DNA of 64,000 bases from Pollutibacter soli. GTDB lineage: Bacteria > Bacteroidota > Bacteroidia > Chitinophagales > Chitinophagaceae. Under the pieces are notes generated by a model that was not told the DNA's origin, did not search any database, and was given only the letters and a program-made list of their open reading frames with translations. Below, piece after piece: positions 1 to 64,000 of the stretch (position 1 is its first letter; each line of letters opens with the position of its first letter). The DNA lies in assembly GCA_029269725.1 (NCBI GenBank), contig JARJHS010000002.1, forward strand, positions 620,001-684,000. The letters run 5' to 3'. The position numbers were made by a program, and so were the translations under genes.

Positions 1-814
1 GCAAATCCAGTTTTTTAAAAATAGCGTCTCTCCTTCATTCTGTTCTCTTTTACTCATATCTGGTGTCCTGTTTTTTAGCGCCTGTAAAACATCTAAACCT
101 ATCCCTTATCTGCAGGGCCAGCTCGATTCTTCTGCATATTCAAAATATGTAATTCCGGACCCGATTGTTCAGAAGGGGGATATCCTTTCCATTGTGATTT
201 ACAGCGACAATATTGAAGCGACAGCAATTTTCAATCAGGCGGGAACTGCTTCTGCGTCGTCTGGAACAGCCTCCGCAATAACCACATCCACCCCTACTTA
301 CCTCGTAGACAATGATGGCAATATACGTTTGCATGCCATAGGCCTGGTTCACGCTGAAGGACTGACAAAAAAAGAACTTGATTCGACCATTACCAGCAAG
401 TTGAAAAGTCTGCAGGCGTTATTAAACCCTTACTGCGCTGTACGATTTACAAGTTTCAAGATTACTGTTCTTGGAGAAGTAAATAGCCAGGGTGTATTTA
501 CCATGGCCAATGAACAGGCTAACGTACTGGAAGCGATCGGGCTGGCTGGAGGAATTACTGATTATGGCAGAAAAGATAATGTATTGATTATGCGTGAAGA
601 CCAGGGAAAAAGGGAATATGCAAAATTGGACCTTACTCAGGCATCAGCTATAACTTCTCCCTTCTTTTTTCTTAAACAGAATGATGTGTTGATAGTGGAC
701 GCTGACCCAAGAAAAGAAACAGTTATTGATCAGAAGAACCTCAGAAATCTTACTATCGCTCTAAGTATTATTTCAACTGTTGCATTATTGGCAAACTTAG
801 CATTGCGATTCTAA
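1..814 (+). CDS. wza: Wza-like polysaccharide export lipoprotein (5' end cut by window)
   Basis: Outer-membrane polysaccharide export lipoprotein of the Poly_export/SLBB family, the exit channel for capsule or exopolysaccharide. The open frame runs back to the window edge without an ATG. The first base of the window could be the G of an ATG, giving a start MQIQFFKNS, but this cannot be seen. A lipoprotein signal is visible (LLLISGVLFFSAC, Cys encoded near 83-85), followed by the Poly_export domain (PDPIVQKGDILSI) and an SLBB-like segment (TVLGEVNSQGVFTM). A hydrophobic C-terminal helix (LTIALSIISTVALLANLAL) parallels the Wza membrane helix. It ends four bases before the Wzc-like kinase, its usual partner. 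Family call is confident. Confidence 0.9.
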   Translation, partial: QIQFFKNSVSPSFCSLLLISGVLFFSACKTSKPIPYLQGQLDSSAYSKYVIPDPIVQKGDILSIVIYSDNIEATAIFNQAGTASASSGTASAITTSTPTYLVDNDGNIRLHAIGLVHAEGLTKKELDSTITSKLKSLQALLNPYCAVRFTSFKITVLGEVNSQGVFTMANEQANVLEAIGLAGGITDYGRKDNVLIMREDQGKREYAKLDLTQASAITSPFFFLKQNDVLIVDADPRKETVIDQKNLRNLTIALSIISTVALLANLALRF

Positions 815-818
815 CAAT

Positions 819-3209
819 ATGGAAAACGGAATTGAACATATACTCCAGGACAATAAAATAAATTCAAAAATTACCCCAAGGGAGTTTTTGATGCGCTATC
901 TCCATTTCTTACCATGGATATTATTGTCTCTCGCGATTTCCCTTACAATAGCATTTCTAAACCTGAGATATTCTCCACGAATTTATAATGTAACAGGCAA
1001 TATTCTGATTAAAGATCCCAATGCGTTTGGAGGATCAGGCGGTGGCAAGTTTGATGATATTTTCTTTATGCAACCTGAAAGGAGCCTGAGCGACGAAATT
1101 CAAATCATTCGCTCGCGGAAAATGGCATCCCGTGTTGTAAAAAGCCTGCACATGCAAACAATTTATTATGTGCAGGGAAAAGTGAGATCTTCAATTATCC
1201 ACAGCAGTCAGTGCCCGGTTGAACTTGAAATTATTTACCTGAAAGATTCAACAAAAGGATTTAATCTCCAGATACAGATTCTCGACGATCAGCAATTTAC
1301 TTTTGGCGACCTGAAGTCACCGGTATACTTCGGAAAGGCTTTTGAAGTATCAGCCGGTATTTTCAAAATTAACAGGAAAGATTTTCCCATTGCCTCATAT
1401 ATTGGACCCCCGCTTATTATAAACTGGCAACCTGAAGAAAAAAGAGCGATTGAATTGCTGGGTGCTCTTAAAGTCGGGCTCTCTGTGGACGCAAGTAATA
1501 TTCTGACGTTAAGTTATGAAACTCAAAATCCACGAACAGGTGTCGATGTTGTAAACAAATTTATGGAAGAGTATCGTGAGGCAGGATTTGAAGAAAATAG
1601 ATTGACAGCGAAAGGCACTCTTGATTTTATCAATGACCAGCTTGATTCGGTTCGTCTCAGGTTAAGCCAGGTCGAAGGCAGGTTGATGGGTTTTCGTGAG
1701 AAAAACAGGATTTATAACCCAGAGTTGCAATCCGGCATTGTATTCAGCAAAGTAACGGAGTTCGAAACCAAGGCCACTGAAAACAACGTAAGATTAAAAG
1801 TTTTAGAATACCTGATAAATTATGTTCAGGACAATAAGAATATTTATAAATCTGGTTTAAGTTCTCTGGGTATTGAAGAGCCAACTTTGCAATATCAGAT
1901 TGGTGAATATAACAAGCTGCAGGTACAACGGGAAACGTTACTCAAAACCACACTTGCGTCAAACCCTGCTGTCATCAACATAGAAACAGCTATTCTTAAA
2001 CTAAGAAATGACATCCTTTCAAATTTGCAGTCGATCAGAACTTCAGCGTTGAATGTTCAAAAGGATTTACAAAGGCAGGATTTGAGAAATAATTCAGAGA
2101 TTTCAACCATTCCACAAAAAGAAAAACAGCTGCTCGACATTACGCGGCAACAAAAGATTTATGAGGAGTTGTTTTCTTTCCTGTTGCAGAAAAAACTGGA
2201 AACTTCTATCGGAAGTAAATCGACACTCCCCAACTCAAGTGTGATTGAAACAGCAATGTCATCCGGAGTACCGGTGAAGCCCAACCGAAAAACAATTTAT
2301 CTGACTGCATTTTTGTTAGGGATAGCAATACCGGGAGCTATTATATTCCTCATCGAATTCCTTAATGATAAAGTTCGAATAAGAGAAGATATAGAGAAAG
2401 GTACAGATGCGCCGATACTGGGGGAGATCGGGCATTCGAAATACAAGGAATCCCTGGTGGTGAGCAGGAACAGTCGCAAATTTATTGCTGAGCAGTTCCG
2501 AATTATCCGAACAAACACGCAATACTTCCTGCCAAAAACATCCAATCCCATTATACTGGTAACTTCTTCGTTTTCGGGAGAAGGAAAGTCTTTTATCAGT
2601 GTTAATATGGGTGCGGTGATGGCACTGACAGGAAAGAAAACTGTTGTACTTGAATTTGACATTCGAAAACCAAAGATTTCACAGAATTTAAAACTCAAAC
2701 AAACAACAGGTATTTCCAATTTCATAATTGGTAAAGCTGAATTCCGGGATCTTCCTATCCCGGTGCCTGAAACTGAAAACCTTTATATTATTCCATGCGG
2801 TCCGATACCGCCGAATCCCGCCGAGCTTCTGCTTAGCGAAAGATTGCAGGAGCTATTCGCAGAATTGAAAAAGGCTTTTGATGTTGTAATAATCGATACA
2901 GCCCCTGTAGGACTCGTGAGTGATGCCATTACACTCGGCAAATTTGCTGACGCAACTTTATATATCCTCAGGCATAATTATACGTTTAAGAAACAGCTGA
3001 AATTAATTGATGAGTTATATCATCAGAAACGATTACCAAATTTGTCGTTGATCATCAATGATATTTCAGCACAAGGCGGATACGGAAACTATCAGACGTA
3101 TACAGGATATGGAAGCGGATATGGACAAGGCTATGGCGAAGGATACTATGAAGTAGAATTGACTGAAAAGAACTGGCTGAAGAAAATTTTTTCAAAGAAT
3201 AAGTCTTAA
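819..3209 (+). CDS. wzc: Wzc-type polysaccharide co-polymerase / BY-kinase
   Basis: Inner-membrane chain-length regulator fused to a cytoplasmic tyrosine autokinase (796 aa, the one-piece proteobacterial layout). It has a first membrane helix near residues 33-50, a long periplasmic Wzz/GNVR domain with predicted coiled coil (about 270-460), and a second helix near 492-512. The kinase domain shows Walker A (SGEGKS, about 586-591), Walker A' (VVLEFDIRKP, about 609) and Walker B (VVIIDTAP, about 688). The tail is rich in Gly-Tyr repeats (about 752-778), the expected autophosphorylation cluster. It normally pairs with Wza upstream and a low-molecular-weight or PHP-type phosphatase. A PHP phosphatase is encoded at 35459-36199, far downstream in the same locus. 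Confidence 0.93.
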   Translation: MENGIEHILQDNKINSKITPREFLMRYLHFLPWILLSLAISLTIAFLNLRYSPRIYNVTGNILIKDPNAFGGSGGGKFDDIFFMQPERSLSDEIQIIRSRKMASRVVKSLHMQTIYYVQGKVRSSIIHSSQCPVELEIIYLKDSTKGFNLQIQILDDQQFTFGDLKSPVYFGKAFEVSAGIFKINRKDFPIASYIGPPLIINWQPEEKRAIELLGALKVGLSVDASNILTLSYETQNPRTGVDVVNKFMEEYREAGFEENRLTAKGTLDFINDQLDSVRLRLSQVEGRLMGFREKNRIYNPELQSGIVFSKVTEFETKATENNVRLKVLEYLINYVQDNKNIYKSGLSSLGIEEPTLQYQIGEYNKLQVQRETLLKTTLASNPAVINIETAILKLRNDILSNLQSIRTSALNVQKDLQRQDLRNNSEISTIPQKEKQLLDITRQQKIYEELFSFLLQKKLETSIGSKSTLPNSSVIETAMSSGVPVKPNRKTIYLTAFLLGIAIPGAIIFLIEFLNDKVRIREDIEKGTDAPILGEIGHSKYKESLVVSRNSRKFIAEQFRIIRTNTQYFLPKTSNPIILVTSSFSGEGKSFISVNMGAVMALTGKKTVVLEFDIRKPKISQNLKLKQTTGISNFIIGKAEFRDLPIPVPETENLYIIPCGPIPPNPAELLLSERLQELFAELKKAFDVVIIDTAPVGLVSDAITLGKFADATLYILRHNYTFKKQLKLIDELYHQKRLPNLSLIINDISAQGGYGNYQTYTGYGSGYGQGYGEGYYEVELTEKNWLKKIFSKNKS

Positions 3210-3264
3210 ATATCTATAACATTATACGTCAAGCAGTCCTGTGAAGGCTGCTTGTTTTATTGAA

Positions 3265-4119
3265 ATGAAGGCACAGGCAATACAGAAATGGGATACGCAA
3301 ATCAAGCCAGAGTCCGGCATTTTTGAAATTAATCTCGGAGAACTATGGCAGTACCGTGATTTACTTTGGCTACTTGTACGTCGCGACTTTGTGGCATTTT
3401 ATAAACAAACAATTCTAGGACCTATCTGGTTTTTCATTCAACCTCTACTGACGACACTCACATTCATGATTGTTTTCAGCAGGATGGCAAAGCTGAGTAC
3501 GGATGGGTTACCTCCGATGCTTTTCTATTTGTCAGGTGTAACCTGCTGGATGTATTTCTCAGAGTCTTTTACAAAGACATCCGATACTTTTATCGCGAAT
3601 GCTAATATCTTCGGAAAGGTTTATTTTCCCAGGTTAGTCATTCCCTTGTCAATTGTGATTTCAAACCTCATCAGGTTTGGAATCCAGTTTTGCCTTTTTC
3701 TTGCGGTGTGGCTTTTTTATATGATCGGGACGGATAAGATTCATCCCAATATTTATGTCCTTTTATTGCCATTGTTAGTACTATTGATGGCAGGCCTGGC
3801 ACTTGGCCTGGGGATTATATTTTCATCACTTACTACAAAATACCGGGACCTGCGTTTTTTGCTTGCTTTTGGCGTTCAGTTACTCATGTTTGCGACACCG
3901 GTAATTCTACCGTTGTCAGCAATGAATAAAACATACAGTTGGATTATCAAACTCAATCCCATAACACCCATCATTGAAACCTTCAGATATATGTTCCTGG
4001 GAACGGGAACTTTCAGCTGGACGCAATTGGGTTATTCAACAATAGTAACCATAGTGTTGGTTATGGTCGGAATTTTAGTTTTTAATAAGGTCGAGAAAAG
4101 CTTCATGGATACTGTATAA
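3265..4119 (+). CDS. ABC-2 type polysaccharide exporter permease (Wzm-like)
   Basis: Membrane subunit of an ABC exporter that moves lipid-linked O-polysaccharide across the inner membrane. The N-terminal segment ELWQYRDLLWLLVRRDFVAFYKQTILGP is characteristic (read in parts: ELWQYRDL, KQTILGPIW). It precedes six hydrophobic helices of the ABC2_membrane type. I chose the ATG at 3265. A GTG at 3241 in the same frame would add MKAACFIE, which does not look like the family's N-terminus. The ATPase gene follows after one base. The presence of an ABC exporter together with Wzc/Wza and a Wzy-like gene is mixed logic, discussed in the findings. Confidence 0.9.
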   Translation: MKAQAIQKWDTQIKPESGIFEINLGELWQYRDLLWLLVRRDFVAFYKQTILGPIWFFIQPLLTTLTFMIVFSRMAKLSTDGLPPMLFYLSGVTCWMYFSESFTKTSDTFIANANIFGKVYFPRLVIPLSIVISNLIRFGIQFCLFLAVWLFYMIGTDKIHPNIYVLLLPLLVLLMAGLALGLGIIFSSLTTKYRDLRFLLAFGVQLLMFATPVILPLSAMNKTYSWIIKLNPITPIIETFRYMFLGTGTFSWTQLGYSTIVTIVLVMVGILVFNKVEKSFMDTV

Positions 4120-4120
4120 A

Positions 4121-5413
4121 GTGGAAAAGAACATCATCATACATGCTGAAAATATCTCCAAGCTCTATCGTCTTGGAGAAGTGGGAACCGGTACATTAAG
4201 TCATGACCTGAACAGGTGGTGGCATAGAATCAGGGGTAAGAATGATCCTTATCTGCGACTGGGCCAGGAAAACAAACGGGATGCAAAAGGCGACGAATAT
4301 GTGTGGGCATTAAAGGATATCAATTTTGAAATTGCCCAGGGAGATGTTGTAGGTATCATCGGAAGAAATGGTGCGGGCAAATCCACACTGTTGAAAATTC
4401 TATCAAGGGTGACAAAGCCAACAACAGGATCTATTTCTGCAAAAGGAAGGATCGCCAGTTTGCTTGAAGTAGGCACAGGATTTCATCCCGAGCTTACCGG
4501 TAGGGATAATATATTCCTGAATGGAGCGATCCTTGGTATGACCAAACACGAGATCAAAAGAAAGTTTGATGAGATCGTCGATTTTGCCGGTGTGGAGAGA
4601 TATATAGATACTCCTGTGAAAAGATACAGCAGTGGAATGTATGTTCGCCTGGCCTTTGGCGTTGCAGCGCATCTTGAACCCGAAATCCTTATCGTGGATG
4701 AAGTGCTCGCAGTGGGTGATGCAGAATTTCAGAAAAAGGCTCTCGGAAAAATGAAATCTGTTAGCCAGAATGACGGAAGAACGGTTTTGTTTGTAAGTCA
4801 TAATATGGCAAGCATTGCTTCACTCTGCAACAAAGGAATCTATATGCAGAATGGAGGAATCAAGTTTGAAGGCGATATTGATGATACAATACGCTTATAT
4901 AACAAATCGGCAACTTCAGGTGCGAAGACCAGTGAGGAAGATGGTTTCTACGACCTTACAGATTTCAATGACAAGTCTTTAAACATACAGGTCACAGGTG
5001 CTCAGTTATTTTGTGATGGAGTTAAAACCAACACCTTAGTCACCGGATCAAAAGTAGCTTTTGAATTCAGGTATACCTTAAACAGGGGAAGTAAAATGAG
5101 GGAGTTTGGTATTATGGTGAAGAATAGCCAGGAGGAATTCGTTTTTGAAGTTGATACCAATCACCTCGGTCAGAAAATACAGAATAATGAGACGAATGGC
5201 GTGATAAGATTTGAGTTTCCTGAATTCAGACTTTTCGGCAATGAAGAATATATCATCGACTTTTATTTCGGCGATGTGGAACTCCGCCGTTCTTACCTGT
5301 ACAAGGATCTTGTACGTTTTAACCTGGTAATGACAGACGTTTACAACAGCGGAAAAATTTTACAGGCGAAATACAACAAGTTTTACCAGGACGTTCTTTT
5401 CAGCCAGGACTAA
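4121..5413 (+). CDS. ABC exporter ATPase with Wzt-like C-terminal domain
   Basis: ATP-binding subunit partnering the permease just upstream. It starts with GTG one base after the permease stop. Visible are Walker A (GRNGAGKST, about residue 83), the ABC signature in the form YSSGMYVRLAF, Walker B (ILIVDEVLAVGD) and the H-loop (FVSHN). Residues from about 270 to 430 form an extra beta-rich domain like the C-terminal carbohydrate-binding domain of Wzt. In O9a-type systems this domain recognises a modified chain terminus before export. Length (430 aa) fits Wzt rather than short capsule ATPases such as KpsT. The substrate is inferred, not shown. Confidence 0.92.
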   Translation: MEKNIIIHAENISKLYRLGEVGTGTLSHDLNRWWHRIRGKNDPYLRLGQENKRDAKGDEYVWALKDINFEIAQGDVVGIIGRNGAGKSTLLKILSRVTKPTTGSISAKGRIASLLEVGTGFHPELTGRDNIFLNGAILGMTKHEIKRKFDEIVDFAGVERYIDTPVKRYSSGMYVRLAFGVAAHLEPEILIVDEVLAVGDAEFQKKALGKMKSVSQNDGRTVLFVSHNMASIASLCNKGIYMQNGGIKFEGDIDDTIRLYNKSATSGAKTSEEDGFYDLTDFNDKSLNIQVTGAQLFCDGVKTNTLVTGSKVAFEFRYTLNRGSKMREFGIMVKNSQEEFVFEVDTNHLGQKIQNNETNGVIRFEFPEFRLFGNEEYIIDFYFGDVELRRSYLYKDLVRFNLVMTDVYNSGKILQAKYNKFYQDVLFSQD

Positions 5414-5417
5414 TTCC

Positions 5418-6587
5418 ATGCAAAACACCATAGCTTCTTCGTCTGTAGCAACCGTTGAACGTGTTCCCCAGGCTCATACCGGTACATACTATAAGCAGCT
5501 GGATACATTGCGTTGTTTGGCAGTGGGTTTGGTAATCCTTGAACATTGGTTTGCATCTAGTATAAGTCATCTTTTTGACTTTGGATTTCTGGGCGTTTTA
5601 ATATTTTTCACATTAAGTGGATTTCTGATTACCGGGATACTTCTCAGAAACAAACAATCACTCGATACGGGCCAGGTTTCAAAACGTGAAATATTAAAAA
5701 CATTCTACGTCCGCAGAAGTTTAAGGATTTTCCCGATCTATTATTTTCTACTGGCTTTTCTTTTTATATTTTCGTTTGAGCATATTCGTGAGAAGATGGG
5801 TTGGTATGCACTGTATGCCTCAAACCTTCTTACCTATAAGCAGCAACACTGGGATGGAATGATTGGTCCACTGTGGTCACTGGCGGTCGAAGAACAGTTT
5901 TACTTAATTTGGCCGCTACTTATCCTGGTAATACCTGTTAAGAAACTTCCTGCTTTTTTTTATATATGCCTCGCTGCAGCCCCGTTGTTCAGGCTTTTAT
6001 CAATTGAAGCAGCATCAATGTTTTCTGCCGATCCGAAACCGGAACTTTCCATGCGTGTGTTGATGCCCAACTGTGTCGACTCCTTTGCGGCCGGTGGTCT
6101 TCTGGCTTATTTCATGAGGTATAAAGATGAGGCTCCCAGGTGGATTGAATTAATGAAGAAAAATGTGTCAGGAATAATTTTGCTGGCGGTATGTATCGTT
6201 TTGCTTTTATTTAAGAAATCCTATGCATTCTATCTGATATTCCCTACGATATTTTGTTGGCTGTCAGTGTATATGATTAAAGGATTAATCAACAATGTTA
6301 CTGGTTGGAAAGGAAAGCTATTTTCAAATCCTGCAACAATCTATCTCGGTAAAATCAGTTACGGAATCTATCTTTTCCACGGCCCATTTCCATTGATACT
6401 AAGTATTATTGATTTTATCATGCTCAAAATAGGATTAGGATTCACAATGTATAATTCGCTTGAAGGTCTCGATCCAATACTAAAAAAATCAATATGGGTG
6501 ATATACCTGGTGATTTTTGCGAGTCTTTCATATTTTATTATTGAAAAGCCCTTCAATAAATTAAAAGGGAAATTTAATTATAGCTGA
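5418..6587 (+). CDS. Acyltransferase family 3 membrane protein (first of four)
   Basis: Multi-spanning O-acyltransferase of the OafA/NodX type, which acylates sugars of surface glycans. Family signatures are present in order: LDTLRCLAVGLVILEHW with the conserved His, FFTLSGFLIT, YVRRSLRIFPIYY and GPLWSLAVEEQFYLIWP. About ten hydrophobic helices follow to residue 389. It lies four bases after the ABC ATPase gene and three before a glycosyltransferase, so it belongs to the operon. Acyl group and acceptor sugar cannot be read from the sequence. Confidence 0.9.
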   Translation: MQNTIASSSVATVERVPQAHTGTYYKQLDTLRCLAVGLVILEHWFASSISHLFDFGFLGVLIFFTLSGFLITGILLRNKQSLDTGQVSKREILKTFYVRRSLRIFPIYYFLLAFLFIFSFEHIREKMGWYALYASNLLTYKQQHWDGMIGPLWSLAVEEQFYLIWPLLILVIPVKKLPAFFYICLAAAPLFRLLSIEAASMFSADPKPELSMRVLMPNCVDSFAAGGLLAYFMRYKDEAPRWIELMKKNVSGIILLAVCIVLLLFKKSYAFYLIFPTIFCWLSVYMIKGLINNVTGWKGKLFSNPATIYLGKISYGIYLFHGPFPLILSIIDFIMLKIGLGFTMYNSLEGLDPILKKSIWVIYLVIFASLSYFIIEKPFNKLKGKFNYS

Positions 6588-6590
6588 TTC

Positions 6591-7607
6591 ATGCCCCGTG
6601 AGAATCCATTGGTTTCGGTTGTAATGCCCGTGTATAACGCAGGAGCTTTCCTGGTGCCAGCGATGAAAAGTATCCTTCAGCAAACCTTCAGAGATTTCGA
6701 ATTTATAGTCATCAATGATGGTTCTTCCGATAACTCATCTCAAATCGTACGGTCTTTTCAGGATGAAAGGATCAGGTTTTTCGAACAGGAGAATCGAGGT
6801 GTGGCTTCCACATTAAACCGCGCGATTGATCTGGCAAAAGGCAAATGGATATGGAGGCATGATGCGGATGATACATGCCTTCCGGATAAACTGGAACAGC
6901 AGGTAGCATTTCTTTCGCAGCATCAGGAGTTTGTAATGTGTTCAACACAAATCGCTTTTATGACAGAAAAAGGTTGTGTAGCAAAGTCGTACAAACAACC
7001 ATCAGACAATTTTTTTTTAGGTAACGAATATATTGACGTCCGGAGATCGCATTTCAGGCCATATAGTCCTATCACGCACGCTACCGTATTGATTGAAAAA
7101 AAAGTGTTAGAAGATCTTGGAGGGTACAGAACATTTTTCAAAACAGCGGAAGATGTCGATCTGTGGCTTCGCCTGATTCAGAAACACAAAGCGGCAGTGA
7201 TACATCGCTGTGATTATTTTGTGAGATTGAATAAAAGTTCAGCAACACAAAGACTGGGTAACAAAAACGAAATCTTCAGAAACCTGGCATTTCGTTTTTT
7301 TGAACAGAGGGCTGAGCGACAAACAGATGACCTGCAGCGGGGCGTTGAACCAGAAACTGATTCGCCTCCGTTGGAGGTAAAACAGGAAAAGAAAGCCGCT
7401 GGTAGAAATTATCAGTCGGATTTATTGTTATACTATCTTCCCCTTCATCTGAACGCACATGATTATCGGGCTTCTGCACGAATAGCAATGCTTGCACTAA
7501 GGGAAGGTTGGAGGGACATTAACACCTGGAAAACACTTGCTATCCTGGCGTTGGGTAAAAAAGCAACTTCAAAAATTGTTGCTGCAAAAAAAAGAATCGC
7601 CCATTGA
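6591..7607 (+). CDS. Family 2 glycosyltransferase
   Basis: GT-A fold sugar transferase for assembly of the polysaccharide repeat. It has the N-terminal VSVVMPVYN strand (residues 8-16), NDGSSD nucleotide-binding loop (42-47) and the metal-binding DADD motif (91-94). The later TAEDVDLW segment carries the likely catalytic acid. Residues from about 240 onward are a helical extension. The stop codon overlaps the TTG start of the next gene. Donor and acceptor unknown. Confidence 0.9.
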   Translation: MPRENPLVSVVMPVYNAGAFLVPAMKSILQQTFRDFEFIVINDGSSDNSSQIVRSFQDERIRFFEQENRGVASTLNRAIDLAKGKWIWRHDADDTCLPDKLEQQVAFLSQHQEFVMCSTQIAFMTEKGCVAKSYKQPSDNFFLGNEYIDVRRSHFRPYSPITHATVLIEKKVLEDLGGYRTFFKTAEDVDLWLRLIQKHKAAVIHRCDYFVRLNKSSATQRLGNKNEIFRNLAFRFFEQRAERQTDDLQRGVEPETDSPPLEVKQEKKAAGRNYQSDLLLYYLPLHLNAHDYRASARIAMLALREGWRDINTWKTLAILALGKKATSKIVAAKKRIAH

Positions 7608-8701
7608 CTGATACGGGGTCACAAAGATTTTATGTACAATTAGAAAGTCTTAGGGGAATCGCCGTATTTCTGGTGTTGATATCCCATTTTATCGTTGTAA
7701 AATATTTTCCCGGGTTAAAAGTGTTCCGTTTAGGTTTTTTGGGTGTGAATTTGTTCTTTGTTTTGAGCGGATTTCTGATCACAGAAATTCTGCTCAGGGA
7801 AATTCATGCGCAGAAAAAAACCGGTGAAATTCTGAAGAATTTCTATGTTAAAAGAGTACTGCGCATATTTCCGATTTACTACCTGACGATTGCATTATTG
7901 ACCATTTTTGATGTGCAAAACAGCAGGCATGATGTGGTTTGGAGTTTTACTTATACGCTCAATATTAAAGACATTTGGTTTGGTGGAATCAGCGAAGTCA
8001 TGGGTCATCTCTGGTCTCTTTGCGTTGAAGAACAATTTTACCTGATCTGGCCATTACTTCTTATCCTTGTTCCACTTCTGCTGAAAAGATATTTCGTTAT
8101 TGCATTTATATGCCTTTCGATCCTGCTCAGATTTTTAACCACCACATTTCAGTTCCGGGAGTTTGAAGTATTTAATCACAGTGCAATGATGGCATGTATG
8201 GACTCATTAGGACTTGGAGCACTTCTTGCCCATACAAAATTGACCAGGATAGAGTTCCTGAAAAAACTCTTATCATATCGATGGTTGCCTTTGTTGGTTC
8301 TGGTTTTCTTTATCATTCTGAATCTTGTTCTTCCAACACAGGGTGTGATACTTCAGACTTTTAGTGCAACACTGTGTGCAATTATCGGATTTTATCTTGT
8401 AGGATGGGGAGCATTGAATATGCCAACTTTATGGTCGAGAATAGTAGACCATGCACCTGTGAGGTATCTTGGAAAAATTTCTTACGGTGTTTATATATAT
8501 CACCTCGTACTTTTAGTATTATTTGAAAGAAGATTTTCAAATTGGTGGAAATCGATCATAAAAGGCAAAATCAATTTTCTATACTATAACAGTTGGATAA
8601 TGTCTTTTCTGGCTTTTACTGCGTTGACGATAATAATAGCGACAGCTTCTTTTTATATGATTGAAAAGCCACTATTAAAATTAAAAGCGAAGTTTTATTG
8701 A
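7604..8701 (+). CDS. Acyltransferase family 3 membrane protein (second of four)
   Basis: Integral membrane O-acyltransferase, 365 aa. Signatures: LESLRGIAVFLVLISHF, FFVLSGFLITEIL, YVKRVLRIFPIYYL and GHLWSLCVEEQFYLIWP, then further hydrophobic helices and the usual closing FYMIEKPLLKLK. It starts at TTG inside the stop of the previous gene (TTGA overlap), which supports translational coupling. It is close in plan to the proteins at 5418-6587 and 12678-13739, so these may be paralogues that add acyl groups at different sites. Confidence 0.9.
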   Translation: MTDTGSQRFYVQLESLRGIAVFLVLISHFIVVKYFPGLKVFRLGFLGVNLFFVLSGFLITEILLREIHAQKKTGEILKNFYVKRVLRIFPIYYLTIALLTIFDVQNSRHDVVWSFTYTLNIKDIWFGGISEVMGHLWSLCVEEQFYLIWPLLLILVPLLLKRYFVIAFICLSILLRFLTTTFQFREFEVFNHSAMMACMDSLGLGALLAHTKLTRIEFLKKLLSYRWLPLLVLVFFIILNLVLPTQGVILQTFSATLCAIIGFYLVGWGALNMPTLWSRIVDHAPVRYLGKISYGVYIYHLVLLVLFERRFSNWWKSIIKGKINFLYYNSWIMSFLAFTALTIIIATASFYMIEKPLLKLKAKFY

Positions 8702-9732
8702 TGGAACCTTTGATTTCAATAGTGATACCCAATTACAACAGGGCGCACACCATCCTCGCTACAATACAATCGGTACAGGCTCAGACGTATTCGAATTGGG
8801 AAATACTTTTTGTTGATGATAATTCAGATGATGGAAGCCAGGACCTTGTAAATATGTTGTCGCGAGAAGACAACAGGATGAGAATTATAAAAAGAGAGTC
8901 TGGGATGAAAGGAGGCAATGCATGCAGGAATTCGGGTATGCGGGCCAGCAGGGGACGTTATATAGTTTTCCTTGATTCTGATGATCTGCTTTGCCATACA
9001 TGCCTGGACCAAAGGGTGAATGCAGCCTCGTTACATTCAAATCTCGACTTCTGGGTTTTCCCAGGCGCAGTGATTTTCCCGGATACAGAGCATAAACCGG
9101 TGATGTGGAATGTCAGAAGCAGTAGGGGAATTAGTGACCTTCAAAGATTTGCCGCATTCGATAGTACCTGGCAAACGAGCGGCGTTCTCTGGACAAAGGA
9201 TTTTCTTGAAACGCATCGACTTGAATGGGACCCTGCACTCAGTATCTGGCAGGATATCGATTTTCATCTCCAGGCACTACTGCTAAAGCCTGGCTATGAG
9301 GTTTTTTGGGAATCGACTGTTGATTACTTTGTTCGGGGCAATTCTGCCGATAGTATCAGCAGGACAAAATATTACACCGAAGAAAAGAACCGTTCAAGAA
9401 TTTATTTCTGGAACAAATATGCAGAAAGACTGTCGGCTGAAAATATTGATCCGGCAAGCCTGCGTAGTTTGATGTTTACCGTTTTGAAAACGGCGTTGCA
9501 TAGCCGAAACAAGTCACTTGCAAAAGAGGTGCTTTTTTTTGGTGTCGATAAAAGTGTTATTACTCCAGCCGAGTATTCACTTATGAATAAAAACCTTCTC
9601 ATGGAAAAACTAAGTCTGGGCATCATACCCAGGTTTCGTTTCCCGGATCAGCAGGTAAATAAACTTTTTAAAAACGCACAGAGTGAGACGCTACAGAGGG
9701 TCCCGCTTGATGCTGAACCGGAATATACCTGA
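8701..9732 (+). CDS. Family 2 glycosyltransferase
   Basis: GT-A glycosyltransferase. ISIVIPNYN opens the protein, followed by FVDDNSDDGS and the metal-binding LDSDD. A WQDIDFHLQ segment probably holds the catalytic acid. I chose the ATG at 8701, which overlaps the previous stop (TGATG). An in-frame TTG at 8698 would add one Met. About 343 aa. Its role in the polysaccharide operon is inferred from position and family. Confidence 0.9.
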   Translation: MEPLISIVIPNYNRAHTILATIQSVQAQTYSNWEILFVDDNSDDGSQDLVNMLSREDNRMRIIKRESGMKGGNACRNSGMRASRGRYIVFLDSDDLLCHTCLDQRVNAASLHSNLDFWVFPGAVIFPDTEHKPVMWNVRSSRGISDLQRFAAFDSTWQTSGVLWTKDFLETHRLEWDPALSIWQDIDFHLQALLLKPGYEVFWESTVDYFVRGNSADSISRTKYYTEEKNRSRIYFWNKYAERLSAENIDPASLRSLMFTVLKTALHSRNKSLAKEVLFFGVDKSVITPAEYSLMNKNLLMEKLSLGIIPRFRFPDQQVNKLFKNAQSETLQRVPLDAEPEYT

Positions 9733-9738
9733 GTAAAC

Positions 9739-10737
9739 GTGCCCGAAAGCAAAAACATATTGATATCAGTTGTAATTCCCGTGAAGAACGGAGAAACATG
9801 GATTGAATCCTGTCTTGCAGGTATCCGGAAACAGACTTTATTCAATCAGATAGAAATATTGATTCTCGATTCAGGATCTACGGACAACACTTTACCGATC
9901 CTTTCACAGTATCCCTTTAAGCTGATCCATATTAATGGTGCTGAGTTCAATCATGGAAGTACCAGGAATATTGGTGTTCGGGAGGCTAAAGGAGAATATG
10001 TATTGCTGACTGTGCAGGATGCCCGCGCTGCGGGAAAGGATTGGATGGAAAGAATGGTAAATGTTTTTAAAAATGATCCTGAAGTTTCGGCTGTCTGTGG
10101 CGGGCAGGCGGTGCCACATGACTCCGATAAAAATCCGGTCGATTGGTACAGACCTATTTCTGCATTGCAGGTACAGAAATTTCAATACAGCAACAACAGC
10201 TTTGAGAAGTTATCTCCTGAAGAGAAGCAATTTGCCTGTCGCTGGGATAATGTAAATGCCATGTACAAGCGAAGCGAGTTGCTTGAGATACCCTTTCAGC
10301 ATTTGGTATTTGGAGAAGATATGGCCTGGGCAAAAGATGCATTGCAAAGCAACAGAAAGATTGCTTATGATTCCGGTGCTTTTGTTTATCATTATCACCA
10401 CGAAACTGAAGATTATATTTTCAAAAGATTACTTACGACCTGGTATTTCAGGTATAGACACTTCGGGTCGTTGCCACCAAAGGATGTCCTCAATTTTAAA
10501 AAAAAATTGAGAATTTTTAAGTTACTGGTGTTTCACTCAGGTAAGCTGAGTTTAGGTCAGCAATCTTACTGGTGGAAATATAATATGATGCGATGGAAGG
10601 TTCGCATGAAAGTATTTTCCATGTTTCACGAAGCGCTGACGAAAGGCGAATCACAACTTGATCAGCTTCATTTTCAATATTGCGGAATTGCGCCGCAACA
10701 TACAGCACGCCAGAAACAGGGTGCGCAAATAAATTAA
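9739..10737 (+). CDS. Family 2 glycosyltransferase, rhamnosyltransferase-like
   Basis: Glycosyltransferase with LISVVIPVKNG, LILDSGSTDNT and a later VFGEDMAWAKDAL segment, an arrangement common in bacterial rhamnosyltransferases of GT2. The usual DxD position reads TVQDARA, so metal binding may differ from the DADD members in this operon. It starts with GTG six bases after the previous stop. Specificity for rhamnose is a guess from overall pattern. The general GT2 call is firm. Confidence 0.85.
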   Translation: MPESKNILISVVIPVKNGETWIESCLAGIRKQTLFNQIEILILDSGSTDNTLPILSQYPFKLIHINGAEFNHGSTRNIGVREAKGEYVLLTVQDARAAGKDWMERMVNVFKNDPEVSAVCGGQAVPHDSDKNPVDWYRPISALQVQKFQYSNNSFEKLSPEEKQFACRWDNVNAMYKRSELLEIPFQHLVFGEDMAWAKDALQSNRKIAYDSGAFVYHYHHETEDYIFKRLLTTWYFRYRHFGSLPPKDVLNFKKKLRIFKLLVFHSGKLSLGQQSYWWKYNMMRWKVRMKVFSMFHEALTKGESQLDQLHFQYCGIAPQHTARQKQGAQIN

Positions 10738-10771
10738 ATTTGCAACAACAAAATTTAAACACGAAACAATT

Positions 10772-11605
10772 TTGTCAGTCCCATTGGTAAGTGTGCTTAT
10801 GACCGCCTATAACAGGGAGAAATATATCGGAGCCGCGATTGAAAGCGTACGTGCATCTACATTTGAAAATTGGGAGCTGATAGTTGTTGACGATCGTTCT
10901 TCTGATAAAACCGTTGATATTGTAAAAAAAATTTCCGAGTCAGATAGCAGGGTAAAACTGCATATCAATGAAAAAAATCTCGGCGATTATCCCAATAGAA
11001 ACCGTGCAGCGGAACTCGCCTCGGGGAAGTATTTGAAATATGTTGATGCAGATGACTATATCTATCCCTGGGGATTGCAGTTGTTGGTGGAAGCCATGGA
11101 AAAGTATAGTGACGCCGGGTGGGGATTATGTTCACTTCATCAATCAGATAAAGCACCTTTTCCCTTTATACTTTCGCCGCGGGAAGCTTACCTGTATCAC
11201 TACAAAGGCCCGGGACTTTTTCACAAGGCGCCACTTTCTTCAATTATAAGAAGAGATGTTTTTCAACAGGTAAATGGTTTCCGTGAAATCCGAATGGCGG
11301 GTGATTTTGATATGTGGCACAGGCTTGCAAAACAATTTCCGGTCGTACTTATGCCGCATGGCATTGTTTGGTATCGCAGGCATGGAGAACAGGAGGTAAA
11401 AGATTATGAGAAATACCTGGATGTTTATGAGTCATTAAGAAAAGAGCATTTACTTGATCATTCTAATCCTCTTTCAGGTGAAATGAGGCAAGAGATATCA
11501 GCAGATCTGAAAAATAAATATAAAAAGCAGGCAATGCGATCCTTTGTGAAAATGAAATTGTCTGCTGCGAAGAGATATATGCGCTTTGCATCGGCCTGGA
11601 AGTAA
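10772..11605 (+). CDS. Family 2 glycosyltransferase
   Basis: Compact GT2 enzyme (277 aa) with PLVSVLMTAYN, VVDDRSSDKT and VDADD (about 91-94), and a downstream MAGDFDMWHRL segment with the likely catalytic Asp. A TTG start is used. The upstream 34-base gap is A/T-rich and contains no better start. Its stop shares bases with the ATG of the next gene (TAATG), which indicates coupled translation. Confidence 0.88.
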   Translation: MSVPLVSVLMTAYNREKYIGAAIESVRASTFENWELIVVDDRSSDKTVDIVKKISESDSRVKLHINEKNLGDYPNRNRAAELASGKYLKYVDADDYIYPWGLQLLVEAMEKYSDAGWGLCSLHQSDKAPFPFILSPREAYLYHYKGPGLFHKAPLSSIIRRDVFQQVNGFREIRMAGDFDMWHRLAKQFPVVLMPHGIVWYRRHGEQEVKDYEKYLDVYESLRKEHLLDHSNPLSGEMRQEISADLKNKYKKQAMRSFVKMKLSAAKRYMRFASAWK

Positions 11606-12675
11606 TGATTGAGTTTAGCATGAGCAAATCTCCCCTTCGGTTTGGTATTGTCGGTTGCGGAAGAATCTCGCAACGCCATGCAGAGCAGATGGCGGCGAGA
11701 GGAATCATAACAGGTGTTTGCGATATTGTAAATGCGAAGGCAGAACAGCTTGCAACACAGTATGGTGCCGTTGCTTTTACTGACCTCGATTCGATGTTGC
11801 TTTCAGAGCATAGGCCGGATATACTTGCCGTTTGTACACCAAACGGTTTACATGCGCAACAGAGTATTCAGGCTCTGGAGCATGGTTGTCACGTACTCTG
11901 TGAAAAACCGATGGCAATTCATTACAGTGATTGCGAAGAAATGATTGGTGCCGCAGAAAAAGCAAACCGGATTTTATACATAGTAAAGCAAAATAGGTTT
12001 AATCCACCCGTTTTAGCTGTAAAGAAGATTCTTGATGAAGGTGGATTGGGAAAATTATACAGCGTACAAGTGAATTGTTTCTGGAACAGGCCTGTAGAAT
12101 ATTTCAACGACGGATGGCGGGGATCATTGGACCTGGATGGTGGTTGCCTGTACACACAGTTCAGTCACTTTCTTGATCTGTTGATATGGATGGTAGGTGA
12201 ACCAGACGAAGTTTTTGCAATAACAAATAACGCGGGCCATCAAAATTGCATTGATTTCGAAGACCAGGGCGTTGTTATATTGAAATTCAAAAACGCCTGT
12301 ATAGGTAACCTGCATTTTACCATTAATAGTTTTGCCCGCAATATGGAAGGTTCCATTACTTTATTCGGAGAAAAAGGAACAATAAAAATTGGTGGTGAGT
12401 ATCTGAATACACTGGAATACCAGAAAATGGAAGGACAGGAAATAAGAAAGCTCGAAAAAGGCAACCCAGCGAATGATTATGGCCATTATACAGGTTCGAT
12501 GAGTAACCATGATAAAGTTTACGAAAAGTTGGTTTTCGCAATAAACGAGGGAATGAATCTAAAGAATGATTGCGTAGGGGCTTCGCAAACAATTCGCCTC
12601 ATCGAGAAAATCTATCATTCGGCATTTCAAAATAGCAATCTAAAATCAAAGGCAGAGATAAAAGAAACAACTTAA
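11605..12675 (+). CDS. Gfo/Idh/MocA family NAD(P)-dependent sugar oxidoreductase
   Basis: Rossmann-fold dehydrogenase with the nucleotide loop FGIVGCGRISQRH (about 13-25) and the family EKP motif (residues 100-102). The WRGSLDLDGGCLYTQ...HFLDLL segment resembles WlbA/WbpB enzymes that oxidise UDP-GlcNAc uronates at C3 on the way to diacetamido sugars. That substrate is an inference from resemblance. Start chosen at the ATG overlapping the previous stop (TAATG). A second in-frame ATG at 11620 gives MSKSPLRFG and is also possible. It probably makes a precursor sugar for this polysaccharide. Confidence 0.88.
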   Translation: MIEFSMSKSPLRFGIVGCGRISQRHAEQMAARGIITGVCDIVNAKAEQLATQYGAVAFTDLDSMLLSEHRPDILAVCTPNGLHAQQSIQALEHGCHVLCEKPMAIHYSDCEEMIGAAEKANRILYIVKQNRFNPPVLAVKKILDEGGLGKLYSVQVNCFWNRPVEYFNDGWRGSLDLDGGCLYTQFSHFLDLLIWMVGEPDEVFAITNNAGHQNCIDFEDQGVVILKFKNACIGNLHFTINSFARNMEGSITLFGEKGTIKIGGEYLNTLEYQKMEGQEIRKLEKGNPANDYGHYTGSMSNHDKVYEKLVFAINEGMNLKNDCVGASQTIRLIEKIYHSAFQNSNLKSKAEIKETT

Positions 12676-12677
12676 TT

Positions 12678-13739
12678 GTGAATCAATATTATCGGAAGGT
12701 TGACGGACTAAGATTTATTGCTATTGCCTTTGTGCTGATTGAACATTTTGCTCAGTTTATTGGCTCTCGTTTTTCTGCTGGCTATTATGGTGTCGATTTA
12801 TTTTTTGTAATCAGCGGATATCTTATTACAAATATTCTTCTAAAATCGGACGAAAAGAAATTCGGAATAGCATATAAAAATTTTCTTGGTCGAAGGACTT
12901 TGAGAATTTTTCCCATTTACTACCTCACTATTCTTGTCCTTTTTCTATTGCAGTTGGAAGTAGTCAGAGAATATATAGGCTATCTTCTCACTTATACTTT
13001 TAACTATGCGTTGATTTATTTTGATTTGAGATTTACTCCTGTCAATCATTTCTGGTCGCTTTGCGTTGAAGAACAGTTTTATATTTTCTGGCCATTTGTA
13101 GTTCTTGGACTTCGGAAAAATCTTCAGGTCCTGTTATCTATTATCATCGTGATGATAGTAGTCTCCTATGCTCAGTTATCCTTTTCAATTATCGAGCCTT
13201 TAAATCCATACAATTACGTGGGTTTGTTAACCCGAATGGGATCGCTTGGATTTGGTGCCCTGGGCGCAATTCTATATAAGACTGAAAAAATTCCGACTGA
13301 GATTTTTAAGAATAAGTACGTAGAGTATGGGGTGTATGTCCTGCTAATCATTTGTTTGGTTACAACCTATCGTTTCAGATATATTTTTCTCGGCCTGTTT
13401 TCATTGTACCTGGTTTTGAAGGCTTCTCATTCTGAATTTAACGTCCGCTGGATTAATAATTTGCTGAAGAGTCAGTTCGCCGTCTATATAGGAACAATCT
13501 CATACGGGATCTATGTGTTCCATGTGCCGATAGCTTATTATTTTTCTAAATATATTTTTGACCCTTTCTGGCTTTCTTTAGATTTTAATGTCATCCCCGG
13601 GCTTAGTGTTGTAAGATGGCATTCATGGATAATAAAACTTCCGCTATTTTCCGCCCTGACCATCGGAGTAGCGTCACTTTCTTACAGGTTCATTGAAAAA
13701 CCAATTCTTTCTCTGAAAGATGTTTACTTTAAAAATTGA
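12678..13739 (+). CDS. Acyltransferase family 3 membrane protein (third of four)
   Basis: Membrane O-acyltransferase with VDGLRFIAIAFVLIEHF, FFVISGYLITNIL, GRRTLRIFPIYYL and NHFWSLCVEEQFYIFWP, ending in the typical YRFIEKPILSLK. GTG start two bases after the previous stop. It is very hydrophobic, about ten helices. Part of the polysaccharide operon. Acyl donor unknown, but see the E1/E2/ACP cassette at 25916-29923 as one possible local source. Confidence 0.9.
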   Translation: MNQYYRKVDGLRFIAIAFVLIEHFAQFIGSRFSAGYYGVDLFFVISGYLITNILLKSDEKKFGIAYKNFLGRRTLRIFPIYYLTILVLFLLQLEVVREYIGYLLTYTFNYALIYFDLRFTPVNHFWSLCVEEQFYIFWPFVVLGLRKNLQVLLSIIIVMIVVSYAQLSFSIIEPLNPYNYVGLLTRMGSLGFGALGAILYKTEKIPTEIFKNKYVEYGVYVLLIICLVTTYRFRYIFLGLFSLYLVLKASHSEFNVRWINNLLKSQFAVYIGTISYGIYVFHVPIAYYFSKYIFDPFWLSLDFNVIPGLSVVRWHSWIIKLPLFSALTIGVASLSYRFIEKPILSLKDVYFKN

Positions 13740-13760
13740 TGTCTGAAGAGGTATTGATGT

Positions 13761-14918
13761 ATGAGCTTTAAATTTCAAAATAAAACTGTTTTTATATTGT
13801 CTCCTGAAAAATGGGGAGTTATGCGGTTTTCAAAACATCATTATGCATTAGAGCTCGCAAGCCTGGGCAACAAAGTCTATTACATTAATCCTCCGGAAAT
13901 TTCCTGCAAGGGTGTTGAGATTAAAGGTGCTGAAGAAACAGAAAACCTGAAGATAGTCACCTACAAACCAGTCTATCGTGGTAAAAGATTTCTTCCTGCT
14001 TTTGTATTCAAACAATTATTGAAGGAGCAGGTGAAAATACTTTTGAAAGAAACGGGAGTTACGCCCGATGTTGTTTGGTGCTTTGACCCTTATCGCTTTG
14101 GTAACCTGAACTGGTTTAAAGCTAAAGTAAAAATATTTTTTCTCGCTGATTTGCTGGCCCTGGATTATCTTCCTGGTGAAGCAGAGACTGCTGATTTTTC
14201 TCTTGCACTTTCTGAATCGAGAATCAACCAGTTAAAGCGTGGTCACCGCCCGGTATTTTTTATCAACCACGGATTGAGTAATTACTATGCTGTCAGAGCT
14301 AAATCTCGTTTAGCGGAGTTAATGCGCAGTTCTGAAATCATTCCTGAGAAAATTACTGCAGGTTATATTGGCAATCTCCTGATGGAAGCTCCCGACAGAG
14401 CAACCATGAAAACTATAATTGAAAGGCATCCCGAAATAAATTTTATTTTTTGGGGACAGTACGAAAGACAGGGACAACTTGTTGCGTTTAATAATGACTC
14501 TGTATTTGAGTTTATTGATTTCCTGAAAAAGCAACCCAATGTTGTTCTCAAAGGTCCTGTGCACCCGGAAGTACTCAGTAGAGAAATCACCGGTGTGGAT
14601 CTGCTTTGGGTATGTTGGAAATTAAACGTGAGCAAGATGTGGGATGGATCAAATCCGCACAAGATACTCGAGTACCTGAGCACAGGCAAACCGCTGGTGA
14701 CTCATCATATGGATGTGTACAAAGACAGCGATTTGGTGGATATGATGCCGGGCGACGATAATACCGGCTTTCCCGATCTTTTTGATCGCGTTGTGGAGAG
14801 GGTCAGCAAAGGAGAGAAAACAGAATTGCAGAGAAAACGAATTGAATTTGCTTTAAAGAATACCTATCTCGAGCAGATTCACAGAGTAGAAAACATTATT
14901 AATAAAAAGGCAAACTGA
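13761..14918 (+). CDS. Glycosyltransferase, group 1 (GT-B) like
   Basis: Predicted GT-B glycosyltransferase. The N-terminus (KTVFILSPEKWGVMRFSKHHYA) has the shape of family 4 enzymes that begin by reading an acceptor. The C-terminal half has a GYIGNL strand and a WDGSNPHKILEYLSTGKPLV segment, the usual nucleotide-sugar contact loop with a Glu before a leucine-rich helix. Clear ATG start 21 bases after the previous stop. Specificity unknown. Confidence 0.82.
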   Translation: MSFKFQNKTVFILSPEKWGVMRFSKHHYALELASLGNKVYYINPPEISCKGVEIKGAEETENLKIVTYKPVYRGKRFLPAFVFKQLLKEQVKILLKETGVTPDVVWCFDPYRFGNLNWFKAKVKIFFLADLLALDYLPGEAETADFSLALSESRINQLKRGHRPVFFINHGLSNYYAVRAKSRLAELMRSSEIIPEKITAGYIGNLLMEAPDRATMKTIIERHPEINFIFWGQYERQGQLVAFNNDSVFEFIDFLKKQPNVVLKGPVHPEVLSREITGVDLLWVCWKLNVSKMWDGSNPHKILEYLSTGKPLVTHHMDVYKDSDLVDMMPGDDNTGFPDLFDRVVERVSKGEKTELQRKRIEFALKNTYLEQIHRVENIINKKAN

Positions 14919-14928
14919 AAACAGAAAA

Positions 14929-16176
14929 GTGGCTGAGCGTTCCGTGAAAAAAGTGTGTTTGCTGTCTGATCATCACGTGTCTATAAACCCACGTCTCTGG
15001 AAAGATGCATTCTTTTTTGAGAAACATGGTTTTGAAGTTGTGATTCTAACCATGTGGATTTCTTCAGAATTAAGAGAAAGAGATTTCGCTATTTTGAAAG
15101 GACACAAGATTCAATATAAACCTTATTTTAACCTGATACCAGGAGAAATTTCTGGTAGCAGTTCATTTTATTATCGCACCCGCAAAAGGTTGTGCTCTGA
15201 GTTAGTCAGGATTGGAATAGAACTTCCTTATGCAATCAGTTACGCGCCGGACCTGATGTATACTGCTGCACTGAAAGAAGAAGCAGAATTGTATGTCGCA
15301 CATCTGGAATGCGCATTTCACGCAGGAAGAAAACTTGCTGCAGCTGGAAAAAAAGTAGCTTTTGATTTTGAAGATTGGTATAGCAGAGATTATCTGCTTC
15401 CGGGGCGACCTGTAAAATTGCTCAAATCATTAGAGAAATCAGCATTAGTGGAAGGCGTTTATTGTGTAGCAGCGAGTAAATCGATGGCAGACGCAATTAA
15501 AAAATCCTGCCAGGTAAATGCTGATGTTACTGTCATTTACAACGGTTTCAGCAGTGATGAAAATATTGATGCAGTTCCTGCTGAAAAGTTGGGTAAATCA
15601 AAACCAAAGCTGATCTGGTTCAGCAGAAATCTGGGACCCGATCGTGGTATCGAACAGCTGGTAGAGATGGTGTCCCGTCTGAGATATCCGGTAGAACTTC
15701 ATTTATTGGGAATGAATGATCCTGATTATGTTAACCTGATCAAGAGTCTCTTTCCATCGGCAGATGGCCACGAGTTACATATTCATGATTTCATCGAACA
15801 CAAACAATTAATACCTTTTCTTTCAGGATTTGATATCGGGCTCGCTGTTGAAGTGAGCAATTCCGACAGTCGAAAAGTGACCATTACCAATAAAATTCTT
15901 CAGTATCTGCAGGCAGGCTTGAAAATAATGGCGACCGATACACAAGGTCAGATTGAAGTAGCGGAGCAATTTCCAGGAAATATTGCGATTGTTAATTCGG
16001 ATGATATTTCCAGCTGGGCCGATGGGGTATCAAAATTGTTACAAACAGAAGTAGATTCTGGCCAGGTCAAAAAACGGTTTACGGAACTTTTTTCGAGAGA
16101 AGTTCAGGAGAAAAAATTATTAAAGTTGATTCAAAAAAAATTTCTGCATGTCAGCTATACTACAGAAAGCGCTTGA
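14929..16176 (+). CDS. Glycosyltransferase family 4-like
   Basis: GT-B enzyme of 415 aa. VKKVCLLSDHHVSINPRLWKDA resembles the GT4 N-terminal strand, KPKLIWFSRNLGPDRGIEQL starts the second Rossmann domain, and NSDSRKVTITNKILQYLQAGLKIMATD occupies the C-terminal donor site. A GTG at 14929 is used here. GTG at 14944 is an alternative. The 3' end overlaps the next gene by 29 bases in another frame. Role inferred from family and operon. Confidence 0.82.
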   Translation: MAERSVKKVCLLSDHHVSINPRLWKDAFFFEKHGFEVVILTMWISSELRERDFAILKGHKIQYKPYFNLIPGEISGSSSFYYRTRKRLCSELVRIGIELPYAISYAPDLMYTAALKEEAELYVAHLECAFHAGRKLAAAGKKVAFDFEDWYSRDYLLPGRPVKLLKSLEKSALVEGVYCVAASKSMADAIKKSCQVNADVTVIYNGFSSDENIDAVPAEKLGKSKPKLIWFSRNLGPDRGIEQLVEMVSRLRYPVELHLLGMNDPDYVNLIKSLFPSADGHELHIHDFIEHKQLIPFLSGFDIGLAVEVSNSDSRKVTITNKILQYLQAGLKIMATDTQGQIEVAEQFPGNIAIVNSDDISSWADGVSKLLQTEVDSGQVKKRFTELFSREVQEKKLLKLIQKKFLHVSYTTESA

Positions 16177-16969
16177 TTTAGTACCATTCAGGTTTCGTGA
16201 TAAGATCCGCAAAATTCCCGTACTGAAACAAGTGCAGAATTTTCTGGTTAAGAGAATGATGAATGACAAAGAATTTGTTGCCACGATTTCCGGTGGCCCC
16301 GCAAAAGGATTGAAATTCCCTGTAAGAATGCCTGGTGATAAACAGATGTGGATCGGCACCTGGGAAATTGAATTTTCGGAAGCACTGGCTGCGAATATTC
16401 AGAAGGGTATGGTGTGTTACGACATCGGAGGATACAAAGGATATTATGCAGGCGTAATGGCATTGAAAGGGGCGTCGAAGGTATTGGTCTTTGAACCTAT
16501 GCCAACAAACATCAGAAATATTCAGAAGCTGATCAATGAGAACAAAAATCTGCCCATTGAATTAATACAGGCGGCTGTTTCCGACAAATCCGGCACGGCC
16601 ATTTTTAAATTGATGCCGGAGGAAACGATGGGTAAGCTTGAGGCGAGTGGGTTCCAGGCAGGCGAAAAGGGATTGCAGGATCTGGAAGTCACCTGCGTTG
16701 CATTAGATGATCTTCAGCAAAAAGGATATGCGGCGCCTGACTTTATAAAGATCGATGTGGAAGGTGCCGAGGAGTTTGTACTTAAAGGAGCTTTGAATTT
16801 GTTGCGTACAAAAAAGCCATTATTGATGATTGAAGTACATTCTCCGGCTATAGGAAAAAAATGTCTTGAACTTCTCGAACCCATATATTCATCAATCGAG
16901 GTTTTTGAAACAGGCAAACACCCTCGGGAAGGGACACCTGAAATCTGTCATTTCACAGTTCGCGCATAA
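16148..16969 (+). CDS. FkbM family methyltransferase
   Basis: SAM-dependent O-methyltransferase, 273 aa. VCYDIGGYKGYYAG is the SAM-binding motif I, VLVFEPMPTN the motif with the ribose-binding acidic residue, and FIKIDVEGAEEFVLKGA the FkbM signature. Proteins of this kind often methylate sugar hydroxyls in surface glycans. The start overlaps the upstream gene by 29 bases. This is the first of three FkbM genes in the window (others at 21980 and 37176). Confidence 0.9.
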   Translation: MSAILQKALDLVPFRFRDKIRKIPVLKQVQNFLVKRMMNDKEFVATISGGPAKGLKFPVRMPGDKQMWIGTWEIEFSEALAANIQKGMVCYDIGGYKGYYAGVMALKGASKVLVFEPMPTNIRNIQKLINENKNLPIELIQAAVSDKSGTAIFKLMPEETMGKLEASGFQAGEKGLQDLEVTCVALDDLQQKGYAAPDFIKIDVEGAEEFVLKGALNLLRTKKPLLMIEVHSPAIGKKCLELLEPIYSSIEVFETGKHPREGTPEICHFTVRA

Positions 16970-17004
16970 AAAACCGGAAATTCTTTGCTTATAATAACCC
17001 AGAT

Positions 17005-18039
17005 TTGATTTTTATTTCAAGATTGACAAAGACCGGGAAAAAGGTTGAGTCCGGAAATCCCGGAGGGCAAAAAATTGAGATCGTGGAAACCATCCGTGGT
17101 TTTGCGGCTCTTGCCGTTTGTCTTTTTCATTTTACAAAAACGAATATCAGTTTTTCAGGGTCATCGCAGTATTTTAAATCAGTATTTACCTGGGGATGGG
17201 TTGGTGTTGAGGCTTTCTTCGTGTTGTCCGGATTTATCATCGTTTACTCGCTGGTAAAAAGCAAGTACACGCTTAACAGGTTTTTTAAATTTTTTGCGAA
17301 GCGATGTGCACGTATTGAACCTCCCTACCTGATTTCAGTTTTGCTGGTAATAGTTCTGAGTTATCTTTCCGTGAATGCACCGGGATACAAGGGCGCTGAA
17401 TTTAAAGTGAGCGTAGGCCAGGTGTTGTCACACATCGCATATTTACCCGAGCACCTGGGATATAAATGGCTGCAACCAGTGTATTGGTCGTTGGAAGCAG
17501 AATTCCACTATTACATTCTGATCGGTTTGTTTTTACCTTTTCTTTGGAAAAATCTTTATACACTTATCGGAGGTTTTCTGATCGGGTTAACTCTCAGCTA
17601 TTTTATTCCCCTGTATGTATTCAGCTATATGCCTTTGTTTGTGATGGGAATTTCAACAGCTGCATATAAGCTTGACAAAATAAGTCGACCATTATATCTA
17701 TCGATTTTACTACTGTCCGTTGCTGTTAGTCTTAGTCGTGGCCAGCATGTTGTAATGTCTTTGACGGGCCTTGCAACAGCACTTGCCATCGTTTGGGTAA
17801 GATTCAACAATGGAATTACGGAGTTTCTTGGAAAAATTTCTTTCTCTCTATATCTTATGCATGTGCCGATAGGTGGAAGGGTTTTGAACTATGCAGGACG
17901 TTATGCAAACGAAGACTGGAAAGTGTGGTTATCGATTCTTGTTGCACTTGCTGTTACCATTTTCGCCTCCTGGGTTTTTTACCGCCTGGTAGAATATCCA
18001 TCGTTGTTGCTTGGCAAGAAAATTAAATACAAGGATTGA
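17005..18039 (+). CDS. Acyltransferase family 3 membrane protein (fourth, divergent)
   Basis: Membrane acyltransferase with VETIRGFAALAVCLFHF, AFFVLSGFIIVYSL, FAKRCARIEPPYLISV and PVYWSLEAEFHYYIL. The third and fourth motifs differ from the other three copies (RIEPPY instead of RIFPIYY, EAEFHYY instead of VEEQFYL), so it belongs to another branch of the family. TTG start at 17005 in an A/T-rich gap of 35 bases. Its stop overlaps the TTG start of the next gene. Modification of the polysaccharide is inferred. Confidence 0.87.
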   Translation: MIFISRLTKTGKKVESGNPGGQKIEIVETIRGFAALAVCLFHFTKTNISFSGSSQYFKSVFTWGWVGVEAFFVLSGFIIVYSLVKSKYTLNRFFKFFAKRCARIEPPYLISVLLVIVLSYLSVNAPGYKGAEFKVSVGQVLSHIAYLPEHLGYKWLQPVYWSLEAEFHYYILIGLFLPFLWKNLYTLIGGFLIGLTLSYFIPLYVFSYMPLFVMGISTAAYKLDKISRPLYLSILLLSVAVSLSRGQHVVMSLTGLATALAIVWVRFNNGITEFLGKISFSLYLMHVPIGGRVLNYAGRYANEDWKVWLSILVALAVTIFASWVFYRLVEYPSLLLGKKIKYKD

Positions 18040-19334
18040 AAAGGGTTTTGATCATATCTCCACATTTCCCGCCCATCAATGCAGCAGATATGCACCGTAT
18101 CAGGCATAGTCTTCCCTACTTTCGGAATTTTGGATGGGATGCGGAAGTGATCACTGTAAAACCTGAGTTTGTAGAGTCATACAGCATAGATCAACTTTTG
18201 GTTGAAACAATTCCCAAAGATATACCCGTACATTATGTCGATGCATGGGAAATAAATAAAACGAGAAAGTTTGGTCTCGGTAATGTCGGTATGCGTTCTT
18301 TTTTTCAGTTCCGAAAAAAAGGTAATGAACTACTGAAGAAGAAAAAATTTGATCTTGTTTATTTTTCGACAACCGCTTTTCATGTGATGGCGCTTGGACC
18401 TTATTGGCAACGAAGGTTTAAAATCCCTTTCATTGTTGATATACAGGACCCATGGCGTAATGATTTTTACCTTGACAAACCTGCCAGTCAGCGTCCGAAA
18501 AAATTCTGGTTCGCCTATACGATCGACAAATTGCTGGAAGCATATACCATTCCCAGGGCGGACGGTGTAATCAGCGTATCGGTTTCATATTGCAAGACGT
18601 TCAAAGAGAGATATAAAAAATTGAAATACAGGGAATGCAAAGTCATTCCTTTTGGTGGTTCGGTAATGGATTTTTCTGTGATGGAAAACTCTGCTATACA
18701 ACCGGGTATCCAGTTGGATAAAAACAAAATCAACCTGGTATACATAGGTCGGGGGGGGCATGATATGAATTTTGTTGTGAAACATTTTTTTGAAGCGATA
18801 AGGAAATTGTCGCAGGGGAACGATCCAACATTTTCCAGGATACAATGCTGGTTTATCGGAACCAGCTATGCCCTGCCAGGCAAAGGGAAAAAAACAATCG
18901 AGCCTGTAGCTCGTGAAATGGGTTTGCAGAATGTGACAGAAATTACTGACCGCATACCATTTTTCGAAACGCTTAAGCTCATGCGGACAGCAGATGTACT
19001 TTTCGTACCGGGTTCAACAGATGCAGGTTATACCGCTTCTAAGATCTATCCCTACATTCTTGCGGAAAAGCCATTGCTGGCGATATTCAATAAGCAGAGT
19101 TCAGTGGTGGATATTTTGAAGGAGACCGGCGTTGGCGAAGTGATCAGTTTTGCCAGTACGGAAGACTCGCCCGCCCTTGTTGACGAAATTACTGAATCTC
19201 TGAAACGATTAATCCAAACCCGAACCCATCATTTTACTTATAACCGCACTGCATTCGATAAGTATTCAGCTGAAACTATGACAAGGCGCCAGTCGGATTA
19301 TTTTGATAATGTGTTGAACGAATTTCGTTCCTGA
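18036..19334 (+). CDS. Glycosyltransferase family 4-like
   Basis: GT-B glycosyltransferase (432 aa). KRVLIISPHFPPINAADMHR opens with the GT4 pattern, PFIVDIQDPW is the acceptor-side strand, INLVYIGRGGHD begins the donor domain and VPGSTDAGYTASKIYPYILAEKPLL is the donor loop. It starts at TTG within the preceding stop (TTGA). A homopolymer of eight G lies near 18750. The frame is nevertheless uninterrupted. Donor unknown. Confidence 0.85.
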   Translation: MKRVLIISPHFPPINAADMHRIRHSLPYFRNFGWDAEVITVKPEFVESYSIDQLLVETIPKDIPVHYVDAWEINKTRKFGLGNVGMRSFFQFRKKGNELLKKKKFDLVYFSTTAFHVMALGPYWQRRFKIPFIVDIQDPWRNDFYLDKPASQRPKKFWFAYTIDKLLEAYTIPRADGVISVSVSYCKTFKERYKKLKYRECKVIPFGGSVMDFSVMENSAIQPGIQLDKNKINLVYIGRGGHDMNFVVKHFFEAIRKLSQGNDPTFSRIQCWFIGTSYALPGKGKKTIEPVAREMGLQNVTEITDRIPFFETLKLMRTADVLFVPGSTDAGYTASKIYPYILAEKPLLAIFNKQSSVVDILKETGVGEVISFASTEDSPALVDEITESLKRLIQTRTHHFTYNRTAFDKYSAETMTRRQSDYFDNVLNEFRS

Positions 19335-19350
19335 TATTTTTATTTCTTCA

Positions 19351-20499
19351 ATGAATTTGAAAAGACTGGCTATTATAAGTTCGCATCCTATCCAATACAA
19401 CGCGCCACTTTTCCGGTTATTAACCCAACGCGCCAGGATTAAGGTTAAGGTTTTCTATACGCTTGAAAAAAAAGCAGTGCAGTTCGATCGTGATTTTGGC
19501 AAAAGTATCGAATGGGATTTACCATTGATGGAAGGTTACGAATGGCAATATGTATCTAATGGCGGAAGTGATAAAAAAGATTTCTGGGGCGTTAAAAATC
19601 CTACGTTAGAAAAGGAAATTCAATACTGGACACCAGATGCAATAATGGTATACGGGTGGAATTACTACAGCCATCTGAGAGCCATGCACTATTTCCGGAA
19701 GCAAGCAACCGTCATTTTCCGTGGTGATTCAACATTGATTGACGAAGAGCCCGGATTGAAATCGTTTTTGCGGAGGAAATTTTTGAGTTGGGTTTATAAC
19801 GGAATTGACAAAGCGCTCTATACCGGTGAAAATAACAGGGCTTATTTTGTGGCCACCGGATTGAAGAGTAATCAATTAAAATTCGGTCCGCATGCGGTCG
19901 ATAACGAGCGGTTTGCAGAAGCTGCCGCAAATTTCAAAGATGAAGCCGATGAATTAAAAAAGTCAATGGGTATTTCTGCACATGAGAAAGTGATTGTTTT
20001 TGCCGGAAAATTTCAGCCTAAAAAAAATCCCTTACTGCTACTGAAAGCATTCAATGAGTTGAACCCAAAGCAAGCTCACCTGGTTTTTGTCGGCAATGGA
20101 GAACTTGAATCGGATATAAAGAATTCAGCCGAAAAAAATTCCTGCATCCATATTTTACCGTTTCAGAATCAACTGCGGATGCCACTGATTTATCAACTGT
20201 GCGATATATTCTGTCTGCCGTCTGCCGGACCGGGTGAAACCTGGGGACTGGCAGTAAATGAAGCCATGGCCTGCAGAAAAGCAGTACTTGTCAGTGACAA
20301 AGTGGGTTGCGCAGTGGACCTTGTGGATGATGGGCAGAACGGTTTTATTTTTAGGTCGGGTGATATGATTGATTTGAAAAAAAAGCTGAGCAACTTGTTG
20401 TTCATGAATGATACCAACGTTATGGGCAGCAAATCGTATGAGAAAATCCAGGAGTATTCGTATACTAAACTGGCTGAAAGTATAGAAACACTATTATAG
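19351..20499 (+). CDS. Glycosyltransferase family 4
   Basis: GT4 enzyme of 382 aa. RLAIISSHPIQYNAPLF at the N-terminus, KVIVFAGKFQPKKNPLLLLKAF at the start of the second domain and PGETWGLAVNEAMACRKAVL with the two conserved Glu of the EX7E motif. Clear ATG start 16 bases after the previous gene. Fits a polysaccharide-building role. Donor and linkage unknown. Confidence 0.9.
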   Translation: MNLKRLAIISSHPIQYNAPLFRLLTQRARIKVKVFYTLEKKAVQFDRDFGKSIEWDLPLMEGYEWQYVSNGGSDKKDFWGVKNPTLEKEIQYWTPDAIMVYGWNYYSHLRAMHYFRKQATVIFRGDSTLIDEEPGLKSFLRRKFLSWVYNGIDKALYTGENNRAYFVATGLKSNQLKFGPHAVDNERFAEAAANFKDEADELKKSMGISAHEKVIVFAGKFQPKKNPLLLLKAFNELNPKQAHLVFVGNGELESDIKNSAEKNSCIHILPFQNQLRMPLIYQLCDIFCLPSAGPGETWGLAVNEAMACRKAVLVSDKVGCAVDLVDDGQNGFIFRSGDMIDLKKKLSNLLFMNDTNVMGSKSYEKIQEYSYTKLAESIETLL

Positions 20500-20503
20500 A
20501 AAA

Positions 20504-21943
20504 ATTATCAGACAGTACAGCCAATATATTTTCTCGACTCTTTATTTCGTCTGCTTCCTGTTCAGTATAATAACAGACGCATATGGGGGAATAGGGTATG
20601 CACTATTAATTACATTGATCCTTGCCATTCTTTATAAGCTCGGTAAAGGGATAGTATTGCTTGAATCAATTGCATTAATGTACGTAATCACCTGCGTGGT
20701 GATGCCTATCCTGGGTTATGAAGTTTATAATTATAACCATTACCTCTCACGTGTTCTGGTTAAATACATGCAGGTTTCAGAACATACTTATTTCAGTTAT
20801 GCACTACCGGCAATATCGCTTTTTGTTTTCGCGATGACGTTGCCGATCAAATCGGAACAGACAACAGATATGGGCGCTGCGATTATGAAACAGTTTGCCC
20901 GGATACGTCAGATCAATAACCGTAATCCCAAACCCGGGATCGTCATTGTTTGTACGGGAATTGTCATGCTGTTTGTTTCCCGATTGCTTCCATCATCTTT
21001 GAGATTTGTAGGTGACCTGTTTTATTTTTCTTCTTTCGCGGCTATACTTTATGTGTATCATTCCGATAATCGAAAGCTCAAAATTATCCTGATCCCATTG
21101 TTTGTGGGTGTGCTCCTTGTAAGCGCGCTGAATTCTGCGATGTTTACGGTTATCGCCTATATGGGAGCGACAGTTTATTCTTTCTTTCTTATCGGATCCA
21201 AAGCAAGCCTCTTTAAAAAAATAACCATATTTCTTGCAGGAGTTGTTTTTATCCTGGTGTTGCAAAATGCAAAAAGTATATATCGTACTTACGTAATGCA
21301 AAAGCAGTACTCCGGAAATAAAGCTGAACTTTTTGCCGGCATTTTATACGATCAGTTTACCCGCGGCGATGCATTGATCGAAAAGGATGCTTTTTTCTTT
21401 GTATTTATCCGCATGAACCAGGGGTGGAATATCTCCAACGTGTTGAAAAAAATTCCTTCTCAACGGGAATATGAAAATGGCCGGCAGTTATTGCGCGTTG
21501 CCTTTGCATCGGTCATACCCAGGTTATTCTGGGCAGATAAACCGGAAGCCGGGGGGAAATTCAACATGCAGTATTATGCAGGTTTGAAGATTGAAGGATG
21601 GTCAACAAATATTGGTCCCTTGGGTGAAGCCTATGGAAATTTCGGAGTCGGCGGCGGAATTATTTATATGTTTTTATTGGGTTTATTTATTCGATGGATT
21701 TATAAAAAAGTATTCAAACTCGGAATAAAAACACCGTTGCTGATTCTTTGGTTACCTGTTCTTTTTTACCAGGTAACCTATTCCGCTGAAACCGATACTT
21801 TACAAATCCTTAACTCTCTGTTTAAAACATCATTTTTTATATATCTTATTTACCGCTTTTTGCCTTCATGGTTTGGTAAACAAAAAACTGGTGTATCAAA
21901 ACCAGTGCTACCCATGAGAAACACGATTGCGGCAAATAATTAG
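20504..21943 (+). CDS. Wzy-like O-antigen polymerase / membrane protein, unusual start
   Basis: Highly hydrophobic protein with about ten predicted helices and a large polar loop containing RMNQGWNISNVL and FWADKPEAGG, the plan of Wzy-type polysaccharide polymerases and oligosaccharide repeat ligases. The first conventional start is TTG at 20615. However, the open frame continues upstream to a stop at 20483-20485 and encodes a convincing first helix (YIFSTLYFVCFLF) followed by a second. No ATG, GTG or TTG lies there. I propose the ATT at 20504, five bases after the previous stop codon. A CTG at 20558 is another option. The family call is from hydropathy and pattern only. Confidence 0.75.
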   Translation: MIRQYSQYIFSTLYFVCFLFSIITDAYGGIGYALLITLILAILYKLGKGIVLLESIALMYVITCVVMPILGYEVYNYNHYLSRVLVKYMQVSEHTYFSYALPAISLFVFAMTLPIKSEQTTDMGAAIMKQFARIRQINNRNPKPGIVIVCTGIVMLFVSRLLPSSLRFVGDLFYFSSFAAILYVYHSDNRKLKIILIPLFVGVLLVSALNSAMFTVIAYMGATVYSFFLIGSKASLFKKITIFLAGVVFILVLQNAKSIYRTYVMQKQYSGNKAELFAGILYDQFTRGDALIEKDAFFFVFIRMNQGWNISNVLKKIPSQREYENGRQLLRVAFASVIPRLFWADKPEAGGKFNMQYYAGLKIEGWSTNIGPLGEAYGNFGVGGGIIYMFLLGLFIRWIYKKVFKLGIKTPLLILWLPVLFYQVTYSAETDTLQILNSLFKTSFFIYLIYRFLPSWFGKQKTGVSKPVLPMRNTIAANN

Positions 21944-21979
21944 ACCTCTGGACGAAAATCAAATTTCATCCTTCAACAC

Positions 21980-22801
21980 ATGAGTAAATTTTTCAGAGCA
22001 TTACCGGAATTTAAAGGGAAGCGAAGATTAGGTCGCCTCTTATTTAAAAACAAAATCAACGAAGCAAGAGATATCGAGATAACCGGGAAGATGGGCTGTC
22101 GATATAGCCTTCCAAATATTCGTGAAAATGTAGCATTCAGTATTTTTATTAACGGGATATATGAGGAAGATACATTTCGCTTTTTGCGTGATACTGTTCC
22201 ACCAGACGCATTATTTCTTGACCTTGGAATGAACATTGGATCAATTTCAATCCCGCTATGCAAAGCAAGGCCAGATATTAAAGTTGTTGGGATTGAAGCT
22301 TCGCCATGGGTAATGGGATATCTGGTAAAAAACATCAGTGTGAACAGTCTTGACAACAGGATAACCCCACATAATTATGCGCTGTTTGACGAAGACGACC
22401 AGGAACTGAAATTCCTCAGTCCGAAAGATCATTTTGGCCAGGGCTCATTATCACTGCACAATTCTTCCGAAGATGTTATTCTTGTGCATTCGATAAAACT
22501 GGATACGTTCCTGCAGAAAAACAAGATTCAAAAAGTTGGCTTTATAAAAATCGATATTGAAGGCTACGAATACTTTGCGTTCAAAGGTGGACTGGAATTG
22601 TTGAAAGGACCAGATGCTCCGGACATTCTGTTTGAATCAAGTGACAGAAATGAAAAACTGGCAGGTGTCGAACCAGGTGGATCCCAGAAAATTCTTCGCG
22701 ATGCCGGGTATAAAATTTATAAAATAGAAGATGGGAAAAAAGTGTTGCAGCATGACATTCTCACAACTGGTTTTTATATGTTGTTTGCGAGTAAGAAATA
22801 G
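21980..22801 (+). CDS. FkbM family methyltransferase
   Basis: SAM-dependent methyltransferase, 273 aa. LFLDLGMNIGSISI is motif I, VVGIEASPWVMGYL the next SAM contact and GFIKIDIEGYEYFAFKGG the FkbM signature. ATG start after a 36-base gap. Likely adds a methyl group to a sugar of the polysaccharide. It may cap chains, which would fit export through a Wzt with a terminus-reading domain. That link is inference. Confidence 0.9.
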   Translation: MSKFFRALPEFKGKRRLGRLLFKNKINEARDIEITGKMGCRYSLPNIRENVAFSIFINGIYEEDTFRFLRDTVPPDALFLDLGMNIGSISIPLCKARPDIKVVGIEASPWVMGYLVKNISVNSLDNRITPHNYALFDEDDQELKFLSPKDHFGQGSLSLHNSSEDVILVHSIKLDTFLQKNKIQKVGFIKIDIEGYEYFAFKGGLELLKGPDAPDILFESSDRNEKLAGVEPGGSQKILRDAGYKIYKIEDGKKVLQHDILTTGFYMLFASKK

Positions 22802-22813
22802 GTTGCTTGTTTG

Positions 22814-23821
22814 ATGAGTGAGAAACCAACGGTTTGCTGGATCGGGAGAAAAAGAAGCGATACTTTTTTTAGTATTGAAAAAGTATTCAGCAGTATCAAG
22901 CCTTTTCTGAAAGGGATTAATATACTTGAAAAACAGGCGCTGTCAAAATCAGCTGACCCGAAAAGTATTTTCAATAATGGAAGATATTTTTCAAAACAAC
23001 GTGCGGATTTGTATCATATCACTGGCGATGTACATTATGCCGCTATGTTTTTGCCGGGAGATAAAACTGTTTTAACGATTCATGACTGTGTTTTTCTTTA
23101 TCATCCTGACAGGTTCAAAAGAATTCTTCTGCGATGGCTTTGGTTAAAACTTCCTGCGAAAAGGGTAAAGTATATCACGACAATCTCTGAGAAATCAAAA
23201 GAAGAGATTCTGAAATTCTCGGGTTGTTCACCGGATAAAATCATTGTCATTCCCGATCCGGTTGATGCAGCATTTGTTCCGCGTTCGGTCAGGCCGGCTC
23301 ATGTAAAACCCCGGATTTTACAGATTGGTGTAAAGTCGAATAAAAACCTTGAACGTGTTGCAGAGGCACTGAAGGGTATCAATTGTACGCTTCACATCAT
23401 CGGGAAATTAAATGATAAGCAAACAGATCTGTTGAATAAAAACCAGGTTGACTTTACCAACCGTTTTAATATTTCTGAGGAGGAGTTGATCGAAACTTAT
23501 CATCAAAGTGATTTGCTCCTCTTCGCATCTCTTTATGAAGGATTTGGATTGCCGATTATAGAAGCGCAGGCTTCGGGAATTCCAGTCATTACCAGCAGCC
23601 TTGAACCAATGCGGTCAAATGCAGGTAATGGCGCACTGATCGTTGATCCGGAGAATATCGAATCCATCCGGCACGGCGTTCAGCAATTAATCAATGATAA
23701 ATCTTTACGCGAAAAATTGGTGGAAGAAGGATTTAGAAACGTTCAGCGTTTTCGACCGGAAGTTATTGCTGAGTCTTATCAACAGATTTATAAAAAAATA
23801 TTGGAAAGTATAGGCGAGTGA
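22814..23821 (+). CDS. Glycosyltransferase family 4
   Basis: GT4 enzyme. KPRILQIGVKSNKNLERV starts the donor domain, and YEGFGLPIIEAQASGIPVITS is the classic EX7E donor-binding segment. I chose ATG 22814 rather than the in-frame TTG 22811. The gene ends in a GTGA overlap with its neighbour. Of the GT-B enzymes here this is the most typical, so the family call is strong. Sugar specificity cannot be told. Confidence 0.92.
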   Translation: MSEKPTVCWIGRKRSDTFFSIEKVFSSIKPFLKGINILEKQALSKSADPKSIFNNGRYFSKQRADLYHITGDVHYAAMFLPGDKTVLTIHDCVFLYHPDRFKRILLRWLWLKLPAKRVKYITTISEKSKEEILKFSGCSPDKIIVIPDPVDAAFVPRSVRPAHVKPRILQIGVKSNKNLERVAEALKGINCTLHIIGKLNDKQTDLLNKNQVDFTNRFNISEEELIETYHQSDLLLFASLYEGFGLPIIEAQASGIPVITSSLEPMRSNAGNGALIVDPENIESIRHGVQQLINDKSLREKLVEEGFRNVQRFRPEVIAESYQQIYKKILESIGE

Positions 23822-24975
23822 GTACGAAAATGACTTCAAAAAAAAAGTTGCTGATAATTGTCGACTGGTTTTATCCGGGTTACAAAGCCGGAGGTCCGAT
23901 TCAATCAACATTGAATCTTGCTTTTGCTTTAAAAGACAAATACGAAATAAAAGTATTAACAACCGATACCGATCACGGCGAAACAACACCGTATCCGAAT
24001 GTTGAATCGGGAAAATGGATCCGCAATCTTGATCCGGAAATTCAGTGTTATTATATGCGTAAGTCCGGTTTAACTCTGGATGAGATCCGTAATCATATTA
24101 TTAAAGAGGATGCTGATTTTGTGTACCTGAATCACATGTTCTCTCCCAAGTTTGTAATCTACCCGATGTGGTTGAAATATTCAGGGAAATTAAAATCCAA
24201 GATGATGGTTGGTCCCCGCGGTGCATTATATAATAGTGCCCTCGCGGTGAAACCCTGGAAAAAATATCCGTTTCTGTGGCTACTGCAAACGCTTAAAATT
24301 CAGAAAAGAATCACTTTTCACGCGACAAATGACAGAGAAAAGAACGCAATTGAAAAGTTTTTTCCGGGTAGTAAAATAATTGTTGCTGACAATCTGCCAA
24401 AGTCAAATCAACCTGCATATATCGGGTTGGAAAAACTACCTGGTGAATTGAAATGCATTTTCATTTCGAGGATTGTTCCAATAAAAAATCTTTTGTACCT
24501 GCTAGAGGTGATGAAAGATCTTCAGGGAAATATTGAACTGACAATCGTTGGTCCGATGGAAGATGCAGGTTATTGGGAACTGTGCAGGGAAAAAATAAAA
24601 CAGTTTGGCCCGCATATAAAAGTGAATGTTCTTGGTCCGAAAAGTAATGACCTGCTTACCGGACTGATCCGCCAGCATCATTTATTTATTCTTCCTACTG
24701 AAGGAGAAAATTTTGGACATTCTATATTTGACGCTTTCCTTAGCGGAAGGCCGGTTCTGATAAGTGATCAGACTCCCTGGCATAAATTAACAGAGAAAAG
24801 AATCGGTTGGGATTTGCCACTGGCAGATAAATCAGCATTTTTGCGGAGCCTTGAGGAATCTGTGAGATGGAAACAGGAGGATTTCGATGAGCATGCAAAA
24901 TCTGCATGGCAATTTGGTTCCGCTTTTATAAAAGACCAAAAAAGAATCGAAGCATATCAAATGCTTTTTTCATGA
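23818..24975 (+). CDS. Glycosyltransferase family 4
   Basis: GT-B glycosyltransferase, 385 aa. LLIIVDWFYPGYKAGGPIQS is the typical opening, with the glycine pair near the acceptor site. KCIFISRIVPIKNLLYLL starts the donor domain and EGENFGHSIFDAFLSGRPVLIS is the donor loop with an Asp replacing the second conserved Glu. GTG start overlapping the previous stop (GTGA). It ends in an ATGA overlap with the acetyltransferase gene. This pair (GT4 followed by WcaF-like acetyltransferase) is a common arrangement. Confidence 0.9.
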   Translation: MSTKMTSKKKLLIIVDWFYPGYKAGGPIQSTLNLAFALKDKYEIKVLTTDTDHGETTPYPNVESGKWIRNLDPEIQCYYMRKSGLTLDEIRNHIIKEDADFVYLNHMFSPKFVIYPMWLKYSGKLKSKMMVGPRGALYNSALAVKPWKKYPFLWLLQTLKIQKRITFHATNDREKNAIEKFFPGSKIIVADNLPKSNQPAYIGLEKLPGELKCIFISRIVPIKNLLYLLEVMKDLQGNIELTIVGPMEDAGYWELCREKIKQFGPHIKVNVLGPKSNDLLTGLIRQHHLFILPTEGENFGHSIFDAFLSGRPVLISDQTPWHKLTEKRIGWDLPLADKSAFLRSLEESVRWKQEDFDEHAKSAWQFGSAFIKDQKRIEAYQMLFS

Positions 24976-25520
24976 AGACTGTAGATAATTCCACTTATAA
25001 AGTTACCATCGAAATCGGGGCCTCCCGGATTAAACAAATTCTCTGGTACCTGACGAATGTTATTTTTTTCAGGAATCCATTAAATATTATTTCTTCTTCA
25101 AAAGTGTTGCTGCTGAAGATTTTTGGCGCTGAACTGGGAGTTGGAGTAGTTGTGAAACCTGCGGTCAACATTAAGTTTCCATGGAAATTGAAAATTGGTA
25201 ACCATTCCTGGATCGGCGAAGGTGTATGGATTGATAATCTTTCTGAAGTTGTGATCGGTAATAACGTTACCTTATCGCAAGGCGCGCTTTTGCTTACCGG
25301 CAGTCATGATCATACCAAAACAAGTTTTGATTATCTGAGTTTTCCAATCGTCCTTGAAGATGGCGTATGGATAGGTTCAAAAGCGGTGGTATTTGGAAAT
25401 GTAACCTGCGGAACCCATAGCATTCTTGGAATAAACTCTGTAGCTGAATCCGATCTTAAACCATATACGATTTACAAAGGAAATCCTTCCGTACCAGTGA
25501 TCGAGCGTGTGATTGAGTAG
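24972..25520 (+). CDS. WcaF-like hexapeptide acetyltransferase
   Basis: Left-handed beta-helix O-acetyltransferase for sugars, 182 aa from ATG 24972 (ATGA overlap with the previous gene). A longer open frame from 24906 is a shadow of the upstream gene. Hexapeptide turns are visible in the order KIGNHSWIGEG, VVIGNNVTLSQGA, VWIGSKAVVFGNV and HSILGINSVAESDL. The catalytic His is probably in TGSHDHTK. It closes the long operon. The frame stays open for 75 codons beyond the TAG stop, see the gap entry. Confidence 0.88.
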   Translation: MKTVDNSTYKVTIEIGASRIKQILWYLTNVIFFRNPLNIISSSKVLLLKIFGAELGVGVVVKPAVNIKFPWKLKIGNHSWIGEGVWIDNLSEVVIGNNVTLSQGALLLTGSHDHTKTSFDYLSFPIVLEDGVWIGSKAVVFGNVTCGTHSILGINSVAESDLKPYTIYKGNPSVPVIERVIE

Positions 25521-25915
25521 TCCACCCCGGGTAAAAATTCCTGGCAATACTTAGTTCATTGCTATATCTCTCCCAACACAGTCAATACTTACCAGGCGCT
25601 ACCGATTCGTTTTACAAACAGCCTGATTTTCAAAAATATAGAGCTCTTTTTATACGGACTGACGATTCTAAACGTTTCAGTCATAAGCAATAAGAAGGCA
25701 AAATTCTTTAAATCCTGGCTGATTCTGATGCGACTGAATACTCCTTAATAAAGGTTAGTTCGTCCCAGAATGGCCGGTTTCGGTATTAAAAGACTAACCC
25801 TGTACCTTTGCGCGGGATACCAACTGTCGGGATTACCATCATTATTGCGAGGTTTGTTGTACCGTTTTTTCGAATCATTATTATCGGTAATAAAGAAAAG
25901 GTCAGATAAGTCATC
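25521..25915 (+). other. Gap of 395 bases between the operon and the E1 cassette
   Basis: No complete gene is seen. From 25521 to 25745 the frame of the preceding acetyltransferase stays open for 75 codons after its TAG stop, ending at TAA 25746-25748. The encoded peptide (for instance YQALPIRFTNSLIFKNIELFLYG, in parts) has no start codon except a late ATG and is not recognised. It may be a remnant or chance. The second half carries a promoter-like TACCTTTG at 25803-25810. Confidence 0.5.
25803..25810 (+). promoter_or_regulatory. Bacteroidota-type -7 element (TACCTTTG) for the E1/E2/ACP cassette
   Basis: Exact match to TAnnTTTG about 105 bases before the E1 start, in the only sizeable gap since the start of the operon. 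No clear TTG -33 element at the right spacing, only TTTCGG. Single matches of this short motif occur by chance, so this is suggestive only. Confidence 0.4.
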
Positions 25916-27868
25916 ATGAATAATACGCTGAATTTTAATGATGTGAATCATAAATTGTTGAAGACTGCACTGAGGATTAGAACAGTCGAAGAGAAATTTC
26001 TGCAGCTTTTTTCAGAGGGCAAACTTAATGGCACCGTTCATACCTGCGTCGGACAGGAATTTTCAGCGATCGCATTCGCGGGGCAGCTGAAAAAGAGGGA
26101 TTTTATCTTTTCCAATCATAGATGCCATGGCCATTACATCGCTTTTACCGGTGATGTACGTGGACTGCTGGCGGAACTTCTTGGTAAAAAGTCAGGTACT
26201 TGCGGTGGCATTGGAAGCAGTCAGCACCTCTGTCATAATAATTTTTACTCGAATGGGATCCAGGGAGGTATTGTTCCGGTGGCTGCAGGATATGCGTTGG
26301 CGAATAAATTGAAAAAGGCCAATGCGGTTGGAGTTGTCTTTATCGGAGATGGCACACTTGGCGAAGGTGCATTGTACGAGACCATGAACATCATCTCGAA
26401 ATGGGAAATTCCGCTCCTCATCGTTTGTGAGAATAATTTTTATGCTCAATCGACTGCTCAGAAAACCAATCTCGCGGGAGATATCTTATCCCGACCTGAG
26501 GCCTTTGGTATCAAGACCTGGAAAGGCGATACCTGGAACCCGGACCAGTTGATGAAAACCGCTGCAGAAGCAATTGATTATGTCAGGGAAGGAGTGAAGC
26601 CCGGATTTTTCCTGGTGGAGACATATCGTTTGAATGCGCACTCCAAGGGCGATGATGACAGGGATACTGAAGAAGTAAAAGCATATACTGAACGCGATTA
26701 TATCAATCAGTTCAAACGCGATTCGCTTTCCTATTATAATAACTATCACGGTACCATAACCGAAGAAATCGATGGTTTAGTGACGGAGATCCTGGCGGAA
26801 GAAGAATTGCCGATACAGGATTATTTTGAAGTTCAGGATGAAGTAAAGAACGATCGCTGGCAACAAATCGAACCAATTGCGAAACGCCAGGTGGAGTTAT
26901 TGAATCAATTCTTCAAAGAGCAAATCGTTAACGATGATCGCATGGTTTTCCTGGGAGAGGATATACTTTCTCCGTATGGTGGTGCTTTCAAAGTTGCAAG
27001 AGATCTTTCTTTTCTGAAACCCGATCGTGTTTTTTCAACTCCTATTTCTGAAGCAGCAATTACCGGTATCGCAAATGGGCTTGCGCTGAATGGTTTGAAG
27101 CCAATTGCGGAGATCATGTTTGGTGATTTTATTACGCTTGCATTTGATCAGATTGTGAATCATGCAAGTAAGTTTCACCACATGTTCAATAAAAAGATCA
27201 AATGCCCCGTAGTGGTACGTACTCCGATGGGAGGTAACAGGGGATATGGTCCTACTCACTCACAAACACTCGATAAATTCCTGATCGGCATCGATAATGT
27301 AAAAACAGTTGCACTTAATACATTTATCGATCCGGGTATTGTATACAAGTCGATTTATCGTGAAGAGCATCCGGTAGTGGTAATTGAGAATAAGGTTGAC
27401 TACGGCAAGAAGATCCTGCATAATGCTTTAAAGAACTATCGGTACGAAAGAAGTGAATCAGATTTCCCTGTGGTAAGGATTAGTCCTGCGATATCTGAAC
27501 CTACATTGACCATTGTCGCTTATGGCGGCATGGCGGACATGGTAGCAGGAATACTGGAACAGATATTTATTGAAACTGATCACAAAGCGGAATTGATTGT
27601 TCCCACCCTTATTTCTCAGCTCCCCATTGATGTAATAAAAGAATCGGCGTCACGAACAGGCAGCCTGGTGGTAATTGAAGAAGGAAGCCCGGTCGGAGGT
27701 ATTGGAAGTGAACTGATCGCGAGTATTATGGAATCGTCTGATCATTATATAAAAGCAAAAAGAATTGCGAGCCTGCCTGTGCCGATTCCATCGGTGAAAT
27801 CATTGGAGAATATTGTTCTCCCCGATAAAAACAGGATTATCAGGGAAATCGCAGAAAATTTCAATTAA
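25916..27868 (+). CDS. 2-oxoacid dehydrogenase E1, alpha and beta fused
   Basis: Thiamine-diphosphate enzyme that decarboxylates a 2-oxoacid and passes the acyl group to a lipoyl domain. Both E1 subunits are on one 650-aa chain. The alpha half (about 1-310) has the ThDP motif GDG (144-146) through NN (173-174) and RLNAHSKGDDDRD. The beta half (about 330-650) has VFLGEDI, ISEAAITGIANGLA, the GGNRGYGPTHSQ loop and KPIAEIMFGDF. Fused E1 is also known in branched-chain and acetoin-type complexes, so the substrate is open. The E2 gene starts four bases later. No E3 (lipoamide dehydrogenase) is encoded nearby, so it would have to be shared. Its location between polysaccharide genes suggests a biosynthetic rather than catabolic job. 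That is inference. Confidence 0.93.
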   Translation: MNNTLNFNDVNHKLLKTALRIRTVEEKFLQLFSEGKLNGTVHTCVGQEFSAIAFAGQLKKRDFIFSNHRCHGHYIAFTGDVRGLLAELLGKKSGTCGGIGSSQHLCHNNFYSNGIQGGIVPVAAGYALANKLKKANAVGVVFIGDGTLGEGALYETMNIISKWEIPLLIVCENNFYAQSTAQKTNLAGDILSRPEAFGIKTWKGDTWNPDQLMKTAAEAIDYVREGVKPGFFLVETYRLNAHSKGDDDRDTEEVKAYTERDYINQFKRDSLSYYNNYHGTITEEIDGLVTEILAEEELPIQDYFEVQDEVKNDRWQQIEPIAKRQVELLNQFFKEQIVNDDRMVFLGEDILSPYGGAFKVARDLSFLKPDRVFSTPISEAAITGIANGLALNGLKPIAEIMFGDFITLAFDQIVNHASKFHHMFNKKIKCPVVVRTPMGGNRGYGPTHSQTLDKFLIGIDNVKTVALNTFIDPGIVYKSIYREEHPVVVIENKVDYGKKILHNALKNYRYERSESDFPVVRISPAISEPTLTIVAYGGMADMVAGILEQIFIETDHKAELIVPTLISQLPIDVIKESASRTGSLVVIEEGSPVGGIGSELIASIMESSDHYIKAKRIASLPVPIPSVKSLENIVLPDKNRIIREIAENFN

Positions 27869-27872
27869 GAGT

Positions 27873-29186
27873 ATGGGTCTGTTGCAGGAAATAAAAGTTC
27901 CGCTGATCGCTGTTAATGATACAAGTCTGACCGTTGTTGAAATCAGTCATGCGAATGGCGATCATGTACAGAAAGGGACGACGGTGATGGTTTTCGAAAC
28001 CTCCAAAACAACATACAATGTGGAAGCAGAGGTCGATGGCTTCATTAACTACCTGTGCGAAGTGGGATCGGATTATGAGGTAAATGATATTGTTGCCAGA
28101 ATATTCAGCGGTAAAGAAGAAGCTGATACTGCGACTATTCCTCCAGCCGAATTGCAACCACCTGCAGTTCATCATCAGAATGGCCAGACAATCGCTGCTG
28201 CATGGACAGGAATAACCATTTTTTCTAACGGAGCTAAAAAGCTCATGGAGGAAAGTAAGTTAAATACAGAAGCTTTTGCTGGCCGGGACTTTGTCAATCT
28301 TACAGACGTCGAATCATTACTTGGTATCAGGAAAACACCTGCAGCACCAAAAACGGCCGCGGCAAAACAGGTTTCTGCGAAAGAGCAGGAATTACCCGTG
28401 CCGGCAAATTCAACAAAAGTAAAACTGACAGGTTCCAAGAAAAGAGAAATAGAATATCTGGGGAAAGTTCAATCAACAGGATTAACGAGTACCATCAATA
28501 CGCATGTTGAAACAGATGGAATATTCATCCATATCAACAATGCGCTGGCTGTACTAAAGAACTCTTTACTGCCGGTTATTGTTTATGAAACTTCGAGATT
28601 GCTGAAAATCTATCCTTTGCTCAATGGATATTTTTCCGGTGACAGCATCATATTATACAATGATGTAAACATCGGCTTCGCCATTGATATTGACAAAGGA
28701 CTCAAAGTTCTGAATGTCAGGAACGCCGACACGAAACAATTAAGCATAATCGAAAATGAGATCGTTGATTTATCTACTAAATACCTGGATGATAAACTGG
28801 CTGTTGAAGAACTCACTGAAATAAGTTTTACGATTACAGATCTTTCAGGCGAGGATGTGAGTTTTTTCAGACCGCTGGTAAATATGCAGAATAGTGCCAT
28901 ACTAGGTGTGTCTTCAATAGATCAGAAACTTCAGCGACTCTATCTTAGTATGAGTTTTGATCATCGTGTGACGGAAGGAAAACTCGTGGCTCAATTTTTA
29001 AAGGATCTGAAAAACAGGTTGGAATCATACCGGGGAAATGGCGGTAAAACACTAACGTCTACCATCACCTGTTTCAAATGTGCAAAAAGGTTATCAGAAG
29101 ACCTGAGTGACACGGGTTTTGCCAAAGTTCTTACTCCATCGGGTGAAGAAGCCTACATTTGTCAGAGTTGTTTTAAAGGATTTTAA
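27873..29186 (+). CDS. E2-like lipoyl acyltransferase with C-terminal zinc ribbon
   Basis: Dihydrolipoyl acyltransferase-like protein, 437 aa from ATG 27873. Domains in order: lipoyl domain (1-80) with lipoyl Lys45 in FETSKTTYNV, a degenerate subunit-binding segment (about 117-150), an Ala/Pro linker, and the E2 catalytic domain (about 185-385) with NMQNSAILGVSSID and the active-site box DHRVTEG. His364 is kept but the usual Asp of HxxxDG is Glu368. After the normal E2 end there is an added CxxC...CxxC module (Cys400, 403, 430, 433), a probable zinc ribbon not expected in E2 enzymes. The ACP/AcpS gene starts two bases downstream. I infer that the acyl group is delivered to that carrier. Confidence 0.9.
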   Translation: MGLLQEIKVPLIAVNDTSLTVVEISHANGDHVQKGTTVMVFETSKTTYNVEAEVDGFINYLCEVGSDYEVNDIVARIFSGKEEADTATIPPAELQPPAVHHQNGQTIAAAWTGITIFSNGAKKLMEESKLNTEAFAGRDFVNLTDVESLLGIRKTPAAPKTAAAKQVSAKEQELPVPANSTKVKLTGSKKREIEYLGKVQSTGLTSTINTHVETDGIFIHINNALAVLKNSLLPVIVYETSRLLKIYPLLNGYFSGDSIILYNDVNIGFAIDIDKGLKVLNVRNADTKQLSIIENEIVDLSTKYLDDKLAVEELTEISFTITDLSGEDVSFFRPLVNMQNSAILGVSSIDQKLQRLYLSMSFDHRVTEGKLVAQFLKDLKNRLESYRGNGGKTLTSTITCFKCAKRLSEDLSDTGFAKVLTPSGEEAYICQSCFKGF

Positions 29187-29188
29187 TT

Positions 29189-29923
29189 ATGGCACAAAAG
29201 CTGAAAGAACTTGTTTCAGGGTTTATAAAAATTCCGGCTGATCAGATTGATAGTGCAACTCCTATTGACAGATCGGTGGTAAAAAATTCTATTTTACTGC
29301 ATCGGATGTATGCCAGGTTGAAGGAAGAAAATATTATTGTTAACGATTATTGGGAAGTAAAAACCTTTGGTGATCTGCTGTCTAAATCAGGAAACAGTGG
29401 CATTGGCATCAGTAAAAATAATTCTGTAAATGCAGTTCACCCTGTTTCCGGAGATAAAGCTGAAGGAATTGGAATTGATATTGAAGAGATATCAGCATTA
29501 CCTGTAGTTTCTGATTTCAGAACTAGTCCATTTTACGAGATGAATTTTTCGCCGGGTGAAATTTCTTACTGCATCCTTCAACCCAATCCGTACAGTTCAT
29601 TCGCTGGAATTTTTGCAGCCAAGGAAGCAATAATCAAAGTGAATAATTCTTTTAAAAGCCTTCCTTTTTCTTCAATTGCTATTCATCACCTTGAATCAGG
29701 TAAGCCTGTTTTCAATGATTTACATATTTCTATTTCACATACTGATAATTATGCCGTTGCGGTGGCACAGCCGGTTACAAAAGCTGAAACTCCAAATGCA
29801 GCTCCGTCAATTGTTCAATCTCCCGCTCCAGCCCAGGTGCAGAGAAACAACGCTGGTAGTATCCTGGCATTTATTGCAATCATTCTTTCACTGATCGCTA
29901 TCTGGGCTGTATTCTCCAGGTAG
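29189..29923 (+). CDS. ACP-like / AcpS-type phosphopantetheinyl transferase / membrane anchor fusion
   Basis: Three parts on one 244-aa chain. Residues 1-66 align by eye with acyl carrier protein: KNSILLHRMYARLKEE matches the ACP helix that starts at DSL, and Ser34 would be the phosphopantetheine site with DSL changed to NSI. Residues 92-193 are a complete holo-ACP synthase: GIGIDIEEI with Asp97, FSPGE, FAGIFAAKEAIIK with Glu146, SGKPVF and ISISHTDNYAVAVA. A Pro/Ala-rich linker (about 194-219) leads to a single C-terminal membrane helix (223-242). The natural reading is a self-loading acyl carrier tethered to the membrane. Families are clear for AcpS, moderate for ACP. The combined function is inferred. 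Confidence 0.85.
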   Translation: MAQKLKELVSGFIKIPADQIDSATPIDRSVVKNSILLHRMYARLKEENIIVNDYWEVKTFGDLLSKSGNSGIGISKNNSVNAVHPVSGDKAEGIGIDIEEISALPVVSDFRTSPFYEMNFSPGEISYCILQPNPYSSFAGIFAAKEAIIKVNNSFKSLPFSSIAIHHLESGKPVFNDLHISISHTDNYAVAVAQPVTKAETPNAAPSIVQSPAPAQVQRNNAGSILAFIAIILSLIAIWAVFSR

Positions 29924-30012
29924 TTTTATTTTATAGACAGTTTTACAAGATGGCATAATTCTGGTTTTGAGAGAACTTTAAACTTTCTGTAGATTTTTTG
30001 TTCAAACATTAT

Positions 30013-32367
30013 ATGAAAGGAACTTTCTCAACAAGGTTATTAATATTCCTCCGCATTATTTTTTTGGTAAGTATTGGGCAACAATCTATTGCCCAGGAAG
30101 TAGAAGAGTTTAACGGACCGTTTGCGAGTTGGGCGAATGTGAAAACAAGGTTTCATGCAAAAGGTGACGGTAAGCATGATGATTACCAGGAATTACAAAC
30201 TGCCATTGATAGTCTCACTGTAAACAACCTCGCGTTTAACGCAAAGGAAAATGCATATACTGTTCTATATCTTCCGAAAGGAAATTACAAGATCAGTAAG
30301 ACTTTAGTAATGCGCGGAAAAATTGGTGTGCAAATTATCGGAGAAGATCCGGAGCAAACGACGATTACCTGGGCCGGGGAAGAAAATGATACGATGTTCT
30401 GGTCGAATGGTTCGGCTTATTTCAAAATCAGCAGGATCACGTGGAATGCGAATCGTATTGCCGGGATTGAGTGCATTGGTCTGCATTGGAAAGACAAATG
30501 GAATATTCGTGCTGATAAAGACAAACCAGCAACAAGAAGTTTTGCCAGCGTTTACATGGAACTTTCTGATCTTCATTTTGTCGGGAACCCAAAGATTGGA
30601 ATCGGAGGCGGCACAACAAGAGGAGGGCCATCTTCCGGTACGGCAAACAATGATTCCGAAGTAACGATACGCAGATGTACTTTCAATCAATGCACATTTG
30701 CGGGAGTACGTATCACGGGATACAATGCCCTCGAGTACTGGATCTGGGATTCAAAATTTTTTCAGTGTTATTCAGGAGTAAATTCACTCCAGGGCAATTA
30801 TCATTTATACAGAAGTTATTTTTCAGAATCGGGCTATTGTGATATTGTGAATAATCAGGGGTATTATACGTCAGCCAGATTTTGCTATTCAGAAAATTCC
30901 AATGCATTTTCAGTTGATTCCGGAGCGAGTAGTAATCCATTCAAAAGAACTTTCCAGGGCAACACTATTATCAACACAAACTATACTGCCATACAATACA
31001 GCCATGTCGGAAGAATAACATTATTTGACAACACGATTTCAAATACAAAGAAGTCAAAATTTGCGCCGGCAGTTCAACAGAAAAGCTGGCCCAATACATC
31101 GTACCAGATTCTTTCCATCGGAAATAAATTTGATCGCCAGGATTCATCGATAAGGATTGCAAACAAGAATCAGAAAATATTCAGAAAGGATGATGTAGTG
31201 TTCAGAGAGGCGAGAACTATTGAATCAAAACCTTTCCTGAAAAAAATGCCATCGTGCCCGGTTTTTGTTGAAAGAAAAATATTTGAGTTGAAGCCAGGTG
31301 ATGATGATCGAGCGGTACAGGCAGTGATAGACCAGGCGGCAAAACTTAAAGGTAGCAGACCTGTTGTTCATTTTCCATTTGGAACTTATGTATTCAACCA
31401 GCCTGTTGTCATTCCCGCAGGATCGGATGTACAGATTATCGGTGACGGCATGCGTTATTCTTCCACTATCCGCTTCGCAAAACCCGACGTATTTAAGGGA
31501 AATTGTTTGTTTAAGATTAAAGGTCCTTCTTATATAACCATCAGGGATATTCAGATTGGCGCACCTGGTGGGCCTAAAAGAAATGGGATTGAATTCGATG
31601 CTATCGATGAACCAGGATCTTTTGTAAAAATGGATCAGTTGTATTCGGTCTCAGATACGACCGTTTTCATCAACAGGTTCAATCATACTTATTTCGAGAA
31701 GAATGATTCCTACATGACCGATGGCACTGTAATCATCGGTGGAAAAAAACAGGCAGAAGGGGACGGGTCATTACAGATGAATTGTTTTGGAGGGCAGTTC
31801 AGCAAGCTGGAACTAAGGCACAATGCGCAGTTTGTAGCAAAAGATTGCTGGTGGGAAGGCAAAAACCCAAAACCACTATATTTAAAAGGTGATGGAGATT
31901 TAACTATCGACGGTGCTAAAATCGCCCCTCATAAAATTGACAGTCTGCCGATTGTAGACATAGATCAGTTCCGGGGAAAAATCAGTCTGATGAATATGTA
32001 TGTGCAAGGCGGCATAAAGGTTGAACCAAAGAATCCAAAGCTGGAATTTCTATATTGGAACGCTCACATCTATTACCAAAAAGACATTAATTCCGCGCTT
32101 GGACCTGACTTTAATGGAAGGGCTTTATTTGCTGGTATCACCACGCAATGTTTTTATAAAGATGATCCTTATTGCAAGACGATCAAGGCTTCAGAGAATA
32201 AGTCGGCGAATGTGAAAGATGAGACTGCGTTTTTTGTAGAAATGACCCAACAGGACAGATTGGCCGTTCCGCGTCACTTTGATCACGCATCTTCCGGGCC
32301 ATCAAGGATTTATATGAGCAGAGTGCTCTTGGAGAACTTTACTGTTGCTCTTCAATTTACCCCATAA
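30013..32367 (+). CDS. Secreted pectate-lyase-like tandem beta-helix protein
   Basis: Exported protein of about 784 aa with a signal peptide (LLIFLRIIFLVSIGQQSIAQ). Two right-handed beta-helix domains of the Pectate_lyase_3/GH55 type follow, each opening with the typical substrate-fibre entry: FHAKGDGKHDDYQELQTAID (about 45) and LKPGDDDRAVQAVIDQAAK (about 430), then LYLPKGNYKISKTL and VHFPFGTYVFNQPV. Catalytic residues cannot be identified by eye. It could be a lyase or hydrolase trimming the polysaccharide, or a structural or binding protein. I chose ATG 30013. An in-frame TTG at 29998 would add MFKHY. It follows the cassette by 89 bases on the same strand. Confidence 0.8.
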   Translation: MKGTFSTRLLIFLRIIFLVSIGQQSIAQEVEEFNGPFASWANVKTRFHAKGDGKHDDYQELQTAIDSLTVNNLAFNAKENAYTVLYLPKGNYKISKTLVMRGKIGVQIIGEDPEQTTITWAGEENDTMFWSNGSAYFKISRITWNANRIAGIECIGLHWKDKWNIRADKDKPATRSFASVYMELSDLHFVGNPKIGIGGGTTRGGPSSGTANNDSEVTIRRCTFNQCTFAGVRITGYNALEYWIWDSKFFQCYSGVNSLQGNYHLYRSYFSESGYCDIVNNQGYYTSARFCYSENSNAFSVDSGASSNPFKRTFQGNTIINTNYTAIQYSHVGRITLFDNTISNTKKSKFAPAVQQKSWPNTSYQILSIGNKFDRQDSSIRIANKNQKIFRKDDVVFREARTIESKPFLKKMPSCPVFVERKIFELKPGDDDRAVQAVIDQAAKLKGSRPVVHFPFGTYVFNQPVVIPAGSDVQIIGDGMRYSSTIRFAKPDVFKGNCLFKIKGPSYITIRDIQIGAPGGPKRNGIEFDAIDEPGSFVKMDQLYSVSDTTVFINRFNHTYFEKNDSYMTDGTVIIGGKKQAEGDGSLQMNCFGGQFSKLELRHNAQFVAKDCWWEGKNPKPLYLKGDGDLTIDGAKIAPHKIDSLPIVDIDQFRGKISLMNMYVQGGIKVEPKNPKLEFLYWNAHIYYQKDINSALGPDFNGRALFAGITTQCFYKDDPYCKTIKASENKSANVKDETAFFVEMTQQDRLAVPRHFDHASSGPSRIYMSRVLLENFTVALQFTP

Positions 32368-32431
32368 AACTTCCGGGCATTTAAGTATTTAAATAGCTTT
32401 GCAAACTGAAATCATACCCGGCCAGAATTCC

Positions 32432-33178
32432 ATGTTGATATCTATCGTTACTCCTACATATAACAGTGCAGAAACAGTAAAAGATACCTTATCCAGCGTC
32501 GCGATGCAGAAAGGTGTGGAAGTGGAACACATTATCGTTGATGGACTCTCCAAAGACAACACCATTGAGCTGGTGAAGAGCTTTCCTCATGTGGCGAGGG
32601 TGGACAGCGAGAAGGACGGTGGCATTTACGATGCGATGAATAAGGGAATTCGTCGGGCGAATGGAGATATTGTAGGTATTCTGAACTCGGACGATCTTTA
32701 TGCTCATCCAGATGTGCTGCGGAAAGTGGCTGAATTATTTGAGGATGAGTCGATAGATGCGGTATATGCGGATCTCGAATATGTGGAACGGGAAAATACA
32801 AATAAGGTCGTGCGTTATTGGAGATCGGGCAAATACAACACCAACCAGTTTTATTACGGTTGGATGCCGCCCCATCCCACTTTTTTTATCCGCAGACATT
32901 TTTACGAAAAATTCGGAGAATTCAATTGCAAGCTTCGTAGTGCAGCTGATTACGAATTAATGCTCAGGTTTTTACTAAAACATAAATTAAAACCGGCATA
33001 TTTGCCGGAAGTTATTGTGAAGATGCGAACAGGAGGGATGAGCAATGCTTCGTTTTCCAACCGCCTGAAAGCAAACCGGGAAGACAGGGAAGCATGGCGC
33101 ATGAATGCAATACAGCCATTCTTTTTTACGTTATTCCTGAAGCCTTTCCGCAAAATTCTACAATATGTAAATAGATGA
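32432..33178 (+). CDS. Family 2 glycosyltransferase
   Basis: GT2 enzyme of about 248 aa. LISIVTPTYNSAETVKDTL, IIVDGLSKDNT in the nucleotide loop and ILNSDDLYAHP as the DxD region are typical of WcaA-type colanic and capsule transferases. YGWMPPHPTFFIRRHFY and RSAADYELMLRFL complete the pattern. I chose ATG 32432. A TTG at 32399 would add MQTEIIPGQNS, which is not family-like. Lies 64 bases after the beta-helix gene. Confidence 0.88.
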   Translation: MLISIVTPTYNSAETVKDTLSSVAMQKGVEVEHIIVDGLSKDNTIELVKSFPHVARVDSEKDGGIYDAMNKGIRRANGDIVGILNSDDLYAHPDVLRKVAELFEDESIDAVYADLEYVERENTNKVVRYWRSGKYNTNQFYYGWMPPHPTFFIRRHFYEKFGEFNCKLRSAADYELMLRFLLKHKLKPAYLPEVIVKMRTGGMSNASFSNRLKANREDREAWRMNAIQPFFFTLFLKPFRKILQYVNR

Positions 33179-33234
33179 TCCGGATAAGGTTTGGGTTCAT
33201 CCTTTTCTAAATACTTTAAACGACTAATCATTTT

Positions 33235-34215
33235 ATGGCAAAAAGAGCTTTAGTATGTGGTGCAGGTGGCTTTATCGGTGGTCATCTGGTTAACAGATTA
33301 CGAAAAGAAGGTTACTGGGTAAGAGGAGTTGACCTGAAGAGGAACGAGTATGGTAATACACATGCTGATGATTTTATCGTTGCTGACCTGAGGGATCATG
33401 TCGCAGCGGAAAAGGCACTCGAAGGTGGTTTTGACGAAGTTTATCAGCTGGCTGCCGACATGGGTGGCGCAGGTTATATTTTTACCGGGGATCACGATGC
33501 CGATGTTATGCATAATTCAGTCTTGTGTAATGCTAACGTCCTGCATGCAGCAAAGGATTCAGGTGTAAAAAAGATATTCTATTCTTCTTCTGCCTGTATG
33601 TACCCTGAGCACAACCAGCTGGATCCGGACAATCCAAAATGTTCTGAGGAGTCTGCATATCCTGCTAATCCGGATAGCGAATATGGATGGGAAAAACTGT
33701 TCAGCGAACGCCTGTACCTTTCTTATTTCCGTAACTACGGAATCCAGGTGCGTGTAGGTCGTTTCCATAATATTTTCGGCCCCCAGGGAACCTGGACCGG
33801 CGGTAAGGAAAAAGCACCTGCTGCCATGTGCCGTAAGGTTGCTGAGGCTGAAGAAGGAGGCATTATTGAAGTTTGGGGAGATGGTAAACAAACACGTTCG
33901 TTCCTCTATATCGACGAGTGCCTGGAAGCGGTACGCCGCCTGATGGAATCGGATTTTACCGGTCCGGTGAATATCGGTTCTGAAGAAATGATTTCTATTA
34001 ATGATTTCGCAAAAATGGCCATTGATATTTCAGGTAAAAACCTGAGTATTAAAAATATTAAAGGCCCCACAGGTGTACGCGGTCGTAACTCCGACAACCA
34101 TCTTATCCAGCAGAAATTAGGTTGGGCCCCGACACAACCGCTTCGCAAGGGTATGGAAGCAACTTACAAATGGATAAGTTCACAGGTTGAAGCCCGCAAA
34201 CTGGCTACAGTCTGA
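33235..34215 (+). CDS. gme: GDP-mannose 3,5-epimerase
   Basis: Extended SDR enzyme that converts GDP-D-mannose to GDP-L-galactose (and GDP-L-gulose). Visible are the NAD loop CGAGGFIGGHL (8-18), ADMGGAGYIFTGDHDADVMHNS typical of this family, the catalytic Tyr150/Lys154 in YGWEK, Cys121 in SSACMYPE, and Lys191/Lys193 in GGKEKAPAA. Cys and Lys at these places are the epimerising acid/base pair in the plant enzyme. This makes the call firm although the enzyme is uncommon in bacteria. Length 326 aa is normal. It is followed by a strong hairpin and then GDP-L-fucose synthase, another GDP-sugar epimerase/reductase. Confidence 0.88.
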   Translation: MAKRALVCGAGGFIGGHLVNRLRKEGYWVRGVDLKRNEYGNTHADDFIVADLRDHVAAEKALEGGFDEVYQLAADMGGAGYIFTGDHDADVMHNSVLCNANVLHAAKDSGVKKIFYSSSACMYPEHNQLDPDNPKCSEESAYPANPDSEYGWEKLFSERLYLSYFRNYGIQVRVGRFHNIFGPQGTWTGGKEKAPAAMCRKVAEAEEGGIIEVWGDGKQTRSFLYIDECLEAVRRLMESDFTGPVNIGSEEMISINDFAKMAIDISGKNLSIKNIKGPTGVRGRNSDNHLIQQKLGWAPTQPLRKGMEATYKWISSQVEARKLATV

Positions 34216-34239
34216 TAGCAACAACTGAAAATTATATCG

Positions 34240-34284
34240 ATGGAGAAATGCGGTTAATCAAAGCCGTTATTTCTCCATTCTTTT
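34240..34284 (+). terminator. Intrinsic terminator or attenuator between GME and GDP-fucose synthase
   Basis: Perfect 10-bp inverted repeat ATGGAGAAAT (34240-34249) and ATTTCTCCAT (34269-34278), extended inward by CGG/CCG, followed by TCTTTTATT. The next start codon is at 34290, so there is no room for a promoter after the stem. It may attenuate rather than end transcription. Confidence 0.75.
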
Positions 34285-34289
34285 ATTAA

Positions 34290-35237
34290 ATGAATCTGTC
34301 AGATAAAATAATGATCACCGGCCATCGTGGCCTGGTTGGTTCTGCGCTTGTAAGAAAGTTGCAGTCGGAAGGATATAACAATCTTTTATTAAGAACTTCT
34401 GCTGAACTTGATCTGAGAAATCAGCAGGAGGTGAATCTTTTTTTCGAAGAAGAGAAACCCAGTTATGTTTTTCATGCGGCGGCAAAAGTGGGAGGGATAC
34501 TGGCCAACAGTACTTACCGGGCCGATTTTATCTACGACAACCTGATGATCCAGACAAACGTAATTCACGCTGCCTGGAAATCAGGAGTTAAAAAACTTCT
34601 GTTTCTCGGATCATCCTGTATTTATCCGAAACACGCGCCGCAACCACTCAAGGAGTCGTACCTCCTTACCGGTGAACTTGAACATACCAATGAACCATAT
34701 GCTATAGCAAAAATTGCGGGCATAAAAATGTGCGATGCTTACCGGGCACAATATGGTTGTAATTTCATATCCGTGATGCCAACCAATCTGTATGGGCCGG
34801 ATGATAATTTTGATCCGGAACAATCACATGTTTTGCCTGCACTGATAAGGAAATTCTGCGAGGCAGTCGATCAGCAGCTTCCCAGCGTAACACTCTGGGG
34901 TACGGGTACGCCTCTGCGTGAGTTTATGCATGCAGATGACCTTGCCGATGCCTGTTTTTTCCTGATGAGAAACTATAATGAACCAGGCTTTGTAAATATA
35001 GGTACAGGTAAAGACCTGGAGATCCGCGAAATTGCCAGGCTGGTAAAGAAGATAACCGGCTACCAGGGAGAGATTGAGCATGATCTGACTAAACCTGATG
35101 GTACGCCAAGGAAACAACTTGATCTTTCAAAACTGCACTCACTTGGCTGGCATCATAAAATTTCTTTGGAAGAGGGTATAGCTGCAACGATAAAGAGCTT
35201 CCGCGAAAAATCAAAAATCACCAGCATCGGTAAATAA
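34290..35237 (+). CDS. fcl: GDP-L-fucose synthase
   Basis: Epimerase/reductase that makes GDP-L-fucose from GDP-4-keto-6-deoxymannose (315 aa). [13 protein letters not shown] is the cofactor loop, [27 protein letters not shown] and [13 protein letters not shown] (YxxxK) are family marks, followed by [21 protein letters not shown]. The 4,6-dehydratase Gmd that supplies its substrate is not in this window. The start codon lies 12 bases after the upstream hairpin. Confident family call. Confidence 0.94.
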
Positions 35238-35458
35238 TATCGACAGCGCTGTCACATGTCTTCGTATAGTATAAGAAAAATTTAATGGACGGAAATGTCA
35301 TCAGTGTTATTAATTTTGAAGTAGTCCGGAAGGGGGAAATTCAACATTCTCATCTGGATCAGGTTAATACCAGTTTGACCACAATCAATAAAAATTATGT
35401 CTTGACTGGTAAAATCATTTTACCTTTCTTTGGCTGAGATACCGATCTGTAAAATTCT
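35238..35458 (+). promoter_or_regulatory. Structured leader upstream of the PHP phosphatase gene
   Basis: A gap of 221 bases with a TAATTTTG -7 match at 35311-35318, then about 130 bases of likely transcript. It can form mutually exclusive pairings: CTGG (35354-35357) with CCAG; ACCAGT (35369-35374) with ACTGGT (35405-35410), extended by GAC/GTC; and GGTAAAA with TTTTACC (35408-35424). It also contains two pieces resembling the TPP aptamer, GGATCAGGTTAATACCAG and GGCTGAGATACCGATCTG, in the reverse of normal order. Function unproven. Confidence 0.4.
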
Positions 35459-36199
35459 ATGCTTTCATTTTTTTCCAGGAAAAAGCAGCAACCTTTCCCT
35501 TTTCACCGTTTGGTGACGGATATGCATTCTCATCTCATCCCTGGAATTGATGATGGGTCGCCCGGTATTGAAACTTCAGAACTTCTTCTTAAAGGATTAC
35601 TTGATCTTGGATATTCCAATTTCATAACGACCCCGCATGTTATGGAAGATCTTTATCCTAACAATCCCGGCACAATCAATGAAGCATTTAATCTCTGGAA
35701 ATCGAGATCGGAATTTCCTGCCTTGTCCAACTATGTAAGACCTGCCGCTGAATACCTGTTGGATGGAAATGTGGATTCCCTGCTTGAAAGAAAAGAAAAG
35801 CTTCAAACCTTAAAAGACAATATGGTGCTGGTAGAGATCTCATTTGCCAGTCCTCCTCTTCATCTGAAAGAATTACTGTTCCAATTACAGATGAACGGCT
35901 ATCAGCCGGTCTTTGCCCATCCTGAGCGTTATGCTTTTTATCATCAGCATACTAAAGAATATGCTGAAATAAAGGCTGCGGGATGTTTATTTCAATCCAA
36001 CCTGTTATCCTTCTCGGGTTATTATGGCTCTGGAGTAAAGCAGGCCGCCGAATGGCTTGTGCAGAAAAAGATGATCGATCTTTTAGGTACAGACCTTCAC
36101 CACGAAAAGCATCTCTATCACCTCAGAGAATTGCATGCTACCGCTGCGCTTTCTTCCCTTCTGGATGAGCAGGGGTTGATGAATTCCAACCTGTGGTAA
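35459..36199 (+). CDS. CpsB/YwqE-like PHP tyrosine phosphatase
   Basis: Metal-dependent protein tyrosine phosphatase of the PHP fold (246 aa), which in capsule systems dephosphorylates the BY-kinase. Metal-binding motifs in order: DMHSHLIPGIDDG (about 21-33), TTPHVM, EISFASPP, FAHPERY and LLGTDLHHE. Starts like family members with a short LSFFSRKK segment. It would be the counterpart of the Wzc kinase at 819-3209, although it is 32 kb away and behind its own leader. High confidence in family, good inference for partner. Confidence 0.9.
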   Translation: MLSFFSRKKQQPFPFHRLVTDMHSHLIPGIDDGSPGIETSELLLKGLLDLGYSNFITTPHVMEDLYPNNPGTINEAFNLWKSRSEFPALSNYVRPAAEYLLDGNVDSLLERKEKLQTLKDNMVLVEISFASPPLHLKELLFQLQMNGYQPVFAHPERYAFYHQHTKEYAEIKAAGCLFQSNLLSFSGYYGSGVKQAAEWLVQKKMIDLLGTDLHHEKHLYHLRELHATAALSSLLDEQGLMNSNLW

Positions 36200-36273
36200 T
36201 CTTCCTGTTAAAGCCCTGTGGATTTATTAGTAAATATTCTTAAACAAAAAATGAACTGGTCTGTTATCATCGC

Positions 36274-37158
36274 ATGAACGCCTTCACTATAAAGGACCTT
36301 GAAAATCTCACAGGTATAAAAGCTCACACCATCAGGATCTGGGAACAGCGATATCATTTCCTGAAACCCGAAAGGACTGATACCAATATCCGGTACTATA
36401 ACAATGAAGAGCTAAAAAAGATCCTCAATATATCGCTGCTGAATAAGTTTGGTTATAAGATTTCTCATATTGATAAGATGGATGATGAAGAAATCAATAA
36501 CAAAATTCTTCAGTTAAGCCAGCTGCAGGCCTTGCAGGAAAGAATTATACATGACCTGATTCAATCAATGATTAGTCTTGATCTCGACCTTTTCGAAGAA
36601 ACGCTGAATAAACATATCGAAGTAAAAGGGATTGAGAAAACAATACACCAGATCATTTTCCCATTTATGGAACGGATCGGTGTGTTATGGCTTGCCGGAC
36701 ATATAAATCCTGCACAGGAACATCTGGTTTCCAATATCGTAAGGCAGAAAATACTTGTTGGTACAGAAAGCCTTTCACCAGTAATTCATCAGCCTAAAAC
36801 AGCACTGTTATTTTTACCGGAAGGAGAGTTCCATGAACTGGGGTTGCTGTACATGCAATATTTTTTAAAAAATCGTGGGTTCAGGGTTATTTACCTCGGT
36901 GCTAATATTCCTGCGGTCGACATTGAGTATGTTGTAAAAATGAAGACCCCTGACTTCCTGTATACGCACATTACAGCCGCATCAAATGGATTCAGCTTTG
37001 ACAGGTTTATCACGCAGGCGGTGAAAAAATTCGGAGAAATCCCAATGATTATTTCAGGCCGGCTGGCTTCGACCTATGAAAAAAGATTGCCGGATAAAAT
37101 CACTTTTAAAAAATCGTTGTCAGAAGTGACCGACCATATTTCACAATTGTTGAAATAA
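36274..37158 (+). CDS. MerR-family regulator with B12-binding domain (CarH/LitR-like)
   Basis: Transcription factor of 294 aa. The N-terminal MerR helix-turn-helix (FTIKDLENLTGIKAHTIRIWEQRY, read in parts, about 4-27) is followed by a helical bundle and a cobalamin-binding Rossmann domain. The light-sensor signature W-x9-EH is present (Trp139, Glu149, His150). The cobalamin motif E-x-H-x-x-G is present at 185-190, with His187 the expected lower ligand. The residue after Trp139 is Leu, where Thermus CarH has the His that captures cobalt after light. So B12-dependent repression is likely, and the light step is less certain. In its family it represses carotenoid genes. crtI and crtB lie 2.3 kb downstream. 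Confidence 0.9.
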   Translation: MNAFTIKDLENLTGIKAHTIRIWEQRYHFLKPERTDTNIRYYNNEELKKILNISLLNKFGYKISHIDKMDDEEINNKILQLSQLQALQERIIHDLIQSMISLDLDLFEETLNKHIEVKGIEKTIHQIIFPFMERIGVLWLAGHINPAQEHLVSNIVRQKILVGTESLSPVIHQPKTALLFLPEGEFHELGLLYMQYFLKNRGFRVIYLGANIPAVDIEYVVKMKTPDFLYTHITAASNGFSFDRFITQAVKKFGEIPMIISGRLASTYEKRLPDKITFKKSLSEVTDHISQLLK

Positions 37159-37175
37159 ACTACCAGTCGGAAAAT

Positions 37176-38015
37176 CTATTTTAACACCAGAAGATAATTG
37201 GAAGTAATGAAATTCTCCAGCCTGGGGTGATATTTGTCAACTCTTACAATTCCATCTTTAAGTACTTTGTTAAAATGATAATCTTTCGACAACAATTCCC
37301 AGAAATCAAACAGAAACACCCGTGAAGAAATATTTGCTGTACCGAATTCAATCTGCATATTTTTTACTTTGCGGGACTTTAATACTTCTGTCGCTCCTTT
37401 GAGTATATTAAATTCAGAACCTTCCACATCCATCTTCAAAAGATCAATCGTATCAATCTTGTTTTCCTGAACGTATTGATCAAGCGTAATAATCTGTACG
37501 GTTTCTGAAGCCGTCTCTTTAAAATCCCTTACAGCAATTTTCAGATTGATCAATGAACCAAGATCAGAACCCTGCTGATCTGAATAAAGGGTCATTGTAC
37601 CCGGTTTATCAGAAAGCCCCAGGGCGTTTACTTTGACACTATAATTTCGAACGTTATTTTCAGTGATCACCTTATTGATGTAGCTGTGATTTGCCGAAGA
37701 CGGTTCGAAAAGATGCAATTGCAAACCCGGCACCTGGTATTGATTTGCAAACTGAAGTGACAGTCTTGTATAGTCGCCTTTGTTCGCTCCGATATCAAAA
37801 ATTACCTGCTGCCTACTTTTATTGGCTTCGATAATGTTTTTAAGAACAAGATTTTCTCCATTGTGCTCCACATGTACCCCCTGTTGGTGTCCGATGCCGG
37901 GTAAACTGATATTGTAAGCATAATTCCATGCGCGATAGTAGTCAACTGTACCGGCGGATTTTCTAAAAATTTTATGCAGTAATCTGAAAATGTTCAGCAG
38001 TAGCGTACCCATCAT
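37176..38015 (-). CDS. FkbM family methyltransferase
   Basis: SAM-dependent methyltransferase, 279 aa. VIFDIGANKGDYTRL is motif I, LHLFEPSSANHSYI follows and DLLKMDVEGSEFNILKGA is the FkbM signature. It is the second gene of a two-gene minus-strand unit, directly after the acetyltransferase at 38016-38666 (stop and start adjoin). Both point against the surrounding plus-strand carotenoid genes, which suggests a later insertion of glycan-modifying genes here. Confidence 0.9.
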   Translation of the reverse strand: MMGTLLLNIFRLLHKIFRKSAGTVDYYRAWNYAYNISLPGIGHQQGVHVEHNGENLVLKNIIEANKSRQQVIFDIGANKGDYTRLSLQFANQYQVPGLQLHLFEPSSANHSYINKVITENNVRNYSVKVNALGLSDKPGTMTLYSDQQGSDLGSLINLKIAVRDFKETASETVQIITLDQYVQENKIDTIDLLKMDVEGSEFNILKGATEVLKSRKVKNMQIEFGTANISSRVFLFDFWELLSKDYHFNKVLKDGIVRVDKYHPRLENFITSNYLLVLK

Positions 38016-38666
38016 CTATTTCTTTAATCGTTTCTTCCTGTAACTGTCGAAATCTTTTTCGGCTATATATCCACGGTATTTGTTGGTGTGTTCGTAGTTA
38101 ACGCATTTTGCCGGGTCAAGTTCTTTTATTTTTCGTGCAGGGATGCCGGCAAGAATACAGTAACCCTCAGGAAAGGATTTGGTAACTACCGCGCCTGCGG
38201 CGATTATGGTATGATCACCCACACTCACGCCCGGCATAATCTTGCTTCCTGCTCCCATCCAGCAATAATCACCCATATGAATAGGCTCAATCACCCTTTC
38301 GCGGTAATCGTAATTTGAATGATTAGCTGTAACCATTACTATATTCTTCGCGAAAATACAGTAGTTGCCGATGTATATTCCACCAATACCGGTGATATAG
38401 GCACCACCGTTGTACCCAGGGTATGAATCCACCCCGACAATGATGTGCTCAGGGTCGTGAACAGTACTGGTCCAGTGAACCGGCCAGTATGCGAGCTTGT
38501 TGCCGCCAATATTCAGGACCTTCTGTACGAACCAGAATCCAAAATTCACTTTGACGATATAGTCCCTGGTATTAAATAAAAACTGAAACCGGGGGTTCCA
38601 CTTGGTGAAGAGGTAAACAGGTAGAAAAAAAGGTTTTCTTAAAAAATAGCCCAGCTTCTTCAACAT
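38016..38666 (-). CDS. Hexapeptide-repeat O-acetyltransferase
   Basis: Left-handed beta-helix acyltransferase, 216 aa. Hexapeptide turns GIGGIYIGNYCIFAKNIVM, GDYCWMGAGSKIMPGVSVGDHTIIAAGAVVTKSF (read in parts) and the closing GIPARKIKEL are typical of sugar O-acetyltransferases. Catalytic His is probably in VTANHSNYD. First gene of the minus-strand pair with the FkbM methyltransferase. Its start lies 316 bases from the sigma-factor gene on the other strand. Acceptor unknown. Confidence 0.88.
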   Translation of the reverse strand: MLKKLGYFLRKPFFLPVYLFTKWNPRFQFLFNTRDYIVKVNFGFWFVQKVLNIGGNKLAYWPVHWTSTVHDPEHIIVGVDSYPGYNGGAYITGIGGIYIGNYCIFAKNIVMVTANHSNYDYRERVIEPIHMGDYCWMGAGSKIMPGVSVGDHTIIAAGAVVTKSFPEGYCILAGIPARKIKELDPAKCVNYEHTNKYRGYIAEKDFDSYRKKRLKK

Positions 38667-38982
38667 AGAATTGAACTGATTTCAAATGCGTATAAGTGAA
38701 AGTCCCGCCAATAACGCCTTTTGAAATGATCTTGTTATCACTTGCTTTTATAAAGTTGCAAATATTCGAAATTCACGGCGGTATGGAGCAGAGTTTTCAG
38801 TATTCTTTTACCAAAAGACACTAAAATTTTCACAGGTCTGGTATTTGCAAGGAAAAGAGCACAGAAGGTCCGGCCTTTACCCTGGGTTTATTTTGAAAAA
38901 TAATTCTCAAAAAGACAAAGAATTTTGGCCGGAAAACAGATATTGTTTAAATTACACTGACGAATCATTAAACAGAATTGAT
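38667..38982 (+). other. Divergent gap between acetyltransferase (-) and sigma factor (+)
   Basis: About 316 bases without a convincing gene. An open frame continues upstream of the sigma-factor ATG to 38845, but its sequence is not family-like. The gap must hold promoters for both directions. No exact TAnnTTTG is seen on either strand, only near matches such as TTATTTTG near 38890. No clear CarH operator palindrome was identified. Confidence 0.5.
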
Positions 38983-39483
38983 ATGGCTACCCTGGAGTTC
39001 AACCATATGCTGATTAAAAATGCGGATTTTTTAAAGCCATTTGCGATTACCCTGACCAAGGACCAGGAAACTGCGAAAGATCTTATGCAGGAAACATTAT
39101 ACCGGGCACTGGCAAACAAGGAAAAGTACAGTGTAGGAACCAATGTGCGGGCCTGGTTATATACAATCATGCGGAATATCTTCATCAACAATTACCGCAG
39201 AAAGGCTAAACAGAATACCATTTTTGATAGTACTCCGAACGAATTTTTAATTAATTACCAGCAGGCGGCGATTCAGAATGAGGCAGAAACCAACCTCCGG
39301 ATTAAGGAGATTTATTCAGCTATATACGAGTTGCCCCAGATTTTCAAGCAGCCTTTTATGCTTTATTTTGAAGGTTATAAGTACAATGAAATTGCGAAAG
39401 TGCTGCACGAACCATTGGGAACTATTAAAAGCCGTATCCATTTTGCACGGCGGTTGTTGAAAACGCAGATCAGTAAATTTTAA
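38983..39483 (+). CDS. ECF-type RNA polymerase sigma factor of the carotenoid cluster
   Basis: Sigma-70 family, ECF subgroup, 166 aa from ATG 38983 (MATLEFNH), which is the conserved start. Region 2 is seen as FAITLTKDQETAKDLMQETLYRAL and VRAWLYTIMRNIFINNYRRK. Region 4 is seen as LPQIFKQPFMLYFEGYKYNEIAKVL with EPLGTIKSRIHFARRLL. No anti-sigma gene is adjacent. The place usually taken by one is filled by the MerR gene, which may control it. The gene precedes crtI by ten bases. It probably drives crtI/crtB transcription, an inference from position. Confidence 0.92.
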   Translation: MATLEFNHMLIKNADFLKPFAITLTKDQETAKDLMQETLYRALANKEKYSVGTNVRAWLYTIMRNIFINNYRRKAKQNTIFDSTPNEFLINYQQAAIQNEAETNLRIKEIYSAIYELPQIFKQPFMLYFEGYKYNEIAKVLHEPLGTIKSRIHFARRLLKTQISKF

Positions 39484-39493
39484 TTATAGTTAA

Positions 39494-40969
39494 TTGCCCA
39501 GAAAAGTTGTCGTAATCGGCAGCGGTTTCGCCGGACTTTCAGCTGCTGCCTTTATGGCAAAAGCCGGCTGGCAGGTTCAGGTTCTAGAAAAACACGACCA
39601 GGCCGGGGGCAGGGCAAGAAGATTATCTGCCGAAGGATTTCATTTTGATATGGGTCCCAGCTGGTACTGGATGCCCGATGTTTTTGAAAGATTTTTTAAT
39701 CAATTCGGCAAAAAGGTTTCTGATCAGTACGAATTGAAAAGGCTTGATCCATCTTACAGAATTTATTTTGATGATGGTCCTGTTGATATTCCCGCAAACC
39801 CGGAAAAATTTAAATCGTATTTAGAATCGATAGAAAAAGGTGCTGCTGCGCAACTGGATAAATTTCTGAACGAAGCGGCTTATAAGTATCAGGTGGGCAT
39901 GCAGGAATTGGTGTTTCGGCCGGGCTTATCAATAATGGAACTACTCGACTGGAAGATTATCAGGAACATTTTCAGAATAGATATTTTTTCTTCGATAACC
40001 AAACATATCGAAAGTCATTTCCAACATCCTAAGATAAAACAAATCCTTTCGTTCCCGGTTTTGTTCCTGGGTTCTTTGCCTGAACATACTCCCGCTCTTT
40101 ACAGTCTGATGAATTACGCAGATCTTACACTGGGTACCTGGTATCCGATGGGAGGAATGTATAGAATCGTTGAAGCAATGAAAGCGGTCGCGGAGGAGCA
40201 GGGAGCTCAATTTGTTTTCAACACAGAAGCCAGGAAAATAAATATTGAAAATGGATCGGTAAAATCAGTAATCGCGTCTGATGGTAAAGAATTCTTTGCA
40301 GACGTTGTTATTGGTGGGGCAGATTATCATTTTATCGAAACGCAATTATTGCCAGAAAAAAGCCGTAGTTATAGTCGACAATACTGGGAAAGCAGGAAGA
40401 TGGCCCCTTCATGCCTTCTGTACTATATAGGATTAAACAGGAAAGTTCCGGGTCTGCAGCATCATTCCCTTTTTTTTGATGCAGATTTTACTATACATGC
40501 ACGGGACATTTATGAAAATCCATCGTGGCCGACACATCCGTTATTCTATGTAAGTAATGTCACAGCAACAGATCCGGAACAAGCGCCGGAAGGGTTTGAT
40601 AATATTTTTATCCTGATTCCTGTGGCGGCCGGTTTAGATGGAGATGATATCACTTTGCGCGAAAAGTATTTCGATATAGTTTCTGAAAGATTTAAACATC
40701 ACACCGGCTTTGATTTGAAAAATCACATCGTACTAAAGAAAACTTTTGGTCCTTCTGATTTCGTAAATGAATATCATGCTTATAAAGGAAACGCATATGG
40801 TCTTGCCAATACGTTAATGCAAACGGCAAACCTGAAGCCATCCTGTAGAAGTAAGAAAGTGAAAAATCTTTTTTATACCGGGCAGTTAACCGTACCAGGG
40901 CCGGGCGTGCCACCGGCATTGATCAGTGGAGAGATTGTAGCAAAAGAAGTAATCAGGTGTTTCGGTTAA
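39494..40969 (+). CDS. crtI: Phytoene desaturase
   Basis: FAD-dependent desaturase that converts phytoene to lycopene or a less desaturated product (491 aa). The FAD loop VVVIGSGFAGLSAAAFMAKAG (read in parts, residues 5-25) is followed by EKHDQAGGRARRL and FDMGPSWYWMPDVFE. The C-terminal FAD signature NLFYTGQLTVPGPGVPPALISGE is complete. TTG start ten bases after the sigma gene. Works with crtB downstream at the membrane. The cyclase and hydroxylase genes needed for zeaxanthin-type pigments are not in this window. Confidence 0.96.
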   Translation: MPRKVVVIGSGFAGLSAAAFMAKAGWQVQVLEKHDQAGGRARRLSAEGFHFDMGPSWYWMPDVFERFFNQFGKKVSDQYELKRLDPSYRIYFDDGPVDIPANPEKFKSYLESIEKGAAAQLDKFLNEAAYKYQVGMQELVFRPGLSIMELLDWKIIRNIFRIDIFSSITKHIESHFQHPKIKQILSFPVLFLGSLPEHTPALYSLMNYADLTLGTWYPMGGMYRIVEAMKAVAEEQGAQFVFNTEARKINIENGSVKSVIASDGKEFFADVVIGGADYHFIETQLLPEKSRSYSRQYWESRKMAPSCLLYYIGLNRKVPGLQHHSLFFDADFTIHARDIYENPSWPTHPLFYVSNVTATDPEQAPEGFDNIFILIPVAAGLDGDDITLREKYFDIVSERFKHHTGFDLKNHIVLKKTFGPSDFVNEYHAYKGNAYGLANTLMQTANLKPSCRSKKVKNLFYTGQLTVPGPGVPPALISGEIVAKEVIRCFG

Positions 40970-41042
40970 TTGAAAATGATAGCAACATTTCAGATCAGAA
41001 TATTTAAGAATTATAATTAGCCATCTTTAAAAAAATTACTGC

Positions 41043-41882
41043 ATGTCATTCCGGCTATTTGCTGAAACCTGTGAGCAATGCAGCAGGATTACTACGAAAC
41101 GTTACAGCACTTCTTTTTCGGGAGCGATATTACTGCTGCATAAAGACATCAGGCAGCATGTGTATAACATCTATGGTTTTGTGCGATTTGCAGATGAGAT
41201 AGTGGACACATTCCATGATCACAATAAAGCTGATTTACTCAGCAATTTTAAAACTGATACATTTAAAGCCATCGATGCGCATGTAAGTCTGAACCCGATT
41301 CTTCAGAGTTTTCAGAATACTGTACATGCTTTTAATATCTCCAATGATTTAATTGAGGCTTTCTTTAAAAGCATGGAATGGGATCTGGAGAAAAAAGTTT
41401 ACGACGAGGCAGGGTTTCGCGAATATATTTTTGGCAGCGCTGAAGTAGTGGGATTAATGTGCCTGCATATTTTTTGTGGGGGAAAAACATGTTTGTATGA
41501 AAAACTGAAGCCTCATGCGCAATCGCTCGGAGCAGCTTTTCAGAAAGTTAATTTTCTCCGGGATATCAAATCCGACCAGGAGTACTTGAGCCGGCTATAT
41601 TTTCCGGGAATCAATTTCAATACTTTTTCGGCGCATGATAAACAGCGGATTGAAAATGAGATCGCCGCAGACTTCAGACATGCATATGAAGGAATTATGC
41701 AACTTCCAGCCAATTCGAGATTTGGCGTATACCTGGCTTATAAATACTATCTGAGCCTGTTCAGAAAAATATGCAACTCAAAAGCATCTTCCGTGTTGCA
41801 GAAAAGAATCAGAATTCCTAATTATGCAAAGGCCTGGGTAGCAACCAAGGTGTTAATCAGAACACAACTGAATATTTTGTAA
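41043..41882 (+). CDS. crtB: Phytoene synthase
   Basis: Head-to-head condensation of two geranylgeranyl diphosphates to phytoene (279 aa). The first Asp-rich motif is FADEIVD (Asp51, Asp55) and the second is FLRDIKSDQEY (Asp174, Asp178). YSTSFSGAILLL near residue 21 is typical of the squalene/phytoene synthase family. It is 73 bases after crtI and converges with dusB. Together with crtI it forms the enzyme part of the carotenoid module. Confidence 0.95.
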   Translation: MSFRLFAETCEQCSRITTKRYSTSFSGAILLLHKDIRQHVYNIYGFVRFADEIVDTFHDHNKADLLSNFKTDTFKAIDAHVSLNPILQSFQNTVHAFNISNDLIEAFFKSMEWDLEKKVYDEAGFREYIFGSAEVVGLMCLHIFCGGKTCLYEKLKPHAQSLGAAFQKVNFLRDIKSDQEYLSRLYFPGINFNTFSAHDKQRIENEIAADFRHAYEGIMQLPANSRFGVYLAYKYYLSLFRKICNSKASSVLQKRIRIPNYAKAWVATKVLIRTQLNIL

Positions 41883-41896
41883 AAAAAATTATTCGC

Positions 41897-42931
41897 CTAT
41901 CCGCAGGCGTTAGCCATTGTTTCCATAGGAACAGTTCTTCTCTCAAAAACATAACCTTTGTAACTGGCCCCGATCTGATCGAGGATGGGTTCAATATGTT
42001 CCACCTCGTTTACAGTAACGAGTTTTTGTCTGTATTCGCGGATATTCGGAAGTCCTCTCAGGTAATTACCATAATGCCTGCGCATTTCATTGATACCTGG
42101 AATGAGGCCTTTCCATTGAATACTTGCCATCAGGTGTTTTCGTATAACATCTACTCTTTCTTCAATTGATGGTGGTGCAAGATGTTCGCCTGTTTGCATG
42201 TAGTGTTTTATTTCACGGAAAATCCATGGATACCCGATTGCCGCACGGCCGATCATGATCCCATCAACACCGTATTTGTTTTTGTATTCAAGAGCTTTCT
42301 CTGGTGTATCAATATCACCGTTTCCAAAAATCGGAATGCTGATCCTCGGATTTGAACGAACGTTAGCAATATGGGACCAGTCTGCTTCTCCTTTATACAG
42401 TTGACTACGTGTTCTGCCATGTATAGCCAGAGCCTGAACGCCTGCATCCTGCAGCATTTCCGCAACCTCCATTATATTGATACTGTCGAAATCCCATCCC
42501 AATCGGGTCTTTACAGTCACCGGTAAAGAAGTTGACTTAACAACGGCTTTTGTGAGCTTTTTCATCAGATCGATATCTTTTAATACTGCTGCACCTGCGC
42601 CTTTCGTAACTACTTTCTTCACCGGGCAGCCGAAATTGATATCGACAAGATCCGGATGTACAGTCTCGACAATTTTGGCACTCATCGCCATAGCGTCTTC
42701 ATCACCACCAAAAATCTGTATGCCGATGGGTCTTTCCTCTTCAAAAATGTCCAGCTTTTGTTTGCTTTTAATGGCATCGCGGATCAGGCCTTCACTGCTG
42801 ATGAATTCCGTGTACATCAGGTCAGCGCCATTGCTTTTACATACCGCCCTGAATGGCGGATCACTCACATCTTCCATCGGTGCCAGCAGTAGCGGAAATG
42901 AGGGGAGATTTATATTACCAATTTTCACCAT
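41897..42931 (-). CDS. dusB: tRNA-dihydrouridine synthase
   Basis: FMN enzyme that reduces uridine to dihydrouridine in tRNA. LLAPMEDVSDPPFR, DINFGCPVKKV with the catalytic Cys, VTVKTRLGWD, AIHGRTRSQLYKG and IMIGRAAIGYPWIF are all present. About 344 aa from the Met of MVKIGNINLP at 42931. A start at 42952 is in frame but would lie across the promoter-like element at 42942-42949, so the shorter form is preferred. DusB-type by length and motifs. Convergent with crtB. Confidence 0.93.
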   Translation of the reverse strand: MVKIGNINLPSFPLLLAPMEDVSDPPFRAVCKSNGADLMYTEFISSEGLIRDAIKSKQKLDIFEEERPIGIQIFGGDEDAMAMSAKIVETVHPDLVDINFGCPVKKVVTKGAGAAVLKDIDLMKKLTKAVVKSTSLPVTVKTRLGWDFDSINIMEVAEMLQDAGVQALAIHGRTRSQLYKGEADWSHIANVRSNPRISIPIFGNGDIDTPEKALEYKNKYGVDGIMIGRAAIGYPWIFREIKHYMQTGEHLAPPSIEERVDVIRKHLMASIQWKGLIPGINEMRRHYGNYLRGLPNIREYRQKLVTVNEVEHIEPILDQIGASYKGYVFERRTVPMETMANACG

Positions 42932-42941
42932 GATCAAACGG

Positions 42942-42949
42942 CAAAAATA
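42942..42949 (-). promoter_or_regulatory. Bacteroidota-type -7 element (TATTTTTG) for dusB
   Basis: Exact TAnnTTTG on the minus strand, about eleven bases upstream of the preferred dusB start codon, giving a very short leader. Supports the shorter start. No clear -33 TTG. Confidence 0.45.
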
Positions 42950-43001
42950 CAAACTTGGCAGCGTTCGGCATCCGTCTTAATTTAGCCCATAAAGCTGTTT
43001 C

Positions 43002-43955
43002 ATGACTTATGATCTGAATTCCAGGCAAAATATTTCCTGGTTTGGTGCCTTCTTTATTTTGTTGGGATTGATGGGTGCGGGCCTGATTATCGGCAGTTTT
43101 GCGGGGTTTGGAATTTTTGCTGCGATGACCGGCAAAGGCCTGGGGCAGTTCGAAAAGGAAATGCAAAACCCTGCCAATCTCCAGGCCATCCGTATTGTAC
43201 AACTGGTCAGCACTTTTTTTATGTTTTTTCTGCCCGCCTATCTCACAGCTTTGATCATCAACAGAAAGCCGGGAAAATTCCTCGGATTTAACTTTTATTT
43301 TTCGGCTAAACAATTTGCTGTTGTTATTGCCATCATGCTCGCCGCATTGCCGCTTGTCGGATCACTTGCTGAATTAAATAAGATAATTCCACTTCCGGCA
43401 AGTCTTGAAAAAACTTTCAAGGGACTGGAAGACGCATATTCCAAAACAGTATTGGTATTGTCCAAGATCACAGGCTTCGCAGATTATATTTATGCTTTGA
43501 TTGTAATGGGTTTAGCTCCTGCGATTTTTGAAGAAGTTTTTTTTCGCGGAGGCATGCAGAACATTTTAACCCGCTGGATGAAAAATCCGCTAATGGCAAT
43601 TATTATCACGAGCATACTTTTCAGTTTGATACATGGATCATGGTATGGATTTCTTCCTCGTATTGCATTGGGAATTATTCTCGGATTGCTTTACCAGTAT
43701 AGTGGAAGTCTTTGGATAGCGATACTCGCGCATTTTTTCCATAACGGTCTTATTGTAACACAGATTTACTACCTGACGGTGAAAGGAAAACCGATTGAGG
43801 ACTCGATGAATGAAACGATGCCGCTTTGGTGGGGGATCATCGGATTGGTTGTCCTGTGGGCGTTGTTCATCGTATTCCGAAAAAATGCCGAAAAGGAAAG
43901 AAAAGAGAAATTCCCTCCCGAGGATCGGGCAGTTGAAGAAAAATGGATGGCGTGA
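43002..43955 (+). CDS. CPBP family intramembrane protease
   Basis: Polytopic membrane protein (317 aa) of the Abi/CPBP (CAAX protease and bacteriocin-processing) family. The motifs EEVFFRGG (Glu177/Glu178 and Arg), FSLIHGSWYGF with the second-motif His and ILAHFFHNG with the third His are all present, so it should be an active metallo-glutamate protease. Its substrate is unknown. The next small gene begins inside its stop codon. Confidence 0.9.
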   Translation: MTYDLNSRQNISWFGAFFILLGLMGAGLIIGSFAGFGIFAAMTGKGLGQFEKEMQNPANLQAIRIVQLVSTFFMFFLPAYLTALIINRKPGKFLGFNFYFSAKQFAVVIAIMLAALPLVGSLAELNKIIPLPASLEKTFKGLEDAYSKTVLVLSKITGFADYIYALIVMGLAPAIFEEVFFRGGMQNILTRWMKNPLMAIIITSILFSLIHGSWYGFLPRIALGIILGLLYQYSGSLWIAILAHFFHNGLIVTQIYYLTVKGKPIEDSMNETMPLWWGIIGLVVLWALFIVFRKNAEKERKEKFPPEDRAVEEKWMA

Positions 43956-44161
43956 TGGAGAATTGGTATAAAATACTTTCGACAACGGAAGCATATAAAG
44001 CAGAGATTATCAAAAATTTGCTGGAGGAAAATAACATTGAAGTGATACTGCTGAACAAGCAGGATTCGAGTTATGTTTTCCTGGGAGATATCGAAATATA
44101 TGTTCCTGTTCATTTAAAAAATCTCGCCACAGATCTTATCAATGGAGCGATAACCAATTAG
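43955..44161 (+). CDS. Small DUF2007-like protein
   Basis: Short cytoplasmic protein of about 68 aa. The pattern YKILSTTEAYKAEIIKNLLEENNIEVILLNKQDSSY (read in parts) and GDIEIYVP is that of DUF2007 domain proteins, thought to be signal-transducing PII-like folds of unknown role. I chose ATG 43955, which overlaps the CPBP stop (TGATG). An earlier ATG at 43943 would add four residues. Coupled to the CPBP gene upstream and cdsA downstream. Confidence 0.75.
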   Translation: MENWYKILSTTEAYKAEIIKNLLEENNIEVILLNKQDSSYVFLGDIEIYVPVHLKNLATDLINGAITN

Positions 44162-44181
44162 GATAACCGAAAAAATAGCTG

Positions 44182-45093
44182 ATGGCAATAAACTGGCCCG
44201 TTTTCAGAACAAGGGCATTAACCGCACTCATTTTTGTTGCAGTAATGCTCGCCGGTTTGCTTGTGAACGAGTGGACTTTCCTGCTGTTATTTTCTATCAT
44301 TCATTTTGGTTGCTGGCGCGAATACCAAAGAATCGTCACCAGGATTAATCCTGAATATGGCGAAATCACTCCTTTTCACAGTTATGGTGTGATGATCGCG
44401 GGTTGGTGTATGATGCTTTTTGCAACAGGGCATTCACTTACAGTGGGCCCGATCAGTATTGCATCTATCGGCTTTTGGGTCGGATTACTTTCAGCATTCG
44501 TATTACCGATTGTTGAAATGCTTTTTGCAAGAAAAATTGACCTGAGAAACATTGGGCTCTCATTTCTGGGGCTGATCTATATCTCGTTAAGTCTCGCGCT
44601 TCTCGTACACCTGCGCAGCGGCCGGCCATGGCTAACAGATCTTAAAGATTTCAGCTTCTTCAACGGACTTACTACGTCGATTGCGAAAATCACCGGCTTC
44701 GTACTGCCACTGATTATTATTGCTTCGCTCTGGATCAACGATACGATGGCTTATATCGTTGGATCACTGATCGGCAAAACTCCACTTACAAAAATTTCTC
44801 CTAAAAAAACCTGGGAAGGCACGCTTGGTGGAATTATTCTTTGTGTTGTTGCCGTCACGTTGTTTGGTATCTATGTTCTGAAAGCCGAACCCGGGCCTTT
44901 TCTTGCCATTTCATCAATAACAGCTATAGCAGGTACCTTCGGTGATTTACTTGAAAGTAAGCTCAAACGCATGGCGGGCATAAAAGATAGTGGGCAGATT
45001 ATGCCTGGCCACGGAGGTTTTCTTGATCGTTTTGACTCTCTGCTTGTGGCTGTACCTTTCAACTGGATTTTCTGTATCTTGTTTATGCGCTGA
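44182..45093 (+). CDS. cdsA: Phosphatidate cytidylyltransferase
   Basis: Makes CDP-diacylglycerol from phosphatidic acid and CTP in the inner membrane (303 aa, about eight helices). The C-terminal signature is complete: KISPKKTWEGTLGG, then SKLKRMAGIKDSG and MPGHGGFLDRFDS. Start at ATG 44182, 20 bases after the DUF2007 gene. It supplies the pathway that includes the phosphatidylserine decarboxylase at 49296, five genes away. Confidence 0.95.
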   Translation: MAINWPVFRTRALTALIFVAVMLAGLLVNEWTFLLLFSIIHFGCWREYQRIVTRINPEYGEITPFHSYGVMIAGWCMMLFATGHSLTVGPISIASIGFWVGLLSAFVLPIVEMLFARKIDLRNIGLSFLGLIYISLSLALLVHLRSGRPWLTDLKDFSFFNGLTTSIAKITGFVLPLIIIASLWINDTMAYIVGSLIGKTPLTKISPKKTWEGTLGGIILCVVAVTLFGIYVLKAEPGPFLAISSITAIAGTFGDLLESKLKRMAGIKDSGQIMPGHGGFLDRFDSLLVAVPFNWIFCILFMR

Positions 45094-45152
45094 TGCCAGT
45101 CCTGTAACGTTAAACACTAAACGAAAAGCGTCGGTTGCAACTGATGATTGCC

Positions 45153-45173
45153 AATGAGCTGCTATGGCTCATT
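45153..45173 (+). terminator. Hairpin between cdsA and the GntP gene
   Basis: Inverted repeat AATGAGC (45153-45159) and GCTCATT (45167-45173) with a seven-base loop. It is followed by CAACCTT rather than a run of T, so it may be a weak terminator or an operator or leader element of the transporter gene 18 bases on. Confidence 0.4.
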
Positions 45174-45191
45174 CAACCTTAATTTGCACAT

Positions 45192-46505
45192 ATGACATTG
45201 ATTATTGTTCTTGCTTGTATACTCGCCCTGGTGTTACTGATCACCTGGGGAAAATTCAACGCTTTTCTCGCTTTCCTGATCATTTCGATTATTACAGGCT
45301 TATTGCTGGGCATTCCGCTTTCAAAAGTTACACTATCAGTTCAGAAAGGAATCGGAGATACCCTGGGATCTTTAGTAATTGTGATTGCGCTTGGTGCTAT
45401 GCTGGGAAAACTTGTAGCCGAAACCGGAGCTGCGCAAAAAATTACGCAGTCATTAATTAAAGCATTCGGAACAAAAAATATTCAGTGGGCACTAATGATC
45501 ACAGGCTTTGTTGTGGGTATCCCTTTGTTTTATAATGTGGGATTTGTATTGCTCGTACCACTGATTTTTTCCGTCACTTACCAGCTGAAACTTCCTGCAG
45601 TGTATGTTGGCGTACCTATGCTGGCCGCTTTGTCCGTTACTCACGGATTTCTTCCTCCACATCCTTCCCCTTCAGCATTGGTGGGTCAGTTCAAAGCAAA
45701 TATGGGATTGACATTACTGTATGGGTTTATCCTTGCTGTACCTGCCATTATTCTTGCAGGACCGGTCTTCGCGAAAACATTGAAGAAGATTGATGCAAAA
45801 CCTATCGCAACATTTCAGCCAAAACTTCGTCCTGAATCTGAATTGCCTGGTCTCGGAGTAAGTTTGCTCGCATCATTGCTACCTGTTTTTCTGCTTGCAT
45901 TTACAACACTTTTACCGGTTATTTTCCCTCCGTCTCCGTCGATGGCAGGTTTTTTCACATTCATTTCTGAGCCTTCGATCGTCATGTTGCTGGCATTACT
46001 TTTTGCAACATTCACTCTTGGAACAGGAAGTGGTCTGAAAGTGGGTAAGATCATGGATGTTTATGTGGAAGCAGTAAAAGATGTTTCCATCATATTGCTG
46101 ATTGTTTCCGGGGCAGGTGCGCTTAAGCAGGTGTTTACAGATAGCGGAGTAAGTGCACAGATTGCGGTTATGCTGCAGGGTTGGTCGATTCATCCACTTA
46201 TACTGGGCTGGATGATTGCGGCTGTAATACGTGTCGCCATGGGATCTGCAACAGTAGCAGGTTTAACAACGGCAGGTATTATTGCACCCGTCATCGGTCA
46301 GACAGGTGTGGACCCAAACCTGATGGTACTTTCCATAGGTGCAGGAAGCCTGATGTTCTCACATGTTAACGATTCCGGTTTCTGGATGTTCAAAGAGTAT
46401 TTCAATCTCAGTATAAAAGACACCATCAGGTCCTGGAGCATAATGGAAACCATCGTTGCGGTAGTTGGTTTGATCGGCGTACTGATCCTCGACAGGTTTG
46501 TGTAA
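45192..46505 (+). CDS. GntP-family H+ symporter (gluconate or D-serine type)
   Basis: Membrane transporter of 437 aa with about twelve helices. GIGDTLGSLVIVIALGAMLGKLVAETGAAQ, LFYNVGFVLLVPL and LPPHPSPSALV (all in parts) are hallmark GntP segments. The family includes gluconate importers and the D-serine importer DsdX. The genes downstream handle amino compounds (RidA, D-threonine-aldolase-like enzyme, dipeptidase) and none handles gluconate. So a D-amino-acid substrate is a reasonable inference. It is the first gene of that set. Confidence 0.9.
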   Translation: MTLIIVLACILALVLLITWGKFNAFLAFLIISIITGLLLGIPLSKVTLSVQKGIGDTLGSLVIVIALGAMLGKLVAETGAAQKITQSLIKAFGTKNIQWALMITGFVVGIPLFYNVGFVLLVPLIFSVTYQLKLPAVYVGVPMLAALSVTHGFLPPHPSPSALVGQFKANMGLTLLYGFILAVPAIILAGPVFAKTLKKIDAKPIATFQPKLRPESELPGLGVSLLASLLPVFLLAFTTLLPVIFPPSPSMAGFFTFISEPSIVMLLALLFATFTLGTGSGLKVGKIMDVYVEAVKDVSIILLIVSGAGALKQVFTDSGVSAQIAVMLQGWSIHPLILGWMIAAVIRVAMGSATVAGLTTAGIIAPVIGQTGVDPNLMVLSIGAGSLMFSHVNDSGFWMFKEYFNLSIKDTIRSWSIMETIVAVVGLIGVLILDRFV

Positions 46506-46525
46506 CTTGGGCGCTAAAATTCTGA

Positions 46526-46993
46526 ATGATGAGTGCTGAACAAAATCTTGCAAAACTCAACGTTGAACTACCTGTAATTCCCAAACCGAAAGCCATTTAT
46601 AAACCCTGCCTTATCGATGGAAAATATCTTTATGTTTCCGGGCACGTGCCAATTAATCCTGATGGTTCCAGAATACAGGGAAAAGTTGGCGCCGATATGG
46701 ATGCGGATAGCGCAAGAAAAGTAGCGAGACATGTAGGTATGTGTATTCTTGCAAGTATTAAAAACCAGCTGGGCAGTCTTGATAAGGTAAAACGTGTGAT
46801 AAAAATTCTTGGAATGGTGAATGCTGTTCCCGACTTCACTTTACATCCGCACGTGATCAATGGCTGCAGCGAATTATTTGTCGAGATCTGGGGTGAAGAT
46901 AATGGCGTTGGTGTAAGAAGCGCTGTTGGCATGGGCTCACTTCCTGACGGTATTCCTGTTGAGATTGAAGGGCTTTTTGAATTACATGATTGA
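46526..46993 (+). CDS. RidA family imine/enamine deaminase-like protein
   Basis: YjgF/YER057c/UK114 protein, 155 aa. LYVSGHVPINPDGSRIQGKVGADMD (in parts), the catalytic Arg in GVRSAVGMGSLP and the Glu in VEIEG are conserved, so it should hydrolyse reactive enamines such as 2-aminoacrylate. PLP enzymes that eliminate the side chain of serine or threonine produce exactly such products, and a PLP enzyme gene follows. Two ATGs (46526 and 46529) are possible. Confidence 0.88.
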   Translation: MMSAEQNLAKLNVELPVIPKPKAIYKPCLIDGKYLYVSGHVPINPDGSRIQGKVGADMDADSARKVARHVGMCILASIKNQLGSLDKVKRVIKILGMVNAVPDFTLHPHVINGCSELFVEIWGEDNGVGVRSAVGMGSLPDGIPVEIEGLFELHD

Positions 46994-47035
46994 ACTTCTT
47001 TTCGATCCTCATTTAATAATTTCTCAACTTCCGAG

Positions 47036-48139
47036 ATGAATTACAAAATATCAGAACCTGATAAAATTGATTCACCCGCACTCGTAGTATTTCCTGAATT
47101 GGTAAAAAAAAATATTGAGCACCTGGTATCAATGGCTGATGATGTGAGCCGTTTACGTCCGCACATAAAAACCCATAAGACCGCCGAGGGAATTCAGCTG
47201 ATGATGAAAGCAGGTATCAGTAAGTTCAAATGTGCAACTATTGCAGAAGCTGAACTCCTCGGATTGAATAATGCTCCCGATGTTGTACTCGCATATCAAC
47301 CCGGTGGTCCAAAGCTGAAGAGATTTCTTGAGCTGATTAAAAAGTATCCCGGTACAGAATGGGCCTGTCTCACAGACAACATTCTATCTGCTTCTGCAAT
47401 GAGTGATGCGTTCGCTGAAGCCGGCCTGAAAATTTCTGTTTATATCGATCTCAATACCGGAATGAACAGATCGGGAATTGTACCGGGGGCTGAAGTAATT
47501 GAATTATATGGGTCCATCAGTAAAATGAAGGGTATTGTTCCGAAAGGACTTCATGCATATGATGGTCATCAGCGAAATCCTGATTTTGCGAAAAGAAAAG
47601 AGGAGACGAAGACATCTTTTGAAGCTGTATATGTTATGCAGGAGGTATTGAAATCAAAAGGATTTTCTGAGCCTGTGATTATTGCCGGAGGCTCTCCCAC
47701 CTTTCCTGTTCATATCAAAAGTGAAAAAATTGAATGCAGCCCGGGTACATGCATATTCTGGGATAAGGGCTACAGCGATCTCTGTGCAGAACAACCCTTT
47801 ACTCCTGCTGCAGTACTGCTTACGCGTGTAATATCCCTGCCCACACCGGAACGTATAACGCTTGATCTTGGTCATAAATCAGTAGCTCCTGAAAATGAAA
47901 TCGGCAGGCGTGTGTATTTCCCAGGCGCTTCCGAACTCAAGCCTGTTGCGCAGAGTGAAGAACACCTGGTAATGGAAACTGCCGCCGGTCATGGTTTCAA
48001 AATCGGAGATCTGCTGATCGGCATTCCATTTCATATTTGTCCGACTGTTTCCATGTACGATCGAATGACTACCGTTGAAGATGGAAAAGTAACAGGCGAA
48101 TGGCGGGTGACAGCAAGGGATCGTAAAATAACCATCTGA
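47036..48139 (+). CDS. D-threonine aldolase / D-serine dehydratase-like PLP enzyme
   Basis: Fold-type III PLP enzyme (alanine racemase-like barrel), 367 aa. RPHIKTHKT carries the PLP lysine (Lys45). IDLNTGMNRSGI and LHAYDGHQRNPD line the active site. ETAAGHGFKIGDLL with PFHICPTV supplies the H-x-C metal site seen in D-serine dehydratase-type members. It should act on D-3-hydroxy amino acids by retro-aldol cleavage or dehydration; which of the two cannot be told. It sits between RidA and a dipeptidase gene. Confidence 0.88.
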   Translation: MNYKISEPDKIDSPALVVFPELVKKNIEHLVSMADDVSRLRPHIKTHKTAEGIQLMMKAGISKFKCATIAEAELLGLNNAPDVVLAYQPGGPKLKRFLELIKKYPGTEWACLTDNILSASAMSDAFAEAGLKISVYIDLNTGMNRSGIVPGAEVIELYGSISKMKGIVPKGLHAYDGHQRNPDFAKRKEETKTSFEAVYVMQEVLKSKGFSEPVIIAGGSPTFPVHIKSEKIECSPGTCIFWDKGYSDLCAEQPFTPAAVLLTRVISLPTPERITLDLGHKSVAPENEIGRRVYFPGASELKPVAQSEEHLVMETAAGHGFKIGDLLIGIPFHICPTVSMYDRMTTVEDGKVTGEWRVTARDRKITI

Positions 48140-48163
48140 AATTTTTCTTACCGATTCAGTATT

Positions 48164-49231
48164 ATGTTGAACATTGATATCCATCTCGACCTTTCCATGA
48201 ATGCTATGGAATGGAACAGGGATTTACGGTTACCAGTAAACGTTATCAACAAAAGAGAAGCAGGAAAAACAGATTTACCTGGCAGGGCTAATTCAATGGT
48301 TTCATTCCCTGAATTAAAACGAGGAGACACCGCAATTGTAGTCGCAACCCAGATAGCCCGGTTTGTAGAAGAGGGAAGTGCAATTCCAGGATGGCATTCG
48401 CCTGAGCAGGCCTGGGCCCAGACGCAAGGTCAGCTGGCATGGTACAAAATGATGGAAGAAGAGGGAGAAATGTTCCAGGTAAAAAACCTGGATGACCTGA
48501 ATGGCCATCTCAATCATTGGCAAAAAGATCAGGCAGAAAAAAAACCCATCGGATATATCCTGAGTCTCGAAGGCGCGGATTCTATACTCACACCGGAATA
48601 TCTTGAAAGAGCATGGGCTTATGGCTTAAGGGCGATTGGTCCCGCACATTATGGACCTGGCCGGTATGCCAACGGCACCAACTCAACGGGAAAAATGAAA
48701 GCAAATGGAATTGCCTTGTTGCGCAAGATGGAAGAGTTGAATATCATTCTTGATACAACACATCTTTGTGATGATGCATTCTGGCAAGCACTGGAAAATT
48801 TCGATGGACATGTCTGGGCAAGTCATAATAACTGCCGGTCGATTGTTCATCACAATCGTCAGTACAGCGACGAACAAATAAAAGCACTGATCTCGCGTGG
48901 AGCCATTATCGGCGCAGCGATGGATGCCTGGATGATTGTTCCGGATTGGGAAAAAAATGTTTCAGATCCGTTCAAAATGAAATGCGGTATTGAAGCATTG
49001 CTGAATCACATTGATCATATCTGTCAGCTTGCCGGGAATACCGATCATATTTGCATCGGCTCAGACCTGGACGGTGGCTTTGGAAAGGAGCAGTCCCTGT
49101 TCGATATGGAAACCATTGCCGACCTCAGCAAGTTTCCGGAAATGATGTTCAAAAGAGGGTATTCTGAAGATTCCATCAAAGCTTTTATGCATGGCAATGT
49201 CTTGAGATTTCTCGGGAATGCCTGGCAATGA
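48164..49231 (+). CDS. Membrane-type dipeptidase (peptidase M19)
   Basis: Zinc dipeptidase of the renal dipeptidase family (355 aa). Metal ligands appear in the expected order: HLD (His7, Asp9), SLEGADS with Glu136, DTTHLCDD with His200, WASHNNCR with His221, and IGSDLDGGFG with the catalytic Asp. No signal peptide is visible, so it is probably cytoplasmic. M19 enzymes accept dipeptides with a D-residue at the C-terminal side, so it could feed D-amino acids to the PLP enzyme upstream. That link is inferred. Confidence 0.92.
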   Translation: MLNIDIHLDLSMNAMEWNRDLRLPVNVINKREAGKTDLPGRANSMVSFPELKRGDTAIVVATQIARFVEEGSAIPGWHSPEQAWAQTQGQLAWYKMMEEEGEMFQVKNLDDLNGHLNHWQKDQAEKKPIGYILSLEGADSILTPEYLERAWAYGLRAIGPAHYGPGRYANGTNSTGKMKANGIALLRKMEELNIILDTTHLCDDAFWQALENFDGHVWASHNNCRSIVHHNRQYSDEQIKALISRGAIIGAAMDAWMIVPDWEKNVSDPFKMKCGIEALLNHIDHICQLAGNTDHICIGSDLDGGFGKEQSLFDMETIADLSKFPEMMFKRGYSEDSIKAFMHGNVLRFLGNAWQ

Positions 49232-49271
49232 CCGAATTAGCAAAGCCTATGGCATCATGCGCCGAATGCAT

Positions 49272-49279
49272 TAATTTTG
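49272..49279 (+). promoter_or_regulatory. Bacteroidota-type -7 element (TAATTTTG) for psd
   Basis: Exact TAnnTTTG, 16 bases upstream of the psd ATG, implying a very short leader. It suggests psd is not only read through from the D-amino-acid genes. No clear -33 element. Confidence 0.42.
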
Positions 49280-49295
49280 CCGACCAAGAACAATT

Positions 49296-49955
49296 ATGAC
49301 AATTCACAAAGAAGGATATTCTACCATCACCATCATCGGGGTGTTATTCATCATACTGAATTATTTTTCATTTTCATTTCTCAGCTATAATGTACCATGG
49401 CTCGCCTGGGTAATCTTTGTGATTACTTTTGGTTTTTTGCTTTTCATCATTTCATTTTTCAGATTACCATCAAGAAAAATGACTTATGGAGAAAAATCGG
49501 TAATTGCGCCTGCTGACGGGAAAGTGGTAGTAATAGAAGAAATGTATGACGAGGAATATTTCAAAACAAAACGTCTGCAGGTCAGTATATTCATGAGCCC
49601 GGCCAATGTGCATGTCAACCGCAATCCCATCAATGGCGATGTGTTGTACAGCCAGTACCACAAAGGGAAATACCTGGTAGCCTGGGATCCCAAATCGTCA
49701 ACAGAGAACGAACGGCACAGTGTAGTTCTCCAGAATTCACATACGATTATTCTTGTAAAACAGATCGCTGGTGCCGTTGCGAGAAGGATAGTCAATTACC
49801 TGAAACCTGGTCAGAAGGTAGTTCAGAATGAAGAGCTCGGATTTATCAAATTCGGAAGTCGCGTTGATATTCTTTTGCCTGTAGGTTCAAAAGTGAATGT
49901 AAAAATTGGTGATATGGTTCAGGGTGGTGTAACCGTTATCAGCGATATCAGTTAA
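49296..49955 (+). CDS. psd: Phosphatidylserine decarboxylase proenzyme
   Basis: Pyruvoyl enzyme that makes phosphatidylethanolamine, the short (219 aa) archaeal/Bacteroidota class. Two N-terminal helices (about 13-55) anchor it. IAPADGKV opens the catalytic part, SIFMSPANVHVNRNP carries the His, and FIKFGSRVD has the Gly187-Ser188 self-cleavage site that creates the pyruvoyl group. Phospholipid partner of cdsA at 44182. Convergent with the HAD gene. Confidence 0.93.
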   Translation: MTIHKEGYSTITIIGVLFIILNYFSFSFLSYNVPWLAWVIFVITFGFLLFIISFFRLPSRKMTYGEKSVIAPADGKVVVIEEMYDEEYFKTKRLQVSIFMSPANVHVNRNPINGDVLYSQYHKGKYLVAWDPKSSTENERHSVVLQNSHTIILVKQIAGAVARRIVNYLKPGQKVVQNEELGFIKFGSRVDILLPVGSKVNVKIGDMVQGGVTVISDIS

Positions 49956-49964
49956 TATCAGCCA

Positions 49965-50666
49965 TTACAGATATTTCTTCAATTCTGAAAGATTGTCAAT
50001 TGTGTAGGTTGGTTTAATGGTACCTGTGGCAGGCACGGCAGGATTGAAATACACAGAATCCATTCCTGCTCCGATGGCTCCGATTATATCTGCATCAAGT
50101 GTATCACCTACCATCAGACTTTGGTGTGAAAGTACACCAGCTTTCTCGAGCGCATAATCGAAAATAGCTTTATGTGGTTTCATTATTCCCGCATTTTCTG
50201 AGGTGATCACATGGGTAAAATAATGAGCGATCCCACTGTTGTTTATTTTTTCATGCTGTGTTTTTTCAAATCCGTTTGTGATCAGGTGAAGTACATATTT
50301 TTTCCCCGTGAGATAATCCAGTATCTCAACGGTGTCCGAAAAAAGATTTTTTTTTGTAGGTAGAATTTCGAGGTAACGTTCACTTATCCTCCTTGCCAGC
50401 GGTTCGTCCATGATCTTGAAATCAAGAAGGGTGCGCCACATTCTTTTCCATCGCAGTTCTTCGCGGGTAATAAAACCCTTCCGGAACCTGTCCCAGAATA
50501 TTTCGTTGTGATGGTGATATGTACTGATGAAAATTTCGGTATCAGCAACGCCATAGGCGGGTAATGCCAGTTCCTGGTAAATATCACGGAGTGTCTCACG
50601 GGAATTTGTTTCAAAATCCCAGAGCGTATGATCGAGATCAAAAAATATATGTTCGTATTTGCGCAT
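49965..50666 (-). CDS. HAD family hydrolase, YjjG-like nucleotidase
   Basis: Haloacid dehalogenase-like phosphatase (233 aa). Motif I is FFDLDHTLWDF with Asp10 and Asp12, motif II LITNGFEK, motif III Lys in GIMKPHKAIF and motif IV GDTLDADIIGA. The overall plan matches YjjG, a noncanonical pyrimidine 5'-nucleotidase. Some relatives have other substrates. The divergent SDR gene starts 69 bases away on the other strand. Confidence 0.9.
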   Translation of the reverse strand: MRKYEHIFFDLDHTLWDFETNSRETLRDIYQELALPAYGVADTEIFISTYHHHNEIFWDRFRKGFITREELRWKRMWRTLLDFKIMDEPLARRISERYLEILPTKKNLFSDTVEILDYLTGKKYVLHLITNGFEKTQHEKINNSGIAHYFTHVITSENAGIMKPHKAIFDYALEKAGVLSHQSLMVGDTLDADIIGAIGAGMDSVYFNPAVPATGTIKPTYTIDNLSELKKYL

Positions 50667-50735
50667 TGGCGCAGCATTTTAATTGTATTTGCAAACTTAG
50701 CATAGCTTTACGGATTACCTGAAAATTTTGAACAG

Positions 50736-51431
50736 ATGAATGTTGTTATCACGGGTGCAAGCAGAGGAATCGGGCGCGCAATCACAGAAATTTTTGCAAA
50801 AAAGAATAATCATCTGATAATCACCTCAAGGTCATTGACCAAACAATTCTGGCCCCATGAACTTGAGAAAAACACTGGCTGCCATATATCTGTATTTGAT
50901 GCCGACCTTTCTGTAAAAGCAGAAGTGATGGCCTTTGCATCTTTTGTAAAACAACAATCAGATCAGATCGATGTTCTTGTCAATAATGCAGGTTTTTTTG
51001 AACCGGGATCCGTGCTTGAAGAAGAAGATGGAGTGTTGGAACGAACATTGCGCATCAATCTCTATTCTGCATATCATCTTACAAGGGCCCTGGTACCTGA
51101 AATGAAAAAACGAAAACAGGGGTTCATTTTCAATATCTGTTCTATTGCAGCTTTGGGTGCTTATCCTAATGGCGGATCTTATAGTATCAGTAAATGGGCA
51201 CTACTAGGCTTCAACAATAATCTGAGAGAAGAACTGAAGAAATCCGGCATCCGAGTCACTGCAATACATCCCGGAGCTACATTAACTGATTCATGGAAAG
51301 GAGCTGGAGTTGATCCAAAAAGAATCATGGAAGCAGAGGATATCGCAAAGCTTATTGAAAATGCTACTACGCTTTCTCCACAGGCCTGTGTCGAAGAGAT
51401 AATCGTTCGTCCGCAATTGGGAGACCTCTGA
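50736..51431 (+). CDS. Short-chain dehydrogenase/reductase
   Basis: Classical SDR (231 aa) with TGASRGIG (6-13), NNAG (83-86), Ser136, and the YxxxK pair (Tyr149, Lys153). The Asn of the tetrad is in RINLYSA. NADP preference is suggested by Ser/Arg at the end of the second strand (TSRS). The closest pattern is general 3-oxoacyl reductase-like or sepiapterin reductase-like. Substrate unknown. Stands alone between divergent HAD and downstream batD. Confidence 0.9.
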   Translation: MNVVITGASRGIGRAITEIFAKKNNHLIITSRSLTKQFWPHELEKNTGCHISVFDADLSVKAEVMAFASFVKQQSDQIDVLVNNAGFFEPGSVLEEEDGVLERTLRINLYSAYHLTRALVPEMKKRKQGFIFNICSIAALGAYPNGGSYSISKWALLGFNNNLREELKKSGIRVTAIHPGATLTDSWKGAGVDPKRIMEAEDIAKLIENATTLSPQACVEEIIVRPQLGDL

Positions 51432-51583
51432 TAAATTAATCTTCATTGTATCGGTCAATTGTTAAAGATTCAGGTATAATTTAACAATTGAATTTTTATC
51501 TGTCGCCTCGTTCTGTTCGGGAGATAAAAAATGCTGCTTTATCTTTGTTTGAGCCTGAAGAATTAACCGGGTTGGGTTTTATC

Positions 51584-53428
51584 ATGCGTTATTTTCTACA
51601 GCTGGTATTCTTAGTAACATGTCTTTTTTACGGTCGTTCCGTTGGTGCTCAAACAAAATTCAGGGTTATTGCCGACAAGAATATTGTTGCCATCGACGAT
51701 TATATCCGGGTTCAGTTTCACCTGGATAATGCAGAAGACGTAACTTCTTTTACTCCTCCTGTTTTCAATGATTTTATCAAGGTTCAGGGGCCTGAACAAA
51801 TTACAGGTCAGCTTACCATCAACGGCGCAGTCAATCATTATACTTCATTCGGATATATTTTAAAGCCGGTAAAGAAGGGCCGGTTTATGCTCCCACCGGC
51901 AAAAGCTGTTGTCGACGGAAAATTATTTCAATCGCCATCTTTAAGTATTGTCGTCAATGATCATGGAGCTCCTAAAATTTCTGTTGATACAGAAGATGAA
52001 AATGTATCTCTGGATGAATTTATCCTCAGGAAAAATGAAACCGCAAAAAAGAAAATCCAGGAGAATGTTTTTGTAAAACTTGATGTAAATAAGAAATCGG
52101 TGTTTGTCGGCGAACCGATAGTTGCCACCTATAAACTGTATACCCGCTTAAATTCGGAATCAAGGATCACCCGGAGACCATCCCTTAATGGATTCAGTGT
52201 GGTGGATATGATTGATCCTGAATCAAGAGATGTGTATAATGAAACCTGGCATGGGAAAGAATACAACGTCTATATCCTTCGAAAAGCACAACTGTTCCCC
52301 TTGCAGGAAGGAGAATTTGAGCTCGAATCGATGGATGTTGAGAATACCGTGAGTTTTATCCGGGAAGATTTTGCCGGTGATGAAAAGACGATCTGGAGAA
52401 AATTGAAAACAGTCGGGGAGGAGGGAATCAGTCCTGAAGCCTGGACGAGAGAAACGGTAAGTCTTTCTTCGCTGCCGGTTACAATAAATGTAAAACCACT
52501 TCCGCCGGTTACTACGGGCAATAACTTTAATGGAGCAGTAGGTGTTTTCAGAATAGATGCAGAAATACCTGAGCAAAAAATCCATGAAGGTGATGTGGTG
52601 AATCTGCAACTAACGGTAAACGGTAGCGGTAATTTGCCATTGCTGGGAAGTCCGGAAATTAACTGGCCGGAAAATATCGAAACCTATGATGTAAAGATCC
52701 GCGAACAGGTAGATTACTCTTCCACGCCGGTGTCAGGGAAAAAGATTTTCACCATTCCTTTTTCTCCAACAAAAATGGGGAGGCTCGACCTCCCACCCAT
52801 TTCACTGACGAGCTTTAATCCGGCAACTGCAGCTTATGCAACAAGTGCCAGTAAACCGATCAGCATCGTTGTCCTTCCGCCTGCAAAGAAACCTGCAAAA
52901 AAACCTGAGGCAGTGAAAAGAGTTTTGCAGTCTGAAAAACCTGTTCCTGCAAGCTGGATTGCAGTTACTGTATTTGTAGCCCTTGCACTTATCTTCATTG
53001 TGTTCAGACTTTACCAAAGAAGGAAAGCTCCTATTATGCCTTTCCCTGAAAAAGCTTTAAACGAAGTTCCCACTGCCCTTGCTCCAGTCATCGTCCCGCA
53101 GCGAATTTTTGTTTCCCCGGACGATGCAAGACCTTTCCTTGAAAATGGAGAGTCGTCAGATTTTTACCGAACGCTCGATCGATCCATCCGGAGAATGCTT
53201 AATGAACAATTCGCTATCAGCAGACTTGAAAGCCCGGAACAGATAGAACGCAAATTATTAAAGCTCGACGTGTCGGCAAATGACGCTGCAGACCTGAGAC
53301 ATATTCTTGAAGATTGTGAAATCAGTAGTTATTCTCCGGTTGTTCTCGACGAGAAAATGAAAGATGATTTTGACAGAGCAGCAGATCTGATGAAAAAACT
53401 CCAGGAAAAAGATCCGGTCAGTCGGTGA
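51584..53428 (+). CDS. batD: BatD-like oxygen tolerance protein
   Basis: Large exported protein (about 614 aa) of the BatD family, often encoded with BatA, B, C and E in Bacteroidota aerotolerance operons. Here it stands without them. The start at ATG 51584 gives a signal peptide (MRYFLQLVFLVTCLFYG). An upstream in-frame TTG at 51488 is less likely. A long beta-rich periplasmic part (VDGKLFQSPSLSIVV, VFVGEPIVATYKLYTR) is followed by a membrane helix near residue 488 (SWIAVTVFVALALIFIVF) and a cytoplasmic helical tail. It ends overlapping the convergent response-regulator gene by 11 bases. Confidence 0.85.
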   Translation: MRYFLQLVFLVTCLFYGRSVGAQTKFRVIADKNIVAIDDYIRVQFHLDNAEDVTSFTPPVFNDFIKVQGPEQITGQLTINGAVNHYTSFGYILKPVKKGRFMLPPAKAVVDGKLFQSPSLSIVVNDHGAPKISVDTEDENVSLDEFILRKNETAKKKIQENVFVKLDVNKKSVFVGEPIVATYKLYTRLNSESRITRRPSLNGFSVVDMIDPESRDVYNETWHGKEYNVYILRKAQLFPLQEGEFELESMDVENTVSFIREDFAGDEKTIWRKLKTVGEEGISPEAWTRETVSLSSLPVTINVKPLPPVTTGNNFNGAVGVFRIDAEIPEQKIHEGDVVNLQLTVNGSGNLPLLGSPEINWPENIETYDVKIREQVDYSSTPVSGKKIFTIPFSPTKMGRLDLPPISLTSFNPATAAYATSASKPISIVVLPPAKKPAKKPEAVKRVLQSEKPVPASWIAVTVFVALALIFIVFRLYQRRKAPIMPFPEKALNEVPTALAPVIVPQRIFVSPDDARPFLENGESSDFYRTLDRSIRRMLNEQFAISRLESPEQIERKLLKLDVSANDAADLRHILEDCEISSYSPVVLDEKMKDDFDRAADLMKKLQEKDPVSR

Positions 53429-54125
53429 ATTTATAACCTACGCTGCGAACGGAATGAAAATATCTTGGCTCACGACTATCTGCTTCAAAATATTTCCTGA
53501 AATTCAGAATGAAATTATCAATCGTTCTGGTGGTCGGAAAAACCTGGTAGCCCCAGACCGCCTGTAATATTCTTTCGCGCGACACTACCTCATTTTTATT
53601 TTCGATCAGGAGCTTCAGCAGCATCACTTCCTTCCTGCTCAGCGGGATTGTTTCATCACGACCATTTTTTGCTTCCTGTGCCCGGAAATTGATAACGTTG
53701 CCACCAAATTGGTAAAGGTCCTCGACATTTGTCTTCTCCTGCAGCTGTTTGTTTTTGTTGATGAGCTTTTCAACTCTCAACAACAGTTCTTCGAGGTTAA
53801 ACGGTTTGGTCATATAATCATCTGCACCTTTCTTCAACCCCATCACTCTGTCGGCACTTGTACTCTTTGCACTCAGCATCAGGATGGGCACCTGCATATT
53901 TTTTATGCGGATATTTTCGCAGACGCTTATACCATCAATCTCAGGCAACATAATATCCAGGATGATGAGGTCAAAATATTCCTGGTCTACTTTTTTTAAC
54001 GCTGCAGGCCCGTCAGAAGCACAACTGACCTCGTAGTTCTCCAGTTCAAGATTCAGCTTCAATGCCTCCTGAAGATTTTCTTCGTCCTCCACTAAAAGTA
54101 TACTTGCTTTTTTCTTAGCGTTCAT
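53418..54125 (-). CDS. OmpR-family response regulator
   Basis: Two-component regulator, 235 aa. The receiver domain (about 1-125) shows ILLVEDEENL, the phospho-acceptor Asp in LIILDIMLPEIDG, the Thr/Ser and Lys in MLSAKS and MTKPFN. The winged-helix DNA-binding domain follows (about 135-233: LSRKEVMLLKLL, YHSVRSVGYKF-like FHSVRSVGYKF). It overlaps the upstream histidine-kinase gene by 11 bases, so the two are a pair. Confidence 0.94.
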   Translation of the reverse strand: MNAKKKASILLVEDEENLQEALKLNLELENYEVSCASDGPAALKKVDQEYFDLIILDIMLPEIDGISVCENIRIKNMQVPILMLSAKSTSADRVMGLKKGADDYMTKPFNLEELLLRVEKLINKNKQLQEKTNVEDLYQFGGNVINFRAQEAKNGRDETIPLSRKEVMLLKLLIENKNEVVSRERILQAVWGYQVFPTTRTIDNFILNFRKYFEADSREPRYFHSVRSVGYKFTD

Positions 54126-55107
54126 GATTTATCTCGGGTATTTCGATAACAAAAACAACACCGGAAGGTTGATTATCGCGTACATAGATACTTCCTCCAT
54201 GGTCCTCAATAATCTTTCTTGTCAGGTATAAACCAAGACCGGTACCTTTTGTATTCCTGGTGTTCTCATTACCAATTCGATAGAATTTATCAAATATTTT
54301 CTTTTTTTCGGCATCGGGAATACCACTGCCGGTATCAGCAACTTCAATGACGCAATTATTTCCATTCCTTGCTGTACGAATCTCTACTGCAGCTGCAGGT
54401 TGAGAGTATTTGAGTGCATTTTCCAGGAGGTTGTTGATAGCGAGCCTTAGCATCAGGCTGTCGCCACTTACATACAGCTCCTCATTCATTACTTTCCGGA
54501 TATCCCTTTTTTGAAAACGACGGGCAAATTCTCCGGCCGATTCATTGACTACATCATTTAAAGAGAGTTTTTCACTGGTCAGCTGAAAAGAGCCCGCTTC
54601 AAGTTGTGAACTCAGCAAAATATTATTACAAAGATCGTTCAATCGGTTCGTCTCTTCCAGGGTCTTGCCGATGATATTATCAACTTGAGTGGTATCGAGA
54701 CGGTGACGCCTGAGCGTTTCGAGATTGAGTTTCGTGACGGCGATGGGCGTCTTCAATTCATGTGTCACCGCCATCATAAAGTTCTGCTGCTGGGCATTCA
54801 GTGTGATCTGTTTTTTTACCGAACGATATACAAATATTGCAGCAACGATTGTGACGGCCAGGAACGTAATACCCTCGCTGGCGAATTGTGCAATTTTTCT
54901 GGAACGCTGACTGAGGAGATTATCCAGCTGCTGCCGATAATCGTTTGCGGATGGATTCAGCATTCCTTCTTTGATGGCGAAATTTGCCTCATTCAGGTTC
55001 CATAATTCAATATACCACCATGCCAGCGCTGCTACGATATAGCACAACAGAAACCAGTAAACGACGGTAGTTACAGCAAGGCGCTTCTTTTTATATATCC
55101 CGAACAT
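54115..55107 (-). CDS. Sensor histidine kinase
   Basis: Membrane histidine kinase, 330 aa. Two helices (about 12-34 and 80-98) flank a small periplasmic sensor region. Then HisKA with VTHELKTPIA (phospho-His near residue 116), the N box NNLLENALKYS, the G1 box DTGSGIP and the G2 box GTGLGLYL. Its start codon overlaps the stop of gldH. The signal is unknown. Same transcription unit as gldH and the response regulator. Confidence 0.94.
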   Translation of the reverse strand: MFGIYKKKRLAVTTVVYWFLLCYIVAALAWWYIELWNLNEANFAIKEGMLNPSANDYRQQLDNLLSQRSRKIAQFASEGITFLAVTIVAAIFVYRSVKKQITLNAQQQNFMMAVTHELKTPIAVTKLNLETLRRHRLDTTQVDNIIGKTLEETNRLNDLCNNILLSSQLEAGSFQLTSEKLSLNDVVNESAGEFARRFQKRDIRKVMNEELYVSGDSLMLRLAINNLLENALKYSQPAAAVEIRTARNGNNCVIEVADTGSGIPDAEKKKIFDKFYRIGNENTRNTKGTGLGLYLTRKIIEDHGGSIYVRDNQPSGVVFVIEIPEINHER

Positions 55108-55574
55108 CAGGATTTTGCTTTTTCAACCCGGAGCCCGACATTTAGTACATGTGGCAACGGATTTTCACGCATGATATGTTCCAGCTTCATGGAATACCTG
55201 CCCGCACGTCTGAATTTGACGGGCTGATTATAAAATAAAATGCGGTGCTCATAAATGTCATCCATCCCTGAGCCCGTCCATTTATTCTGATTGGTCAGTG
55301 GGAAGTCAAATTGTTCTGCCATCAAAGTACTATCGCCCGGAACCTGGCTGGTTGCCTTAACCCAAATATTATTCCATCCGAATGCATCGGTATGTCGAAA
55401 AACAAAAAAGATATTATAGCTCGCTGTTGTGTCTGTAATATCAAAACTGATTTCAGGTTTGAAGTCAGCGTTCCATTGATGGCCCGGAACAAAAACATTC
55501 TTTTCAAAAATTTCAACGGAATTGCACCCGAAGCAGCTCAGCAGGATAAGAGCGGTTAAAATCTGAAATTTCAA
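55107..55574 (-). CDS. gldH: Gliding motility lipoprotein GldH
   Basis: Outer-membrane lipoprotein (155 aa) of the Bacteroidota gliding machinery, close to the type IX secretion system. The signal peptide ends in LLSCFGC (Cys14 or Cys17 lipidated). VFVPGHQWNADFKPEISFDITDT (in parts) and IYEHRILFYNQPVKF and LEHIMRENPLPHVLNVGLRVEK match the family. It is one of the strongest signs that the genome is from the Bacteroidota. It lies between yicC and the kinase gene. Confidence 0.9.
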   Translation of the reverse strand: MKFQILTALILLSCFGCNSVEIFEKNVFVPGHQWNADFKPEISFDITDTTASYNIFFVFRHTDAFGWNNIWVKATSQVPGDSTLMAEQFDFPLTNQNKWTGSGMDDIYEHRILFYNQPVKFRRAGRYSMKLEHIMRENPLPHVLNVGLRVEKAKS

Positions 55575-55627
55575 GATGATGGATTTATTGCAATATTACT
55601 ACAGGAACAGCTTACCGCCATGGTTGG

Positions 55628-56503
55628 TCACAATACATTCAATACCTGTTCTTTGGCTTTCTCCAGTTCATCCTTCATCAGTACTACTGATTTCTGGATT
55701 TCGGAATCGTATGCCTTCGCACCTGTCGTATTGATCTCACGGCCGATCTCCTGCAAAATGAATGAAAGCTTTTTCCCTTTCACATCTTCATTTTCAGCCA
55801 GCAACGTTTTAAAATAGTCGCAGTGATTTTTCAGTCTCACCTGCTCTTCAGAAATATCGATTTTTTCTATGTAATAAATCATCTCCTGTTCAAGCCTGTT
55901 CGAATCTGTTTTCTCTGCTCCCACATGTTCGTCAAGAAGTTTAAGAATGTTCTCCCTGATCTTCTGCCTGCGCTGGGGCTCCTGCCGGATGACTTCTTCC
56001 TGTTGAATGCCAATATTTTGAATTCTTAACGAAAGATCTTTTTCAAGTGCTTCGCCCTCGATCACCCTGTGTTGATTGATCGCTTCCAATGCCTGGTCTA
56101 ATACAGTCCTAAACTCCGCCCACTCTTTTTCATTGAAAACATCCGTCGACGGAGTGATCACTTCAGGAAGTTTTAAAATCGATGCGAGCAGCTGCGAAGA
56201 ATCGAGTTTAAGTTCGTCTGACAGCTCCTGCAGAGGTTTAAAATAGGACCTGGCAAGATCCATATTGATAGAAACTGGTTTGACCGCTCCGTTCTGCTTC
56301 AGAGAAATAATACACTCAATACTGCCCCGCACCAGTTTTTCTGAAATGACATTTCGGATATCGAATTCGTAGGGCTTTAGAAGTTGAGGAAGCTTGAGGA
56401 GCATCTCGAACTGCTTACCATTGAGTGATCTTATTTCGATGAGAAATACTTTGTCTCCTACCTGCTGTTCTGCCCTACCATAACCCGTCATTGATTTTAA
56501 CAT
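55628..56503 (-). CDS. yicC: YicC/YloC family endoribonuclease
   Basis: Conserved protein of 291 aa, in E. coli an RNase that affects the RyhB small RNA. The N-terminal signature MLKSMTGYGRAE is intact, as is the C-terminal DUF1732 segment GKKLSFILQEIGREINTTGAKA (in parts). It heads the minus-strand unit yicC-gldH-kinase-regulator. In many Bacteroidota gmk follows yicC; here gldH does. Confidence 0.93.
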   Translation of the reverse strand: MLKSMTGYGRAEQQVGDKVFLIEIRSLNGKQFEMLLKLPQLLKPYEFDIRNVISEKLVRGSIECIISLKQNGAVKPVSINMDLARSYFKPLQELSDELKLDSSQLLASILKLPEVITPSTDVFNEKEWAEFRTVLDQALEAINQHRVIEGEALEKDLSLRIQNIGIQQEEVIRQEPQRRQKIRENILKLLDEHVGAEKTDSNRLEQEMIYYIEKIDISEEQVRLKNHCDYFKTLLAENEDVKGKKLSFILQEIGREINTTGAKAYDSEIQKSVVLMKDELEKAKEQVLNVL

Positions 56504-56852
56504 ATGTTCCTTAAGTTTTTTTGCAAAGTAAGTGAAATAGCCCGCCTTATCTACTTTCCTTTATTTCCGGCCGGCGGTTTCTGATTCCATATTTCTCTTC
56601 CGGCCCGCCTTCATTTTCTTCCTGAAATAAAATCTTTGATGAGTCCTGTGCTGAACTTATACCACAAAAAATTCTAAAGCTCTGCGATAAAAAAATCTGG
56701 TACAGATTCATCAAATAAAATTTGAACGATTTGACGTATTTAATCAAATCTAGTACCAGTCAGTGTTTCAGGGCAATGGAAGAAATTTTTATTCAGAAAT
56801 TTTTTGGATGAAGAGTTGATGGCTGATAGACAATCCGGAAGGAAACTTAACC

Positions 56853-56891
56853 GGTATAAAAAAAATAAAGCCCAGTTTTTGACTGAGCTTT
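56853..56891 (-). terminator. Intrinsic terminator on the minus strand with no gene before it
   Basis: Read on the minus strand: AAAGCTCAG, loop TCAAAAA, CTGGGCTTT, then ATTTTTTTTATA. On the minus-strand RNA all nine positions pair (one as U-G). On the plus strand the same position is an A-C mismatch and the T-run is absent. So it works for minus-strand RNA, although no minus-strand protein gene lies between it and 57198. Confidence 0.8.
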
Positions 56892-57160
56892 GTTATATGA
56901 ATGGGTTAGTAAGTAGTGGGAAATAAAAATTTCCCTCCACAATATTAAAAATAAATTTTTCTATTCAGAAAAATATTTTAATAAATTTTATGCACATTTT
57001 TTTTTGAGGTGTGAATTTCGGACGATCGATTGCATAAGGAAGAACATTCTGAAGTGTCAGAATTCATTACCTTCTTTTTCTTTCTTCGCATGAAATGCAA
57101 TAACGATTAATTGGAAAGAATTTGATTTCCATTTAAAATGGTCATCCTCATTTTTTGAAA
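56853..57160 (-). ncRNA. Candidate small RNA upstream of the lpxD-like gene
   Basis: Inferred transcript from a minus-strand -7 element (57166-57173) to the terminator at 56853-56891, about 300 nt. Contains the GGGAAAT/ATTTCCC hairpin near its 3' end. No open frame with protein character. Family not recognised. Confidence 0.4.
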
Positions 57161-57165
57161 GAGAG

Positions 57166-57173
57166 CAAACCTA
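57166..57173 (-). promoter_or_regulatory. Minus-strand -7 element (TAGGTTTG) for the candidate small RNA
   Basis: Exact TAnnTTTG on the minus strand. It overlaps by two bases the plus-strand element TAACTTTG at 57172-57179, so the two promoters would compete. A TTTTG -33 candidate lies only 12 bases away, which is short. Confidence 0.4.
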
Positions 57174-57179
57174 ACTTTG
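57172..57179 (+). promoter_or_regulatory. Plus-strand -7 element (TAACTTTG) for the lpxD-like gene
   Basis: Exact TAnnTTTG, 19 bases before the ATG at 57199. A TTTTTTG lies at 57151-57157, 14 bases upstream, somewhat close for a -33 element. Confidence 0.5.
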
Positions 57180-57198
57180 TCAACTCAAAAAGTAACGC

Positions 57199-58149
57199 AT
57201 GAAATTTCCTACTCCAGTTCCAGTAAGTGATATCGCCAGATTGATAGGGGCCGAATTGAAAGGCAATACAACAGGTCTGGTTACAGGAATAAATGAAATT
57301 CATAAAGTAGAACAAGGAGATCTCGCATTCGTTGATCATCCGAAGTACTATACAAAATGCATTCAGTCTGCTGCGACATTTATCATCATCAATACGGTAA
57401 CTGATTTTCCCGAGGGAAAAGCTTTATTGGTTGTTGATAAACCATTCGAAGCTTATCTTACCATCGTAAAACATTTCAGACCGTTTACTCCTCTTACCAC
57501 ACCGGTTAGTCCAGATCTTACAAAAGGTGAAGGAACAGTAATTTATCCGGGTGCAGTGATTGGCAACAATGTGAAAATCGGTTCAGATTGTATCATTCAT
57601 CCGCAGGTTACTATTCTTGATCATACCATCATTGGTGACCGGGTGGTTATTCAGGCCGGTACTGTTATTGGCTCAGATGCATTTTATTATAACACTGATA
57701 AGAAGCGGGAGGTATGGTATAAAAAAATGCTGAGCTGCGGCGATGTGGTCATTGAAGATGATGTGGAGATCGGTGCTTCATGTACTATCGACAGAGGTGT
57801 GACCAACAGCACGGTCATTGGTCGGGGTACCAGGATTGATAATATGGTACACATTGGTCATGATACAGTGATCGGAAAAAATTGTCTTATCGCTGCACAG
57901 GTGGGTATAGCGGGCGCGGTTAACATCGAGGATGGGGTAGTCATCTGGGGGCAGGTGGGTATCAGCAAGACACTCACGATCGGAAAGAATGCTGTTCTTA
58001 TGGCACAATCCGGAGTACCATCTTCTTTGCCCGGTGATAAAGTTTATTTTGGATACCCGGCAGAAGATGCCATCACCAAAAAAAGAGAGCTGGTCTGGAT
58101 CAAACGAATTCCTGAGATATGGGAAAAATTAAAAAAACTGGAAAGATAA
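57199..58149 (+). CDS. lpxD: LpxD-like UDP-3-O-acylglucosamine N-acyltransferase
   Basis: Left-handed beta-helix acyltransferase for lipid A, 316 aa. An N-terminal UDP-binding-like domain (about 1-105) includes DLAFVDHPKYY, then many hexapeptide turns (TVIYPGAVIGNNVKIGSDCIIH, in parts) and the active-site region VHIGHDTVIGKNCLIAAQVGIAG with the conserved His. Bacteroidota carry LpxD paralogues of this shorter size beside the canonical one, so it could be the paralogue. Its stop codon lies in the loop of a bidirectional terminator. Confidence 0.85.
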   Translation: MKFPTPVPVSDIARLIGAELKGNTTGLVTGINEIHKVEQGDLAFVDHPKYYTKCIQSAATFIIINTVTDFPEGKALLVVDKPFEAYLTIVKHFRPFTPLTTPVSPDLTKGEGTVIYPGAVIGNNVKIGSDCIIHPQVTILDHTIIGDRVVIQAGTVIGSDAFYYNTDKKREVWYKKMLSCGDVVIEDDVEIGASCTIDRGVTNSTVIGRGTRIDNMVHIGHDTVIGKNCLIAAQVGIAGAVNIEDGVVIWGQVGISKTLTIGKNAVLMAQSGVPSSLPGDKVYFGYPAEDAITKKRELVWIKRIPEIWEKLKKLER

Positions 58150-58167
58150 TTTCCAGTTTTCTTTTTT
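58134..58167. terminator. Bidirectional intrinsic terminator overlapping the lpxD stop
   Basis: Perfect 11-bp inverted repeat AAAACTGGAAA (58134-58144) and TTTCCAGTTTT (58150-58160), loop GATAA holding the lpxD TAA stop, then CTTTTTT on the plus strand. On the minus strand the stem is followed by TTTAATTTTT, serving the convergent gene at 58203. Confidence 0.85.
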
Positions 58168-58202
58168 AGATACCTGCTCCCGCAGATAGAATAAATCTGA
58201 TA

Positions 58203-59279
58203 TTATTTCGGCTCGTAGTTGTACGGAAGAAAATCAGCGAGCTTCTCCCAGCTCCAGTAACCTAAGGATAGCAGATCTTTCTGATCATAGAAATATCCAT
58301 TTTCTTCGATCACGATCGCATCAGCAAAATCAACTACAGAAATCTGTATGGTTGTACCTGCAGCAAGTTTATTTACGACCAGGTATTTTGCTTCCGGTTT
58401 TTCTTCGCTGTAGACGACTCTCAATTTTCCTGGAAAACGAAGTTCCACGTCCCTGTTGTCCATTACTTCATATACGGCAGAATCATAAGGATTGAGCAGA
58501 GGACGAGGCTTTTCATTCCCTGCGCGGATGAGCTCTAATTTATAGCCATTTTCTTTAAGGGTGCTATCATAATAACAACGCATGAAATGCAGTACCGAAC
58601 CATAATAGGCTTTCTCACGATTCTTCTCCCAGGTAGTGCTGTCCTCCTCACTTCCCTTCATTTCCTCAAAAAATGGAAAGCCTGTGGTTTGAGTAAGTCC
58701 CGAACCATACTCGTGAATAAACGAATCAAGCTGGTACCTGATGGTATATCCTAAAGCACTATTGATGATCCTGATCTCTTCTTTCGAACTCACTTTTAAA
58801 CGGTTTTTTTTCTTGCTGAAGAAAAACCGGAGTGATTCCGGATTTTCAATTTTACAGCTCGCGCTGTTCTCGGTCAAACCTAAAAACTGCTCCCTGAAAA
58901 AATCGCCGTATTTCACCCAGCCGTCCTTTACCTCATTGGTAACGGTAATGGATACTTCTTCGAGGCTCTTATCTTTTTGCTTAAGCTCAATCACCAGGTT
59001 TTTTACATTTTCTGTAGAAGAGTTGATACGTTGACTTATCGTTTCATATCCACTGAATGAAACCACCAGGTCGTATCCTCCATTGGGTAAATAAAGCGTA
59101 AATATTCCCTCTGCATTGGTTGCCGTTCCGAAAGTGGTATTCTGGCAAAATACAGACGCACCCTGTAATGTTGCGCCGGTTGATTTGTCTACAACTTTCC
59201 CTGTAGCAACGAATGATTGTCCGACGACCGTGGTGACTACGCTCCAGCTGATCAGTGTCAATATTATTTTGAATCGCAT
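58203..59279 (-). CDS. Exported protein with CarboxypepD_reg-like domain
   Basis: Exported protein of about 358 aa. The signal peptide (RFKIILTLISWSVVTTVVGQ) precedes a beta-sandwich CarboxypepD_reg-like/TonB plug-type domain: VATGKVVDKSTGATLQGASVFCQN (in parts), FGTATNAEGIFTLYLPNGGYDLVVSFSGYE. This is the domain at the start of SusC-like receptors, but here no barrel follows. The rest (about 120-358) is not recognised. Start at 59279 (MRFK) is preferred to 59300 (MKGYFLY). Function unknown, cell-envelope location likely. Confidence 0.8.
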   Translation of the reverse strand: MRFKIILTLISWSVVTTVVGQSFVATGKVVDKSTGATLQGASVFCQNTTFGTATNAEGIFTLYLPNGGYDLVVSFSGYETISQRINSSTENVKNLVIELKQKDKSLEEVSITVTNEVKDGWVKYGDFFREQFLGLTENSASCKIENPESLRFFFSKKKNRLKVSSKEEIRIINSALGYTIRYQLDSFIHEYGSGLTQTTGFPFFEEMKGSEEDSTTWEKNREKAYYGSVLHFMRCYYDSTLKENGYKLELIRAGNEKPRPLLNPYDSAVYEVMDNRDVELRFPGKLRVVYSEEKPEAKYLVVNKLAAGTTIQISVVDFADAIVIEENGYFYDQKDLLSLGYWSWEKLADFLPYNYEPK

Positions 59280-59316
59280 ATACAGAAAATAACCCTTCAT
59301 GCCCGCAAATATTGCT

Positions 59317-60321
59317 CTACCTGGTCATTTTAACCAAATATTCACTGCAATACTGACTGATGGATTCTGAGAGAGGTTTGAACTCAAAACCAGGTAAATA
59401 TTTTTTGATTTTTTCTGAGCTGAAATTAACATGAAGTTGTGCTATTTCAGCAGTCTCGCGGGTGAGTAATGGGTCTTTACCGGTGAATAATTTTTTTATT
59501 GCTTCGAGTCTCCATACAATGCCTGCAAGAAATTTATTAGCCCGAAGACGTGGTGGGCGCTTTTTAAAAGCGGAAGCCATCGTATCGAAGAGAGATTTAT
59601 ACGACCTGTTTTCAGCAGATAAAATAAATCTTTCGCCCGAGATATCACTTTTCATCAGCAGGTACATCGCCCTTGCCACATCGGCTGCATCAACAAATCC
59701 TCCGGATCCATCACTGTACCAGGGAAATTCATCATAGGCATTTTTAAATGTTGCTGCAGATCCTTTGTCCCATCCTGCAAATCCTAATATTACTGTCGGG
59801 TTCACGATGGCGGCTTCAAGTCCCTCACCAACCCCGCGCCATACTTCGAGCTCAGCAAGATATTTTGATTGACCGTATGCTGACAGCCCCGACTCCTCTT
59901 CCCACTTTACCTCTTCCGTCACCGTCATGTAATCACGCTTTCTTCCGAGTGCCGATACTGAACTGACATGAATCATTTTTCTGACACCGGCACTGAGTGC
60001 AGCATTTACAATATTTGCAGTACACTCCACATTGGTCTTCAATAACTCTTTCTTACGCGATGGATTAAACGAAACAAGGCCTGCGCAGTGATAGATTTCT
60101 GCTATGCCCTGCATACAATCTTCGACAAATAAAACATCTTCAAGTTCTCCCTGTACCCAGTCCACATTTGCATCCTTCGGAATATCAAGCCACTCGGGAA
60201 TTTTATTCCGATAGATCGCCCTGATAGGTTGGCCTTTGCCGGCAAGTTCCTTCAGGAGGTAGCTACCAAGTAAGCCTGTACCACCTGTGACCAGAATTAT
60301 TTCATCAATATTATTTGACAT
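59317..60321 (-). CDS. NAD-dependent epimerase/dehydratase (extended SDR)
   Basis: Rossmann enzyme of 334 aa. ILVTGGTGLLGSYLLKEL is the cofactor loop, YHCAGLVSFNPSRKKELLKTNVE and IHVSSVSALG follow, and YGQSKYLAELEVW holds the YxxxK pair. The pattern resembles dihydroflavonol-reductase/cinnamoyl-CoA-reductase-like sugar or steroid oxidoreductases of bacteria. Substrate unknown. Minus strand, 36 bases from the 3-hydroxyacyl-CoA dehydrogenase gene. Confidence 0.88.
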   Translation of the reverse strand: MSNNIDEIILVTGGTGLLGSYLLKELAGKGQPIRAIYRNKIPEWLDIPKDANVDWVQGELEDVLFVEDCMQGIAEIYHCAGLVSFNPSRKKELLKTNVECTANIVNAALSAGVRKMIHVSSVSALGRKRDYMTVTEEVKWEEESGLSAYGQSKYLAELEVWRGVGEGLEAAIVNPTVILGFAGWDKGSAATFKNAYDEFPWYSDGSGGFVDAADVARAMYLLMKSDISGERFILSAENRSYKSLFDTMASAFKKRPPRLRANKFLAGIVWRLEAIKKLFTGKDPLLTRETAEIAQLHVNFSSEKIKKYLPGFEFKPLSESISQYCSEYLVKMTR

Positions 60322-60356
60322 CCCTCCTGATTGGAATTGAATTGCTGAATATACTT

Positions 60357-61208
60357 TTAGTTGCCGTAATCATAATATCCTTTGCCAGTCTTTTTGCCGA
60401 GCTCACCCTTTTCTACTTTTTCAATTTGTAGAGCGGAAGGCTTAAACCGTATTGCCTGATCGAAAGAATTATAAAGCGATATCGTAACAGCGAGATTGAC
60501 ATCATTACCAATAAAATCCATCAGTTTGAAAGGGCCCATTTTAAATCCTGAAGATTCCATCAGAGCATCCAGCCGGGACATCGATACTGATTGGTCTTCT
60601 ACAAGCTTCAATGATTCTAAATAGAAATGCCTGGCAACCCTATTGACAATAAATCCCGGCGCGTCTTTACATACTACCGGCGTTTTTTTTATATCGATAA
60701 TGAATGAAACTGCCTGTTCAATGATTTCGGGTTTTGTTTTTTCTGTTCTGACCACCTCTACAAGTTTCATCACCGGAGCAGGATTGAAAAAATGCAGTCC
60801 GCAAAATCTTTCGGGCATATTCGTAGCACCTGCAATGGAAGTGACAGACAGTGAAGAAGTATTACTCGCAAAAATTGTTTCAGTTGAGTTTATGGAAGTC
60901 AGCGTTCGGAAAAGCTGTGTCTTGATTTCCATTACTTCAGCAACAGCTTCAATGACCAGATCAGATCTGCATTCGTTGATGTCATTTGTAAAACGAATAC
61001 CTGCAAATGCTTTTTCCTTTTGTTCGAAAGATATTTTTCCTTTCTCCACCATTACATTCAACTGTTTTTGAATGGACTGGCGTGCTTTTTCAAGAACGGC
61101 GCTGTTGATATCAAATAATATTGTCGTATAACCACAAACCGCGATTGCCTGCGCAATCCCACTGCCCATCGTACCTACACCACATATGGCTACTGATCGG
61201 ATTTGCAT
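60357..61208 (-). CDS. 3-hydroxybutyryl-CoA dehydrogenase-like
   Basis: NAD-dependent 3-hydroxyacyl-CoA dehydrogenase, stand-alone short form of 283 aa. CGVGTMGSGIAQAI binds NAD, ASNTSSLSVTSIA and LHFFNPAPVMKLVEVV carry the catalytic Ser/Asn/His/Glu set, and GKKTGKGYYDY closes the C-terminal domain. Acts in butyrate-type or fatty-acid metabolism. Its neighbours do not add to the pathway. Confidence 0.93.
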   Translation of the reverse strand: MQIRSVAICGVGTMGSGIAQAIAVCGYTTILFDINSAVLEKARQSIQKQLNVMVEKGKISFEQKEKAFAGIRFTNDINECRSDLVIEAVAEVMEIKTQLFRTLTSINSTETIFASNTSSLSVTSIAGATNMPERFCGLHFFNPAPVMKLVEVVRTEKTKPEIIEQAVSFIIDIKKTPVVCKDAPGFIVNRVARHFYLESLKLVEDQSVSMSRLDALMESSGFKMGPFKLMDFIGNDVNLAVTISLYNSFDQAIRFKPSALQIEKVEKGELGKKTGKGYYDYGN

Positions 61209-61249
61209 AGGTATATTTTAATCGACCGGTTGATTGTGGAATAACTAAC

Positions 61250-62281
61250 TCAGTTGGCGGCAGTAAACTGTCGGAGAAAACGAACATCATTTTCGCTGAA
61301 CAGGCGAATGTCAGTAATTCCGTATTTAAGAAGTGCGGGTCTTTCAATGCCCATTCCAAAAGCGAAACCTGAATATTTTTCGGGATCGATATTACAGTTT
61401 TCAAGCACTTTCGGGTGAACCATTCCGCAACCCAATATTTCCAGCCATCCGGTGCGTTTACAAACAGCGCATCCTTCGCCACCGCAGAGAAGACAACTGA
61501 TATCCATTTCTGCACTCGGCTCGGTGAACGGGAAATAGCTTGGCCGGAACCTGATCCTGATGTCTTCACCAAACATTTCCTTCACAAAGAAGTAAAGGGT
61601 TTGTTTCAGATCGGCGAATGAAACCTCTTCTGCGATGTATAAACCTTCGACCTGGTGAAAGAAACAATGCGAGCGGGCGCTTACAGTTTCGTTTCTGTAT
61701 ACGCGACCAGGACAAATGATTCGTATAGGTAATTTCCCTTTTTCCATTTCCCTGATCTGTACATTGCTTGTATGCGTGCGCAATAGCCAGTCGGGATTTT
61801 TTGATAGATAAAATGTATCCTGCATATCACGGGCCGGATGATTTTCATCTAAATTCAATGCAGTGAAATTGTGCCAGTCGTCTTCGATTTCAGGACCTTC
61901 AGCAACAGCAAAACCAAGGCGTTGAAAAATACTCACTATGCGGTTGCGCATAAGCGTTATGGGGTGCCTGCTTCCAACCCCGATAGGGTCTCCGGGAAGA
62001 CTATAATCCACCAATGGAACTGAACTTGGCTTTCCATTCGAAGAAAGTTCTTTTACTGCTTCATACTTTTCTTCTGCCAGCTGTTTAAATCCATTCAGGA
62101 TGAGCCCAAACGATTTCCTGTTCTCGGCAGGAATATCTTTCATACTGCCCATCAGATTTTTAACAACACCTTTTGCCCCCAGGAACCGTATCCTGAAAGC
62201 TTCGAGTTTATCCGCATTGTCCAGCTCCGCAGCACTGATTTCTTTTTTATAATCTTCTATCTGTTGCAGAATATCTTCCAT
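61250..62281 (-). CDS. pheS: Phenylalanyl-tRNA synthetase alpha subunit
   Basis: Class II aminoacyl-tRNA synthetase catalytic subunit, 343 aa. Motif 2 region PIRIICPGRVYRNETVSARSHCFFHQVEGL (in parts) and motif 3 GFAFGMGIERPALLKYGI are present, with the phenylalanine pocket FRPSYFPFTEPSAEMD. The beta subunit pheT is not adjacent in this window. An exact -7 promoter match lies just upstream. Confidence 0.97.
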   Translation of the reverse strand: MEDILQQIEDYKKEISAAELDNADKLEAFRIRFLGAKGVVKNLMGSMKDIPAENRKSFGLILNGFKQLAEEKYEAVKELSSNGKPSSVPLVDYSLPGDPIGVGSRHPITLMRNRIVSIFQRLGFAVAEGPEIEDDWHNFTALNLDENHPARDMQDTFYLSKNPDWLLRTHTSNVQIREMEKGKLPIRIICPGRVYRNETVSARSHCFFHQVEGLYIAEEVSFADLKQTLYFFVKEMFGEDIRIRFRPSYFPFTEPSAEMDISCLLCGGEGCAVCKRTGWLEILGCGMVHPKVLENCNIDPEKYSGFAFGMGIERPALLKYGITDIRLFSENDVRFLRQFTAAN

Positions 62282-62285
62282 ACGG

Positions 62286-62293
62286 CAAAGATA
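62286..62293 (-). promoter_or_regulatory. Bacteroidota-type -7 element (TATCTTTG) for pheS
   Basis: Exact TAnnTTTG on the minus strand, only five bases upstream of the pheS start codon. That would make the message nearly leaderless if used. No -33 seen. Confidence 0.35.
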
Positions 62294-62376
62294 ATGATTC
62301 GCTTCTTACAGCTGTTTTTACACAGCTGGGTACAACTTTTTGGGGTTTTTATGAATTGTATTAAGACTGAATGGTT

Positions 62377-62384
62377 TAGGTTTG
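62377..62384 (+). promoter_or_regulatory. Bacteroidota-type promoter (TTG, 18 bases, TAGGTTTG) for the ureohydrolase-like gene
   Basis: Exact -7 element with a TTG at 62356-62358 at a suitable 18-base spacing. Start codon 18 bases downstream. The best-formed promoter in the window. Confidence 0.6.
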
Positions 62385-62401
62385 TCTGAAAATTTCCGGA
62401 T

Positions 62402-63538
62402 ATGAGCGACCAGTTTAATATTACAGATTTTCTTTCACCATTAAATCTGGATGAGCTTTCGCACGATGAAGGATATATGGAGGGGCAGATTGGCCGGAAC
62501 ATCCGGGTTTACGACGAAGAATTCCCGGATCTTGAAGACGTCGATATTGTATTACTCGGTTGCGGAGAAGAGAGAGGAAGCAGTGCGGGCAGATTTGATA
62601 ACGCAGCACCCAATGCCATCCGTCACCAGTTTTATTCTCTATACTACTGGCATCCCAATGTGAGACTCGCTGATGCAGGAAATATACGTACAGGTGCAAC
62701 ACTGAATGATACCTATGCTGCATTGAAGACCGTCACTGCCGAACTGATTTCAGCAGGTAAAACTGTTTTAATACTGGGTGGATCTCATGATCTTACATTG
62801 GCTCAGTACGATGCATACAGGTATCTCAACAGGATTATTGAAGTCACCGGCATTGATTCACTGATCAACCTGAAGATGGAGAGTCATCTGAAGAGCATGA
62901 ACTTCCTTATGGAGATGCTTACCGGGGAACCGAATTATGTACGTCACTATAATCATATTGGTTTTCAAAGTTATTTTGTAAATCCGCAGATGCTGGAGAC
63001 CATGGACAAACTCCGCTTTGATTGTTTCAGGGTGGGAGTGGTGAAGGAAAGTATCGAAGAAATGGAACCTGTCATCCGTAGTTCGCACATGGTGAGTTTT
63101 GATATTGCAGCTTTGCAGTATGCGTCGGCGTTATCGAATTATACTTCACCCAATGGATTATCCGGCGAAGAGGTTTGTACGTTATCAAGGTATGCGGGTA
63201 TGAGTCCTCATCTCAGTACGATGGGATTTTTCGGGTATGCGGTTGAAAGTGATGTACAGCAATTGAGCGCTAAACAGATTGCACAGATGATGTGGTATTT
63301 TATTGATGGTCGTCACAAAGGAACTTCTGAATCACTATTAAGCGAAAGAGATAATTTCTTTGAATTCCATACCGCATTTGCTGAAGTTGATACTGTTTTT
63401 CTTCAAAGTAAAAAAACCGGGCGCTGGTGGATGCAGCTGCCTGATAAATCGTACATCGCCTGTTCCTACCAGGATTATATCCAGGCCAGCAGCAATGAAA
63501 TTCCTGAACGCTGGTTGCGTGCACAGGAAAGGAGCTGA
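62402..63538 (+). CDS. Degenerate ureohydrolase (arginase/formimidoylglutamase-like) protein
   Basis: Arginase-fold protein of 378 aa, usually labelled formimidoylglutamase. The first metal motif GGSHD keeps His129. The second, normally DAHxD, is KMESH here (158-162), losing all three metal residues. The third, normally SxDxDxxDP, is SFDIAALQ, keeping Asp234 but not the second Asp (Ala236). Binding of the usual two-manganese centre is therefore unlikely. Either a non-catalytic relative or an enzyme with a changed site. GCGEERGSSAGRFDNAAPNAIR (in parts) confirms the family. Its own good promoter suggests that it is expressed. Confidence 0.85.
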   Translation: MSDQFNITDFLSPLNLDELSHDEGYMEGQIGRNIRVYDEEFPDLEDVDIVLLGCGEERGSSAGRFDNAAPNAIRHQFYSLYYWHPNVRLADAGNIRTGATLNDTYAALKTVTAELISAGKTVLILGGSHDLTLAQYDAYRYLNRIIEVTGIDSLINLKMESHLKSMNFLMEMLTGEPNYVRHYNHIGFQSYFVNPQMLETMDKLRFDCFRVGVVKESIEEMEPVIRSSHMVSFDIAALQYASALSNYTSPNGLSGEEVCTLSRYAGMSPHLSTMGFFGYAVESDVQQLSAKQIAQMMWYFIDGRHKGTSESLLSERDNFFEFHTAFAEVDTVFLQSKKTGRWWMQLPDKSYIACSYQDYIQASSNEIPERWLRAQERS

Positions 63539-63568
63539 GCTGTTTTTAATAAAATCACCCTGAAAATT

Positions 63569-64000
63569 ATGCAGTCAGAAAAGTTGTTGTTGTGTATTAT
63601 ATCGGCTTTTTCTGTTTGCATTTCAGTTTCCTGTTCTACTCAAAAAAATGTCGCTTCACCGGTAATTAAGCGATTGAATGATAGTTTGCTGAAATACGCA
63701 CATACTGGTATTTATGTGTATGAGCCTGCTGCAGGGAAGGTCGTGATCGACTATCAATCCGACAAATATTTCACACCAGCGAGTAACACCAAAATCATCA
63801 CCTGTTATGCGGCCATGAAGTATTTGGGTGATTCATTGATTGGCGCTACCTGGATCGATTTGGATACTGCAATAGTTATATATCCTCAGGGAGATCCGAG
63901 TTTTTTACATCCTGATTTTTCCGGGCAAGCCATAGTTGATTTTATAAAAGAGCAGCAAAAGCCGGTATATATTTCTGATATTTTCTGGAAGACAACTGCG
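63569..64000 (+). CDS. dacB: D-alanyl-D-alanine carboxypeptidase/endopeptidase (PBP4), 3' end cut
   Basis: Start of a DacB-type penicillin-binding protein, peptidase S13, running off the window. A lipoprotein-like signal is seen (ISVSC, Cys22), so it may be lipid-anchored in the periplasm. HTGIYVYEPAAGKVVIDYQ and FTPASNTKIITCYAAMKYLG carry the catalytic SxxK motif (Ser72, Lys75). 144 codons are visible, with the SxN and KTG motifs expected beyond the edge. Start at ATG 63569. Confidence 0.88.
   Translation, partial: MQSEKLLLCIISAFSVCISVSCSTQKNVASPVIKRLNDSLLKYAHTGIYVYEPAAGKVVIDYQSDKYFTPASNTKIITCYAAMKYLGDSLIGATWIDLDTAIVIYPQGDPSFLHPDFSGQAIVDFIKEQQKPVYISDIFWKTTA

Follow-up and report, generated by a model that had tools for sequence, protein, structure and literature searches.

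Within the 64,000-nucleotide stretch of the Pollutibacter soli genome that we analysed (hereafter the window), three genes follow each other on the plus strand with intergenic gaps of 4 and 2 bases: a fused E1 (25916-27868), an E2 (27873-29186) and a third gene (29189-29923) encoding an acyl carrier protein (ACP) joined to an AcpS domain. The preliminary description of this DNA had recognised this cassette as well as glycan genes on both of its flanks and four Acyl_transf_3 genes in the window, and we confirmed these points, the latter two by a scan of the window genes. The promoter-like element attributed to the cassette found no support, as consensus searches returned nothing apart from a single -7-like site upstream of E1 (TACCTTTG at 25803): the Bacteroidota -33/-7 pair had no match in the whole window, and no sigma-70-type site was found on the plus strand between 25521 and 25915. 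Where the third gene ends, the consensus scan alone returned a terminator-like stem of 10 pairs with a T-rich tail (29897-29924, plus strand), which is no evidence of function, since 2 such sites were found in the region versus 4.1 expected in shuffled sequences.

The 650-residue E1 combines three Pfam domains in a single chain (E1_dh, 2e-42; Transket_pyr, 1.5e-24; Transketolase_C, 3.4e-14), which bears out the earlier reading of a fused, ThDP-dependent alpha-beta enzyme. Five aligned E1s all share the residues that make up its ThDP and beta-subunit motifs, whose functional roles are assumed here, and the best-matching chains among solved structures were 2-oxoacid and pyruvate dehydrogenase E1 beta chains. 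Judged by these signatures, the protein is a ThDP-dependent E1 of a 2-oxoacid dehydrogenase complex. The E1 type alone is no proof of a glycan function, since one related locus (L084) places it behind ordinary E2 and E3 genes.

The E2 (437 residues, counted from an ATG downstream of the mechanically called TTG start, and assigned by Pfam, an alignment of homologues and the ribbon survey described below) matched Biotin_lipoyl (7.5e-9) and 2-oxoacid_dh (3.3e-39). Its lipoyl domain (about 27888-28103) carries K45 within ETSK, and its CAT-fold catalytic domain (about 28407-29030) retains the histidine in DHRVTEG; by these motifs, it is a lipoylatable E2 with a CAT fold and catalytic histidine. The usual aspartate of the HxxxD motif is replaced by glutamate, and a motif survey of the loci found this aspartate substituted in many ACP-type E2s. 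No Pfam match to E3_binding was found in this protein at E-values up to 1. The E2 ends, as had been noticed before, in an additional CxxC...CxxC tail (CFKC...CQSC; about 29064-29183), a putative zinc ribbon that has no Pfam or NCBIfam match and recurs in other phyla.

The third protein (244 residues) matched ACPS (PF01648, 3.4e-11) in Pfam, while its first 71 residues, the ACP domain, had no Pfam or NCBIfam match. AlphaFold models place helices at residues 2-13, 34-46 and 60-71, and Ser34 (codon 29288-29290) opens helix II, so that the domain is, as modelled, a helical carrier fold with a serine at the start of helix II. All 50 Foldseek matches listed for an ACP-only model were carrier proteins or carrier-containing entries by title, among them 5ejd, which we take to be a T3CT carrier entry, and 14 of the 16 PDB chains matched by a profile of the domain were carrier chains (best E 0.0072). 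When the carrier profile was compared by hhalign with four ACPs encoded in this genome, the match was weak (probability 14, E 0.0019), and the carrier identity therefore rests on the fold and PDB-profile results; together with Ser34, which is conserved in every one of the 39 homologues aligned, they indicate the acyl carrier that had been postulated. The AcpS domain (residues about 92-195) carries G95, D97, E146 and K150, likewise invariant in 39 of 39, of which D97 and E146 are presumably the Mg/CoA residues of the fold. Foldseek matched this half to AcpS structures and to the fungal fatty acid synthase (FAS) PPT, the latter being the best, and we regard it as an AcpS-type phosphopantetheinyl transferase (PPTase) by fold and key residues, with predicted activity. 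Alignment A2 has 39 rows (it omits L067 and L089, which contig ends truncate, and G128 stands for L075, found on the same contig), and alignment A4 has 36 of these 39 (without L119, L129 and L132). As for the proposed membrane anchor, a C-terminal helix is predicted in the window protein (residues 222-243), but the feature is not general: it was seen in 23 of 40 third proteins and not in 16, L067 being truncated by the contig end.

Distribution of the cassette and its neighbours

A GTDB scan gave 564 confirmed E1 relatives, and among the best 80 of these loci E1, E2 and ACP/AcpS genes stood in the same order at 39, a figure that is not a prevalence. These 39 loci come under the titles of 12 named phyla. 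Co-occurrence of the three genes, which the preliminary description had proposed to look for, was thus found at these loci along with glycan neighbours, but not in near relatives of the window genome, where the third gene was detected in 0 of 59 at E<=1e-8, so that kinship gave no comparison. The distribution is patchy. The recurrence of gene order, ribbon and carrier in other phyla speaks against a chance assembly.

Neighbouring genes were scanned in a first set of 81 of 142 ORFs (hand-picked, minus-strand ORFs mostly omitted; 101 families) and in a control set of 113 ORFs (the plus-strand ones of 160 plus one ORF from the earlier list, a few long or edge ORFs being omitted; 147 families). 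Glycosyltransferases, epimerases and hexapeptide acyltransferases were the commonest neighbour families. In the window, a putative gene for a WcaF-like left-handed beta-helix (LbH; hexapeptide) acyltransferase (24906-25520, plus strand) lies upstream of E1, uncoupled from it by a gap of 395 bases, and we propose its product as the terminal enzyme and fourth cassette member. Its own Hexapep match (0.0012) is below the curated cut-off, while close homologues in the same cluster reached 1.9e-7 and 8.3e-8; homologues stand directly 5' of E1 at L055, L056, L057, L058, L059, L062, L063 and L071. Overall, Hexapep was found in 19 of the 38 genes standing immediately 5' of E1 versus 8 of 113 other neighbours (Fisher 4e-8, relatedness ignored). 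The 38 were chosen by a plus-strand rule, because an alternative rule selected antisense ORFs at L071 and L089 instead of the coupled genes. By eye, 15 of the 39 cassette loci have no LbH gene adjoining the cassette or one place further 5', including one (L061) with no upstream gene to read.

The preliminary description had instead favoured the acyltransferase-3 proteins of the locus as acceptors; acyl-ACP would feed these membrane proteins, and the membrane helix would bring the donor near. The four window genes fit this reading, as do L054 and L070, two loci with E1s 74% identical to the window E1 in which an Acyl_transf_3 gene overlaps the E1 start by 8 bases. These close relatives, however, account for the only Acyl_transf_3 genes among the 38 immediate upstream genes, both have an LbH gene just 5' of the Acyl_transf_3 gene, and the helix is missing from many third proteins, as given above. 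A search of the corresponding gap in the window for a remnant of such an Acyl_transf_3 gene found none. With LbH and not acyltransferase-3 as the recurrent neighbour, we consider the acyltransferase-3 proteins unlikely acceptors.

It is quite improbable, in our view, that acyl-ACP provides a starter or building block of a lipid or polyketide-like product, rather than serving glycan acylation. One locus (L087), where a lipoyl-E2 is fused to a KS-DH-KR-3xACP megasynthase, would suit such a role, but this was the one megasynthase fusion noticed among the best 80 of the 564 loci, no ketosynthase occurred among the 25 commonest neighbour families of the 81- and 113-ORF scans, and glycosyltransferases, epimerases and Hexapep head the neighbour families.

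The E2 ribbon and a proposed exchange of acyl acceptors

Across the best 80 of the 564 loci, the ribbon was present on 38 of the 39 E2s adjoining a third gene, and the exception (L117) still matches the profile through to its end; conversely, the third gene was found at 0 of 7 loci with a CAT E2 lacking the ribbon, a class assigned by reading motifs. The ribbon is not a general carrier mark, since L087 and L108 have ordinary carrier domains without it (those of L108 in another frame, by eye), and L080 and L093 have it with no third gene within reach. From this pattern, the CxxC tail appears to track the ACP/AcpS protein, and it is a candidate docking element.

A lipoyl-domain partner adjoins E1 at 67 of these 80 loci, and L084, in addition, has one upstream; at L090, L115 and L125 its beginning is visible before the contig ends, L125 being labelled LbH in the tree although only the lipoyl part is visible, and none was seen at L069, L094, L101, L102 and L116. 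At 17 other loci of the 80, an LbH acyltransferase takes the place of the E2 catalytic domain and is fused to the lipoyl domain. One such fusion (G261) matches perosamine N-acetyltransferase (PerB) at 1.7e-26, and all seven PglD-type fusions inspected among the best 80 have the motif histidine, whose functional role we assume. Further variants comprise a membrane-LbH-carrier fusion in the third-gene position (L091) and an MBOAT gene directly after E2 (L106, the only such case noticed).

Lipoyl partners also bear on whether E1 could attach a two-carbon unit to a sugar by C-C ligation and so yield a branched-chain product, the role proposed for AviB1/AviB2, Pau11/Pau12 and EvdU5/EvdS3. PDH-like E1 pairs in sugar pathways, for which such a ligation has been proposed, are the precedent (PMC4425429, PMC10338323), and four loci of one Planctomycetota clade without a lipoyl partner (L094, L101, L102, L116) could fit. 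Where they are introduced in these sources, however, the known pairs are named as PDH alpha and beta homologues with no lipoyl or E2 partner, and the main text of PMC4425429 contains neither "lipoyl" nor "dihydrolipo"; most of the loci surveyed have such a partner, and in the window a lipoyl E2 adjoins E1. We therefore see very little prospect for this chemistry here.

With respect to E3, the preliminary description was right that none adjoins the window cassette, but this does not hold generally, as the third gene is directly followed in L083 by an E3-type gene (GGCCLNTGCIPTK), cut by the contig end, and in G424 by an FAD oxidoreductase. Since a simple motif search found no further E3-type genes directly 3' of the third gene, E3 is an occasional rather than a core member. 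The window genome has one dihydrolipoamide dehydrogenase above cut-off, on another contig. An accessory PDH or BCKDH that makes acyl-CoA, with the ACP incidental, is highly improbable: its E1 and E2 do resemble ordinary PDH-type components, L084 looks like an ordinary complex and the set of L083 includes the E3-type gene, but the substituted HxxxD aspartate and the tight linkage to the ACP/AcpS protein and LbH acyltransferases across phyla argue against it.

A proposed route to glycan acylation

Judged by gene linkage, the probable acyl acceptor is an ACP or an LbH enzyme rather than CoA. In the route that we favour, with a probability of roughly 60%, an acyl group would pass from a 2-oxoacid via E1, lipoyl-E2 and ACP to an LbH enzyme and onto a glycan, the substrate and final acceptor being inferred. 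By family analogy, E1 would decarboxylate the 2-oxoacid, for which pyruvate is the simplest guess, and reductively acylate the lipoyl arm of E2, which, with its retained histidine, would transfer the acyl group not to CoA but to the thiol of the phosphopantetheine carried by Ser34. The fused AcpS domain would turn the ACP holo in cis, and in the window's lineage the C-terminal helix may hold it at the membrane. Acyl-ACP would then be used by an LbH acyltransferase, in the window most likely the product of 24906-25520, to acylate a glycan precursor at an amino or hydroxyl group, while an E3, in this genome presumably the housekeeping one, would reoxidise dihydrolipoyl-E2. In the sister systems, the ACP step would be absent and the LbH enzyme fused to the lipoyl domain would accept the acyl group directly. 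One argument against this route is that, if the group is acetyl, there is no evident reason why acetyl-CoA would not suffice.

Several known systems share parts of this arrangement. Like PDH and other 2-oxoacid complexes, the cassette has a ThDP-dependent E1 and a lipoyl E2 with CAT fold and histidine, with an E3-type gene at L083; unlike them, its E1 is fused, E3 and an E3_binding match are missing in the window, the E2 bears a ribbon, and a dedicated ACP, or an LbH enzyme, would take the place of CoA as acceptor. In Dlt D-alanylation, an adenylating enzyme loads the carrier DltC, and DltB is an MBOAT. In the cassette, too, a carrier thioester would be the donor for surface-polymer modification, but the carrier would be loaded by E1/E2, the proposed consumer is an LbH enzyme, and an MBOAT was noticed after E2 only in L106; none of the other window genes that were scanned matched an AMP-binding family. 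LpxA and LpxD are ACP-dependent LbH acyltransferases, and they and the sugar N-acetyltransferases PglD, PerB and VioB likewise act on nucleotide sugars with an LbH fold, whereas here this fold is fused to a lipoyl domain or lies beside a self-loading ACP. Enediyne-type self-loading carriers combine carrier and PPTase in one chain, as does the fungal FAS PPT; here, the combination is a free-standing 244-residue protein with an optional membrane helix. The earlier analogy with tetronate biosynthesis holds in that E2-like proteins occur there with an ACP, but, in the account of these steps in PMC5819245, E2-like Agg4/QmnD3 act in acylation-elimination on the tetronate and the ACP is loaded by a glyceryl-S-ACP synthase. 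Tetronate clusters thus offer E2-like proteins with ACP, and avilamycin, paulomycin and everninomicin clusters PDH-like E1 pairs, but E1, lipoyl E2 and ACP are together in none of them as presented in the sources cited.

A literature search of titles and abstract openings found no description of the E1-E2-ACP/AcpS arrangement. What we describe appears to be a cut-down PDH relative in many bacterial surface-sugar clusters, with CoA apparently not the donor. We put at even odds the broader proposal of an undescribed, widespread class of 2-oxoacid dehydrogenase modules with a non-CoA acceptor, in which fused E1s of one subfamily would power the acylation of glycans via the lipoyl arm into a fused LbH enzyme or through a ribbon-E2 and a self-priming ACP, the acceptor modules having been exchanged several times across phyla. 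Acylation of capsule, O-antigen and exopolysaccharide is usually traced to acyl-CoA. If our reading is correct, a PDH-like lipoyl/ACP route would be a second acyl source for surface glycans, would create a direct link between surface chemistry and the 2-oxoacid pools, and could be the origin of acyl groups so far unexplained; if, in addition, the 2-oxoacid is an unusual one, surface glycans would receive acyl groups that no CoA pool supplies.

The cassette and its carrier protein

The three-gene set was borne out on the + strand, with E1 at 25916-27868, E2 at 27873-29186 and the third gene at 29189-29923, separated by gaps of 4 and 2 bases, while the promoter-like element of its own that the preliminary description had proposed was not. 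According to Pfam, E1 carries its alpha and beta halves within one chain, E2 joins a single lipoyl domain to a CAT-fold domain, and the third protein has an AcpS-type domain. E2 ends in CFKC...CQSC, a putative metal-binding tail (hereafter ribbon). The locus surroundings comprise ABC export genes with a Wzt_C domain, glycosyltransferases, epimerases, FkbM methyltransferases and CpsB/CapC, and four Acyl_transf_3 genes lie around the cassette. Beside this capsule locus, at 36274-41882, we observed a MerR regulator with B12-binding domains near one flavin amine-oxidase-family gene and one phytoene-synthase-family gene, a group with the look of a light-responsive carotenoid switch.

Residues 1-90 of the third protein had no Pfam match. 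Its AlphaFold model, based on 39 aligned homologues (mean pLDDT 88), shows helices at 2-13, 34-46 and 60-71 together with an AcpS-like part, and at the C-terminus a further helix at 222-243. When the first 74 residues were modeled alone (mean pLDDT 81), all 50 Foldseek matches listed of 303 were carrier proteins (acyl or peptidyl) or entries containing one (TMq 0.57-0.76, E 0.02-0.21). A profile built from 36 domains of this kind matched 16 PDB chains at E<=10, of which 14 were carriers (best E 0.0072), and in both alignments displayed the profile serine lay opposite the phosphopantetheine serine; profile-profile comparison with four ACPs from the same genome gave weak matches. Ser34 was invariant in all 39 aligned homologues. 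The same holds in the AcpS half for G95, D97, E146 and K150, and the fold of this half matches both the fungal FAS PPT domain and AcpS. Of 40 third proteins, including an incomplete one from L067, 23 have a C-terminal membrane helix predicted by hydropathy, and membrane tethering is therefore not general.

Distribution and apparent exchange of the putative acyl acceptor

An E1 of this subfamily (E<=1e-85) was found in seven of 395 genomes from the phylum, one of them the genome of the window. The other six comprise G286, at 33% identity, and five whose loci were examined: G128 and G424 encode E1-E2-ACP/AcpS, and in G261, G071 and G366 E1 is followed by a fusion of a lipoyl domain with a left-handed beta-helix (LbH) acyltransferase. 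At the G128 locus (L075, 8512-14901), the cassette is immediately bordered by a B12-type radical SAM-like gene before E1 and by a phosphatidylserine-decarboxylase-like gene behind the third gene (both by eye).

We then used five aligned E1s as query in a GTDB genome scan and analyzed the best 80 of 564 related loci. E1, a CAT-type E2 and ACP/AcpS, whose co-occurrence the preliminary description had proposed to check, stood in this order in 39 of these 80 loci (38 counted plus L089, which is broken by a contig end). The third gene was found in none of 59 near relatives of the window genome. The titles of the 39 loci name 12 phyla plus Saganbacteria and one further bacterium, although many are MAGs whose single labels might be wrong. 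Another 17 of the best 80 loci carried a lipoyl-LbH fusion adjoining E1, as judged by profile, Pfam or reading (L072, L076, L096, L097, L107, L110, L112, L113, L114, L118, L120, L123, L124, L127, L128, L131 and L133), and 11 had a CAT-type E2 but no ACP/AcpS gene (L073, L077, L080, L086, L087, L088, L091, L093, L106, L108 and L109). Among the 13 loci outside these three classes, seven had a contig end within 0.9 kb of E1 (L064, L081, L090, L104, L115, L122 and L125), L069 had a transposase-like gene after E1 (by eye), L084 had the PDH-like cluster described below, and the four members of a clade from Planctomycetota that shares this E1 subfamily (L094, L101, L102 and L116), whose E1 could be a carboligase, showed no lipoyl partner within the locus.

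In a rapidly built E1 tree of 84 rows, with SH-aLRT as the sole branch support, the ACP label has to change 14 times and the LbH label 7 times, and none of 500 shuffles was as low. Counted over the starred branches, the minimum is 10 and 4 changes, respectively.

The E2 ribbon and the proposed terminal acyltransferase

Within the best 80 of 564 loci, the ribbon was present in all 37 scored E2s adjoining an ACP/AcpS gene, and also in L089; for the E2 of L117 the profile matched up to position 436 of 437. None of the seven loci with ribbon-less CAT E2s (L073, L077, L087, L088, L106, L108 and L109) had a third gene, and ribbon-bearing E2s without it occurred in L086 (where the contig ends soon after), L091, L080 and L093. 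Judged from sequence, the ribbon tracks the ACP/AcpS protein. It is not a general carrier mark, since L087 and L108 have carrier domains without it, in L108 in another frame just after E2 (by eye). In L087 (Ruminiclostridium sufflavum, 11941-19113), lipoyl, E2, KS, DH, KR and three carrier domains form a single 2390-aa chain directly after the fused E1, and the next protein (796 aa) has, by eye, stretches resembling carrier domains; together they are possibly a 2-oxoacid-loaded polyketide line. In L091, the gene behind the ribbon-bearing E2 encodes a membrane protein that combines hexapeptide repeats with an ordinary carrier domain containing the sequence AWDSL (Pfam PP-binding 0.0036-0.0038, below cut-off). 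Both arrangements independently point to this E2 type passing acyl groups to carriers.

The preliminary description had suggested acyltransferase-3 proteins as acceptors. Its steps up to the ACP are well supported as a hypothesis, this last one less so: directly upstream of E1, Hexapep occurred in 19 of 38 ACP-type loci and Acyl_transf_3 in 2 of 38 (best 80 of 564; the 39th locus, L061, lacks an upstream gene). Hexapep matched 8 of 113 other neighbors (Fisher 4e-8, ignoring relatedness of loci), and at least four of these 8 are, by reading, LbH genes lying one gene farther from E1 (L054, L060, L068 and L070). By eye, we take the upstream LbH genes to belong to several subfamilies (WcaF-like, CysE-like, long LbH and, in L103, LpxD-like). 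The LbH gene overlaps by 4 to 14 bases in L055, L056, L062, L063, L071, L074, L089, L095 and L098. The window has 24906-25520 at this place, 395 bases before E1, and in 15 of 39 loci (by reading; best 80 of 564) no LbH gene adjoins the cassette. The genome of Niastella populi (L058) likewise has an LbH gene preceding its cassette. Among the lipoyl fusions, one LbH type (G261) has perosamine N-acetyltransferase, PglD and VioB as relatives, and the motif His of the PglD-type fusions was found by pattern in six of seven and by reading in the seventh, L131. In L106, an MBOAT O-acyltransferase gene (13046-14566) directly follows the ribbon-less E2.

A proposed route from 2-oxoacid to glycan

Sequence or models show the domain make-up, gene order, carrier fold, the invariant serine and PPTase residues, and linkage; the route that follows is a proposal. 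Going by their families, E1 would decarboxylate a 2-oxoacid and reductively acylate the lipoyl arm, E2 would transfer the acyl group, and the ACP would load itself through its fused AcpS domain. Linkage points to the ACP as the acyl acceptor of E2, to the LbH enzyme as consumer of acyl-ACP and to a glycan as product. The 2-oxoacid may be pyruvate, as suggested by the solved structures closest to E1 (2-oxoacid and pyruvate dehydrogenase chains) and by L084 (Ignavibacteriaceae, 6350-11935), where a fused E1 of the same subfamily lies beside an E3 and a two-lipoyl E2 that carries an E3_binding domain, in an arrangement resembling ordinary PDH. Against this, a dedicated E1 would be easiest to explain if CoA did not supply the acyl group.

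The lipoyl arm would also have to be reoxidized. In L083 (Lachnospiraceae MAG), an E3-type gene with GGCCLNTGCIPTK (6080-6694, running off the contig) overlaps the end of the third gene, so this module has its own E3, and G424 has an FAD oxidoreductase gene immediately behind its third gene. The window's genome has one E3 gene above cut-off, located on another contig, and the cassette therefore presumably uses a shared E3.

PDH-like E1 pairs have been proposed to attach two-carbon branches to sugars, and the passages on them name no lipoyl partner (PMC4425429, PMC10338323). In tetronate clusters, an ACP occurs together with an E2-like acyltransferase; however, that ACP is loaded by a glyceryl-S-ACP synthase and the E2-like protein acts in acylation-elimination (PMC5819245). 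In a literature search that had most subscription journals outside its reach, we found no account of glycan loci that contain either the set of E1, lipoyl E2 and ACP/AcpS or lipoyl-LbH fusions. The cassette is a real, conserved and widespread module, in which each component is already of a known kind, while their assembly and the exchange of the acceptor appear to be new.
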